Below, in pieces: positions 1 through 64,000 of a DNA stretch of 64,000 bases (positions are counted from its first letter, which is position 1; every line of letters starts with the position of its first letter). Made by a program: the position numbers and the translations under genes. Under the pieces are notes generated by a model, which saw only the letters and a list, made by a program, of their open reading frames with translations, was not told the DNA's origin and did no database searches. Source of the DNA: Mya arenaria (lineage: Eukaryota; Mollusca; Bivalvia; Myida; Myidae); the NCBI RefSeq assembly GCF_026914265.1, contig NC_069124.1:89928628-89992627 (forward strand), given 5' to 3'.

Positions 1-422
1 AAATCATGATATTTTGAAATATTATGAAGAATTTTATTTAAAGTTCAATTCATTTTATTGTCTTTTTTATTGATGACAAAATGTTTTAAAAAAAGTGTTT
101 AAGAAAACTAAAAGAAAAACAAATGCTGTTTCAATTAATTGATGGAGCAGTACCATGCACATAATATATTGTGTGAGGATTTCCTTAGGGAGATAAGGAA
201 GATAAATAGCTAAATGGACAGTCGAGCATTTTTTTTACTTATTTCAATGTAAATATTTAATGAATTATTGTATTATCATGTGTTTTAAGTATGTATATTT
301 TGTATGTATTACATATTTTTTGTTTGTTATATTTTTAGTCTTAATATATTCTTGATTTTTAAAAGAAATTTCAAAATAAATTGTTTACTGTTGTAGCTAT
401 TTTCTTAAAAAGGTGAGAAATT
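1..422. other. AT-rich stretch, no gene seen
   Basis: Low-complexity AT-rich DNA with no convincing exon, RNA gene or repeat structure. If HSCB continues leftward, this is probably its intron or downstream flank. Confidence 0.5.
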
Positions 423-584
423 AAGGGGTTGAAAAGTCTTCGTTTATTAGGGGTTGAAAAGTCTTTGTTTAAGGTGGGGTTGAAAAGTCTTAGCACTTTT
501 AGGGGTTGAAATGACAAAGGGGTTGAAAAGTCTTTGATTTCACAAATGACAAAGGGGTTGAAAAGTCTTGGGGTTGAAAAGTCT
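423..584. repeat. short tandem repeat, GGGGTTGAAAAGTCTT units
   Basis: Irregular tandem copies of a core GGGGTTGAAAAGTCTT, separated by short variable spacers. The minus-strand open frame across it only reflects the repeat (recurring DFSTPL-like peptides) and is not a gene. Confidence 0.8.
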
Positions 585-1986
585 GACAGCCGTAAAATCC
601 TGTCACTAATGCCACCAGCAGCACATGTTGACAAGACTTCCATCCTCCCCCTTCATCAACAATCCAACTGCCTTGACAGAACCAGCCCCCCCCCCCCCCC
701 CCCCCAATCAAACCACCACCAGCCCCCCTGCCCCCTGGCAACACAGGACCACACAACCACCATACTTGCATTTTATACAAAATATAATAAGATATTGTAC
801 AGTGGTCGTATCATTCCTTGTTTTAACCATATAAGGTACTCAAGATGCGTTTTTCTGTTTACCGGTGGGCTATGGAAATCTGGCTTGGGCTACAGAAATC
901 TCAAAGTCTGTAGCCCCATTGGCTACCAGGTAAAAAAGGTTAATTTCGCACACTGAATTCCAAGTTTCCAAGTTTTATTTCAAACAACTCAGTTCATGTA
1001 ACATGACAGCATGAGCATGTGAAAAAGAAATACATAATAACAACGAGGCTGTTGTAAAAAGTTAACATTCAAAGAGAGGTACAAAGCAAATAAAACGGGA
1101 GAGACATATGTTATACAATGCTTTATATGAATATGTCGAGAGTTATAGAGTATCGGATACATGTGTTATTGTACAGTACAAATATATTAACATTTAGAAC
1201 AGTTTTACTATTTCCTTCACAAATTTACACAACTTTTTGTATTTCGAATTGAAACTTCAACCTGAATTGGCAGTCTTGATTTCTGATACTCAATTCTAAT
1301 GTGCTTATTGGTAAACAAAAGAAAACTTGTTAAGGGACCCTCGATCAATTAACAAAATGAGACCACACCAAATAGAGTACCCCCATCAATTAAGACATCA
1401 TTGTCTAATTTGAAATCTAAGCCAAAAATGTTGTTGATTGAAAAGATCTCTTGTATTTCACACCTAATGCCAATTTTTTATAGGAGGATTAGGGGAGAGC
1501 AACGCTATTGAATGATGCGTCAAGCGAAATACTCCGGATACTCGTTCAGGCGATCAGCCAACTATTCAATAACTTGGCATGCGAGTATACTGCCGAAATG
1601 CCTTTTGGCTTTCGGTCATCTATTACCAAAGCCTAAGCTGTGTATTGTCAAAATTGATTTCTGTTTTGATAAGGCTCGTCGCTCAGATTTGGTGCAATAA
1701 TACATGTTGGTAATTAGCCTTGCAACTAGAAGGCATGTCCAGCCCGACAAGCAATAAAGGCCTGGCGGAAACCTGACCTACTGGAATATGTATAGCATTT
1801 AAAAAAAAATCCAAACCCCATTACAAATGCTTACTTCAAAGGTAAGATTTGAAACAGATGCAGGAATTGTGGACTTTTAGTGCACCATATCACATCTTTT
1901 TGGCAATCAGTATCAGATACTTTGTGGATCTTAATGTGCTTATTTCAATTTAACACACACCTGCTTACTGGATTCATTTGGCCTAC
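585..1986. other. non-coding stretch, probable HSCB intron or flank
   Basis: Contains a run of about 20 C at 686-705. Two imperfect copies of a short motif (gatactcaattctaatgtgc near 1285 and a similar one near 1915) occur. I looked on the minus strand for the next HSCB exon (the region around the family's VNxAY motif) and could not find it. Confidence 0.45.
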
Positions 1987-2406
1987 CTTTGACTTTTGTG
2001 TGTACTTGTCTGGATGCAATTCTTTCTGCAGATCTTTGTAATACTGTGAAAGTGAGGTTGTATCAATGTCGAAGTTTTCTGGGACATTCAACGCTTTAAA
2101 GTAAGTCAAATCTGAAGGAACTGACTGAACTACTCCGCAGCGACAAAAATAAAGTTCCTTTTCTTCATCGGTTGACGAGTTACATTTCCAGCACCGTCTG
2201 TTCGATCTTTCAGTTGCAGTCGACAAAACTCTTCTACAATTGTCATATCCAGAATTGTTAAATGAAATGCTGGACAAAAATTCATTTTCTTTATATCTCT
2301 TTCTTAGAATAAGACGGTGATGCTTACAACTTGATGCATATAACGGAAATAGCCGAAAATTGTTTGTTGCGACTTGACAGATTAACTTTCTCATGGTCGC
2401 CGCCAT
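1987..2406 (-). CDS. HSCB: HSCB Fe-S cluster co-chaperone, first coding exon (partial)
   Basis: HSCB is the mitochondrial J-protein that brings the scaffold ISCU to the Hsp70 HSPA9 for iron-sulfur cluster transfer. I start at the ATG at 2406 (MAATMRK, AAAATGG context); a longer in-frame frame begins at 2436. About 140 residues are visible: a basic Ser/Arg-rich N-terminus suited to mitochondrial import, then a cysteine-rich module (CWKC, then FCRCG), then the start of the J domain with YFKALNVPENFDID and the diagnostic HPD in KELHPDKY. A donor AAG|GTAGGC follows at 1987 in phase 0; a second donor, AG|GTGTGT, lies about 20 bases further. The C-terminal HSCB domain is not in the visible sequence. 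The second cysteine pair is C-x-C instead of the C-x2-C of human HSCB. Identity is firm; the exon end is less so. Confidence 0.85.
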
Positions 2407-2436
2407 TTTAAGGTCATGTGACCGAAAACGAAACAA

Positions 2437-5400
2437 AACGGATATGTACAGAAACGGGTTTGGTTTTACTTACTGGGTTATACTATATATCTTCATCTTC
2501 TCTTCAAAACTTATATTCTCGCGAAGTTAGATAAATACTTAGATCTCGAATCATTCGTAAAAGCTATTTACAGATACCCCCACCACACACAAAAACTTAG
2601 TCTCACAAAAGTGGACTGGAGCCCGTCGTCATGTAGTCTAAAATAATAGACGTGTTATACGGGATTCTTTCAATCCCTAAGTGAAGGATTTGCTATATCA
2701 AAAATCTAAAAAAAATCCATCAACGTACAATTATTTGGACTAGTCGCCATGATGATATACTAGCTAACAACTTCTGGTTAGAAACTGTTCCTAAACACAA
2801 AGGATGCTGGAGCCTATGCCATATTGTACCCCGGACGCTGTAGGGTTTCCAACTCTAGCTCTGACAACATATTGCTGGCGCTATTGCTCATTGAGTGTTC
2901 ATCACGGACTAACAACGCGAGCTGCCCTATATTGGCCCATCACGGCAAGTTGGCGGTCCGTGTATGGGCCCCAAATAGATAACAAGAACTACAAAACTGG
3001 GTGGACGTATGCGCGGTAAACACGTATGAGTTTGTCGTCTAGGTGATGTTGTTGATGAGAAGTCAGAAGAAATAGAAACCCCAGTTAAAGATGAGGCTTA
3101 ATATGTTAAAGAGGTAATTTTACCATGGAAGTTGACTTTTGGAGAATGTTAAGTTTAGTGCTGACATCGATTTCTTCGAACGTTTCCGGAACGATATCTA
3201 CCAGTCAAGTTCCTAGGCTTAACGGTTGTTAAGGACTTAAAGATGTCTGCAGTATCCTCCTTGCTCTGTAAGGTCCGATAATGTATACTGTCATCAGCAA
3301 ACAGTTGACTAAATCCGGTTCGTCATATGTCATAAATGTATGCGAGGAAAAGAAAAGGCACCATGGCACCACTTACAAGGGGCTGTCTCAGATGATGAAC
3401 CGTCCAGGCCACCAAATTATTCACGAGATAACATGAAATTAGTTATCCATCTATTGAGGCCTGCAATCAAGATTTAACCTGTGTGCGGAGGTCTCATAAA
3501 CAAATTTCACTTTAATAACAAAGGAAAACAATTTCATGTAATTGCAAATAAGTTCAACACTTTTGAAGCTCTGCTTTTATCATAAAATTAATGATTTTAT
3601 CACATGCGCAGACATTCTCACAAAAGTCTAAATTTTCTGACTTAAGGACGGAACAGCCTGACATAAGTAAATCTTAAGGATGTTTTCTTAAGGGTTGATG
3701 ATTGTAACTAAGTTAAAATGGTATATTTAAAGTATTCTCGGCAAAAGTCATTTGAAAACGTGTTTTCAAAACAAATATTTATCAATTACAAATGGTAAAC
3801 ATTTTTGGGAAACTGTAAACTCTTCCGACACCATATAAAAAAAGCAAAGCGAAATTTTCAAAAAAATACTATAGCTGTAAGATTATTTGCAGATTACATT
3901 TTATATAATATAGATTGAAGATGTCATTATTAAACCGAACCGCCAAATCTGATATACGAACACCGTATGTGGGATGTTTGCAATGCAAGTTCAGTAGTAA
4001 TTGTGTTGCAGACAAAATAGTGAATCTACTCAATCGAGCGCGAATTTCTCGGTTTATAAAATAAAATAAAGTTGACAGAACAGTTGAAAATTGGTACATA
4101 TATGGTTGGAAATCCACTTGCATCTTCAAACTTGAAGAAAACAACTTTCTTTTCGTGCAGGTAAGAACTTACAATCCCGCCTTTACATTATGTACAACGA
4201 ACAACCATTTTCAGATGCGACACTTGCGCTGGCTGTACGTCTTTTCATTCAGGATTCAAACGGTTGATTTAAAGTCAAGTGATCCAGCATTCAACCCTAC
4301 TATAACGGCCAGAGTTTCATCTAAACCGTTGTTAAATCTCTGTTTTGTTAGTAAGCGTATATTTTTTTGTTATTCTAAGTGTCTCATTTTACCAAATAAA
4401 ACTGACGTTGACGTCATGGAAGCTAAACATGGTGCCCACCATTTGTGTAATTGGTGTTGTTAAATCATTAAGGTGACCTTTTTTAGTCGATTTGTTCGCG
4501 TAACGTGTTCTTTCTGAAATTGAACTTTTTTAACATTAACAAAACAAGACTTACTTGTTTGAAAGGAATAAAACATTAAGTATGTCACTTACAATAAATC
4601 ATTTCGAAATTGGTTGCAGAGTAGCTGACTAAGAATCGACTTTCATATGACATAATACGTAAAACAAAATGTACTTATAACTGAAAAATAAGCGGACACT
4701 TTTCATTAATATACTTTGTCGCAAGACCTTTTTTGCCGAGTACACTTAAACACAATCCTCTTCTCTAATGAGACATGTCCTTAAGCGTCCTGAAACTGGT
4801 GAGTCACGACAATATATAATGCACTTCAATATATTGTCTGAAGGCAAAAGTCGAGTGCATTTTTATTTTCAGTTGTTCCTCATAATTTACTCAGTGGAAA
4901 GTATGTAACTTGGGATTATTATGATTCTGACTCTGACAAATAATTTATCCTGGACCCTTTCCTGCATAACGGGATTCATAGAACATTAAAATTATAATAA
5001 GATCATTATGATTACAAGATAAATGACGTAATGAAATTAGAAGAAAAACGTGCATGCAGATAACCAAAAATGGTTATTATTTCAATGATGATATTTTGTT
5101 TTATGTTGGGTGTACATATGCTCGAAGGACATTATAGCTAATAATTATTGTTACAATAGTTTAAGCCCGGAATTATAGATATTCTGGGGGGGGGGGGGGT
5201 CCCCAAGCTAATCCTCCGGTTTAGACTAAATTATAACAAAAATATACATTCGTTTCTTCGGATGAAATAGAGTCAATGGTCTAATACATAGATTTCAATA
5301 ACATGTTATGTGAATTCCTTGCTTTATATTTTGTATAAGTTTTTGTAACACATTTCTTTCATATGAGTATACTGAACGGGGATAAAAATACTATACATCA

Positions 5401-5668
5401 AAGGGGAATTATCTGGAGTTCATTCTTTCGAATGACATTTTCAAAACAAACAATTAAGCACGAGGTTATTTTTTTCGAAACTCGGCATTTTTGCTGTCAC
5501 CAAGGGAGATTACTGCGTAGGAGGTTTACAAACATAAAGGATATTTTAATAGTACCGTGTAACCTTCATCAATTTGATATCAAACGGAACACCTCGGCCT
5601 GTATCGTCTGCTTCTGCTTAGGTACGGTGCAGGGCCTGTTACGGCGTAGCGCACCGGGGGGGGGGGAT
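2437..5668. other. intergenic region, no gene recognised
   Basis: Upstream of HSCB on its minus strand, so the HSCB promoter should be in the first few hundred bases; no TATA box is evident. Open frames here (for example 4155-4463 and 3869-4144) show no family resemblance, no splice partners and no composition change. A G13 run lies near 5186-5198 and another G run near 5656-5666. Confidence 0.5.
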
Positions 5669-6895
5669 TTAATCAAAATGGAGAGCGGCCCTAAAGCTCT
5701 CCATTGTCTGTGCGTGGACTATACTATTATCCAGGTGGTTCCAATCCTGACACGTTTTGACAAAGAATGAATGTTTTAACTGCTCAGTTTTGCACTGTTG
5801 AATTAAGAATCCTCGATCATGATTGATCACTTGTTTGTCAATAATGTATGTTGTAATACAGTCTTGAAATTTAGTTGCTTTAATTTGCCTCCTTTGCCTA
5901 GCTGGCTGTAGGAACTCTGTAGGTGGTAGTGCTGGCACCAAACCCTCGGTCACCTTATGGAAGAAGATCAGCCTGCTACCCGTTCGTCGATCTTGTAGAG
6001 TATGAAGTTTCAAAGATTCAAGCATGTTTGATACACATCCTTCTTCTCTGGACTTGTAGTTCCCAGTTATAAAACGGGCTGCATGACGCTGAACCTTTTC
6101 TAGTTTTAAAATGTCCTGTTTTAGGTATGGGTCCCAAATAATCGCACCGTAATCAAGTATAGACCTAACTAGTGCCAGATATGCTGATTTTCTACATTCC
6201 TCTGGGCAGTGTCTCAAGTTTCTTCTTAGGATTGCCATAGTTGAGTTTGCTTTTTTGGTTATCTTAGTAATATGGGTTGACCATGTCAAGTTCTCGGAGA
6301 TTGTTAAACCAAGGTACGGGTTTTCAGTAACTTGTTGTAATATATGTCCACATAGACTGTAAAAATGTGGGGTTTTGTTGTTGACACTCATAATGTAGCA
6401 CTTTTTAGCATTAAATTTCATTCCCCATTTATCAGCCCATTTTTCAAGTTCATGGAGATCATTCTGAAGTGTGTCATAGTCTTTCTGATTTCTAATTTTC
6501 CGATATAGCAGGCAGTCATCTGCAAAGAGGCGTACTTGTGACTTTACTGATAGGGGCAGGTCGTTTATATGGCATAGAAAAAGAAGCGGGCCCAGTACAG
6601 TTCCTTGGGGTACACCGGAGTCCACTGTGGCTTTCTGGGAGCATTCATCCTCTACAACAACCTGCATGTGTCTCTTAGTCAGGAAGAATTCTAACCAATT
6701 AAATATGGGTCCTTTGACACCAAAGCTTTCTAGTTTGCAGAGTAGTTCTTGGTGCGGGACTGTATCGAACGCCTTAGAAAAGTCAAGTATAATGACATAT
6801 GTCTGGTGACCTTCGTCATTGTAAGTAAGGAGGTCTTTAAGGGTTACTAGGAGTTGCGTATCTCTCTCGGAGATGGCCGAGTTGTTATGATTGAG
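5669..6895 (-). mobile_element. 5'-truncated LINE reverse transcriptase (non-LTR retrotransposon)
   Basis: A continuous frame of about 408 codons encodes the C-terminal half of a non-LTR reverse transcriptase. Visible RT blocks in order: ILDFSKAFDTVPH (palm Asp), then SGVPQGTVLGPLLFL, then the catalytic box FADDCLLY, then the thumb region with YLGLTISENLTWSTHI and the RSILDYGAIIWDPY block typical of Jockey/CR1-like LINEs in invertebrates. An in-frame stop at 6896-6898 sits just upstream of ERDTQLL, where a full element would continue into the fingers and the endonuclease. The copy is therefore 5'-truncated, as expected from incomplete reverse transcription. The frame ends at TAA 5669-5671 without internal stops, so the insertion may be fairly young. 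No poly(A) tail or target duplication was found. Confidence 0.88.
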
Positions 6896-7364
6896 TTAGT
6901 ATTTAAAATCAAAATTTTCATAATGATAAGCAGGGCTATTATAATTTAAGGTTTCATTATCAATTAAAGTGTAAAGTTTTATAAAACAAACTAAACTTCA
7001 TATTTTATCATGCAACGTGGAAACTATTGAAAGCATTGTTCTGCAATTTATGAACTAGTCCCTAAGTTTGAATATTTCTAAAGTAATATCAAATATAGTC
7101 GGCGCCCTTCTGGGCGCCGACTTATAATTATATTATTGTTATAAAACACATAACAATTTAAAAGAAGGGTTTCCACAGAAACATGACAAATGACCCTGAT
7201 TGCATCTTGCCGGACGGATCGCTATTTTTATGTCAATAATCTAGTAACGGTGTATTGTTCAAGCAGATAAATACTTATTTTGATGAATTCAAGGTTTGAT
7301 ATATATCTGTATTATTTACCTTTAAACAAGGTATTGCTTCCATACACGAGCTGTTTAAGAAATG
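6896..7364. other. spacer between LINE fragment and minisatellite
   Basis: AT-rich, with a short palindrome GTCGGCGCC..GGCGCCGAC near 7098-7121. No gene seen. Confidence 0.4.
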
Positions 7365-10300
7365 TCGGAGGCTGGACATAGAGTGATAACATCACTATGG
7401 CTATTGCGCTCGGAGGCTGGGCATAGAGTGATAACATCACTATGGCTATTGCGCTCGGAGGCTGGGCATAGAGTGATAACATCACTATGGCTATTGCGCT
7501 CGGAGGCTGGGCATAGAGTGATAACATCACTATGGCTCATGCGCTCGGAGGCTGGGCATAGAGTGATAACATCACTATGGCTATTGCACTCGGAGGCTGG
7601 GCATAGAGTGATAACATCACTATGGCTCATGCGCTCGGAGGCTGGGCATAGAGTGATAACATCACTATGGCTATTGCGCTCGGAGGCTGGGCATAGAGTG
7701 ATAACATCACTATGGCTCATGCCCTCGGAGGCTGGACATAGAGTGATAACATCACTATGGCTATTGCGCTCGGAGGCTGGGCATAGAGTGATAACATCAC
7801 TATGGCTCATGCGCTCGGAGGCTGGACATAGAGTGATAACATCACTATGGCTCATGCGCTCGGAGGCTGGGCATACAGTGATAACATCACTATGGCTCAT
7901 GTGATAACATCACTATGGCTCATGCGCTCTGAGGCTGGGCATAGAGTGATAACATCACTATGGCTCTTGCGCTCGGAGGCTGGGCATACAGTGATAACAT
8001 CACTATGGCTCATGCGCTCGGAGGCTGGGCATACAGTGATAACATCACTATGGCTATTGCGCTCGGAGACTGGGCATAGAGTGATAACATCACTATGGCT
8101 CTTGCGCTCGGAGGCTGGGCATAGAGTGATAACATCACTATGGCTCATGTGATAACATCACTATGGCTCATGCGCTCAGAGGCTGGGCATAGAGTGATAA
8201 CATCACTATGGCTCATGCGCTCGGAGGCTGGGCATACACTGATAACATCACTATGGCTATTGCGCTCGGAGGCTGGGCATAGAGTGATAACATCACTATG
8301 GCTCATGCGCTCGGAGGCTGGGCATAGAGTGATAACATCACTATGGCTCTTGCGCTCGGAGGCTGGGCATACAGTGATAACATCACTATGGCTCATACGC
8401 TCGGAGGCTGGGCATACAGTGATAACATCACTATGGCTATTGCGCTCGGAGACTGGGCATAGAGTGATAACATCACTATGGCTCTTGCGCTCGGAGGCTG
8501 GGCATAGAGTGATAACATCACTATGGCTCATGTGATAACATCACTATGGCTCATGCGCTCAGAGGCTGGGCATAGAGTGATAACATCACTATGGCTCATG
8601 CGCTCGGAGGCTGGGCATACACTGATAACATCACTATGGCTATTGCGCTCGGAGGCTGGGCATAGAGTGATAACATCACTATGGCTCATGCGCTCGGAGG
8701 CTGGGCATAGAGTGATAACATCACTATGGCTCATGCGCTCGGAGGCTGGGCATACAGTGATAACATCACTATGGCTCATGCGCTCGGAGGCTGGACATAG
8801 AGTGATAACATCACTATGGCTCATGCGCTCGGAGGCTGGGCATACAGTGATAACATCACTATGGCTCATGTGATAACATCACTATGGCTCATGCGCTCTG
8901 AGGCTGGGCATAGAGTGATAACATCACTATGGCTCTTGCGCTCGGAGGCTGGGCATACAGTGATAACATCACTATGGCTCATGCGCTCGGAGGCTGGGCA
9001 TACAGTGATAACATCACTATGGCTATTGCGCTCGGAGACTGGGCATAGAGTGATAACATCACTATGGCTCTTGCGCTCGGAGGCTGGGCATAGAGTGATA
9101 ACATCACTATGGCTCATGTGATAACATCACTATGGCTCATGCGCTCAGAGGCTGGGCATAGAGTGATAACATCACTATGGCTCATGCGCTCGGAGGCTTG
9201 GCATACACTGATAACATCACTATGGCTATTGCGCTCGGAGGCTGGGCATAGAGTGATAACATCACTATGGCTCATGCGCTCGGAGGCTGGGCATAGAGTG
9301 ATAACATCACTATGGCTCTTGCGCTCGGAGGCTGGGCATACAGTGATAACATCACTATGGCTCATACGCTCGGAGGCTGGGCATACAGTGATAACATCAC
9401 TATGGCTATTGCGCTCGGAGACTGGGCATAGAGTGATAACATCACTATGGCTCTTGCGCTCGGAGGCTGGGCATAGAGTGATAACATCACTATGGCTCAT
9501 GTGATAACATCACTATGGCTCATGCGCTCAGAGGCTGGGCATAGAGTGATAACATCACTATGGCTCATGCGCTCGGAGGCTGGGCATACACTGATAACAT
9601 CACTATGGCTATTGCGCTCGGAGGCTGGGCATAGAGTGATAACATCACTATGGCTCATGCGCTCGGAGGCTGGGCATAGAGTGATAACATCACTATGGCT
9701 CATGCGCTCGGAGGCTGGGCATACAGTGATAACATCACTATGGCTATTGCGCTCGGAGGCTGGGCATAGAGTGATAACATCACTATGGCTCATGCGCTCG
9801 GAAGCTGGGCATAGAGTGATAACATCACTATGGCTCATGCGCTCGGAGGCTGGGCATACAGTGATAACATCACTATGGCTCATGCGCTCGGAGGCTGGGC
9901 ATAGAGTGATAACATCACTATGGCTCTTGCGCTCGGAAGCTGGGCATAGAGTGATAACATCACTATGGCTCATGCGCTCGGAGGCTGGGCATAGAGTGAT
10001 AACATCACTATGGCTCATGCGCTCGGAGGCTGGGCATAGAGTGATAACATCACTATGGCTCTTGCGCTCGGAGGCTGGGCATACAGTGATAACATCACTA
10101 TGGCTCATGCGCTCGGAGGCTGGGCATAGAGTGATAACATCACTATGGCTCATGCGCTCGGAGGCTGGGCATACAGTGATAACATCACTATGGCTATTGC
10201 GCTCGGAGGCTGGGCATACAGTGATAACATCACTATGGCTATTGCGCTCGGAGGCTGGGCATACAGTGATAACATCACTATGGCTATTGCGCTCGGAGGC

Positions 10301-13143
10301 TGGGCATAGAGTGATAACATCACTATTGCTCATGCGCTCGGAGGCTGGACATAGAGTGATAACATCACTATGGCTATTGCGCTCGGAGGCTGGGCATAGA
10401 GTGATAACATCACTATGGCTCATGCGCTCGGAGGCTGGACATAGAGTGATAACATCACTATGGCTCATGCGCTTGGAGGCTGGGCATACAGTGATAACAT
10501 CACTATGGCTCATGTGATAACATCACTATGGCTCATGCGCTCTGAGGCTGGGCATAGAGTGATAACATCACTATGGCTCTTGCGCTCGGAGGCTGGGCAT
10601 AGAGTGATAACATCACTATGGCTCATGCGCTCGGAGGCTGGGCATACAGTGATAACATCACTATGGCTATTGCGCTCGGAGGCTGGGCATAGAGTGATAA
10701 CATCACTATGGCTCTTGCGCTCGGAGGCTGGGCATAGAGTGATAACATCACTATGGCTCATGTGATAACATCACTATGGCTATTGCGCTCGGAGGCTGGG
10801 CATAGAGTGATAACATCACTATGGCTCATGCGCTCGGAGGCTGGACATAGAGTGATAACATCACTATGGCTATTGCGCTCGGAGGCTGGGCATACAGTGA
10901 TAACATCACTATGGCTCATGCGCTTGGAGGCTGGGCATACAGTGATAACATCACTATGGCTCATGTGATAACATCACTATGGCTCATGCGCTCTGAGGCT
11001 GGGCATAGAGTGATAACATCACTATGGCTCTTGCGCTCGGAGGCTGGGCATAGAGTGATAACATCACTATGGCTCATGCGCTCGGAGGCTGGGCATACAG
11101 TGATAACATCACTATGGCTATTGCGCTCGGAGGCTGGGCATAGAGTGATAACATCACTATGGCTCTTGCGCTCGGAGGCTGGGCATAGAGTGATAACATC
11201 ACTATGGCTCATGTGATAACATCACTATGGCTCATGCGCTCAGAGGCTGGGCATAGAGTGATAACATCACTATGGCTCATGCGCTCGGAGGCTGGGCATA
11301 CACTGATAACATCACTATGGCTATTGCGCTGGGAGGCTGGGCATAGAGTGATAACATCACTATGGCTCATGCGCTCGGAGGCTGGACATAGAGTGATAAC
11401 ATCACAATGGCTCATGCACTCGGAGGCTGGGCATACAGTGATAACATCACTATGGCTATTGCGCTCGAAGGCTGGGCATAGAGTGATAACATCACTATGG
11501 CTCATGCGCTCGGAGGCTGGGCATACAGTGATAACATCACTATGGCTATTGCGCTCGGAGGCTGGGCAGAGTGATAACATCACTATGGCTCTTGCGCTCG
11601 GAGGCTGGGCATAGAGTGATAACATCACTATGGCTCATGTGATAACATCACTATGGCTCATGCGCTCAGAGGCTGGGCATAGAGTGATAACATCACTATG
11701 GCTCATGCGCTCGGAGGCTGGGCATACACTGATAACATCACTATGGCTATTGCGCTCGGAGGCTGGGCATAGAGTGATAACATCACTATGGCTCATGCGC
11801 TCGGAGGCTGGACATAGAGTGATAACATCACTATGGCTCATGCGCTCGGAGGCTGTGCATACAGTGATAACATCACTATGGCTATTGCGCTCGAAGGCTG
11901 GGCATAGAGTGATAACATCACTATGGCTCATGTGATAACATCACTATGGCTCATGCGCTCAGAGGCTGGGCATAGAGTGATAACATCACTATGGCTCATG
12001 CGCTCGGAGGCTGGGCATACACTGATAACATCACTATGGCTATTGCGCTCGGAGGCTGGCCATAGAGTGATAACATCACTATGGCTCATGCGCTCGGAGG
12101 CTGGACATAGAGTGATAACATCACTATGGCTCATGCGCTCGGAGGCTGGGCATACAGTGATAACATCACTATGGCTATTGCGCTCGAAGGCTGGGCATAG
12201 AGTGATAACATCACTATGGCTCATGCGCTCGGAGGCTGGGCATAGAGTGATAACATCACTATGGCTCATGCCCTCGGAGGCTGGGCATACAGTGATATCA
12301 TAACATCACTATGGCTCATGTGATAACATCACTATGGCTCATGCGCTCGGAGGCTGGGCATAGAGTGATAACATCACTATGGCTCTTGCGCTCGGAGGCT
12401 AGGCATAGAGTGATAACATCACTATGGCTCATGCGCTCGGAGGCTGGGCATACAGTGATAACATCACTATTGCTATTGCGCTCGGAGGCTGGGCATAGAG
12501 TGATAACATCACTATGGCTCTTGCGCTCGGAGGCTGGGCATAGAGTGATAACATCACTATGGCTCTTGCGCTCGGAGGCTGGGCATACAGTGATAACATC
12601 ACTATGGCTCATGCGCTCGGAGGCTGGGCATACAGTGATAACATCACTATGGCTATTGCGCTCGGAGGCTGGGCATAGAGTGATAACATCACTATGGCTA
12701 TTGCGCTCGGAGGCTGGGCATAGAGTGATAACATCTCTATGGCTATTGCGCTCGGAGGCTGGGCATAGAGTGATAACATCACTATGGCTCTTGCGCTCGG
12801 AGGCTGGGCATACAGTGATAACATCACTATGGCTATTGCGCTCGGAGGCTGGGCATAGAGTGATAACATCACTATGGCTCTTGCGCTCGGAGGCTGGGCA
12901 TAGAGTGATAACATCACTATGGCTCTTGCGCTCGGAGGCTGGGCATAGAGTGATAACATCACTATGGCTCTTGCGCTCGGAGGCTGGACAAAGAGTGATA
13001 CCATCACTATGGCTCTTGCGCTCGGAGGCTGGACAAAGAGTGATACCATCACTATGGCTATTGCGCTCGGAGGCTGGACATAGAGTGATTCCATCACTAT
13101 GGCTCTTGCGCTCGTAGGCTGGACATAGAGTCACAACATCACT
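7365..13143. repeat. 45-bp minisatellite, 5.8 kb, roughly 125-130 units
   Basis: Nearly identical 45-bp units, each with a hyphenated palindrome AGTGATAACATCACT followed by a segment ATGGCTNNTGCGCTCGGAGG. The unit length is a multiple of three and lacks stops in several frames, so long frames appear on both strands (repeating SEAGHRVITSLWLL on plus, SHSDVITLCPASER on minus). These are artefacts. Units vary at few sites: CAT/ATT/CTT after GGCT, and AGAG/ACAG/ACTG after CAT. About 13 truncated 23-bp units (GTGATAACATCACTATGGCT then CAT) begin at 7901, 8149, 8532, 8870, 9118, 9501, 10514, 10762, 10965, 11213, 11639, 11932 and 12320 and mark higher-order blocks. The right edge (12980-13143) is more diverged, as array edges usually are. 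Confidence 0.97.
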
Positions 13144-14376
13144 TTAGCAATGACATAACTATGCACTATTTGCACTGTATGCATATTTACCATTTGGTGT
13201 TTCTCTTCTGTCCGCAATTACCATGAGATGAACTGATTAAGGTGTTTTTGATGGTCAGGTTGTATAAAAACCCAACAAGTATAATAATAATAATCATCAT
13301 AATTTATCATTATTATCATACTATCATTTTATCAAACTGATTTTGTTTTCTTGTGTGTCTTATGTCGAGGTTTTGCTATGGACCGTACTATTGCATAATC
13401 ATAACATTTTCAAAATGTATATACATATGACAATGGTCAGAAGCCCACATCTATTTACACCTTTGTATAAACTACATCCCAAAGTACAAGAACCACATGA
13501 TTATACACTTTGTCAACAGTTTTACCACTGAGAGAAATATCTACTTAGAACATAAGTACCATTCAACCCAAACAGGAAAACAAACACTGACATCAAGGTA
13601 TATCATTTTATTGAACTTTCATTGAAAGTAACATGCATAAGAGTAATACTAATGTTTATAAAAACCAACTTAAACACTATTGAGTATTCACACTGAATGC
13701 AGAGCAAATTAACAGATCATGTCACATTTGTAGAACAATAGGCGCCATACAACATCAAAATAAATTAGACAGTGAGAAAAAGATCCATGTTCAATGCAAT
13801 TCCTGACTAGAGTGTTGTTGTTTTTTGTATAATCATCAAATGTGCATTTCTTCAGATCTTTTGAAAATGAAAAAAAACAAAAACATAAAGTACCTTAAGT
13901 TCCTTATACATGTACATGTAATTTCCAAAAGAGTTTAATATATCAAAACTTTCAGACACACAAATATTTCAGGTTTTTTGCTAAAAAAATGTCATTGATC
14001 TCCCTTTTAATCCTATATTCCCAGTGCCCTTTAAAACAATCATTATTAGGAGAATTTCCCACTTATTAACTGTCTGTTAGTCAGAGCTATGAGATTTCAC
14101 ATTGGTGAGTATAGTATGCAGAAAAGTACTTCACGAAAAAACATGCAGAATCTGATGTAAAAATAATTGTCCCTTCAAATCAAAATATTTTGTTCACACA
14201 ATGATTTAATAGTTTCCTATGTATGAAATTCGATGAACTATTATTGAGAAAATAAAAGAAGTTAGCACACACAAGTAAATATTGAAATTTCATTTTCTTC
14301 AAAAATCGAAAGAAAACACAGTAATTACACCAACAGCTGACAACACATTACTGGTATTTTTTAATACTGGACAAGC
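13144..14376. other. probable 3' UTR and downstream flank of the rolling-stone-like gene
   Basis: Lies just downstream of the minus-strand stop at 14377. A minus-strand AATAAA occurs at 13612-13607 and could end an mRNA with a 3' UTR of roughly 0.8 kb. No other gene seen. Confidence 0.4.
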
Positions 14377-17300
14377 TTACATTACTTTTTCAGACTTAAC
14401 AAGCACTTGGTGATCAGCTCTTTTTTCCACTGCTCTGAGGTATCTATGTATAAATAGTCTGAACCGGTAGAGGAAAAAGATCCAGCAATGAATAAGTGGA
14501 GCAACAAGAACTATGGACACAAGCAGAGTGGAGACGGCCGTACGGAAGTTGTTGGCGTAATCCAGTGGCTTGTAGATGTAGGGTTCCCCCTTGTGGTTTG
14601 TGCCACCACACAGGTGGTACACGTAGCTAAACCCTGCATAAACCACTCCAAGACTGGCACACTGGTAGAGGTGCAGCATGCGCATTGGCGTACGTGATAT
14701 GAGCGTGTCAACAACGACAAATATCGCATTGATTCCATGTGTGGTGCAGTTGATTAATGTTACTCCACTTCCTAGATGAAGAAGTTTTGAATCATGATAT
14801 ATAACAATACATAATCTTCCCAAATTCATGATTGAAGTACATGATATATTTATGAGACAAATATTATTAAATTAATTAGACACTCAGTTAACATGCTTTG
14901 TTGCAAGAGCAGCTAACAACAAGATGCCACAAGTAGATGCCTTTACTTCTTTTTTTCAGTCGTTCAAAAGACATACATGTAACTCAATAAATATTTTAGT
15001 CAAAGTTATCATTGAACTTGCTACACACAGTGAATTGTAAGAATGAACATTCATATCAAGTATAACATCATTTTATTATTTTTCTTTACCAGTTTCAAAG
15101 TCATTGCCAAGAAACCAGTTTTTGCACACTGCCGCATACAAATGTACAACAATACCAATTGCTATGACAAAACCCAGACTCAGATAAATACATGCTAAAA
15201 TAAACTATGAGCTGTCCTTGCTACAAATCAGACAAACAGAAGTAATTGTTAAAGATTAATTGGCCTTACCATCATATGCTATAGTCCAGAAGAGGACGGA
15301 CACAAGGGGTGCAGCGTCGCTGGACAGGTTGTGAAGCAGCCATTGTACCTTGATTCTCCGCTTGTTTCTCAACCTCGCATGCACATCTGAACAAACATTT
15401 ATCTTTTAATACTTATTTCAAGATTATGACCTTGAGGAAGATGACGAGGATCATGAGGAAAAACACCTTATAAATCATTATAATTATATTGTCAATCTCT
15501 TGTAAAGTGAATTCAAAATTAAACATGAAACAGGAAAATTTGCCTCATCAACTCAAATGCTTTCACAAGCTCAGGTGGTTCCATTAGAGTAACTATTTTT
15601 GCTAATCAAAAGTAAAACTTAACAAAACTATTAATACCTACTACATTTAAAACAACTCCTGATATGAAAAAAATCCAGATTGACAACCCACCTTCTCCCC
15701 TTCTCTTGAGCCCGATGTAATGCCAGCAGTTGGCTGCCCGGACAATCTGACAAGCCACCAGAATGTAGAAGGACCAGTATGTGAGCATGATTACCATCTT
15801 TGTCCCAATTGTTCCATAAATTGCAGTGTACCAAACCATCAGGAAGAAATAAAGGGCAACTATGGTCCTGTAGATTGCATAAGGCACTGGATTGTCACTC
15901 CACTAGAAAGGTAATTTTGGTATTAGTTTTCATTCAAACAAGTGCACAGAAATACTTTTTTCAACATAAACATAACTACATGTAGATGGTTGTTTTTGGA
16001 AATAAAATGAGATGTCTCCCAACATGCTGGTCTCAATTTGTTCCACAACCTATGACTTTTGAACACATGGAGAGGATTGTTCGTGTTGTGTCGAAGAGTT
16101 AGTAGATATGGAAAGGACTTTTGGTGTTGAATTGATGAAGTTAATTTTTCACCCTTCACCTTCAAGGAGTTTAGGAGATATGGAGCGGACATGAAATCTA
16201 TGGCTCAAATACTGAACTTGCACGCCTGTCATGTAAGTTCTGCAACATGTCTCGATGAAGTGAACATTTAACCAGACTTTATGAAATCCTTATGGTGTTT
16301 TAGGATGTATGTAAAAGACATGAAATCTATAACTTGAACCTTTGACCTTGAACTGTCACCTTGACCTCATGCTGGCACACCAGTAATTAGGGTCCTGCAT
16401 GACATCTTGATGTTGTGTTCATTTCACCCCAGTTTAACAAAAATCCTTTAGGTTAACTTTAGGAGGTACAAGGACAAGAAACCTATGGCTCGAACTTTTG
16501 ACCTTGAACAGTGACCTTGAGATGACACATGGAATATGGGTTTCAAACATCGTCTTGATGTGGTGAACATTTGATTCGAGTTTCAAAAAATTCTTCCAAG
16601 GGTTTAGAGATATCAAGCCAACAACAAATGTATGGCTCAACTCATTCATCTTGAACTGTGACCGTGACTCTGTGCAGCTGCAGTGTGTGTATTTTGCATG
16701 TCATAAAATAAATTTACATTTTCCCCAAGTTTCATGAAAATCTCTCAAGATGTTTGAGATATGGAGCAGACATTAAATTAATGCCAGTGATTTTTCTTTT
16801 CAATTTACTGCCTTCTAAACCTGTTTCCCCTTGCAAATAACTGTCCATTTTACCCACATATAAAGAGAAATTAATAAAGACCTAAGAATGTCTACTATTG
16901 GTATGATTGGATGTTTTCCAAAAGTCTGATTTTTTTTCTGAATTTGGAAGACACATACCACTGAATAATTTTCAAAACTATAATTGTGCCTCAAGTGACA
17001 CAGGAAACTCATGTAAACAAAATGTTAAAGATTCACTCTTTCTCCAAAATAAGATTTACCACAATAAATACTTTTGTTTTAATATTTCAAAATGTATGAA
17101 TAAATCTCGAAAAATGTGGTTCTTATGAAGGGTACCGAATTGAAATCAAAAGAAATGAGCATAAAACACGATATCTCTACCTTATAAAACTATAGTTATA
17201 AAACAGTTAATCTTTTAGCATTCACCAATCATTTAATATTTTTGCACTTTCTGCTATCAAATACAAGGCTACAATTTTTATATAAGTAATTAATATGTTC

Positions 17301-20300
17301 CATAATTGCATTTTTTAATAAGTAGTTAAAGGTTTATCAGTATATAAGAGTGTCACTTTAACAATTTTATGAATCAGAGTTACAGATAAGATATCCAATG
17401 TGATTGACTATTACTCCACACTTTTGAAAAGAAATGGGTATCTCACATTATAAACAAGCAATGTTTGTCAAACATTATGCCCCCCCTTGAGCTCCATGTT
17501 GTCAAAATTATTTGGACAATTGGATGAAATATGCATGGACCTCCAAGTCAAGTTTTAGGGCCATGGGTGCAGGCAGTGTCAAGTTATCACACAGACAAGC
17601 TTTTTGCATTCAAGGTCAGGACACGATGACCCCTTAAATTAAAAGGGCTCATCTACAGGTCAGGCCCAACCCCCTAGTCAAGTTTGATGATCATAGGTCC
17701 AGGCTTTGTTCACTGGGAGAAGCTTTGTAAACATTTTCGTGTTAAAGGTCACTGTGACCTTGACCTTTGACCCAATTAAACCAAAAAAACAACCAGGGTC
17801 ATCTACTGGTCAGCCCCAACCTTCATATCAAGTTTGATGACCATAGGTCCAGAAATTGTCGAGTTTGCCTTCAAGGTCACTGTGACCTTGACCTTTGACC
17901 CCCAAAATAAATAAGGGTCATCTACTGGTCAGGCCCAACATACAAGTCAAGTTTGAGGGCCATGAGTGCAGGCATTGTTGAGTTATCACTCGGCCAACCT
18001 TTAATCATTCAAGGTCAATTTGACCTTGACCTTTGGCCCGATGACCCCCAAAATCAATAGGGGACATCTACTTGTCAGGCGTTCCTCCAAATCAAGTTTC
18101 AGGGCAATTGGGTGAAGGCATTGTTGAGTTATCAATGTGTCCTTGACCCCAAAATCAATAGCAGTCATCTACTGGTCAGGCCCAACCTCCAAGTCAAGAT
18201 TGAGGGCTATGGGTGGAGGCATTGTCAAATTACCAATCGGACAACCTTTTAGCATTCAAGGTCAGTGTGACCTTGACCTTTGACCCAATGACCCCTTTAA
18301 TCAATAGAGGTCATCTACTGGTCAGGCCCAGCCTCCATATCAAGTTTGATTACCATAGGTCTAGGCATTGTTGAGTTATCACTTGGACAAGCTTTGGTCT
18401 ATTGATGGACCGACCGACCTACCGACTGACTGACATGTTCAAAGCAATATACCCCTCTTCTTCAAAGGGCATAATAATTAATAGCAAGAGATGTTTGCCA
18501 AATATCTTGCCCCCCTAAGCGCCATATTGTCAGGATTATTTGGACAATTGAATAAATATGCATGGACCAAAATGACAGCTGATTTGTCATTGACATTGGA
18601 TGCCTTTGAGGTAGTTTTAAGATTATGACCATTCAAAGTGCGAGGAAAATAGGTACCGTTTTAAATCATGTTCAGATGATGACTGATGTTTGCAGATAAA
18701 AATGTATCCTCTTAGCAGCAGGGAATAAGTAAATATGACGAAATTTTAATGATGAATATGAGTTATGACAATGACCTTTGACCTCAAAATCCATATGGGT
18801 TATCAACTGGTCATCAAATCCTAAATGTCAAGTTTGAGGGCCATGGGTGCAGGCATTGTCAAGTTATCACTCTGACAACATTTTATAATTTAAGGTCACT
18901 GTGACCTTGACCTTTGGCCCGATGACCCCCAAAATAAGTAGGGGTCATCTACTGGTCAGGCCCAACCTCCAAGTCAAGTTTAAGGGCCATGGGTGCAGGC
19001 ATTGTCGAGTTATCAGTCGGACAACCTTTAATCATTCAAGGTCACTGTGACCTTGACTTTTGACCCGATGACACTTAAAATCAATAGGGGTCATCTACTG
19101 GTCAGGCCCAGCCTCCATGTCAAGTTTGATGACCATAGGTCTAGCCATTGTTGAGTTATCACTCGGACGAGCTTTAAAATCCTTTTACTATTAAACCTTT
19201 TAGCATTCAAGGTCACTGCGACCTTGACCTTTAACCAGATGACCCCTATAATCAATAGGGGTCATCTGCTGGTCAGGCCCAACCTTGGCTTCATGTCCAG
19301 TTTGATGACCATACGTCCAGGAATTGTTATCACTCGGACAAGCTTTGGTCTACCAACAGATCGACCGACCGACGGACATGAGCAAAGCAATATACCCCTC
19401 TTTTTCAAAGGGGGCCATAATAATAAGTATCACCAACATTGATATTTGTGCGTTATTTGCTATTGAATACATGGTTACATTCTTGTAATCAGAAATTTAA
19501 GTTTTTCATTATTTAGTAAGTAGTTCAAGGTTTATGATTATCACTCAAAATGGCTATTGTATTTCACAAGCTATTTCCTATAATGATTTTGTTTAGATAA
19601 AAAGTTAGCAAGTCTGACTGGGTTGGTAGTATCACTTTTCAAACTCTTTTCCTTGCTGACATCATTGCGGTAAAGCTTGCATATTACATGTTGGTCTCAA
19701 TCATTCAGCCGCTCTGACCAGTCAATGAAGTCAATCAGATCAGATGCAAGTGTCTAGATGATCGAGACTAATAACATGTGAGTTTCCGGCTCCATCCGAC
19801 TATAATCGTATACCGTTGTATCTACTCAATAATCAACAGAGAGTGAACGTCGAGGTGTTTGATTATTATCGACTTGCTTTCGGAAAATGATCAGCCAATT
19901 ACAGAAACCATTAACTATTTCTGAGTTAAATAAATTGATCAAATCAACTACGCCAGTTTAGACAAAATGTGTTTCCAACTTTTTAATTCATTTATACGCG
20001 TCCTTTTTATATCAATTGCTCATTCAGCCTTTTTTATGCATTTTGTTACTCATCAAATTTTTAAAGAATTGGGTTTTCTATGATGTATTTGCCTATTTAC
20101 GCAAATACACACCTTATCAGTAACACTATGACATGAATTATTTTCTTAAATGTTGAAGTGCAGACAAACAACGCTGTGATCTGAGAAGTAGACCTGTCAT
20201 ATAGTTTTGAAATTTTGAATGACACAACTCCGAAAATGTCTTCCTTAAACTGTGTGCAGCTGCAAATGTGCACAACTTCACCATCTCAACAACATTCCCG

Positions 20301-21919
20301 AAAGGTTAAAGGTCTCTATGTCAAATAGTTTTGGAATTTTGAATGACACACTGTCGCATATTTCTTACAGACAGAATCACAGACGTACAGAATAACAAAC
20401 GGACGGACAGATAAGGGCAAATTTGTTTGCCCCCCTATAAGTGGGGACAAAAACAAGAGGCACATCAGTGCCTGTGCTCCACTGGCCAAAAGGTTCAAGC
20501 AAAGACCACCTAACGAACATTTTCGTCAAGTTTCATAGAAATACAATCATCAATTTTTGAGGAGAAGTTATTTAAAAAAATTTTTTACTTTAATAGCTCT
20601 GGCTGCCATGTTGTGCAGTGGACCGAAATGATTTGGGCAATTTGAGTAAAGGAGCACCAAACAAACATTTCTGTCAAGTTTTATCGAAAAAAGGTCATCG
20701 GTTTCGACGACAAGTCGTATAAAGTTTTTTATATTTTTTAGCTCTGGCAGCCATGGTGTGCAGTGGACTGGAACCATTTAACAAATTTTGGTTAATGACC
20801 ACCCAAGGAACATTTCTGTCAAGTTTCATCAAAATCTGATCATCGGTTTCTGAGGAGAAGTCGTTTAAAGGTTTTTCTATTTTTACCTCTGGGGGCCATC
20901 TTGTGCAGTGGACCGAAACCATTGAAGCAAATTTGATAAAGGACCATCCAAGGAACATTTCTGTTAAGTTTCATCAAAATCTGATCATCGGTTTCTGAGA
21001 AGATGTTCTTTAAAGGTTTTTCTATTTTTTTGCCCTGGCAGCCATGTTGTGCAGCGGACCGGAACCATTTGAGCAATTTTGGTTAAGGACCACCCAAGGA
21101 ACAATTCTGTCAAGTTTCATCAAAATCTGCCTATCCGTTTCAGAGGAGATGTCGTTTAAAGATTTTGCTATTTTTAGCTGTGGCGGCCATATTGTGCAAT
21201 GGACCAGAACCATTTGAGCAATTTTAATAAAGGACCACCCAAGGAAAATTACTGTCAAGTTTCATCAAAATCTGCCGAACCGTTTCAGAGGAGATGTCGT
21301 TTAAAGATTTTGCTATTTTTAGCTCTGGCGGCCATATTGTGCAATGGACCGGAACCATTTGAGCAATTTTGGTAAAGGACCACCAAAGGAACATTCCTGT
21401 GAAGTTTTGTCAAAATCCGCTTATCAGTTTCAGAGGAGATGTCGTTTAAAGTAAAAGTTTACGCACGCACGCACGCACGCACGCACGCATGACTAACGAC
21501 GGACAATCTGTGACGACATAAGCTCCATGGCCTTCGGCCAGTGGAGCTAAAAATCACTAAATGCACTGAGCAAATCAAATATTCATTAGAATATTAAATT
21601 TATACATTAACTAGTTTACTTAAATAATTTCATTATATTAGACTTAGTACGGTTATGTTTTTGTTTGTTTGTTACTCTATACAATGACAGATTCAATATT
21701 AAAGAAGCCTACCTGAGATAAGACAAAGTCCTCCACGTTGTTGTACATAAGACCGTGTCTGGGACCATCAAGGACAGACTTGTTGGAGTCTGTTTGTCTC
21801 CCCTTGCGGTCTCGGAACGAGAAAAAGGCATATCTTGTGTAAGCACGAACAGCCCTCTGAGCAAGAACCACCCCCTCTTGTGTGGCTTTCACAAGACGCA
21901 GGGTGATTTTGATCATCAT
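14377..21919 (-). CDS. rost: rolling-stone-like multi-pass membrane protein, four exons
   Basis: Exons on the minus strand: 21919-21713, 15902-15692, 15386-15270, 14771-14377. All junctions are GT-AG and phases match (0, 1, 1), giving about 309 residues. The family is named for Drosophila rolling stone, implicated in myoblast fusion; its biochemical role is unknown. Family signatures: VEDFVLSQ|WSDNP across the first junction, TM1 in AIYRTIVALYFFLMVWY, TM2 in MLTYWSFYILVACQIV, WLLHNLSSDAAPLVSVLFW (TM3) ending in YDG, THGINAIFVVVDTLI (TM4), RMLHLYQCASLGVVYAGFSY (TM5), then CGGTNHKGEPYIYKPLDY and a last helix before a charged tail ending SEKVM. The start is the ATG at 21919 (a second ATG follows directly, each with A at -3); an upstream coding exon cannot be excluded. 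The 5.8-kb first intron is full of mobile elements. Confidence 0.85.
15090..15194 (-). CDS. candidate cassette exon of the rolling-stone-like gene
   Basis: Between exons 3 and 4 lies a 105-bp open segment bounded by an acceptor TTTATTTTAG and a donor G|GTAAAG. It starts and ends in phase 1, exactly as its neighbours require, so it can be included or skipped without changing frame. It encodes 35 residues around YLSLGFVIAIGIVVHLYAAV, a strong hydrophobic helix, then CKNWFLGNDFETG. The canonical family protein reads straight from YDG into the exon-4 peptide, so inclusion would add a seventh membrane span. A chance open segment with splice-like ends is the alternative. Confidence 0.45.
16020..16790. 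repeat. degenerate ~150-bp dispersed repeat in intron 1
   Basis: Repeated diverged blocks: ACCTTGAACTGTCACCTTGACC-like text, GGAGATATGGAGCGGACATG, AAATCTATGGCTCAA and GATGTGGTGAACATTT, recurring about every 140-150 bases in four or five copies. No coding content. Confidence 0.6.
17460..18480. mobile_element. non-autonomous element with short terminal inverted repeats, copy 1
   Basis: Starts with a hairpin ATGTTTGTCAAACAT and ATTATGCCCCCCC, and ends with CTTCAAAGGGCATAATAATT, whose complement matches the start (ATTATGCCC). The interior is made of about 150-bp subrepeats with GTCATCTACTGGTCAGGCCC, CAAGTTTGATGACCATAGG, GAGTTATCACTCGGACA and AAGGTCACTGTGACCTTGAC. A run of CGACCGACC-like text precedes the right end. 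No transposase is encoded. Confidence 0.65.
18490..19424. mobile_element. same element family, copy 2 in tandem
   Basis: Begins ATGTTTGCCAAATATCTTGC and CCCCC, and ends TTTTTCAAAGGGGGCCATAA, in the same order and orientation as the copy just to its left. It has the same internal subrepeats. The two copies sit about 10 bases apart, which suggests a tandem duplication or one composite element. Confidence 0.6.
20476..21547. mobile_element. TIR element with internal ~145-bp tandem units
   Basis: Bounded by a perfect 12-bp inverted repeat, GCTCCACTGGCC at 20476-20487 and GGCCAGTGGAGC at 21536-21547. The interior has about six tandem units of 142-146 bp containing GGACCGGAACCATTTGAGCA, AGGACCACCCAAGGAACATT, GTCAAGTTTCATCAAAATCT and GGCGGCCATATTGTGCA. 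A (ACGC)n microsatellite lies at 21458-21488. Minus-strand frames across it are repeat artefacts. No transposase is present. Confidence 0.7.
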
Positions 21920-22480
21920 CCTCAACAGCTATAAAGTACTTTCTACTTGGCTTGGCTTGGAATGTTTTTCAACAGCTATACTACTCTGAAAAGATTTCAT
22001 TAACTATTTCATAAATCATTTATTCCAAATAATTAATCCCTAACCAAGGAGACTTAGGAAGTTTTAAGTCCTTCATTTCCAAGGAGGGGGCACCACTCCT
22101 GCCCTTACACTTAAAATATGATAACATTCCCAAAATCCACATCATATGAGCTCAAAAGACATGACACATTAAACTGTTAACGCAATAACGGTAAAATTTT
22201 GAATGACATTTCATCACAATTTAATACCGAGTGTACAGTATCAGGCCAACAGACCAACATCTGTCACTTAATCCAGCAAACAGTTTACGTAAAAGTGTTG
22301 TTTTGTTTTAACAAATTATATCAAGTAAAATATACTTAAATGTGTAATAAAAAGAAGAAATATTATAATAATGTTGTTTACGAGGTTTTTACATCTTCTC
22401 TTCCGTATATTATATTGTTTGCAGTTGCAACCTTGACCTTACCAGTACAGATTCAACTTCCGTGGGTTTAACCATTACAC

Positions 22481-22500
22481 TACGTCATTTCCGTTTCCGG
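22481..22500. promoter_or_regulatory. possible CRE/ETS promoter-like cluster
   Basis: TACGTCATTTCCGTTTCCGG holds a CREB/ATF-type TACGTCA followed by two ETS-type TTCCG cores. It sits about 560 bases upstream of the rolling-stone-like start and about 2.1 kb upstream of the VWA start. Such clusters are common in animal housekeeping promoters; one occurrence is weak evidence. Confidence 0.25.
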
Positions 22501-23559
22501 CTAAGTATAAGAAATCGAAAGTAACTTAAGCTTTTGGTATTTTACATTGTTGCACTTTTGTTTTGCAATGAAATGGTATTCAGTGTTATATAGTTATTAG
22601 GTGTATTTTTTACCATTTTGAATAGTGTCTGTGTATGGATAAGTTATCACTATTTTCTGATGTACTACTGTACCTGGTACTGTACAGTTTTGACTGATTT
22701 TCTACTTTCGTTTTCTGTTGAACAAGCTGTAGAATAAATAAATACATGTACAGTATATTTCATTTAATTTCATTAACTTTATATGTATAAAGTGGATCAA
22801 TATGTATCCTATCTTCTGTAAGAACAGATATAGATGCACAAATTCCATGATAATTCTTATGCTGATTAGAATGAGACGTTAATTAACATAATATTATTAT
22901 ACAGTACTGTATGGCTTAACGTAGCCACAATAATGTGCGTTTAGGGAACTTTTTTAACATTTGGATATTCGTTTTGTTCCTTAAACACCACAAGTCGACT
23001 GATCCATACCAATGTAAAATATAGTCTTCAACTGTAACTCCACTATACATAACACTTCACTGCTAAATAAACACACAAAAGTCAGACATTAATTATTTTT
23101 AGCCAATACCTTTCTCTTATTGTTTAATGAAACACAAATATTTAGTCTAATTAAGATTGACTTCTGTCAACAAAGCATCATCATTTAGGTACCATCTAGC
23201 AGTAGCTACAATAATGAGCGATCAGGGATACTTTTTTATTATTTTGACATTTCTTATGGGGTGCAGGACGAAGTGAACCATTTCACAAGTGAACCAGTTC
23301 CTAAGTGTACAATTTCAGGACCAAGTGAACCACATATGTATTATATAGTGGATATTGTGTGATGGCACACTGCCTGAAAGGTGATAATAACTAGTAATTA
23401 TCGCCATTCGAATGCAAGACTTCACAAATTATCCATTAATTACACCCAATTAGGATGCAGTAGGATGTATTGATAATATATTCATTATAAGGATTAAATA
23501 ATGTCTTATGTATGATCCTAATGAAAAACAAAGGCTATTGATGTAATGAATAAGGTACA

Positions 23560-24030
23560 TAAGGGTTATGGAGAATTTTCATGGGATTGCGTTTTGGGCC
23601 CCTATGTTAAAGGTCAAGGTCACTCACAGTTACTAAAATTTGAAAATTGGTTATCACTTAATAATTTTATTAAGGATGGACATATTGTGACCAAACTTGG
23701 TGCATAGTAAGAGTTTATGGAGACCTTTCATAGGATTGCGTTTGTGGCCCCTAGGGTCAAGGTCACTGTTATTAAAAATAAAAAAGCAGTCAGAACTGAA
23801 TAACTTTAATTAGTTTAATTTATGGAGCTCTTTAAAATGGAGCTCTTTCATGGGATTGCTTTGGTTACAAGTATTAAAAAAAATAACCGGTTGGTACTGA
23901 ATAACTTTAGTTAGGGTTGACATTTTGATCAAACTTAGTATGAAGGAAGAGTATATGGAGGACTTCCATGGGATTGCATTTCAGGCCCCAAGGGTCAAGG
24001 TCACTGTTTCTAGAAATAGGAAAAAATAGT
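23560..24030. repeat. degenerate dispersed repeat, about three ~150-bp units
   Basis: Recurrent blocks: TTATGGAGACCTTTCATAGG, ATTGCGTTTTGGGCCCCTA, GTCAAGGTCACTGTT, and AAAAATAGGAAAAAAT followed by ACTGAATAACTTTA. Non-coding. Confidence 0.6.
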
Positions 24031-24538
24031 TGAAACTAAATCTCACAACAAAGGCTGAAATTTTTCTGTCAATCACTGAAAACTTGGTATTGTCGCCATT
24101 CCAGCGATGTTTGTTGATATAATTGAGTAAAATTTACATTGCAAATAACAATTTAAAGTCAAATATCTTATACTGTAGCTATCAAAGTAGTTAAAATAAA
24201 AAAGATTCAGATACAACCCTTTTGACATTTGATTTTGAAATGAGAGCAGACTTAAATTTAAAAATGGTTTTAAACAGTGAAATATCATTCTTATTTCATT
24301 GATGAATCAATATTTATCATCGAAAGCACATAGGTAAATAAACACATGTCAGTAACTGTGAGTTCAAGCCCCAACACTTTCACTGAGGGCCATGTTCTCT
24401 TACCATTCATGGGCTGTCAAAGTGTTCACTAATAATGATTTCTACCTGGGGAATGTAGATAAAAGTGTTTCATATCATCCGATGCTCCAGCTTATAGATC
24501 AGAAAAAAATATCAATATGTTAAATTTTATAGTTTCAG

Positions 24539-24606
24539 GATGAGTCTGTGCCATGACTGATGCAGTGTCACCTGTTATTTGACGGAATACAGCAGAAAGT
24601 GTAGAT
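24539..24606 (+). other. predicted 5' UTR segment of the VWA-MIB-WWE gene
   Basis: A 3' splice-like TATAGTTTCAG precedes 24539, and the segment runs directly into the proposed start codon. An untranslated leader exon further upstream is therefore likely, but was not located. Confidence 0.35.
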
Positions 24607-27600
24607 ATGGAACATGAAGCTAATAAATCTTTACAACAAATGGTATCCTATAATATTTCTAGTGCTTGCGGTTTTCAGTGTAACATTGAATAGAAGATAT
24701 ATATAGATAAAGAAACTTTGTTTTTGATGTATCACATTGTAATACCTTGATAAACATGCACAAATTCATGGCATTTTAGGCCTGTATTCACAGTGGCTTA
24801 TGTTTATGCCCTGTTCCTCGTGTCTATAATATGTCTATATAAATCCCTGAAACAGCCTTCAGTTCCATTCAAGAAAGTCATTTTTTTTTCTCCTGGAACC
24901 AAAAAGTGTAGGCTACGTATGTGGATGGGGGTTGAGGACAAACCCTGAAGAAAGAATTACACTTTATGAGTATATATCAAAATACATATTCTGGTGTATT
25001 CTGTGCATAAATGTTTCCACAGGATTTACATTAAAAGTGCTCTTTGACAGGTTTTTGGGGCACTTCCTGGATCTGCTAATGAACTGTTATGTCTTTGTAT
25101 TATGTGGAATAAAAACAAACAAAATGGGGAACTGATGCTAAAATTCACACTCAAAAGGATACAGGGAAGTCCCCCGAACCCCCGTCCCCCTTGTTACTCA
25201 CAATGGTTTATTGAACAAATCTTTATCCATGTTTTCTGATCACCATCATTGTTATTGCATTGACTGTGTGCAGCTTGCTGAGACCAAGGAGAACCTGGAA
25301 GACATACAGAGCCTCAACAAGCAGATCCTCGAAGCATTTGATCTACTGGAAGGGAAACACTTCAGTTCTGCAGGTACATGTATACACATTTGCTGCAGTA
25401 CTTTTATACCATTGTAACAATACAAGATAGAAAAGAAATTTTCCTGGTACAACTATTAAACCCGGTACACTGGCTAATTGTAATTACTTGTTCCTGCAAA
25501 TTTTGTAGAAAAATCCAAACATTAAAGATTTTGATGTCCTACTCTCTGTATATGTTTGCTTGTCATTTGTTTGCACTTATTTTACCAAATGTGTAATTTT
25601 ATGATACTGCCGTGTATTAAAAGAAATAAGTAAAAGCTACACACATTCCATTTGTTAAAAATGTAAATTAGGTTAAATTAGATTTCATTCTATGTCATGT
25701 TTAATAAAATTATTTTTGTAATGAATTTTTTACAGGGAGAAGGGAGGACAATGCCACCTCTGAGGATCAGCCTGTGAAACATGGTGAACTGGAGAGTGTC
25801 CCTGTGCAACACGGTGATCTGAGAAGTACCCATGTGCAACAGGGTAAACCAGATGGGAAACGTCTAGAAACAGATGCACAGGAAAATGAGCCTGGCACAA
25901 AGAAAGTCTCCATAGCTCAAACTGTTGACATTGAAAAAGATCTTGCCAAACAAATGACAGATTCAGATAGACAGGTAAAACCCAAAGGAATTCTTAAACA
26001 ACCGAGTGTTGGTAAAAAGTTTTCCTTTGAATTCATGGAGAGGTTTGATCTAACTGAGGAGCATGTGGTGTATGGCTCAATGTTAAGGAGGCAGAAGGTT
26101 GAGTTACATCAAGACAACCGTCTGTGCGAAAGGTTTGACCATCACCCAAATATTGGACATGTGTATGAATTTAAAGAAAAGTTTAAACATACCAATGAGA
26201 CAAATTCTGCTTCTAGACCTGCACATGATAAGGCCAAAACTGAGACTGATGCAAAGGAGATACCAAGAGCAAGCACTGATTCAGTCCATCTTTCTGAGAG
26301 GAAAATTCTGAAAGCCAGACTACAGAAAGATGGCAAGAAGGGCGGTTCCCCACAGCAGGGGTCAGAGAGGTGAGTGCAACTTGCTGGAAAAACATGCAAG
26401 CATTTCACATTATTTTATAGGACGGAATATACCTGTCACTCATTGTTTAGCTATACATGTATTTACTTTATAGTTTTGGCATACATGTTTGTCAAAATTA
26501 TTTGTCCTGTCACAAAGGTTTTTTAGGCAATAGATAATATGCCTAAGGAATCCAGCCCGTAAATATGTGAAAGTTTGATGCCTTGAGATGCGATATTATT
26601 TTGCTTGCATTTCGAAGGATTATGTGTTCAAAAAATGAAAATTCTAAGGAATAACAAAACCAAAAATTGGTCTTCAATGATTGCAGGATAGAACGTTATG
26701 TTAGATTTTAATCTTTAGAACATATTTCAAACAGTGCTAAATTTATGTGAAATATATTTTTTTTGGCCCTTTTAGAAAAAAACATGAGTCGGTAGGATGG
26801 AAAGTAGGTCTGTCGCTACATCAAGTCTTGTCTGCTCAATTAATTGAGAATGGTTAATGAAACTTCATTCTTTTTGGTAGACTGCCTTTCAGCAGTTGAT
26901 TACACCTTTTGCTTTTTTGGAGACAGTATGTCAAAGGTCACAGTCAAGAGTCTCATGAAAACTTATAATAATAATTATCCGCATAATAACTCTAATGGTT
27001 TGACCTAAGGTCATCAAACTTTAGTGGTAGGTTGCCCTGGACAGTAGATGGCCCCTATTGTTTTTTTGGACAGTAGGTCAATGTCATGGGAAACAGTCTA
27101 ACAAAACGTTTGTTCACACGGTAAGTTGAGAATGGTTTGACCTAGGACCATTGAACAAAAGTGGTTGGTTGCCCTTGTCTAGCATCATTTTTATGAAAAT
27201 TTGTGAAACAAAGAAAAATTGATTAGATATGAAGGTCCTTGATAACTACCTATTTTTTGAAGAAAATAATAATTTGATTCCAAGTGCACATGCTTTTATT
27301 TTCTTAAGGGTAACTGGTATCCTGATACTATTAAATCTCTTACAGATACCCGTATTTATTATAGGTTAATCAGGGTGGTTCTGGATCATGTTACTTTTTA
27401 CATTTCATAATTGTTATTTTCATTTCTGATTTTCAGTCATGCAATAATGTTAAATTTGATTTGAATAAGCCAGATGTTGTGGTGTGTTGCAGACAAGAGC
27501 CTCCTGATGCTAGACAGACCAATATGTCTGCCACAGAGAGCTCAATGCAAAGACAGAAGCCAGAGCAGGCCCAACAACCAAGGACAGAATCATTGACAGT

Positions 27601-29984
27601 CGAGAAATACAGCTCCCAGCTGCAGCCATTTGGACAAATGACTATGAAAGCAGCTCAAGGTTTGTTTACTTTTAATTTTTCTCAGAATAAAACTCATCTT
27701 GAATTTTTTTTAGTTTTTAGCATTACTAAAGATTAAAAAATAAAAGCCTCAGCAATTACTTCATGTTCTGGTTAAGGTTTTGCATGTCAGCACACATAAG
27801 GCAATATCTCAGCAACTACTTGATGTATTGCATTGAAACTTAATTCAAGGGTTATCAACCATAACATAGATCTACTTAATTGATAAAGTTAAATAACTCT
27901 ATCCTTCATAAAGTGCATACTATCGCCCGTTTTTATTCGACTTAAAAATTCTTAAAAGCTTTTGCATGTTAGCCTGCATAAGTCAATATTTCCATCAAGT
28001 CTGTATTTCACTGGCTGAATGTTTTGGATAGAAATATTACACAAATCCTTCCTTGCTTCATTCCAATCTAATTCAATTGTGATCCATGCATGTTTTACCA
28101 AAACCTTCTATCCTTAAACTCAAAAGCTGCAGAATAGTCGAGCGTGTTGTCTCTGTAACATATCTTGTTATAATTATATCTTCTCTGACTATCAGTTTCT
28201 TTTCCATTTGTAGCTATTTCATGTGTGTTAGTGTATGTTTTAAAGTAGTTCATTCCTTTTTGTGTTTAGCAGCTGCTGTAGTGAGCACGGAAACACCAAA
28301 TTCTCCACAGCAGTTTGTGGTAAGGCCTTTTATTATTTCATCTCCTAACTTAATAGATTAACAAGCCCTGTATGTTTCAGCAAGAGTCAAGGAAGCATAA
28401 TGAATTTAAATGTTTTTATTCTTTTCCAGTTATCACAACAATTTCATGAGAATATTGTAAAGGAGCTTTGTAAAGACCTTGATCCTGATATGAGACATCA
28501 TTTAGAAGAGCTTTTGATACAACAAGGAAATAAAATGTATGATGCAGATGGAACTTTCAACATGGAAAAGGTGTGCTTTTTTATTTCTTCTTGCAAATGG
28601 TAACAGATACTTTGAAAATACCAATCAAAAGTTTTGTAATTATTGAAGTTTTAAAGAAGTACTCGTAAGAATAGCAGGCAAGTTTCTTGAAATCTCATGA
28701 ATTATAGTAAACCCTCTTGCTAGGCATCTTTACAAACTCGCATGGTTGGAATCTTAACAAACTATCATTCTTGGAATCATTACAAACTCACATGGTGGGA
28801 ATCTTTACAAATTATAGTGGTGGGAATTTTAACAAACTATCATTATTGGAACCATTGTAAACTTGTATGATGGGAATCTTAACAAACTATCATGGTGGGA
28901 ATCTTTACAAACTATCATGATAGGAATCTTAACAAACTATCATGGTGGGAATCTTTACAAACTATCATGGTGGGAATCATTACAAACTATCATGGTGGGA
29001 ATCTTTACAAACTATCATGATAGGAATCTTAACAAACTATCGTGGTGGGAATCTTAACAAACTATTGTGGTGGAAATCTTAACAAAGTATCATGGTGGAA
29101 TTCTTTACAGGCCATGCAGGGTTTAAGGGAAAATCAACAAAATCTCACCAAAAGTCTGGAGATGTTGGCTGCGATGGATAAAGGTGTTTTGAGAAAAATG
29201 GAAAGTTTGGTTGGCACAGAGATACCTACCTTATCTAGGTCTGTTCATTCATTATTTTTTTTAATTCCTATAATGCTTCCTTAGATAAACATATTCTTTG
29301 CATTCATATTCTGATAATTGCAATATCTCTGATACTGTAAAATCTTTGCTTGTGATTGTTGAAATTATATTTTAATGCATTAAAACTTGTGATGTCAATG
29401 AAACAAGTGAAGTCAATGACACAGCCAGATTTAAATAAAAGATAATATGTCTGAAGCATGATATTTCTGCATTTAAGTTTTGTTATCCAAGGGTGGCACA
29501 GATGTATGAAAACAGTGCTTGAACCGAATGTTTTCATACAATAATGCACACCAAGACTTAAACATTCAATGCTTAAGTGGAAATATTAATTGAAATTTAA
29601 ACACTAAAACAAGATTGTATTGCAGAATTTGAAAATATATGTAGCTCTCTAATTCATAAATTTGAAACTGTGTTGAAATAACATGTGCATTCCCCCCCCC
29701 CCCCCCCTTTGTTGTGATATGGATGTTTTCCTGTTTTACCAGTGAGGGAGAAAAGAGTGGGGAGAGTGATAACAGAAAGGTAGGGCTGGGAGAAGGGACC
29801 GAAAGTGGAACAGTTCAACACAGGGAGAGGAATCATACATCAGTCAGAGGTGGAGCAGTTCAACACAGGGAGGTGAATCATACATCAGGTGGAGGTGGAA
29901 CAGTTCAATATGGGGAGGCGGCTCATACATCAGGCAGAGGTGGAACTGCTCAACATGGGGAGGGGAATCATACATCAGGTAGAG
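24607..29984 (+). CDS. VWA gene, N-terminal exons 1-8 (coiled coil, low complexity, coding repeat)
   Basis: Exons: 24607-24642, 25274-25373, 25736-26369, 27493-27659, 28273-28319, 28430-28570, 29111-29238, 29743-29984. Phases at the junctions are 0, 1, 2, 1, 0, 0, 2 and 1, and all agree. Exon 2 is a heptad-like helix (LAETKENLEDIQSLNKQIL). Exon 3, the largest, is charged and probably disordered, with imperfect nine-residue repeats near VKHGELESV/VQHGDLRST and a KGILKQPSVGKKFSFEF patch. Exons 6-7 again look helical (MRHHLEELLIQQGNKM; LRENQQNLTKSLEMLAAM). Exon 8 contains a 45-bp coding repeat. Exon 5 has tandem acceptors (TAGCAG at 28267-28272) that add or drop one alanine. No known domain was recognised. 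Confidence 0.7.
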
Positions 29985-32900
29985 GTCTGCACATGCCTGT
30001 ATATCTTAGCTTGACGAAGGTGTAATCAGTACTTGAATTCATTTTGTTATGGTAAACTAATTGTCTCAACCCTTGCACCTTGAATTTTCAATGTAATGTT
30101 TTGCTTGTTTGATTCTTAGACTGTATCTTATTAATTTTTCAAATAACATTTGCACATGATGCTATTAAATTCATGACTAATCTTTGTTTGATAGGAGCAT
30201 GTACACCACAAGAGAGACAGGACTCCCCAGAGTCAGAGGAAGTGATAGAGACCGACCCAGCGGTATGGGTGCAATACGCCAACCAGGAGAAGGAGAAGGG
30301 GGCCCTTGCTCAGAAAATACGGGAGAATGGCATGGACACCATCATCTGCCTCGATGTATCCGGATCCATGAGGGGACATGCCTGGGATCAAGCTGTAGAG
30401 TTTGTACGCCGTTTTGTTGAGTGTAAGTTAGGTTGGATACTGTGCTGGATTATATAGGTCTAGGCATTTGAAAAGATATATAATACATGATTTCATATAT
30501 TGTTACTCTTCCCTTGATTTAAGTGATGTTGTTTTGATACAGTATTTTCCGTGGTTGTGAAATGGAATATATTTTTTTTGTGTTTTAATGTTTGTGGCAC
30601 TGTCCTGTTTTGATTTTGTCATGATATTCTGGTTGTAGACATTAGCACAGCAGAATTTGTATGTTTGCAGGCATCCAGAACACGACAGTTATGGACAATG
30701 ACTTTGAGCACCTGTCACTGGTCACATTCGGGGGTAGCAGCACCCGGGTTCAGCAGCATCTCACCTGTGACTACCTCGAGATCCTCAGAAAACTAGGTAA
30801 GATGGTTCAATGAAGTGTGATTCATGTGTTTTCTTTCATGGTTAGAATGGTGTAGTGGTTGTGGGTCCACCAGGGTGACTGTGGTCTAGGTGTGTGGCTC
30901 TCACACAAGAGGTGATGGGTCCACCAGGGTGACTGTGGTATAGGTGTTATAGGTGTGTGCCTCTCACCCAAGAGGTGGTGCTTCCACCAAGGTGACTGTG
31001 GTATAGGTGTGTGCCTATCACCCAAGAGGTGGTGCTTCAACCAAGGTGATCGTGGTATAAGTGTGTGCTTCTAACCTAAAAGGTGGTGGGTCCACCTGGA
31101 TGACAGTGGTTTAGTGGAATAGGTGTCTGCCTATCACCCAAGAGGTTGTGGGTCTGAGCCCCACCAGGGTGGGTGTGGTTTAGTGGTATAAGTGTCTGCC
31201 TATCACCCTTGAGTTTGTGGGTCTGAGTTCCACCAGGGTGACTGTGGTCTAGTGGTATAGGTGTCTGGGCCCAATAAGGGTACTGGGGCCTAGTGGTATA
31301 CATGTAGGTGTCTGTCTATCACCCAAGAGGTTGTGGGTTTTATTCCCACTGATCCCCACCATGGTGGATTTTTAATGGCCTCACAAAATGCTTGTTTCTA
31401 ATAGACTTGAGTGTGATTCTATAAGCTATCAACTTTAGTCACGATGGAGCTGAAAAAGATAAGTATATTCTTATACTTAGGAATATGCCTCCTGTTTCAG
31501 ATGGGTTGAAGCCCTCAGGCCCCTCCCCCTTGCTGGCAGGATTGTTCATGACAGAGGCTGCCATACTCGGAGCAGGTCAGTCTAGGGATGCACTTCTACA
31601 TTCTAGTACATAATTTTTATTTCAATCTTACTTTTAAGATTGACTGATCATATTTCAAGTAATGATTTTTTACTAAGTTTCTTTTTGGGAATGTTTCAAA
31701 CTTTGCCAACTGTAAGGTTACCGGTTTAAGACATGAAAGCATAATATTTTATTTGAAATTTATGTTCATTAAAAAAAAAAGCAACTGTTCTATTTTCTTC
31801 AAAATTAGAAAAAAGATATATGTGTGTACTAATGTATATACTTTTAAAGCTTATCTATCCAAATATTATGCAAGAGACCTGTTTTAACCACATTCTTCCA
31901 ATTTAGTCCTTGTATGAATGTCTTACAGGACAGAAATACATGGTGAACAAGTACAAGATAATGCCGCGGGTGTTCCTAGTAACAGATGGGAAGGCAACTC
32001 CAGCAGGACTGGTGGCTGGACCAGACCAACAACAGATGACCCTCTCATCAGCGGTCAGTAGTGTTACATGCCCATTATTAATTAAGGTTTAATCACCTAC
32101 CACTGTAAATGTTATTTCACAGAATGACTAGGGTGCTTATAGTTAATCATATTTTTTATCTGTAAAGATAATAATATATATTTATGCTACATGATTATTT
32201 GATTATTCTTTGCCTGTTTTGTTATCCCCTCCCCAACAGGAAGGTTACATATTTTGGAAACCAGTATTCGTGAAGGACAATCATCCATGTTGGTGTTTTC
32301 TGTCATGGATTCTGGGCAGTCTTAAATGAGCTTCATTACAAATACATCATTGTAGACTAAGTAAGATGAAATAAAGGCTATAATGAAGTATTTATGTTTC
32401 TAAAAACTGTGATACTTATCTCTGACTTCTTTGAACTGACTGCTTTTGTTCACCTTGATAAAAACAATTCTCATTGAGTTTCACTGACTGCATGATGACA
32501 GTGGAATGTCAGTTGTTATGCTCCCCGAAAAATTTCGGGCCAGCATATACACTGGTTTGTCTGCGTGTTTGTTCATCCTTTATTAGTGTCCACACTATTT
32601 CTCAGCAACAACCGGCTTGAATTCAATGATAGATTTACTAACAAGAGGAGATGCTTAGTATCAGCACATTTCAGTTGAATTACCTTTTACAGAGTTATGG
32701 TCCTTTTAATTTCTAAATAGGGGGATGTAAGTCCATTCGTGTTCATGCTGTTTCTCGACATTACTGGCTTGCATTCAGATAAACTTTATGGTTAGCTACA
32801 AGAGGAGATGAGCACATTCGGCAAGCAGGCTTGGTGATTTTTCACAGAGTTATGGCCCTTTTAATTTCTATGTAGTGTGATAAAGGACCAGACTCTATCG

Positions 32901-35900
32901 GTGTCTCAGCAACTACCAAATTGGGTTCAATGAAACTTTATGGGAAACTTTACTTACACAGAGTTACGGCTGTTTCAATTTCTATAAAGTGAATTCAATG
33001 AATCATTATGGCAGGCTTTACTTACAAGGAGAGATGCACATATTATCAGCACGTTCATGTTTGATAATTGTTCAAAGAGTTATAGCTCTTTAAATTCTGT
33101 GAAGTGGGATAAAGGGCCATTTGTACATAGGCTATTTCTCATTCACTTCTGGCTTGAATTCGATGAAACTTTATTGGACTTTTACTTACAAGAGAATATG
33201 TGCATAAATTATATCATCATAAGCACAGTTTGTACCCTGTCAGGGAGCATACATCTATATACGGTAATTATTCCTGCAGGAGGTGTGTAACATACTGAAG
33301 TTCGCTGAGCAGTTTGTACAACTGGATATACGCTTGTTTCCAGTTCCTGTTGGAGACTTTGATATGGTAGGTAGAAGTTAAAAACAAACAATTGTTATGG
33401 GAATGTCACAGTAATGTAGAAGCATTTGGCATCCAAATAAATGCAATATAATTGTTTGTTGAAGGATGTTCAATGATCGTTGAAGAATGTTGTGAAACAC
33501 CCCAATTGGTGTTAGGTCCAGCTAGAAAGGTCAAGGCCGTAGTTAGCATTTGAATTATTTGGTAATGATGACATAAAGGTAAGGTTGAGAATCATATGAA
33601 CTAATATATTGTTCCCTTGATCAGTAGATGACTGCTCTTGAATTTGATCATGGTGTGAACGGCCAAGTGACCATAAGCATTTATAAAAAAGACACTGTTT
33701 AGGCAATACTTAGATAATAGAAACATGTTTCTTTACCATGGCATAGACTGTATTTATTTTGTGTCAGTATGGTACATGTAAAAGGTAAAATGAAAAGGTC
33801 ATGTTTAATATTTTTATGCTCAATGCTGTGTTGAAGGTTGATTAGATTCTCAAAACCGTACAATCATATCACACAGAATATTTTTACATGCAGTTACTCT
33901 TATAATTTACCTATAATATCAGAAAATATGCCTGTCTTTTCCCGCTTCTATTTTTAAATGTTGATAACATTAAATACTTGCATATAGGCTAAACTCACTG
34001 TTTTTGCCTAAGGGCAAATAATAAAAATCTGGTAAGCACTCAAGTGAGAATGTCTTGACAGTGTCATGGTTACCATCATCTTCAGTGACTGCTCTTGTGA
34101 TTGATTATGAAAGAATCATTGTTGGTATTCCAGAACCTTCTTGAAGAACTTGCCAAAGTGACGAAAGGAGCTATTGTGTCACCTGATGATTGGCGCATCC
34201 AGTCTTCTGTCTTCAAAAACTATGTAAGCACTGGTTTTCTTTCCTTGATTTGTGCAGGAATCATAACGATCACTTAGTCATTTTCTGTATAACAAAATAA
34301 TTGACAATCAAGTAAGAATTTATATATAAATGTTGAAAATATTAAACTAAAAATTAACATAGTACTAATGTGCAGGTGTGATTTCAGAAAACAGCTGCCA
34401 AGTTTGGTGGTCTGACTGGTGACCCTGAATTGACCTCAATGCTGATGGGGGGGGATGTCAGATACAGACAGGGTGAGACACCACAGGGGACATTTGTACA
34501 TTGTTGATGAGATTGTGTACTTCTCTTCCTTAAATCTAGTATTTATATGTAATAAAAATAAAAAGTCTCAAATGATAATGTTTCTATATCCATTATCCAG
34601 GGGTGCCTAATTTGATTATCATTAAACTGAATACTGAGACTAGTTGCACATAAATTGAGACTTAGATTCTTACTTTTTTAAAGATCATTGATATGGCTGT
34701 TGATCCTCATTCAGGCAAATATTATATTAAGCTATGTTATACTGCTACACTCATTTACTGACTGTTAGCTTCAGCATCATGTTTTGGTTCATTGTCTTGG
34801 CCAGGCCCAGTGTGAGGAATTCCTACGGAGTCACAGTCCAGAGGCGGACAGCGACAGTGACTGTGAGGATGACACCCTGCCACCCCTAGGCTCCCGTGTG
34901 CAGCGGTGTGTTGGCGAGGCTTCCATCATGGCCAACATTGGCCAGAGTCTGGGAACAGTCACCAAGCACATGGATGATGGTCAGTCTTCATTGACATACT
35001 TTTGTATTTCTACAATTTAGACTATTAAGTGTTAAGTGATGTATGTATTACATACTTATGTATTTCTACAAGTAAGACTATTATATATCAAGTGTTGTAT
35101 GTATCACATACTTTTGTATTTCTACAAGTTATACTATTAAGTATAACATAAAGTCTAGTATGTATCAGTCTTGAGTCTTGCTTGTGACCCTTACAAATTA
35201 TATCAAGCACCATCACACATAGTGATAAGTATCAGTCGAAATGGGTTTCTGTCTATTGGTGGTATAGGTCATGTGGGTGTGACATGGGACGAGCCAAACA
35301 AGGACAGCCCACTGAGGGAGAAAGTACGCTATAGTCCTAGCCAGAGAGACGTGGTCGTTGTCAACACTCCACGCCACCTGCACAATGAGATTATTGCTGT
35401 TGGCTGTAGGGTCAGAAGAGGTGTGCATTTCATTGACCAGTGTATTATCTTACATGTCATAGTATTTTCATGTTGTAAAACTAGCAACAGCTGCATGCAA
35501 TTAAGCAATGGAAAAGTAAAGAATGATATTAATGCTGTAATGATTAGAGCATTAATATCATTCTTTACTTCAATCTCTAGGGAGTTGTCAGTATATTTTG
35601 GTTTGTTGTTGCTATTTTGCAGGTGCTGACTGGTGCTACCCTGACCAGGACGGAGGGGCAGGAAACCTTGGTAACGTGTATCATGTCGGATCTAACGGCA
35701 TAATCAAGGTTACTTCCCCTTACCTTGCAATAGAGATACTTTGCATAAGTTTCGCTATGTCCTTAATGTAATTTCATAGAAGGTAATTGATGATGTTCTA
35801 TACAAGATTGCCCCGACAGCTCAGTGGAAGAGCATCAGCTTTGGAAGGGGGTTCAAACCATGGGCATTTCATACCAAAGTTGATATAAAAATGTTACTGT

Positions 35901-38900
35901 TGAACATACCATTTGAAGAGTGAAAACTAGCATATTTGGGATAGCAGCAACTGTCATGTACAGCATATTATATTCAAGAGAAACTGTGCTGATCGTGTGT
36001 TTGTGTTGTACGTGAGATGGAACGGTGCTGATCGTGTGTTTGTGTTGTAGGTGAGATGGAATAGTGCTGATCGTGTGTTTGTGTTGTAGGTGAGATGGAA
36101 CGGTGCTGATCGTGTGTTTGTGTTGTAGGTGAGATGGAATAGTGCTGATCGTGTGTTTGTGTTGTAGGTGAGATGGAACGGTGCTGATCGTGTGTTTGTG
36201 TTGTAGGTGAGATGGAATAGTGCTGATTGTGTGTTTGTGTTGTAGGTGAGATGGAATAGTGCTGATCGTGTGTTTGTGTTGTACGTGAGATGGAATAGTG
36301 CTGATCGTGTGTTTGTGTTGTAGGTGAGATGGAACTATGCTGATTGTGTGTTTGTAACTGTGTTTGTGTTGTAAGTGAGATGGAATAGTGCTGATCGTGT
36401 GTTTGTGTTGTAGGTGAGATGGAATGGTGCTGATCGTGTGTTTGTGTTGTAAGTGAGATGGAATAGTGCTGATCGTGTGTTTGTGTTGTAGGTGAGATGG
36501 AATGGTGCTGATCGTGTGTTTGTGTTGTAAGTGAGATGGAACTATGCTGATCGTGTGTTTGTGTTGTAGGTGAGATGGAATAGTGCTGATCGTGTGTTTG
36601 GGTTGTAAGTGAGATGGAATAGTGCTGATCGTGTGTTTGTGTTGTAAGTGAGATGGAACTATGCTGATCGTGTGTTTGTGTTGTACGTGAGATGGAATAG
36701 TGCTGATCGTGTGTTTGTGTTGTAAGTGAGATGGAACGGTGCTGATTGTGTGTTTGTGTTGTAGGTGAGATGGGACTGTGCTGATCGTGTGTTTGTGTTG
36801 TAGGTGAGATGGGACTGTGCTGATCATGTGTTTGTGTTGTAGGTGAGATGGAATAGTGCTGATCGTGTGTTTGTGTTGTAGGTGAGATGGAACAGTGCTG
36901 ATCGTGTGTTTGTGTTGTAGGTGAGATGGAACGGTGCTGATTGTGTGTTTGTGTTGTAGGTGAGATGGAACGGTGCTGATTGTGTGTTTGTGTTGTAGGT
37001 GAGATGGGACTATGCTGATCGTGTGTTTGTGTTGTAGGTGAGATGGAACGGTGCTGATCGTGTGTTTGTGTTGTAAGTGAGATGGAATAGTGCTGATCGT
37101 GTGTTTGTGTTGTAGGTGAGATGGAACAGTGCTGGTCGTGTGTTTGTGTTGTAGGTGAGATGGGACAGTGCTGATCGTGTGTTTGTGTTGTAGGTGAGAT
37201 GGAACAGTGCTGATCGTGTGTTTGTGTTGTAAGTGAGATGGGACTATGCTTCTCGTGTGTTTGTGTTGTAGGTGAGATGGAACGGTGCTGATCGTGTGTT
37301 TGTGTTGTAAGTGAGATGGGACTATGCTGATCGTGTGTTTGTATTGTGAGATGGAATAGTGCTGATCGTGTGTTTGTGTTGTAGGTGAGATGGAACAGTG
37401 CTAATCGTGTGTTTGTGTTGTAGGTGAGATGGGACTATGCTGATCGTGTGTTTGTGTTTTAGGTGAGATTGGACTATGCTGATCGTGTGTTTGTGTTGTA
37501 GGTGAGATGGAACGGTGCTGATCTTGTGTTTGTGTTGTAGGTGAGATGGGACAGTGCTGATCGTGTGTTTGTGTTGTAAGTGAGATGGAACAGTGCTGAT
37601 CGTGTGTTTGTGTTGTAGGTGAGATGGAATGGTGCTGATCTTGTGTTTGGGTTGTAGGTGAGATGGGACAGTGCTGATCGTGTGTTTGTGTTGTGAGATG
37701 GAATAGTGCTGATCGTGTGTTTGTGTTGTAGGTGAGATGGAACAGTGCTGATCGTGTGTTTGTGTTGTAGGTGAGATGGGACTATGCTGATCGTGTGTTT
37801 GTGTTTTAGGTGAGATTGGACTATGCTGATCGTGTGTTTGTGTTGTAGGTGAGATGGAACGGTGCTGATCTTGTGTTTGTGTTGTAGGTGAGATGGGACA
37901 GTGCTGATCGTGTGTTTGTGTTGTAAGTGAGATGGAACAGTGCTGATCGTGTGTTTGTGTTGTAGGTGAGATGGAATGGTGCTGATCTTGTGTTTGGTTA
38001 GTAGGTGAGATGGGACAGTGCTGATCGTGTGTTTGTGTTGTAGGTGAGATGGAACAGTGCTGATCGTGTGTTTGTGTTGTAGGTGAGATGGGACTATGCT
38101 GATCGTGTGTTTGTGTTGTAAGTGAGATGGGACTATGCTGATCGTGTGTTTGTGTTGTAGGTGAGATGGAACGGTGCTGATCGTGTGTTTGTGTTGTAGG
38201 TGAGATGGAACAGTGCTGATCATGTGTTTGTGTTGTAGGTGAGATGGAACAGTGCTGATCGTGTGTTTGTGTTGTAGGTGAGATGGAATAGTGCTGATCG
38301 TGTGTTTGTGTTGTAGGTGAGATGGAACGGTGCTGATCGTGTGTTTGTGTTGTAGGTGAGATGGAATGGCGCTGATCGTGTGTTTGTGTTGTAAGTGAGG
38401 TGGAATAGTGCTGATCGTGCGTTTGTGTTGTAAGTGAGATGGAACTATGCTGATCGTGCGTTTGTGTTGTACGTGAGATGGAATAGTGCTGATCGTGTGT
38501 TTGTGTTGTAAGTGAGATGGAATGGTGCTGATCGTGTGTTTGTGTTGTAAGTGAGATGGGACTGTGCTGATCGTGTGTTTGTGTTGTAGGTGAGATGGGA
38601 CTGTGCTGATCGTGTGTTTGTGTTGTAGGTGAGATGGAATAGTGCTGATCGTGTGTTTGTGTTGTAGGTGAGATGGGACTGTGGGTACAAGGACAGGTAC
38701 AAGTTTGGAGCTGAGGGAAAGTTTGAGCTGGAAGTTGTGTAAGTCGTCTTGTGTCCAATTATCAGTATTCATGATCAGTTACACAAAGGGTTTCTCACTT
38801 TAAACATAGTGCTTTGTTAAAGATTTTCCAACCTTTTGTTCTTGAATTATCTGACCAACAGATTTGTTTGTCAAAATAAGCTTGTATAACATTATGTACA

Positions 38901-41900
38901 CTCTACATGGACAAACATATACATGTGTCTAAGTATTGAATAAAACGTTCTTTTGCCAGTACTGAAGACAGGCAGGATGTGTCGGAAGGTGCACCAGTGA
39001 CACAACAGGATGTGACGGAGGATGAGCGTATTGCACAGCTCAACAAACGCAACCTCACAGACTCAACCATTAACACAGGTGGGCAAAGACGTTCTCATTA
39101 ATATTCAGGTTTTATGAATATAATTAATTATGTTTTAGTAATGTTGCTCTTGTTTCCAGGTTTGATGATTAAGTCTTATTAGTTCATGCAGATTTCATTG
39201 TGTTTATCTTTAAAACGTGTAAATGGGCAAGATAAGTTCAAGTCCATTCCTTCTTTAACTGTACTGTTGAACTTCAGTGTTTTACTGTAGATCAGTCTGA
39301 ATCCTGTCACATTCTGTACAATTTCACTGACAATAAATATAGGTTTCATATTTTTATATTCAATTGTAACACTTGCATATGATAAGTGATAGTTGTTTTC
39401 CAGTTGCTCTGATGTTTGTTCTTTATTCTGTGTGACTGTACAGGTATATTTCTAGGGTCAGGGGCCCAGTGGCACTGGCTTGAGGGGGAAACCTGGAGAC
39501 CATACCCGGACAGTGTCAGCAAACAGGTGGAGGACAAATACATGGAAAACCCGAGGGGAACTGTCATCATTAACGTCAACGGAAAATCGTATGTAGTCTG
39601 GTTTGTTGTAATTTATAATCTTTTCATGATGAGATTTTGTGACAGTGCTTGTCTGCAGAATATCTCGTTTAGTTTAATTGTTTGGTAAATCTCAAAAGTA
39701 ACTCCAAATTTAAGCCACTTTTATGTTTAAAAATAGTAGTATTATGTCTTATGCAACCATAACTGAAATGTTTAGTATCCGATTATGATAAAACTTGGTT
39801 ACAGTGCTTGTCGGCATGATATCTTGGACAAGTTTGTGTGGTGGTAAATGGCATCAGTAAATCCAGAGTTATCAACCTTTTTTATGTTAACAAAATACAG
39901 TTTTATGTCTTTTGCAATTTTGCAAACAATAACTTCAGTACGATTATCCAATCATGATGAACTTGTCTACAGTTTTTGGGCCCTGATGACTCAGTCACGT
40001 TTGAATGTGTGATAAATGGCTTCGGTAACTCAATTTCCTACAAAGTTTTACTCCTTGTACATTAAAATTGGTAATATAATTGACTATAATTGGTAGAATA
40101 ATTGACTATAATTTGTGCTCCAAACGGGACACGGCCATTTCCATGAACTTCTAGTTAAGATTTAATTGGTATAAGTAATTTCTGGACATCAGTCATAAAG
40201 GTTTTTACAAAATGTACCTAGGAATATTAGGTTGAGACCGTTTTAAGGTCATACTTAGGTCAATCTTCACAAAACTATGTCAAAATATCTATCTCTTTAA
40301 TAACTAAGTTAAGTTTGATAATGAATAAAGACTAGTCCAAAAGTAGGTCAAACCTTTTAGCAATCAAGTGGCCACATTTGTAATCTTCTTGAAACATGGT
40401 TAAAATGTTTGTCTCTTCAAAATCAAGTCAAGTTGATAAATTCATATGGGGCCATTGATATTCGTCGTTCAATGTTTTTATGTCCTTTGGTGAATTAGCC
40501 AATCCCTGTTATTTCATGTTCAATCAGGATGAGTGTTACATGTCTTGTCAAATCAGAATGAGTGTTATATTTCATGTCCAATCAGAATGAGTGTTATATG
40601 TCATGTCCAATCAGAGTGAGTGTTATATTGCATGTCCATTCAGAATGAGTGTTATCATGTGCAATCAGAATGAGTGTTATATGCGACATTTCTCTGTCAC
40701 ATAGAAATATGTGAATCCTGTGCAATGATAACTCGGTTTGAGGAATGGTCTACATGTAGATTTATATGTATTGTAGATGTTGAATTGGGTTTCATACATG
40801 TAGTTATGCTTCAAAATATAAATTTTAAAATTGTATGAATACATCTACATTGACATTGACATTCTACAATGTACATCAAACTAACGTTCTTAGATTGTTA
40901 CGGATGTAGCAACAGTTTACCTATGTTCAACAACATGCTAAGATCTAATTGGTATCATGTTTATCAATAAAGGTGTTAAAATGCAAATAAGTATTATTTC
41001 TTTCTCAAACTTTATGGGCCACATGACACATTGGACACATGATCATGTCATATTTCGTTGCTGCCAAATATAGCTGCATGTATGCAATCATGAATTATGA
41101 CTTCAGTACACGTATACCTGTAGTAACCAGGTGCAATGCCTTTTTTCCACGTAAGGAAGTCTATACATGTATAATTGTCGAAATCCAGTAAGTTAGATGT
41201 GTTATTATTTCACCGTTTTCTAAATGATTGACAACAGTTGACCGTACATGTATTTGAAATATGAGTAAGACACTACTTTGGTCCAGTTACGTTTGTTAGA
41301 TGACTTATTGAGCTTTCAAAATGATTGATCGCCATCATGAATAAGCAAAAGAAAAACACAGCACCTAAAGGTCATGGATAGTTTCCACTGTTATCGGATC
41401 CACAGTACTCTCTCCGGAAGTCCGCTTGTATTTTATTCTACTAAAATAATCGAAACTACAAAATAAATGTTAAGATTTAGGCCATGCGATATCAAACAAA
41501 AACATCATCGGAACCAGCATCTTGAAGGCCATGCGGTATCGGAACCAGCATCTTGAAGGCCATGCGGTATCGGAACCAGCATCTTGAAGGCCATGCGGTA
41601 TCGGAACCAGCATCTTGAAGGCCATGCGGTATCGGAACCAGCATCTTGAAGGCCATGCGGTATCAAACAAGAATATCATCGGAACCAGCATCTTGAAGGC
41701 AATGCGGTATCAAACAAGAATATCATCGGAACCAGCATCTTGAAGGCCATGCGGTATCAAACAAGAATATCATCGGAACCAGCATCTTGAAGGCAATGCG
41801 GTATCGGAACCAGCATCTTGAAGGTCACGCGGTATCGGAACCAGCATCTTGAAGTCAAAGCGATATCAAACAATAACATCATCGGAACCAGCGTCTTGAA

Positions 41901-42550
41901 GGCCATGCGGTATCGGAACCAGCATCTTGAAGGCCATACGGTATCAAACAATAACATCATATTAAACTATAAATTAACGTAAAGCACTCGGCGACCTGAT
42001 ACAGACACGATAAGACATCACCTGTTGATGAATGAATCTAGCCGAATAACCCCTGCTCGTGTCCGATCTTGCCGGCAGTTTGTTCGTATTTTAACAAAGC
42101 AGATAGTATTTGTGTGTTATATTTTATCAGAAAGAATAAAACTATTTGTTGTATAGTTTAACAATACATTGATATTTTTTGTAAGATTAGCAGTCAAGCA
42201 TTGTAATGCACTTTGATCATGTGTAAATAAACCAGTTACAAATTAGGGTAAACTACTGTGCAACATGTCGCATATTTTCTGTTAAACTGTGCAAAATTTA
42301 TAACTTCATTGCAGTTTTGTCCTCAACTGCATCCCTAATTGTTTGCCCTTCTGATTGCACTTGCACGTGTATATACAAGTTTACATAAATCTACTTCCTT
42401 TTACGTGTACGAAACTTCCGTGCAGGTTAGTTTAGACCAATATCTACGCGTTGTTGTGTATGTTTCAGTTGCCGCGTGTTGTTGTCAAGGATGGAGCAGG
42501 TGGACATAGCCACGCGGACCCGCTGTGCGGTGGAGAGGCGCGCTAGCTGA
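24607..42550 (+). CDS. VWA - MIB/HERC2 - WWE multidomain protein, about 22 exons
   Basis: I chained 22 exons by GT-AG sites and codon phase; the spliced frame gives about 1,046 residues. Order: coiled-coil and low-complexity N-terminus (1 to ~500), VWA domain (~545-735) with MIDAS motif DVSGS, an acidic linker (DSDSDCEDD), MIB/HERC2 domain (~865-935), and WWE domain (~980-1046) ending in a stop at 42548-42550. WWE domains bind ADP-ribosyl or ubiquitin-system partners, MIB/HERC2 domains occur in E3 ligases, and VWA domains bind protein ligands through a metal. With no RING or HECT visible, it looks like a cytoplasmic adaptor in ubiquitin or ADP-ribose signalling; that role is inference. The start (24607, MEHEANKSLQQM) is the weakest part. 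One G homopolymer at 34447-34454 breaks phase. I do not recognise a named orthologue. Domain segments with exon coordinates follow separately. Confidence 0.8.
26890..27160. repeat. degenerate dispersed repeat in intron 3
   Basis: Two diverged copies around GAGAATGGTTTGACCTAGG, CATCAAACTTTAGTGGTAGG and TTGCCCTGGACAGTAG. Non-coding and similar in style to the other ~150-bp repeats of the window. Confidence 0.45.
28722..29110. repeat. 25-bp intronic minisatellite ending at a 3' splice site
   Basis: Units read CATGGTGGGAATCTTTACAA then ACTAT, about 15 copies, diverged on the left. The last unit reads CATGGTGGAATTCTTTACAG and is the acceptor of exon 7 at 29111. Open frames through it are repeat artefacts, because the period is not a multiple of three. 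Confidence 0.85.
29743..29984 (+). repeat. coding minisatellite inside exon 8
   Basis: About four 45-bp units encode 15-residue repeats of the form GGTVQHREVNHTSGR, rich in Gly, His and Thr. The frame is kept across all units and both flanking splice phases match, so the repeat is translated. Its size is a multiple of three, so copy-number changes would alter protein length without a frameshift. An upstream C-rich tract (29692-29707) lies in the intron. Confidence 0.65.
30195..33366 (+). CDS. VWA domain exons 9-13
   Basis: Exons: 30195-30422, 30671-30796, 31501-31575, 31929-32053, 33280-33366, joined in phases 1, 1, 1 and 0. The fold reads in order: strand 1 MDTIICLDVSGSM with the metal-binding DxSxS, helix HAWDQAVEFVRRFVE, strand LSLVTFGGSSTRV, the segment GLKPSGPSPLLAGLFMTEAA, where the second MIDAS loop (usually a Thr) would sit, then PRVFLVTDGKATP carrying the third MIDAS Asp, and LDIRLFPVPVGDFDM. 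The MIDAS residues DVSGS and VTDG are intact, so metal-dependent ligand binding is plausible. There is no signal peptide or membrane segment, so this is an intracellular-type VWA. Confidence 0.85.
30835..31375 (+). repeat. tandem tRNA-like units (tRNA-Asp-like), about 8 copies
   Basis: Units of roughly 60-70 bp resemble a degraded tRNA: a D-arm/A-box-like TGGTCTAGTGGTATAGG, an anticodon-arm-like TGCCTATCACCCAAGAG and a T-arm-like GTGGGTCTGAGCCCCAC ending in CACCA. The order recurs along the intron. None keeps a full cloverleaf, so they are not functional tRNA genes. A tRNA-derived SINE head that expanded in tandem is the likely origin. Confidence 0.6.
32514..33170. repeat. degenerate dispersed repeat in intron 12
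   Basis: Opens with a palindrome, CCCGAAA at 32524-32530 and TTTCGGG at 32533-32539. Diverged blocks then recur: CAGAGTTATGGCCCTTTTAA, TTCTATGTAGTG, CAGCAACTACC, CTTGAATTCAATGAAACTTT and ACTTACAAGAGGAGATG. Confidence 0.55.
34134..34979 (+). CDS. VWA gene exons 14-16 with a frame problem at a G8 run
   Basis: Exons 34134-34223, 34388-34472 and 34805-34979. Exon 14 (NLLEELAKVTKGAIVSPDDW) completes the VWA C-terminal helix. Exon 15 reads KTAAKFGGLTGDPELTSMLM, then meets eight G at 34447-34454. As written, it ends in phase 1 at a strong G|GTGAGA donor, but exon 16 (AQCEEFLRSHSPEADSDSD) is open only in phase 0, so splicing would give a stop two codons later. With one fewer G, the exon would end in phase 0 with GGMSDTDR. 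Exon 16 is acidic and Ser-rich, then LGSRVQRCVGEASIMANIGQ. Confidence 0.7.
35268..38738 (+). CDS. MIB/HERC2 domain exons 17-19
   Basis: Exons 35268-35420, 35623-35708 and 38668-38738, phases 1, 0 and 2. Exon 17 (VTWDEPNKDSPLREKVRYSP) leads into GCRVRRG. Exon 18 reads ADWCYPDQDGGAGNLGNVYH and exon 19 VRWDCGYKDRYKFGAEGKFE. These match the MIB/HERC2 pattern of a G-x-V-x-RG-x-DW entry, a DQDGG turn, then V-x-WD-x-G and YR-x-GAEGKYDL. In Mind bomb proteins this domain recognises substrate tails; here the ligand is unknown. The intron between exons 18 and 19 is almost entirely a 39-bp minisatellite that copies the exon-19 splice site. Confidence 0.85.
35810..35866 (+). repeat. tRNA-derived SINE head or tRNA pseudogene
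   Basis: GCCCCGACAGCTCAGTGGAA has an A box, and GGGGGTTCAAACCATGGGC has a good B box (GGTTCAAACC). The segment is only about 57 bases and the acceptor stem pairs over four bases, so it is not a working tRNA. Confidence 0.55.
35985..38667 (+). repeat. 39-bp minisatellite made of duplicated 3' splice sites
   Basis: About 68 units. Each joins an exon-like start GTGAGATGGGACTGTG (most units GTGAGATGGAA then CGG, TAG or CAG) to CTGATCGTGTGTTTGTG and TTGTAG. The final TTGTAG at 38662-38667 is the real acceptor of exon 19, which begins GTGAGATGGGACTGTGGGTA. So the unit is about 16 bases of exon start plus about 23 bases of intron end. The TTGTAG/GTGAG junction is present in most units; others read TTGTAAGTGAG or TTGTACGTGAG. 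Minus-strand frames of more than 400 codons here are artefacts of the 39-bp period. Confidence 0.95.
38960..42550 (+). CDS. WWE domain exons 20-22 and stop codon
   Basis: Exons 38960-39078, 39444-39588 and 42469-42550, phases 1 and 2. Exon 20 is an acidic linker (VTEDRQDVSEGAPVTQQDVT). Exon 21 holds AQWHWLEGETWRPYPDSVSK with the paired Trp and Glu that name the domain, then RGTVIINVNGK. The last exon completes it with CRVLLSRMEQVDIATRTRCA before TGA. Joining TC from exon 21 to T from exon 22 restores a Ser codon, good evidence that the 2.9-kb last intron is correctly placed. The domain is about 65-70 residues, near full length. WWE domains in PARPs and RNF146 bind poly- or iso-ADP-ribose. Confidence 0.85.
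39750..40060. repeat. degenerate ~170-bp repeat, two copies, last intron
   Basis: Two diverged copies containing TTTATGTCTTATGCAACCAT, TTTAGTATCCGATTATGATA and GTGTGGTGGTAAATGGC. Non-coding. Confidence 0.45.
40530..40690. repeat. ~30-bp tandem repeat, about five copies
   Basis: Copies of CAATCAGAATGAGTGTTATA followed by TGTCATGTC, with small length changes, in the last intron of the VWA gene. Confidence 0.75.
41484..41963. repeat. composite 31/47-bp minisatellite
   Basis: Basic unit of 31 bp: GGAACCAGCATCTTGAAGGC, then CATGCGGTATC. In some units a 16-bp insert AAACAAGAATATCATC follows, giving a 47-bp form. It lies in the last intron, about 500 bases upstream of exon 22. Minus-strand frames are artefacts. 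Confidence 0.85.
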
Positions 42551-44119
42551 CAGCATTGACCCGTGTATACAACCCTACCCTCATCACTGATTCATGGTGC
42601 CGCACCATGTCTTGGTATTCCCCGTGACATTGACATGGGGGCGACCACCGCCCGACCAATACTGGAGCGGGCTCGTGTCAAGATTCACACTTGGAAACTG
42701 TTGTTACGTACTACTATGATGTGATCTCCTATGACATTGCTAAACATAATACAAATAATATGCCGTGCGTTCATGTGCCACATAAGCAACTCAAACATAT
42801 CTAAGACTTTATTTATAATTCTTTATCGTTTGAGTCACGCGGGGAAATTTTTGTTTAACTTTTTTTGATTTGTACCAGGAAGCGTGTTTGATAATCAAAT
42901 CAATGTTCAAACATAGCGAGACTCTTACTGTCAAGTGAACTGATAATATTCATGTCATGAATTATTACGTTTTGACCTTGTACTTAATGTGAGTTTGAAT
43001 ATATTATGTGATGCTGTTTTTGAGCCTGGCTCTCTAGGTGTGTCTCGTGGAGCGATTTACACCAAGGTGGCCAATTCTTCCTCCCCATTTTAGTGATCAC
43101 CGTAACGCACCTTCATTAATTTGCTAAAATTAATATTGAGTTTCATGATTTATTGATAAAATATATTTGAATGCATTGATTCTATAGGTGTGCCCGTCAC
43201 AAGATGTGGACATGTTTCAAATATTCACAAAATATGTTTGTCATGTATTAGAGAATATAGCAATATAAACAACGGAATTCGTTCTCGTATTACTGCAGGC
43301 ATTAAACACTCCTTCATTACTTCAACGATCATGACTAATCAAATATATAAAGAGGAATTTCCGCAACTCATCAAATGAATGTTTTCCATGTATTTTGAAA
43401 TGCTCGTATATCTATATATGTCGTATATCAATTACCAGTAGATCAATAGTTTTTTTTTTCAAACGGGTATTTGTGAATGGGCAAGACATGAACGGACCAG
43501 CCGAATTTCCGGTTATGAAGTAAGCAAAATGATTAAATCTTGCTTATCAACCAATCACTGCCTTTTAAAAAATAATCGCATAATAGCAGGCCTAGTTCTG
43601 CTTCCGTCTTTCTGGACAAACTCGAGAGGGAATGATTGGAGGATGGCAGTTGATATAATAAGGCCTCATCGCCATTCCTGTGTCGTGTACTCAAAAACTT
43701 TTAACATGTGTTTTTGTATGTGTATGTCTGGTGTCTGTGTGTTTGTCTGCTCGCCAAATGGGTCTGACCAACACACTATAAATCTAACTTTTTCTCAGCG
43801 AAACGTATAAGTCTTTTCAAACGAAGATAAAGAGGTTTACCTACTATGACTCATTTTTTAAATTGTACAGACTTATCGACTTACCGATATAGATAAAGTT
43901 TGACTGCCGGTATATTTGTCCAATGAAACGGAACAACGAGAAAGTGAACGTGCATAATTGAAGGAACACATACTAAATTCCTAAATATGTTAGAAACATT
44001 GAAAGGGAGTAGATGCAACCAGAATGAATTATGTATTATCGTTTTATTAACATCGTCAACGATATAACCAGCGGATTCATTGGAGCCCTCTACATCCCCA
44101 CCCAAAGAACCAAAGAAGA
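42551..44119. other. 3' UTR and intergenic region after the VWA gene
   Basis: No AATAAA close to the stop was seen. Short frames at 43190-43378 and 43529-43810 have no recognisable features. No gene called. Confidence 0.45.
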
Positions 44120-44127
44120 CTAAAAAA

Positions 44128-45082
44128 TAGGGATGCAAACGAATATTCGAATATTCGATCGAACGTTTGGTATTCGAATGTCAAAATAGGTATTCGAATA
44201 TTCGATGTTTTTGTTGAATTAATAAATTAATTAACTTTTTGCCTACAACTGTCATCTTCGTCTGTCTTGTTTTTACAACGATGGACCCCTAATGCCAGAG
44301 GTGTGAACTTGATGACACTATACACGCGTCATATCGGATATATCGCCGGGAACTATAAACAGTCCCCGTAATTTTACATTTACTGGTTGTTAAACAAGTG
44401 ACATCAAAGACATTCTAATTATTTTGGGTACATTTAAATGGCCATGCCAATTAGGGTTTAAGAGATCGGCCTTTATACCAATGTTTTGTCTTCACTGCTA
44501 ATCAAGCTTGGCGATATTGCTAAAATCACCTTGATGATATGAAGGACATGTGCTAGTTATGTGCTTTAAACTGTTTTCCAGGTTTTCGATATATCGCTCT
44601 TGCGTACAAATTAACTGTATGGTTTAACGTTTAAAGATATATGTCCTGTATTGTTGTACAATACATCAGTCAAAATCGACGTTTTGCCATGGTGTCGTTC
44701 TCTATAATTATAGTTCGTAAACATCAATCCCAGAACGAGGATGCAAATCCGGGAAAATACGCAATTACCTGATCTTATTTTGCATTGTTTACAAAAATGA
44801 ACGCAGAGGAATTGGTATAATTCGGGTTTTTTTATAAAGATATATCGCTTTTTCTTGGGATATATATCTTGAAAATAGGGAAATTCAGAGGCTAATTTGT
44901 GGAACAATAAGGGTCCGTCGCGTGTACCGTATACGACACAGAAGGGTAACAGGGCCCCGGCTATTACGTTAGTGAATACTAGTTTACTACAATTCTTAAA
45001 GGTTCATTTTGGTATTCGAATATTCGATCGAAAGAATTACCGAATATTCGAATATCAATTTTGCCATTCGTTTGCATCCCTA
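44128..45082. mobile_element. complete non-autonomous hAT-like DNA transposon, 955 bp
   Basis: Perfect 17-bp terminal inverted repeats, TAGGGATGCAAACGAAT at 44128 and its complement ending at 45082. These are flanked by identical 8-bp direct repeats CTAAAAAA (44120-44127 and 45083-45090), the target duplication size of hAT elements. Subterminal ATTCGAATATTCGATCGAA blocks recur at both ends, as transposase-binding repeats often do. The interior encodes no transposase. Confidence 0.88.
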
Positions 45083-45090
45083 CTAAAAAA

Positions 45091-45460
45091 AAAAAAAAAA
45101 AAAAAAAAACAACAACAACACGTTCCCCCAAGTTTCGACACTCTCATGTCAAATCCTTGAACAACCCCTGGATATAGAAATGTTGAATGGCATTGGTTTA
45201 CTTACATTCCAATGCAAAATAGTAAACCAGTGTAACAAAGGTCAATACGTTCATATCATTGTAAAATCAAGCAATTTATAATTGGTTAGCAAAAAATCAT
45301 AATTAACATTATTTCTGTAAGACTTTTTTTGAAGCTAGGAACAGAAACGATTTTCAACAAAATTTGAGACATATTGCTCGTTCGACACTCACTATAAAAA
45401 ACTTGATTACAGCACTACCTGTGGCCTTAAAGATTGTAAATACGAATATATAGCACGTTA
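45091..45460. other. poly(A)/CAA tract and short spacer
   Basis: A run of A then CAACAACAACA (45085-45121), followed by unremarkable AT-rich DNA. The A run may have supplied the hAT target site. Confidence 0.5.
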
Positions 45461-45461
45461 C

Positions 45462-46483
45462 CCGTGTGCATACAAACAAATAGCATTCAACACGTGGACA
45501 TATACAGCACGCAACTCTTGTACATACAAACATACAGCACGCAACATGTGTACATACAAACATACAGCACGCAACAACACTTGTACATACAAACATACAG
45601 CACGCAACATGTGTACATACAAACATACAGCACGCAACAACACTTGTACATACAAACATACAGCACTCAACAACACTTGTACATACAAACATACAGCACG
45701 CAACTCTTGTGCATACAAACACACAGCAGGCAACACTTGTACATACAAACATACAGCAGGCAACACTTGTACCTACAGCACTCAACAACACTTGTACATA
45801 CAAACATATAACACGCAACATTTGTACATACAAACATACAGCACGCAACATTTGTACATACAAACATACAGCACGCAACAATACTTGTACAAACAAAAAT
45901 ACAGACGAAACACTTGTACGTTCAAACATACAACACGCAATAACACTTGTACCTACAAACAAATAGCACGAAACTCTTGTACATACAAACAAATAGCACG
46001 CAACTCTTGTACATACAAACATACAGCACTTACATACGTACATTACGTACATACAAACATACAGCACGTACATACGTACATTACGTACATACAAACATAC
46101 AGCACGTACATTACGTACATACAAACATACAGCACTTACATACGTACATTACGTACATACAAACATACAGCACGTACATACGTACATTACGTACATACAA
46201 ACATACAGCACGTACATTACGTACATACAAACATACAGCACTTACATACGTACATTACGTACATACAAACATACAGCACTTACATACGTACATTATGTAC
46301 ATACAAACATACAGCACTTACATACGTACATACAAACATACAGCACTTACATACGTACATACAAACATACAGCACTTACATACGTACATTACGTACATAC
46401 AAACATACAGCACTTACATACGTACATTACGTACATACAAACATACAGCACTTACATACGTACATTACGTACATACAAACATT
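45462..46483. repeat. two-part CATACAAACATACAGCA minisatellite
   Basis: All units share TACATACAAACATACAGCAC. The left half (to about 46020) alternates it with GCAACACTTGTA-type spacers. The right half uses TTACATACGTACATTACG spacers, rich in the palindrome TACGTA and in alternating purine-pyrimidine steps. Long frames on both strands are artefacts. Confidence 0.9.
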
Positions 46484-46499
46484 TCTTATAAAACAACAG

Positions 46500-47175
46500 A
46501 TAAAACAAAGTGAGTCTTTAAAATGGGGTTATCAATGATTACGTAGCCAGCAATTCCCATTATGTAAAAGCGCCAAAATATCCCTAATATTTTTTATCTG
46601 TACACACATCATAGTTTTTGATTGTCAAATGACAGAAAGACATAATAATGCATTAAAGAATAAACGTGTCTTTTGTGCATTGGCAACTCTTTGTTTTAAA
46701 TGTCTTTACCATAAAATTAAATTATTTTGTTTGTATTAAATTTGAGACTTTTTGGTTAAAATACAAAATTATGTCGAATCTTATTTTGAAAACATATAAT
46801 TAGTTCGTTTCACCGCGTCCAATGAAACAGTTCGTGTTTACTTTTATTATATACGTAGAAAAATACACATCGCACATATATGTGTCCGTTTTCCACCCGT
46901 ATGACGCGATACAACGAATTTGTGAGTCAGTTATTGTGTTTTCAGTGATTTAAACTGGTAAGTATTTAATGGGTTATTAGAACGGTGTTTTTTTTCCAGG
47001 AGGTCGTATTCAACGTCCGTATTTTTTCACTCTGTGAAGTTTGAATCTGCCAACAATCGCTCGAGTCGAATACAACACCCCTGATCAAAACACTAGTAAA
47101 CACAAACAAGATGAACGCGCTGAAAGTGTTGTGAGGCTGTAGGCGGGACAACCGCGACGCATTTACTTTTATAAC
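46500..47175. other. spacer, no gene seen
   Basis: AT-rich DNA between two arrays. No exon, RNA gene or repeat was recognised. Confidence 0.45.
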
Positions 47176-47189
47176 ATGTCATGTCAAAA

Positions 47190-47950
47190 AGTAGATCTCA
47201 CGATACCTGATACGGTGCCTGCAGCCTCAAACCTTAAACATGCAGTTGACCTGACGATACCTGATACGGTGCCTGCGGCCTCTAACCTTAAACATGTATT
47301 TGACCAGACGATACCTGATACGGTGCCTGCGGCCTCTAACCGTAAACATGTATTTGACCTGACGATACCTGATACGGTGCCTGCGGCCTCAAACCTTAAA
47401 CATGTATGTGACCTCACGATACCTGATACGGTGCCTGCGGCCTCTAACCGTAAACATGTATTTGACCTCACGATACCTGATACGGTGCCTGCGGCCTCTA
47501 ACCTTAAACATGTATTTGACCTGACGATACCTGATACGGTGCCTGCGGCCTCAAACCTTAAACATGTATTTGACCTCACGATACCTGATACGGTGCCTGC
47601 GGCCTCTAACCTTAAACATGTATTTGACCTGACGATACCTGATACGGTGCCTGCGGCCTCAAACCTTAAACATGTATTTGACCTGATGATACCTGATACG
47701 GTGCCTGCGGCCTCAAACCTTAAACATGTATGTGACCTCACGATACCTGATACGGTGCCTGCGGCCTCTAACCTTAAACATGTATGTGACCTCACGATAC
47801 CTGATACGGTGCCTGCGGCCTCAAACCTTAAACATGTATGTGACCTCACGATACCTGATACGGTGCCTGCGGCCTCAAACCTTAAACATGTATGTGACCT
47901 CACGATACCTGATACGGTGCCTGCGGCCTCAAACCTTAAACATGTATGTG
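47190..47950. repeat. 54-bp minisatellite, about 14 units, open on both strands
   Basis: Units contain ACGATACCTGATACGGTGCC, TGCGGCCTCAAACCTTAAAC and ATGTATTTGACCT. The plus frame 47176-48009 would encode 18-residue repeats (DLTIPDTVPAASNLKHVF). Units differ at a handful of positions, some synonymous (CTC/CTG, TCA/TCT) and some not (CTT/CGT, TTT/TGT). I call it a non-coding minisatellite, because the minus strand is equally open and the tail after the array is not protein-like. Confidence 0.85.
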
Positions 47951-49031
47951 AGAAACGTGCGTTTCAGGGCATCCTTCTTATTTACTCGAACCACTGTGGT
48001 GTTCGGTAACGTAAATTACACCCTATTAGCATATTACTTTCAGAATATGTATTAAAATATTAACATATCTTAGGGTTTTTACTTTTACACTTATAAAGAA
48101 ACTTCCGTCATTAAAACATTAAAAAAAAGCTATAGATAGAATGATCAAACCTTTCGGAATGCTTAAGTTAAGCCATCCATCATTAGGCTGCAAAGATGTG
48201 TTAGTGCAATTTGACATTTTTTGCGTTGATTATTTTTTGGAATAACACCACAATGACGCTACTGTTACATGTATGATATGATATAATATAGTAATGTGAG
48301 GAAATAAAACTAGTTTACTATGATTATATGGCAAATGTTTAGTTAGTTTCTTAATATAATGCCTATATAAAAAACTTCCTGTGAAAACTTTAAAATCATT
48401 AAAACTTAACATTTTGTAACTTTTAAATGAAACTACCAGTAGCATGTTTTTGGTGTATTAATTATGGCTTAATTGAACTAGTGTCTAACCCAGATTTAAA
48501 TTTAGGGTTCATCCCTTTAAATGGCTTAAATACTGCAGGATTAAAGATGGTAAATACTAAAATACTTCGCTTTAAATTGAATAAAACTGATTAAAATGTT
48601 GATGTTTTTCTCATGTAAAGGTGCAAGTGTCCGCCTAGAGGTGTTAAAATAGTTTTTATTCCGCTTCGTGCTGTGTATGGTAAACAAGTATGTCTAGTAT
48701 TGCAATAAAATATTCCCATAATTTATTTAGGCGATGGGTTTTTTACTTGTTTCGAGCCATTTTTAAATATATTTGAACAGAGTAAATAAGTATTAATCAA
48801 TATGTGATCAGTCTACGTGCGCATTCATTTGCAGAGCAAACAATACAGCAGTCTAAACTGGCTATGTACAATCTTCGAGTATTTTTACTTAAACTATGGA
48901 TAATAAGCTTATCCAAGCCAGGGCCAGAGTATGACCATCTGGACAACACTAAACGAATTGAAACACTTACACTAATGCATTATGTGAACTATGAAAGGCT
49001 GTTGGTTCTATGAACACAGAACAGTATACAG
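47951..49031. other. intergenic, no gene seen
   Basis: AT-rich. Short frames at 48230-48445 and 48804-49013 show no features of real genes. Confidence 0.45.
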
Positions 49032-49115
49032 TAGGGATGCAAACGAATGGCAAAATTAATATTCGAATGGTAAGTGGTTTTTTTTTTACAATCGAATATC
49101 TGAATACTCGATTTC
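49032..49115. mobile_element. terminal fragment of the same hAT-like family
   Basis: Begins TAGGGATGCAAACGAATGGC and AAAATTAATATTCGAATGG, matching the right-end TIR and subterminal sequence of the element at 44128-45082. It continues with ATCGAATATCTGAATACTCG. No matching right terminus was found, so it is a truncated copy. Confidence 0.65.
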
Positions 49116-49397
49116 AAGGATGAATATTTTAGAAGTTGTAGAAAACCAAGATAACTGATAGAAAATTGCATGGAGAACCAAGTCAGCCAAAATCACTGAC
49201 TGGAACATCTTGCATAATTATGCTGCAAGTTTCTGGCAAGCATATATAGTTCCTGCATGCAGTCGAAAATTGGATAGGATTTCTCGGCATGAACTTCGAG
49301 ATTGTGTTGGTTCTATGAATTTAATGTTCTTTATTCACCAGTTCGCTCCTGTTTAAAGGTATGACGTCACCATTGCGTCATATGTACTTCCGTTGTG

Positions 49398-49631
49398 TGG
49401 AAAATTCTCAATAAAAAATAATGTTTTTATGACTGATAGACATGTTTTCACATGCTCAATACACTGTAAATAAAACATATCATTATTCCTGAGACTTTTA
49501 TACCTTGAGTATCTATTATTGCTTGATTTATCATTTAGAATAGAGATTTAAGCATAAATTGCTGCCCTATAGTTGAAAGGTCATTTTGGAAGAACTGTCA
49601 TGGCGGACTGTGCAATTTTTAGAGTTTGTTT
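49398..49631 (+). repeat. left arm of a 234-bp inverted repeat pair
   Basis: Nearly the same sequence occurs in reverse complement at 63564-63799. Shared text includes GAACTGTCATGGCGGACTGT, AAAGGTCATTTTGGAAG and TATCTATTATTGCTTGATTT. The two arms bracket the visible DUOX exons at 14 kb spacing. Confidence 0.8.
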
Positions 49632-50192
49632 TTCAAGTGGAGAGATTTTTCTTAGGAATAACTTGACCCCCCCTTTTTATTGGCTTAAAAGGTAATTTAA
49701 AGCTTGTACTTTAAGAATATATATGTGTATCATGGTCTTCATTCGCTCGAAATGCCTTTAAATGTTGTCTAAAAATAATCATTTCACATTAAATTATAGA
49801 GGAATTGAAAATGGTGGTGTGTAACCTTAACCAACATTGCATTTTCCCAAGACTTTAGTATGTGTTCCATTCATTTTCTGTAATCATGCATTTCTTTATC
49901 ATGAATGCATATATGTTAAGCACTTAAATCACATATCGATTTGCTCCATATCCAATTCCGCTTCTTTGTTGTCTCTTAAACAAAAACTCGTTGTTTATCA
50001 GCAAGCGTACGAGAAGCACGCCGACAAGACAGAAGGTTGGCCAAGTGTCAATGCGATTTTACGGGAAGGCGGTCTGGTCACCCGGGCGAATTTTACTTCC
50101 TCTTCGGGAAACCGTATATAAATGGAACTGTAACTGGGTGTTTAACTAAAAGTGAAATGACCGGAGAGTAACATATAAATACGTGCAAGAAA

Positions 50193-53100
50193 ATGTCAAT
50201 GTATATATTACTCGGATTATTTGTTTTTCTTCGATTGAAAGGTAACTAAAATTTGTAAACATTAATACTAAAAATAAACCAATGGTTATACAAAATTAAA
50301 ATTATAATAATTAATATTTGTGTTGTTATTATTATTTTTATTATTATATAATAAATGTATTTAGTGAAAATTTTAATAGAATATTTGAGCATCGCCACAT
50401 GAATGATTAGAAATGCATTGATACATTTAGAAAAAAATATCGAATAATGTTTTTTTTTCGGAGTTGGTTTCCCGTCCATTTTTTTCAGAACATAATTCGG
50501 AAATGAGTGGCAGGAATCCTTGAATTTTTGAGTCCTTGAATAGTTGAGTCCATGAATAGTTGAGTCCTTGAATAGTTGAGTCCTTGAAAATTGAAGTCCT
50601 TGAACATTTGAGTCCTAGAACATTTGAATCATGGAACATTTGAGTACTTGAACTTTGATGTCCTTGAATATTATAGTCCATAAACATTTGAGTCCTTAAA
50701 CATTTGATTATTATGTAGAAAATTCAGCGGCGTTTTGCAAAATAAAATCAATTGAACGCATTTTTCTACGCTAACATTTACATATTTCACGCGTGAATGG
50801 GTGGTTATGGACCGCGTAGTTTGAGAAAGTGTTTGTACCTTTTTATCCAGCCCAGTTTTCTTGTTTAAATACCTTTTTCGATTATGAATATTAAATATAG
50901 CGCCCTGCCTGTTAAAATTCCCCATATGTATTCGTTTACGATGAGGGACTATTATAATTTACACAATAGCAGTCACGATATTCCAATTCTAGCTTGTATT
51001 CAAGTGCCAACACATATATCATGATTGACAGATTGCAAATTAACAAAGCACTCAGCTCATTTGGAGCAGGTTTCATGCAGAAATAAAATCAAAGCAGGTG
51101 AAGTTGGCGCCATCGAGGGGCCTTGGTCTCAGTCATGTCTGGAAACAGCTAGCGTTACCTTATGGCCTCGGTCATGTCAGGAAAAAGCTAGCGCGACCCT
51201 GTGGACTAGGTCATGTCAAGGAAGAGCTAGCGTGGCGCTGTGGCCTCGGTCATGTCAGGGAAAAGCTAGCGCGACCCTGTGGACTAGGTCATGTCAGGGA
51301 ACAGCTAGCGTGGCGCTGTGGCCTCGGTCATGTCAGAGAAAAGCTAGCGCGACCCTGTGGACTATGTCATGTCAGGGAACAGCTAGCGTGGCGCTGTGGC
51401 CTCGGTCATGTCAGGGAACAGCCGACGCTGTGGTCTCGGTCATGTCAGGGAACAGCCGGCGCTGTTGTCTCGGTCATGTCAGGGAACAGCTAGCGCGGCG
51501 CTTAGGTCTCGGCCATGTCAGGGAACAGCCGGCGCTGTGGTCTCGATCATGTCAGAGAACAGCTAGCGTGGCGCTGTGGCCTCGGTCATGTCAGGGAACA
51601 GCCGGCGCTGTGGTCTCGGTCATGTCAGGGAACAGCCGGCGCTGTGCACTCGGTCATGTCAGGGAACAGCTAGCGCGGCGCTGTGGTCTTGGTCATGTCA
51701 GGAAACAGCAAGCCTGACCTTTTTTATAATAACTAATTTTCATAATGTTTAATAATGTTTGCTTTTCCGTTGAAACAGTTATGAGAGTTATTAGACATGT
51801 TCCATGTAAAATATATCTGCAGCGATGTTCAGTTTGCCCGGTATCAAGCGAGCTGCAATAGGATGCTTATATACGTATTAACATAGTCAGCTGAAATATA
51901 AATGTTACTCAGAGCGTGACAGCAATTTTGCTGGCTCGATATAAACCCCAGTGGCGTTAACTTCCTTAAAATCATCTCAACAGAAATTTGTCTTGTTGTA
52001 TTAGGTTACGAAATATTTGACATTATTGAAATAAACCCCGACCGTCACGCAATTTATTGAAACACCTTACCCAGCCACTCGCTATACTTCGGATCACAGC
52101 CTGTGTTCATTTGAAATAGGTTCCTTTTCAATATGGAACATATGCGGTACCAACATTAAACATTTCAAAATTATACACGATTTGACAGACAGAAGATATT
52201 CTTATGATTTAAAAAAACAAACATACTTGACCAAAATTAGCGACTGTGTTGTGTTTCGAGCCTACACTGCTAAATTCTAGGTCCTCTGCTGTACGGACTG
52301 AGCTACCCGGACTGTGAGAAATACTGCATAAATGATTTATATTAAACTTAAATCTCGCTAAAATCTAACTGCATCACCAATAACTTAATATGTACGTCAA
52401 GTTAGCGGCCAAGTTAGCGGCCTAGCGTTGTGGAGTTAGCGGCCAAGTTAGCGGCCTAGCGGTGTGAAGTAAGCGGCCAGGTTATAAAGAAATGATCAAA
52501 ACAGACAATGACGTCTCAATTAGAAAATCTAGACCATTTGGAACCTTACGTCACAGTTATTGTTTATATTTGCTTTACTAGACCGTTTCTTCTTCGTCTT
52601 CTTCTTCTTCTTCTTCTTCTTCTTCTTCTTCTTCTTCTTCTTCTTCTTCTTCTTCTTCTTCTTCTTCTTCTTCGTGTTTTTGCTTTTGACTGAATATAAT
52701 TTTGGCTGCCGTTGTCGTCAGAAGCTTTGTCAAATGATTGACTTAGAATTCTTACGGCGATCCCATTGTTGGATACGTGTGCCGTTCAACTCCGTACACT
52801 GTCATGACAAATTAAACATATCGTGTCATTAACAGTTTATTTGAAACAAGCCTTCCACTTCAAAGGAAATATTACAAATAACAAGTGTTTGTATATGGGT
52901 TGACATTCGCAATGAAAGTATAATTTGATGATGTCATTGCCATGTCGGTGAATACCCAAGGCAAGCTACCAATAGCTATCCTAACGCGGCTTCCTGGTGC
53001 GCTAGCCCGACATTCCGGGTAGTAACCGCACACGAGTTTTGGCACTACCAAACATGACAAGTCCAATTGATGATAGTTCATTGAATTTGCTTCTATAATT

Positions 53101-55799
53101 ATTTTAAGTACATGTATATCGAATATGTTTACAAAACCGTTGTTCAGCGTTTAAAACATTCTGTATCTTAACAATGTATATATCTTTTATCTGTTTCGCA
53201 ATTATATTTAACAATATAGATACACAAAGGTATTTGAGATAATTTGCTATCTTGAAATAGTCTGATTATCTGATTGTTTGTATAAGAGGACCAGGGTTGG
53301 TGCACATAGTATTGCCGTCTTTTGTGTGAAGCTGCCGGTGATGGAAATTGTGCTTTTCTGCATGTAATGAGACTGTATTTAATTATGATGTGGTTTGTAA
53401 GGTACAAGAAGTTTTTGAAGAGTGCAATGTTTCAAGATTGTGCATCTAATGGAATAGATCTGAGGTTCGATCGGCAGTGAATGAAGCTAAATTTTGCACT
53501 TTTGGGGTTCTATGCGTACATGACAGCTAGTGAAATAGATAATAAAAACATGCGTTATTTCATTTCATAATACCCCCCCCCCCCGAAACTGCTGGTACAT
53601 GCCCAGTAGCCACAAATGATAACGAAGACCCTGTTACAATGCACAATGTTAAGGACTGGCACAAATACAAGCTTTCACCCACAGGTGATCGTCACATTGC
53701 CTGGATACAGTAATACATACTTCTTTAATATTTTTTTTTATTTTTAAATATATTAAAAATTTTAATATATTGGTTTTTTTGTTGTTGTTTTTTAATTTAT
53801 TTATATCGGTTAACATAGTGAAAACATGTCATTTAAAAAAAATTATTCCACAATTTTTCATAAAAGAAAATTAGTATAATATATAAATAAATATAAGGTG
53901 AACATGTGCAAAAATTCATCAATTCCAAACGGACCTAATCAATAGAGCATAGTTCCTAAAATAATTGAGATAATCTAATATTTTTTACTGTTCTGATAAG
54001 GTAACTAAAGATTCCCATTTACAAGAAAAATATAACTTTAATGCTAGTAAGATTGACCTTTCCAATTCAACCATCTGTTTGTACATTATCATCCATATAG
54101 GTTTAAACTTTAAGGAAGCGAAATGTTTTTATAATATTGACCACTGATCTCCTGAAATGGCGGCCATTTCAAACCTTATCTTGGATTTGTCTTTCTTGTT
54201 GTAATTCAGATGTCACGGTGTTACAGCACTGATCAAGATCATTTATTTATCACAGGGGTGCACACTTTTTTAACATTTTTCTATGTAGGCTCCCTGAATA
54301 CTTGAAGCTTTAAAGGGGCTAGACACCAGATTATACAATTGCAAGAACAAGAATTGTCAAAAACTTACATAAAATTAACATCTTTGTGCACAACGCATTG
54401 AATCTTATCTCTTCGCTTACAACAAAAGTTTTTGAGCATTTTTGCATTTCGAAATTTACTTGGGGGTTGTCTTACACATAAATCCCAGTAAGTTTAAAAA
54501 TAGCGTCAGTTTATTTATCTGTACTCATAAACATATATGATTTTAAACTGGGAAACCATTATGCGCTATTTTTTAAACGGGAAATCAAAAATGAGACACC
54601 AACATGATTGTTGTGTTAATTATTTAACCATGTATAAAAGTGATGTTTTATCGGCCTCCCCACTAGCTCCCATTGACACTTCTATGCTTGTTTTGACGAA
54701 ATACTGTATTTGCTGATTTTTTCGACCACCTGGTATCTATCCCCTTTAACTAGCATACCATATATGAAAAAAAATAGATATAAAAAAACTTCGAGGAATA
54801 TTCAAATTAAGGCGATTGCATTTTGCCGTTGTTAGCTTTAGGAAAACAACGGTAGCACAGTAGTAATATATTTTAAAACTTGATTATCTTGTGTTCGTTA
54901 TGTGATTCATTGTTAACACCAGGGGCGATGAAGAGCCGTTAGGAGCCCATACATTTGAGGGGTTGTGAAATGACCTTAAACGTAGTTACCCCTAACTAGC
55001 AGCTGTGGTCATTACTGATAATGATTCTGCAAGTGATTGGTAAAGTTCATTGCCAACCGAAGTTGGTCACTTGGTTTCTCTTGAAAAGGGTATATTTTAT
55101 GTGATATAGGTGTTAATCCTGCATACATTATGTACATGTTGCGTGTGTTGTAGGTGTTCAAAGCGAGGAGGCGGAGTTTGAGCTGCATCCCCAGGATGGC
55201 TGGTTCAACAATCTCATCCACCCAGATTGGGGCGCAATAGGTACACCATTTACTAGAAGGTCTGGTATCCAGACACAGTCTGGTACCCAGCGTACGTGAA
55301 CAGAAATGCTAGAAATTCTCTGAAAAGCCGAACGTCTACACAATTTGTATTGTCCATTCAACGTTTTGAAAGATTATCTAGAATAAGACCAAATATTCAC
55401 TTTTTTGGTGATAAGTCAAAACGAGTTATTGATTAACTTTCCTTGACCAACACAGAATTTCCATTGTAACAGTCTTCAGAATGTTCGCTTAATAGCATTA
55501 ACCATCATCCACATGCATGTTTTTCCGGTGAAAATGGCCAAACATTACGTAACTTTATACAAAATTACTTTATACTTGTAAGTGAAAATGTTTGTTTGTA
55601 ATGGCGATACTAGACGTCAGCTTCTTGGTCGTTTCAGATGGACACCTGTTACGGAAGAGCCCTGTGGCGTACAGTGACGGTGTGTACATGCCTTCTGGCA
55701 AAGACCGCCCAAACCCTTTCGAGATCAGCAAAGAGGGTCACTGGGGTCCCGGGGGCCTCGGATCTCTCAGGAACAGGACCGCATTCCTCGTCTATTTCG
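50193..55799 (+). CDS. DUOX: dual oxidase (DUOX), first three coding exons (3' end outside window)
   Basis: Exons 50193-50241, 55154-55240 and 55638-55799, all junctions phase 1 with good GT-AG sites. Exon 1 encodes MSMYILLGLFVFLRLKG, a hydrophobic signal peptide. Exons 2-3 give EAEFELHPQDGWFNNLIHPD, WGAI, then DGHLLRKSPVAYSDGVYMPS, GKDRPNP and GPGGLGSLRNRTAFLVYFG. This matches the start of the DUOX peroxidase-like ectodomain (DGW-x-NNL-x-HPDWG, then Y-x-DGVY, then RP-x-P, then NRTA-x-x-x-FFG), with one N-glycosylation site at NRT. DUOX is a membrane NADPH oxidase releasing H2O2 for mucosal defence and matrix cross-linking. The rest (peroxidase core, EF hands, oxidase) should lie beyond the right edge; the next intron is at least 8.2 kb. 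Other heme peroxidases are possible but fit less well. Upstream 5' UTR boundaries are unknown. Confidence 0.82.
50514..50710. repeat. ~16-bp tandem repeat, GAGTCCTTGAATAGTT
   Basis: About a dozen variable copies of GAGTCCTTGAATAGTT/GAGTCCTTGAACATTT in DUOX intron 1. Non-coding. Confidence 0.8.
51125..51715. repeat. 39/34-bp minisatellite with GCTAGC core
   Basis: Units begin CATGTCAGGGAACAGCTAGC followed by GTGGCGCTGTGGCCTCGGT. A shorter form has CAGCCGGCGCTGTGGTCTC. The region is clearly GC-rich against an AT-rich background. Open frames are artefacts. Located in DUOX intron 1. Confidence 0.88.
52247..52318 (-). repeat. tRNA-derived SINE head or tRNA pseudogene
   Basis: On the minus strand, GTAGCTCAGTCCGTACAGCA resembles a D-arm/A box and GGCTCGAAACAC a weak B box, about 35 bases apart. 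There is no closed acceptor stem, so it is not called as a tRNA gene. Confidence 0.45.
52597..52673. repeat. (TTC)n microsatellite
   Basis: An uninterrupted run of about 25 TTC/CTT triplets, ending TTCTTCG. Frames of poly-Leu or poly-Phe across it are artefacts. Pure GAA/TTC runs can form triplex DNA. Confidence 0.95.
54310..54749. mobile_element. 440-bp MITE-like element
   Basis: Left end TTAAAGGGGCTAGACACCAG, right end CTGGTATCTATCCCCTTTAA: an imperfect terminal inverted repeat of about 20 bp. No coding capacity. It sits in DUOX intron 1, about 400 bases upstream of exon 2. Confidence 0.65.
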
Positions 55800-55991
55800 G
55801 TAAAACAGCACATACACATACATCAGTAACACTATGGGATATGGGTTTATTTGTAAAGTGAAAAATGGTTAAAAACAACCAAACAAATTGTTTTTCGTCT
55901 CCTCATGCATACATAAATCACCATAAGAGAATGAACCGAATACTTGTCAATACCATTATAATGCAATTTATCGGGGATAATTTTGAATTAT

Positions 55992-58080
55992 TATCGATTT
56001 CGTTGTTATGTTATCTACCCTGGTATATCCTGAATTCTTGACGATATCGTTGTAATGTTATCTACCCTGGTATATCCTGAATTATTGTCGATATCGTTGT
56101 AATGTTATCTACCCTGGTATATCCTGAATTCTTGTCTATATCGTTGTAATGTTATCTATCCTGGTATATCCTTAATTCTTGTCGATATCGTTGTAATGTT
56201 ATCTACCCTGGTATATCCTTAATTCTTATCGATATCGTTGTAATGTTATCTACCCTGGTATATCCTGAATTCTTGTCGATATCGTTGTAATGTTATCTAC
56301 CCTGATATATCCTGAATTATTGTCTATATCGTTGTAATGTGCTCTACCCTGGTATATCCTGAATTCTTGTCGATATCGTTTTACTGTTATCTGCCCTGGT
56401 ATATCCTGAATTCTTGTCGATATCGTTGTAATGTTATCTACCCTGGTATATCCTGAATACTTGTCGATATCGTTGTAATGTTATCTGCCCTGGTATATCC
56501 TGAATTCTTGTCGATATCGTTTTACTGTTATCTGCCCTGGTATATCCTGAATTCTTGTCGATATCGTTGTAATGTTATCTACCCTGGTATATCCTGAATA
56601 CTTGTCGATATCGTTGTAATGTTATCTGCCCTGGTATATCCTGAATTCTTGTCGATATCGTTGTAATGTTATCTGCCCTGGTATATCCTGAATTCTTGTC
56701 GATATCGTTGTAATGTTATCTACCCTGGTATATCCTGAATTCTTGTCGATATCGTTGTTATGTTATCTACCCTGGTATATCCTGAATTCTTGTCGATATC
56801 GTTGTAATGTTATCTACCCTGGTATATCCTGAATACTTGTCGATATCGTTGTAATGTTATCTGCCCTGGTATATCCTGAATTCTTGTCGATATCGTTGTA
56901 ATGTTATCTACCCTGGTATATCCTGAATTCTTATCGATATCGTTGTAATGTTATCTACCCTGGTATATCCTGAATTCTTGTCGATATCGTTGTAATGTGC
57001 TCTACCCTGATATATCTTGAATTCTTGTCGATATCGTTGTAATGTGCTCTACTCTGGTATATCCTGAATTCTTGTCGATATCGTTGTAATGTTATCTGCC
57101 CTGGTATATCCTGAATTCTTGTCGATATCGTTGCAATGTTATCTACCCTGGTATATCCTGAATTCTTGTCGATATCGTTGTAATGTTATCTGCCCTGGTA
57201 TATCCTGAATTCTTGTCGATATCGTTGTAATGTTATCTGCCCTGGTATATCCTGAATTCTTGTCGATATCGTTGTAATGTTATCTGCCCTGGTATATCCT
57301 GAATTCTTGTCGATATCGTTGTACTGTTATCTGCCCTGGTATATCCTGAATTCTTGTCGATATCGTTGTAATGTTATCTGCCCTGGTATATCCTGAATTC
57401 TTGTCGATATCGTTGTACTGTTATCTGCCCTGGTATATCCTGAATTCTTGTCGATATCGTTGTAATGTTATCTGCCCTGGTATATCCTGAATTCTTGTCG
57501 ATATCGTTGTACTGTTATCTGCCCTGGTATATCCTGAATTCTTGTAGATATCGTTGTAATGTTATCTACCCTGGTATATCCTTAATTCTTGAATGTCGAT
57601 ATCGTTGTAATGTTATCTACCCTGATATATCCTGAATTATTGTCTATATCGTTGTAATGTGCTCTACTCTGGTATATCCTGAATTCTTGTCGATATCGTT
57701 TTACTGTTATCTGCCCTGGTATATCCTGAATTCTTGTCGATATCGTTGTAATGTTATCTACCCTGGTATATCCTGAATTCTTGTCGATATCGTTGTAAAG
57801 TTATCTGCCATGGTATATCCTGAATTCTTGTCGATATCGTTGTACTGTTATCTGCCCTGGTATATCCTGAATTCTTGTCGATATCGTTGTAATGTTATCT
57901 GCCCTGGTATATCCTGAATTCTTGTCGATATCGTTGTACTGTTATCTGCCCTGGTATATCCTGAATTCTTGTAGATATCGTTGTAATGTTATCTACCCTG
58001 GTATATCCTTAATTCTTGAATGTCTATATCGTTGTAATGTTATATATCCTGTTATATCCTAAATTCTTGTCGATATCGTT
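55992..58080. repeat. 47-bp minisatellite, about 44 units
   Basis: Each unit holds GTCGATATCGTTGTAATGTT, ATCTACCCTGGTATATCC and TGAATTCTT. Each carries the 8-bp palindrome CGATATCG. Variants (TAC/TGC before CCTGG, AATG/ACTG) are distributed in blocks, indicating duplication of several units at once. Located in DUOX intron 3. Confidence 0.95.
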
Positions 58081-58084
58081 TTTA

Positions 58085-58880
58085 TTTTATCTTAGAGATG
58101 TATAGATGTCATAATACATAGATGCACACAACACTTACCACACAATACAAGCGTTCAAGCCCTTATAGCCTATGCAACTAACCCTGTTAACATATTTTGG
58201 GCATTCAAGGCTCAACTAATGAGGTCAACCTCCAAATCTAGCTCAAAAGCCGGAACTTGGAGCTGAACCAAGTATCGCAAACTGTGAACATGTAAATAAT
58301 GCCACTTGTCGCTAACAAATGCTTCTTATGTGACGGCACATGAGAATACCTAACCATATGCCACATCCATTGGCATTCGGCCGTGATTTCTCATCGATGA
58401 ATTCATTTTAGTCTTCAAGAAAAGGAAAGCTTTCTTATAGTAAGAGTTGCAAGGTTTTGGACCGCTTGTTTAACTTCACATTAAAATTGTGCACCATATT
58501 TCGTTATCGACGTTACAATGATATATCCGCAAGTCATCCTAGCCTCACAACAGCAAAAGAAGTAGCAATTTTATAATGCTTTACAAAATTGTAAATTGGA
58601 TTCATATTCTACAATGGAATGTGACTTTTGTGACCGAAATAGTTATTTCTACACGAATTAGCGAATATTCGTAAACATTTGGCCCTTTTCCACAAAAGAA
58701 CACACTTTTTACAATATGTTGATCATTTTCTGTAAATGATCACTTACTTCACATCTTTATTTGATGGAAATGTAATTCGCACGACTACTTTTGAGTGTTT
58801 AATTTATTGACACGGCTATCCATAGCACGTCAAACTTAATTTATCTATTGTAGTTGTTGATTGCGTCTCATCATCAAACC
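58085..58880. other. intron spacer, no exon found
   Basis: Searched for the next DUOX exon without success. Unremarkable AT-rich DNA. Confidence 0.4.
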
Positions 58881-58884
58881 GTAG

Positions 58885-60455
58885 ATAACCCGTAGCCCTG
58901 TATCCCGAATCCCTATAACCCTTATCCCTGTTACCCGAACCCTATAACCCGAAGCCATGTATCCCGAACCCCTATAACCCTTATCCCTGTTACCCGAACC
59001 CTATAACCCGAAGCCATGTATCCCGAATCCCTATAACCCTTATCCCTGTTACCCGAACCTTATAACCCGAAGCCATGTATCCCGAATCCCTATAACCCTT
59101 ATCCCTGTTACCCGAACCCTATAACCCGAATCCCTGTATCCCGAATCCCTATAACCCTTATCCTATCCCTGTTACCCGAACCCTATAAGTCGTAGCCCTG
59201 TATCCCGAATCCCTATAACCCTTATCCCTGTTACCCGAACCTTATAACCCGAAGCCATGTATCCCGAACCCCTATAACCCTTATCCCTGTTACCCGAACC
59301 CTATAACCCGAATCCCTGTATCCCGAATCCCTATAACCCTTATCCCTGTTACCCGAACCCTATAAGTCGTAGCCCTGTATCCCGAATCCCTATAACCCTT
59401 ATTCCTGTTACCCGAACCCTATAACCCGAATCCCTGTATCCCGAATCCCTATAACCCTTATCCCTGTTACCCGAACCCTATAACCCGAATCCCTGTAGCA
59501 CGAACCCCTATAACCCTAACCCTTGTTACCCGAACCCTGCAAAACGAAGCCCTGTAGCACGAACTGCTATAACCCTAATCCCTGTTACCCGAACCCTATA
59601 ATTCGAAGCCCTGTAGCCCGAACCCCTATAACCCTAACCCTTGTTACCCGAACCCTGCAAAACGAAGCCCTGTAGCACGAACCGCTATAACCCTAATCCC
59701 TGTTACCCGAACCCTATAAAACGAAGCCCTGTAGCCCGAACCCCTATAACCCTAATCCCTGTTACCCGAACCCCTATAACCCTAGCCCCTGTAGCAAAAA
59801 CCCCTTTAACCCTAACCCCTGTTACTCGAACCCTATAACCCAAAGCCCTGTAACACGAACCGCTGTTACCAGTACTCTAGAACCCGAAGCACTGTAACTC
59901 GAAGCACTGTAGGACGAACCCCTATAACCCTATTCCCTGTTACCCGAATCCTATAAATCGAAGCCCTTGTAGCCCGAGCCCCTATAATCCTAATCACTGT
60001 TACCCGAACCCAGCAAAACGAAACCCTGTAGCATGAACCCCTATAACCCTAATCACTGTTACCCTCACCCTGCTAAACGAAGCCCTGTAGTACGAACCCC
60101 TATAGCCATAATCACTGTTACCCTCACCGTGCTAAACGAAGCCCTTGTAGCCCGAGCCCCTATAACCCTAATCACTGTTACCCGAACCCAGCAAAACGAA
60201 ACCCTGTAGCACGAACCCTTATAACCCTAATCAGTGTTACCCGAACCCTGCAAAACGAAGCTCTGTAGTACGAACCCCATAACAGGGTTTGTGCTATGGG
60301 GTTCGAGCTACAAGAAATGGGGCTACAGGGGTTGGATTACAGGGTTTGTGCTATAGGGGTTCGAGCAACAAGAGTTCGGGCTACAGGGATGCGATATAGG
60401 GTTTGTGCTATAGGGGTTTGAGCTACAAGAGTTCGGGGTACAGGGGTTATACCCT
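58885..60455. repeat. 15-bp x 4 (60-bp) higher-order array with terminal inversion
   Basis: Four related 15-bp subunits, CCCTATAACCCGAAG, CCATGTATCCCGAAT, CCCTATAACCCTTAT and CCCTGTTACCCGAAC, form a 60-bp higher-order unit. The order degrades past about 59500. At 60271-60305 the polarity flips and the remaining units (to about 60450) are on the opposite strand. TAACCC recurs, but the spacing is not that of a telomere repeat. Confidence 0.9.
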
Positions 60456-61070
60456 TGATATACCCTTTATACCCTTATACACAGATATACCCTTTTTACA
60501 ACTTTTTCTTTATTTTTTGTCTTTGAAAAAGCAAATTTTTGCGTAAATATCTGCAAACCAATGATAAAAGATTTCTTACAAAAGATCAGATCGCAAACGT
60601 TTTATGGCTTAAACCGTTACTAACGGTTTTAGTGCATAAAACATCAATTTTTTAACTTGAATATAAAAATCTGCGATCTATTTTTTGTCAGCTGTCTTAT
60701 ATAAGTGGTTTCCATGCATTTTCGCAAAAAGTGGCTCGTTCCGATACAAAAATTAAAAAAGTTGTCTCAACGTTTTGAAGTCTGTGAGAGTGCAGCTTTA
60801 ACCAGCACTTGTTATTTTTATGTTTAAATAAAAAACAAACACTAAATAAACAGACATATTTTTATTTCCTTTCACATACCATTTTAATCCTTACTATTTA
60901 CAATAATGGTGACTTCAAATCTGCCATTGAAATATAATAACAAAATGGATTGTATGGCCGAATATATATACCACAAGTCCATTAAAATAGGGGCCATCCA
61001 ACACATTGCATGATGTTAAGTCGCCTTAGAAGAGCTTGCATGTTACGCACTTCGTATCAGTTTCCATTTT
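60456..61070. other. intron spacer, no exon found
   Basis: Short TATACCC repeats at the left edge, then ordinary AT-rich sequence. No exon recognised. Confidence 0.4.
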
Positions 61071-61074
61071 CACG

Positions 61075-62508
61075 TAGTGAGTTTCACGTAGCCTTCCTCG
61101 CCACTTTCACGTAGCCTTCCTCGCCATTGTCACGTAGCCTTCCTCGCCACTTTCAGGTAGCCTTCCTCGCCACTTTCACGTAGCCTTCCTCGCCACTGAC
61201 ACGTAGCCTTCCTCGCCACTTTCACATAGCCTTCCTCGTCACTGTCACGTAGCCTTCCTCGCCACTTTCACGTAGCCTTCCTCGCCACTGTCACGTAGCC
61301 TTCCTCGCCACTTTCAAGTAGCCTTCCTCGCCACTGTCACGTAGCCGTCCTCGCCACGTTCACGTAGCCTTACTCGCCACTGTCACGTAGCCTTCCTCGC
61401 CACTTTCACGTAGCCTTCCTCGCCACTTTCACGTAGCCTTCCTCGTCACTGTCACGTAGCCTTCCTCGCCACTTTAACGTATAGCCTTCCTCGCCACTGT
61501 CACGTAGACTTCCTCGCCACTGTCACGTAGCATTCCTCGCCACTTTCACGCAGCCTTCCTCGCCACTGTCACGTAGACTTCCTCGCCACTGTCACGTACC
61601 TTCCTCGCCACTGTCACGTAGCCTTCCTCGCCACTTTAACGTATAGCCTTCCTCGCCACTTTCACGTAGCCTAGCTAGCCACTTTCACGTAGCCTTGCTA
61701 GCCACTTTCACGTAGCCTTCTTCGCCACTTTCACATACCCTTCCTCGCCACTTTCACGCAGCCTAGCTCGCCACTTTCACATACCCTTCTCGCACTTTCA
61801 CGCAGCCTACCTCGCCACTTTCAAGTAGCCTTCCTCGCCACTGTCACGTAGCCGTCCTCGCCACGTTCACGTAGCCTTACTCGCCACTGTCACGTAGCCT
61901 TCCTCGCCACTTTCACGTAGCCTTCCTCGCCACTTTCACGTAGCCTTCCTCGTCACTGTCACGTAGCCTTCCTCGCCACTTTAACGTATAGCCTTCCTCG
62001 CCACTGTCACGTAGACTTCCTCGCCACTGTCACGTAGCATTCCTCGCCACTTTCACGCAGCCTTCCTCGCCACTGTCACGTAGACTTCCTCGCCACTGTC
62101 ACGTACCTTCCTCGCCACTGTCACGTAGCCTTCCTCGCCACTTTAACGTATAGCCTTCCTCGCCACTTTCACGTAGCCTAGCTAGCCACTTTCACGTAGC
62201 CTTGCTAGCCACTTTCACGTAGCCTTCTTCGCCACTTCCACATACCCTTCCTCGCCACTTTCACGCAGCCTAGCTCGCCACTTTCACATACCCTTCCTCG
62301 CCACTTTCACGCAGCCTACCTCGCCACTTTCACGTAGCCTTTCTCGCCACTTTCACGTATACCCTTCCTCGCCACTTTCACGCAGCCTAGCTCGCCACTT
62401 TCACGTAGCCTTTATCGCCAGTTTCACGTAGCCTTCCTCGCTACTTTCACGTAACCTAGCTCGCCACTTTCACGTAGCCTTCCTCGCCACTTTCACGTAA
62501 CTTTCTGT
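61075..62508. repeat. 23-bp minisatellite, about 62 units
   Basis: Units read CACTTTCACGTAGCCTTCCT then CGC, with TTT/TGT variation. A block near 61311-61780 recurs about 507 bases downstream (from 61818) with the same rare variants, such as CAAGTAGCC, CCGTCCTCG and CACGTTCACG, so several hundred bases were duplicated as one piece. Confidence 0.95.
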
Positions 62509-62516
62509 TGTTTTGT

Positions 62517-63360
62517 TAAGCAGTATTCAGTCGCCCTTGTTAAGCAATATTTGTCGCTCTTATATAACAATATTCATTCGCCCTTGTTAAGCAATATTTA
62601 GTCACCCTTGTACAACAATACTCAGTCGCCCTTGTTAAACAATATTCAGTTGCTCCTGTTAAGCAATATTCAGTCGCCCCTGTTAAGCAATATTCAGTTG
62701 CCCCTGTTAAGCAATATTCAGTCGCCGCTGTTAAGCAATATTCAGTCGCCCCTGTTAAGCAATATTCAGTTACCCCTGTTAAGCAATATTCAGTCGCCCC
62801 TGTCAAACAATACTCAGTTGCCCTTGTTAAGCAATATTCAGTCGTCCTTGTTAAGCAATATTCCGTCGCCCTTGTTTAGCAGTATTCAGTCGCCCTTGTT
62901 AAGCAATATTTGTCGCTCTTATATAACAATATTCATTCGCCCTTGTTAAGCAATATTTAGTCACCCTTGTACAACAATATTCAGTCGCCCTTGTTAAACA
63001 ATATTCAGTTGCCCCTGTTAAGCAATATTCAGTCGCCCCTGTTAAGCAATATTCAGTTGCCCCTGTTAAGCAATATTCAGTCGCCCCTGTTAAGCAGTAT
63101 TCAGTTGCCCCTGTTAGGCAATATTCAGTCGCCCCTGTTAAGCAATATTCAGTTGCCCCTGTTAAGCAATATTCAGTCGCCCCTGTCAAATAATACTCAG
63201 TTGCCCTTGTTAAGCAATATTCAGTCGTCCTTGTTAAGCAATCTTCCGTCGCCCTTGTTTAGCAGTATTCAGTCGCCCTTGTTAAACAATGTTCCGTCGC
63301 TCTTGCTAAGCAATATTCAGTCGCCCTTGTTGAGCAATATTCATTCGCCCCTGTATGCAG
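62517..63360. repeat. 24-bp minisatellite, about 35 units
   Basis: Units read GCCCCTGTTAAGCAATATTC then AGTT or AGTC. A block of about 360 bp (from 62517) is repeated from about 62877 with shared rare units such as TTTGTCGCTCTTATATAAC. Frames on both strands are artefacts. Confidence 0.95.
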
Positions 63361-63410
63361 TATTCAAATGCACGAAGTACTTATGCTAGGTTTACATTAG
63401 GCCACGATTA

Positions 63411-63522
63411 CCACGATGTCCCCGATTCCAGAGCATCGTGGCGAACGTAACAGAGCGTGGAGTCGAATCGGGGTGATCGTGGGGGAGCGTAACGGAACGT
63501 GGTTGAATCGGGGACATCGTGG
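63411..63522. repeat. 112-bp inverted repeat (stem-loop)
   Basis: Perfect 18-bp arms, CCACGATGTCCCCGATTC at 63411-63428 and its complement at 63505-63522. The 76-base loop itself repeats GTGG/CGAATCGGGG motifs. GC-rich against AT-rich flanks. Confidence 0.85.
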
Positions 63523-63563
63523 GCATCGGGACAGATTTTAAATCAAACTTAAATTTCACCACG

Positions 63564-63799
63564 AAACAAACTCTAAAACTTGCACAGTCCGCCATGACAG
63601 TTCTTCCAAAATGACCTTTCAACTATAGGGCAGCAGTTTATGCTTGAATCTCTATTCTAAATGATAAATCAAGCAATAATAGATACTCAAGGTAAAAAAA
63701 GTTTCAGGAATAATGATATTTTTTATTTACAGTGTATTGAGCATATGAAAACATGTCTATCAGTCATAAAAAACATTATTTTTTATTGAGAATTTTCCA
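63564..63799 (-). repeat. right arm of the 234-bp inverted repeat pair
   Basis: Reverse complement of 49398-49631, with only a few differences visible by eye. It abuts the stem-loop at 63411-63522. Confidence 0.8.
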
Positions 63800-64000
63800 T
63801 TCATACGCGTTTGAATGCAATATAATTATATTGGGTTAACATGCGGGTTTAATTGTCCCTCTGCTTTTGTATAATTCCTTGCAGGCGAGCGATTTTGGTG
63901 TCAGTTTTCTCATTCTGTTATTGTTCTGGCGTGGGTTCGCTCACAACTTTGTATAACCAGGTATTTTTTCTATACTTTAATCGTATTTTACCGCAATTTC
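63800..64000. other. right-edge sequence, no exon confirmed
   Basis: A splice-bounded open segment (TTGCAG near 63886, AG|GTATTT near 63960) fits phase 1, but its peptide does not resemble the next part of a DUOX peroxidase domain, so it is not called. Confidence 0.35.

What the first reader, a model, noticed from the sequence alone, without database searches (positions are those of the whole stretch)
35985..38667. Intron filled with ~68 tandem copies of its own 3' splice site, each laid out like a recursive splice site
Seen: every 39-bp unit carries the acceptor context TGTGTTTGTGTTGTAG followed at once by GTGAGATGG. The last copy is the acceptor of the MIB/HERC2 exon at 38668, whose first bases are GTGAGATGGGACTGTG. 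Known: a 3' splice site immediately followed by a 5' splice site (AG|GTRAG) defines a recursive, zero-length-exon site. Here most units have AG|GTGAG; a minority read GTAAGTGAG, a strong donor. Inference: the intron could be removed in steps, or upstream copies could act as decoys. Splicing to a decoy without re-splicing would read VRWDCADRVFVL and then stop at the TAG of the next acceptor, giving an mRNA open to decay. Array length could therefore tune expression of this protein.
Basis: partly seen in the sequence, partly recalled or inferred. Interest (0 to 1): 0.88.

Follow-up and report, generated by a model that had tools for sequence, protein, structure and literature searches.

The report
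Intron of repeated splice junctions
An animal gene has an intron that is nearly all 39-letter copies of its own end plus the start of the next exon, a known kind of repeat ("mirage") in which most copies could be both a splice end and a splice start, so it offers a test of how cells ignore or correct dozens of false splice sites.

Summary
Window 35983-38683 is a 39-bp tandem array of 69 units. It fills 91% of the intron 35709-38667 of a gene encoding VWA, MIB_HERC2 and WWE domains. Each unit is the last 23 nt of the intron (CTGAT branch-point-like motif, GU-rich tract, TAG) plus the first 16 nt of the exon (GTGAGATGGGACTGTG). AG|GT is intact in 47 of 69 junctions: the real one and 46 decoys. 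All 46 decoys would meet a stop codon after 11-25 codons.

Tandem duplication of an intron-exon boundary is already described: amphioxus "mirages" (PMC3087553, PMC3902484), reported not to disturb splicing, and a single duplication in potato (PMC4974935). I file this as a large mirage. Its special point: the exon starts with a strong donor, so splicing to any decoy would rebuild AAG|GTGAGA, scoring far above the intron's own AAG|GTTACT, and a decoy choice could be spliced out again. Recursive splicing or dose control by array length is untested: no RNA, other individuals or orthologues were available.

The parts
35983..38683 (+). 39-bp tandem array, 69 units; unit = 23 nt intron end + 16 nt exon start
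   Evidence: TRF; unit table; columns
35709..38667 (+). host intron, 2959 bp, 91% array; own donor AAG|GTTACT scores 4.36, lowest of the 11 donors scored in my gene model
35623..35708 (+). upstream exon, first half of the MIB_HERC2 domain, ends ...ATAATCAAG
38668..38738 (+). real downstream exon (71 nt), second half of MIB_HERC2; begins GTGAGATGG, so the spliced junction reads AAG|GTGAGA; own donor TGT|GTAAGT scores 5.37
36051..38629 (+). 46 decoy AG|GT junctions (first and last decoy exon starts given)
38397..38553 (+). run of five consecutive units without AG (anchor positions), lying just upstream of the last two decoys (38590, 38629); part of a block similar to 36611-36845
38645..38667 (+). 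real acceptor: CTGAT (candidate branch A at 38648, 19 nt before the splice), GU-rich tract, TAG
   Evidence: CTGAT intact in 63 of 69 units
35983..35988 (+). ACTGTG at the left edge of the array, same as 38678-38683 at the right edge: possible slippage seed
   Evidence: a left-flank match as good arises in 11.7% of shuffles

Best explanation
This is a large 'mirage': a minisatellite made by tandem duplication of a segment that spans a 3' intron-exon boundary, here expanded to 69 copies inside the intron (shown by sequence). It most likely began by slippage between short repeats (ACTGTG) 39 bp apart on either side of the junction (inferred) and grew by local and block duplication (repeated blocks are seen). 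It most likely has no dedicated function. It is tolerated because splicing still ends at the last acceptor (inferred from precedent). Part of the reason (inferred, about 35% likely to matter in vivo) is that the duplicated exon starts with a strong donor: a molecule spliced to a decoy regains AAG|GTGAGA, exposes it to the next acceptors, and can be re-spliced forward until the real exon is reached. The rest of the reason would be ordinary exon definition making decoys little used.
For: Unit = intron end + exon start, with the authentic junction as last copy. Exon-derived bases of decoys have lost their coding constraint: the base that keeps Asp in the real exon is changed in 50 of 68 decoy units. 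Array turnover looks like a minisatellite's: a 9-unit offset with a run of 5 identical unit pairs and a similar block 36611-36845 / 38397-38631. The window has many other tandem arrays (94 overlapping TRF rows). Donor scores rank AAG|GTGAGA 10.72 > unit TAG|GTGAGA 9.27 > own donor 4.36, the order that would favour re-splicing under donor competition as shown in flies (PMC8605326, passages). 43 of 46 decoys have a donor of score 9 or more within 100 nt downstream. Donor columns 24-29 hold 1 minor base in 414 cells, against 22 of 69 for the acceptor G; six random columns do as well with P 0.0025. In an idealised model with uniform acceptor choice, re-splicing at 90% efficiency lifts correct product from 2% to 50% (minimum intron 60 nt) or 71% (minimum 39 nt).
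Against: No RNA data. The intron is 3 kb, short for fly and sawtooth-detected human recursive introns (though lariat work reports a broader size range, with conventional splicing preferred below 1 kb; PMC10156609, passages). Adjacent units are 39 nt apart, probably too short for an intron (recalled), so the decoy at 38629 could not re-splice to 38668. By the same donor logic the real exon (rebuilt donor 10.7 against own donor 5.4) should itself be at risk of being skipped. The donor-column test is post hoc, columns share descent, and the unit finder used GAG(A/G)TGG or GAGATTGG as its anchor. The splice-site matrices are recalled human-like frequencies, not this species'. Local folding does not favour the real acceptor: it is less open than the mean junction upstream (0.28 against 0.51, sd 0.16).
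Confidence: 0.68

Rival explanations
1. Mirage with silent decoys: exon definition across 38668-38738 leaves the 46 decoy acceptors unused; the recursive layout is an accident of the exon starting with GTGAG.
For: Amphioxus Adh, troponin C and globin repeats that duplicate splice sites are reported, and PGBD5 repeats are argued, not to disturb mRNA splicing (PMC3087553, PMC3902484; passages). 22 of 69 units have lost AG.
Against: 42 of 46 decoy acceptors score exactly as the real one (7.98), and 43 of 46 have a donor of score 9 or more within 100 nt downstream that could define an exon, while the real exon's own donor scores 5.37. Fold openness does not favour the real site.
Confidence: 0.4
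2. Functional rheostat: decoy use yields early-stop mRNA, and array length sets protein level.
For: 46 of 46 decoys give an in-frame stop within 11-25 codons; in the idealised model without re-splicing only 2% of choices are right if all sites are equal.
Against: Precedent arrays leave splicing normal. One third of units have lost the acceptor. The only hint of upkeep is in the donor columns, not the acceptor.
Confidence: 0.1
3. GU-rich protein platform: the array binds many copies of UGU-binding splicing factors (CELF/Bruno type, motif recalled) and acts by that, not by its splice sites.
For: TGTGT 51.4 per kb in the array against 1.44 elsewhere in the window; TGTTTG 25.3 against 0.70. A C. 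elegans minisatellite is over-represented near alternatively spliced regions (PMC4039745, abstract).
Against: The GU tract is simply the intron's own pre-acceptor tract repeated; factor binding untested.
Confidence: 0.1
4. Assembly artefact.
For: Long repeats are prone to misassembly; copy number may be inexact.
Against: 37 distinct unit types in 69 units and ordered block duplications are not what a simple artefact gives.
Confidence: 0.03

Closest known systems
Amphioxus 'mirages' (Adh3, globin BflGb6/9, troponin C, PGBD5; PMC3087553 and PMC3902484, passages read; the original Adh paper, NAR 2002, not held)
   Same: Minisatellite-like tandem duplication of an intron-exon boundary beside the authentic one; many but not all repeats keep AG/GT signals; [quoted passage not shown]
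   Different: BflGb6 has 3 or 6 units of 150-160 bp by haplotype and BflGb9 a 157-bp duplicate; Adh3 units are 10-72 bp. Here 69 units of 39 bp. Whether the known ones rebuild a strong donor at the exon start was not stated in the passages read. Host species here not identified.
Intron gain by tandem duplication across a boundary, potato RdRp gene (PMC4974935, abstract and results section read)
   Same: Duplicated segment crosses intron end and exon start; exonic bases upstream supply a GTAAG donor, the downstream copy the branch site, tract and acceptor.
   Different: One duplication giving one RNA-confirmed new intron that leaves extra exon sequence in the mRNA; here 68 extra copies and no transcript evidence.
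Recursive splice sites (fly ratchet points, PMC8605326) and annotated RS-exons (PMC6224609); passages read
   Same: Acceptor immediately followed by donor; the spliced junction rebuilds a 5' splice site; a further donor usually lies less than 100 nt downstream.
   Different: Known fly ratchet points lie mostly in long introns and no tandem array of them was described in the passages read; here 46 tandem decoys in a 3-kb intron, untested in RNA.
Human 6-16 (IFI6) minisatellite with multiple splice donors (Turri 1995; seen only as a citation in PMC3618361)
   Same: Minisatellite provides multiple splice sites (by its title).
   Different: Donors there; here coupled acceptor-donor junctions. Human origin and further details recalled, paper not held.

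Membership tests
[quoted passage not shown]
   23 nt intron + 16 nt exon; domain join
[quoted passage not shown]
   one window only
[quoted passage not shown]
   no RNA data
[quoted passage not shown]
   species not identified; protein search found no relative; own-genome search did not complete
Recursive splice site / ratchet point | acceptor directly followed by donor | tested here: met
   47 of 69 junctions, 46 of them decoys
Recursive splice site / ratchet point | another donor less than 100 nt downstream to define the exon | tested here: met
   43 of 46 decoys have a donor of score 9 or more within 100 nt; 46 of 46 at score 5.5 or more
Recursive splice site / ratchet point | long host intron (typical, not strictly required; a broader size range is reported in PMC10156609) | tested here: not met
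   2959 bp
Recursive splice site / ratchet point | intermediate junctions, lariats or saw-tooth coverage | not testable with these tools
   no RNA data; hence I say it is laid out like recursive sites, not that it is one
RS-exon (exon that rebuilds a 5' splice site at the preceding junction) | strong donor at the exon-exon junction | tested here: met
   AAG|GTGAGA 10.72, above all 11 donors scored in my gene model (4.36-9.39); recalled matrix, not MaxEntScan
RS-exon (exon that rebuilds a 5' splice site at the preceding junction) | skipped when the exon junction complex is depleted | not testable with these tools
   needs cells
Intron gain by tandem duplication | duplicate forms a new spliced intron | not testable with these tools
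   layout present, transcripts lacking

The most novel reading that the evidence does not exclude
The array is a self-correcting splicing ladder: the spliceosome can land on any of 46 decoys, and each landing rebuilds a donor stronger than the original one and re-splices forward by hops of two or more units until the real exon is reached. This would explain why mirages do not wreck mRNAs and would make array expansion nearly free of cost.
Probability: 0.25. Interest if true: 0.8.

Novelty: new member of a known kind. Interest (0 to 1): 0.5.

Why it matters
The name mirage dates from a 2002 paper; the passages I read give no explanation of why copied splice sites leave mRNA intact. This locus gives a clean natural test: acceptors of equal strength, a built-in donor in the decoys, early stops that mark every uncorrected error, and a weak first donor. 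If decoys are re-spliced, recursive splicing would be a repair route that lets boundary duplications, and hence new introns, survive.

Tried and rejected
Antisense gene in the array: long minus-strand frames (up to 515 aa) are what a stop-free repeat gives; no gene claimed. Protected real acceptor by RNA structure: not supported, it is less open than upstream junctions, and a 272-nt fold around it is no more stable than shuffles (z 1.02). Depletion of AG near the exon by selection: the run of five AG-less units is not unusual (P 0.11) and belongs to a duplicated block. Second array 28726-29109 as another mirage: its unit does not continue detectably into the exon (alignment score reached by 61.5% of shuffles; that test took the exon start as 29112, one base late). 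Relatives: 444 candidates, none at E 0.001 or better, among about 5.8 billion proteins; 0 viral contigs with the exact 25-mer; no Rfam family in the window; no tRNA by ARAGORN in 30500-39500. I did not scan genome contigs (bacteria and archaea), run any structure prediction, or test the minus-strand genes further.

Own slips: the typed protein included an upstream stretch that I later judged not to be exon; searches use the corrected model. In one search the score -11.58 for exon start 29112 is an off-by-one; the AG is at 29109-29110.

Full report
What is there. Window 35983-38683 holds a 39-bp tandem array; TRF gives 35982-38683, 69.2 copies, 90% match. My unit table lists 69 junctions from 36012 to the real one at 38668, spaced 39 bp in 65 cases, 35 in 2 and 51 in 1. 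The unit is CTGATCGTGTGTTTGTGTTGTAG followed by GTGAGATGGGACTGTG (16 exon bases, varied in most copies: the exon form of the last nine is kept at 5 of 69 anchors, the real one included). The 23-nt acceptor motif matches 67 times with up to 3 mismatches, only in the array, against 0.00 expected.

The host gene. Exons on the + strand encode a VWA domain (Pfam VWA_2 E 1.7e-12), a MIB_HERC2 domain (E 1.1e-16) and a WWE domain (E 2.6e-5). Exon borders are my own, from splice-site scores and reading frame. The MIB_HERC2 domain is split by the intron 35709-38667; joined, it aligns without a gap at the junction to HECTD1 (3dkm, E 2.6e-11) and also matches MIB1 (4xi6, E 7.1e-14). This supports 38668 as the real exon start. 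The protein has no relative at E 0.001 or better in the protein collection, which I take to say little for an animal gene. The species is not identified; introns and domains point to an animal, and a mollusc is a guess from recall.

State of the splice signals. AG|GT is intact in 47 of 69 junctions: the real one and 46 decoys. The other 22 are TAAGT 16, TACGT 4 and 4-bp deletions 2. The two deletions lie 347 bp apart, the same offset as the repeated block 37426-37660 / 37773-38007 (positions), so they are probably one event copied. CTGAT is intact in 63 of 69. With recalled human-like matrices, 42 of 46 decoy acceptors score as the real one, 7.98; 2 score 8.29 and 2 score 6.01. Donors: unit TAG|GTGAGA 9.27 in 47 of 69; intron's own AAG|GTTACT 4.36, the lowest of 11 in the gene model; real exon's TGT|GTAAGT 5.37; rebuilt AAG|GTGAGA 10.72. 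43 of 46 decoys have a donor of score 9 or more within 100 nt downstream; 36570, 37272 and 38356 do not.

What a decoy would do. From each of the 46 decoys the frame meets a stop after 11, 12, 16 or 25 codons. Adjacent units are 39 nt apart, with 20 nt from donor to the next candidate branch point, which I take from general knowledge to be too short; hops of two units or more (78 nt) would be possible. The decoy at 38629 is then a dead end; 45 of 46 decoys have a later AG|GT acceptor at 60 nt or more. In an idealised model with all acceptors equal, correct product is 2.1% without re-splicing; with 90% re-splicing per landing it is 71% (minimum intron 39 nt) or 50% (minimum 60 nt). If the real site outweighs all decoys together, the figures are 51% and 92-93%. 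These are illustrations, not measurements.

Origin and turnover. Both edges of the array carry ACTGTG, 2695 bp or 69 units apart. This fits birth by slippage between short repeats flanking the junction, but a flank match this good arises in 11.7% of shuffles, and the left copy might be a decayed unit, so the seed is inferred. There are 37 unit types in 69 units, a 9-unit offset with a run of 5 identical pairs, and a block 36611-36845 resembling 38397-38631 (sequences). Variable columns are the acceptor G (22 of 69) and four exon-derived columns (13-36 of 69); donor columns 24-29 have one minor base in all (P 0.0025 for six random columns). Three of 39 columns are at least as variable as the acceptor G, itself included. 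Columns near the three indels are slightly inflated. I read this as weak evidence that donors are kept; it was chosen after seeing the data, and the anchor used to find units overlaps these columns, although spacing shows that no unit was missed.

Comparison with what is known. [quoted passage not shown] It says that many but not all repeats contain AG/GT signals, that BflGb6 haplotypes have 6 and 3 units, and that Adh3 data and globin RT-PCR suggest no interference with regular splicing. The PGBD5 paper (passages) repeats this for Adh and troponin C. The potato paper (abstract and results) shows one duplication across a boundary turning into a real new intron, with the donor from exonic bases. 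[quoted passage not shown] My ten paper searches (capped listings) showed no paper that joins mirages with recursive splicing. None of them combined the word mirage with recursive splicing; held minisatellite and recursive splicing terms together, and the library has only open-licence papers, so this is weak evidence of absence.

Verdict. The array is real and is best called a large mirage: a new member of a known kind. The version I think most worth testing is the reverse of a decay switch: decoys that erase themselves by re-splicing. The same logic puts the real 71-nt exon at risk of skipping, which is a sharp prediction.

Noticed in passing
28726-29109: A 25-bp tandem array (15.4 copies) fills 71% of another intron of the same gene and its end runs into that intron's acceptor (ACAG at 29107-29110); by eye its copies mostly read TTTACAA or TTAACAA, and it holds no AG|GT.
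   Followed up: partly
36001-38000: GC skew +0.70 over the array: the RNA-like strand is G- and T-rich, a setting in which R-loops might form.
   Followed up: no
7365-13143, 47197-47951, 55984-58092, 58885-60448, 61082-63366: Other large tandem arrays; the window is rich in minisatellites (94 overlapping TRF rows).
   Followed up: no
5669-6895 (-): Open frame with reverse transcriptase similarity (Pfam RVT_1, E 6.2e-29), a retroelement piece.
   Followed up: no
14377-14871 (-): Exon-like frame matching Pfam Rost (rolling stone), E 6.3e-16.
   Followed up: no
1945-2469 (-): Frame with a weak DnaJ match (E 0.0011, below the curated cut-off); looks like an HSCB-type co-chaperone (recalled).
   Followed up: no
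35809-35858 and 30857-31267: tRNA-like stretches (SINE-like by eye) in introns of the gene; ARAGORN calls no tRNA in 30500-39500.
   Followed up: partly
35268, 35623 and 39444: Three other exon starts of my gene model also read AG|GT, but not AG|GTRAG.
   Followed up: no
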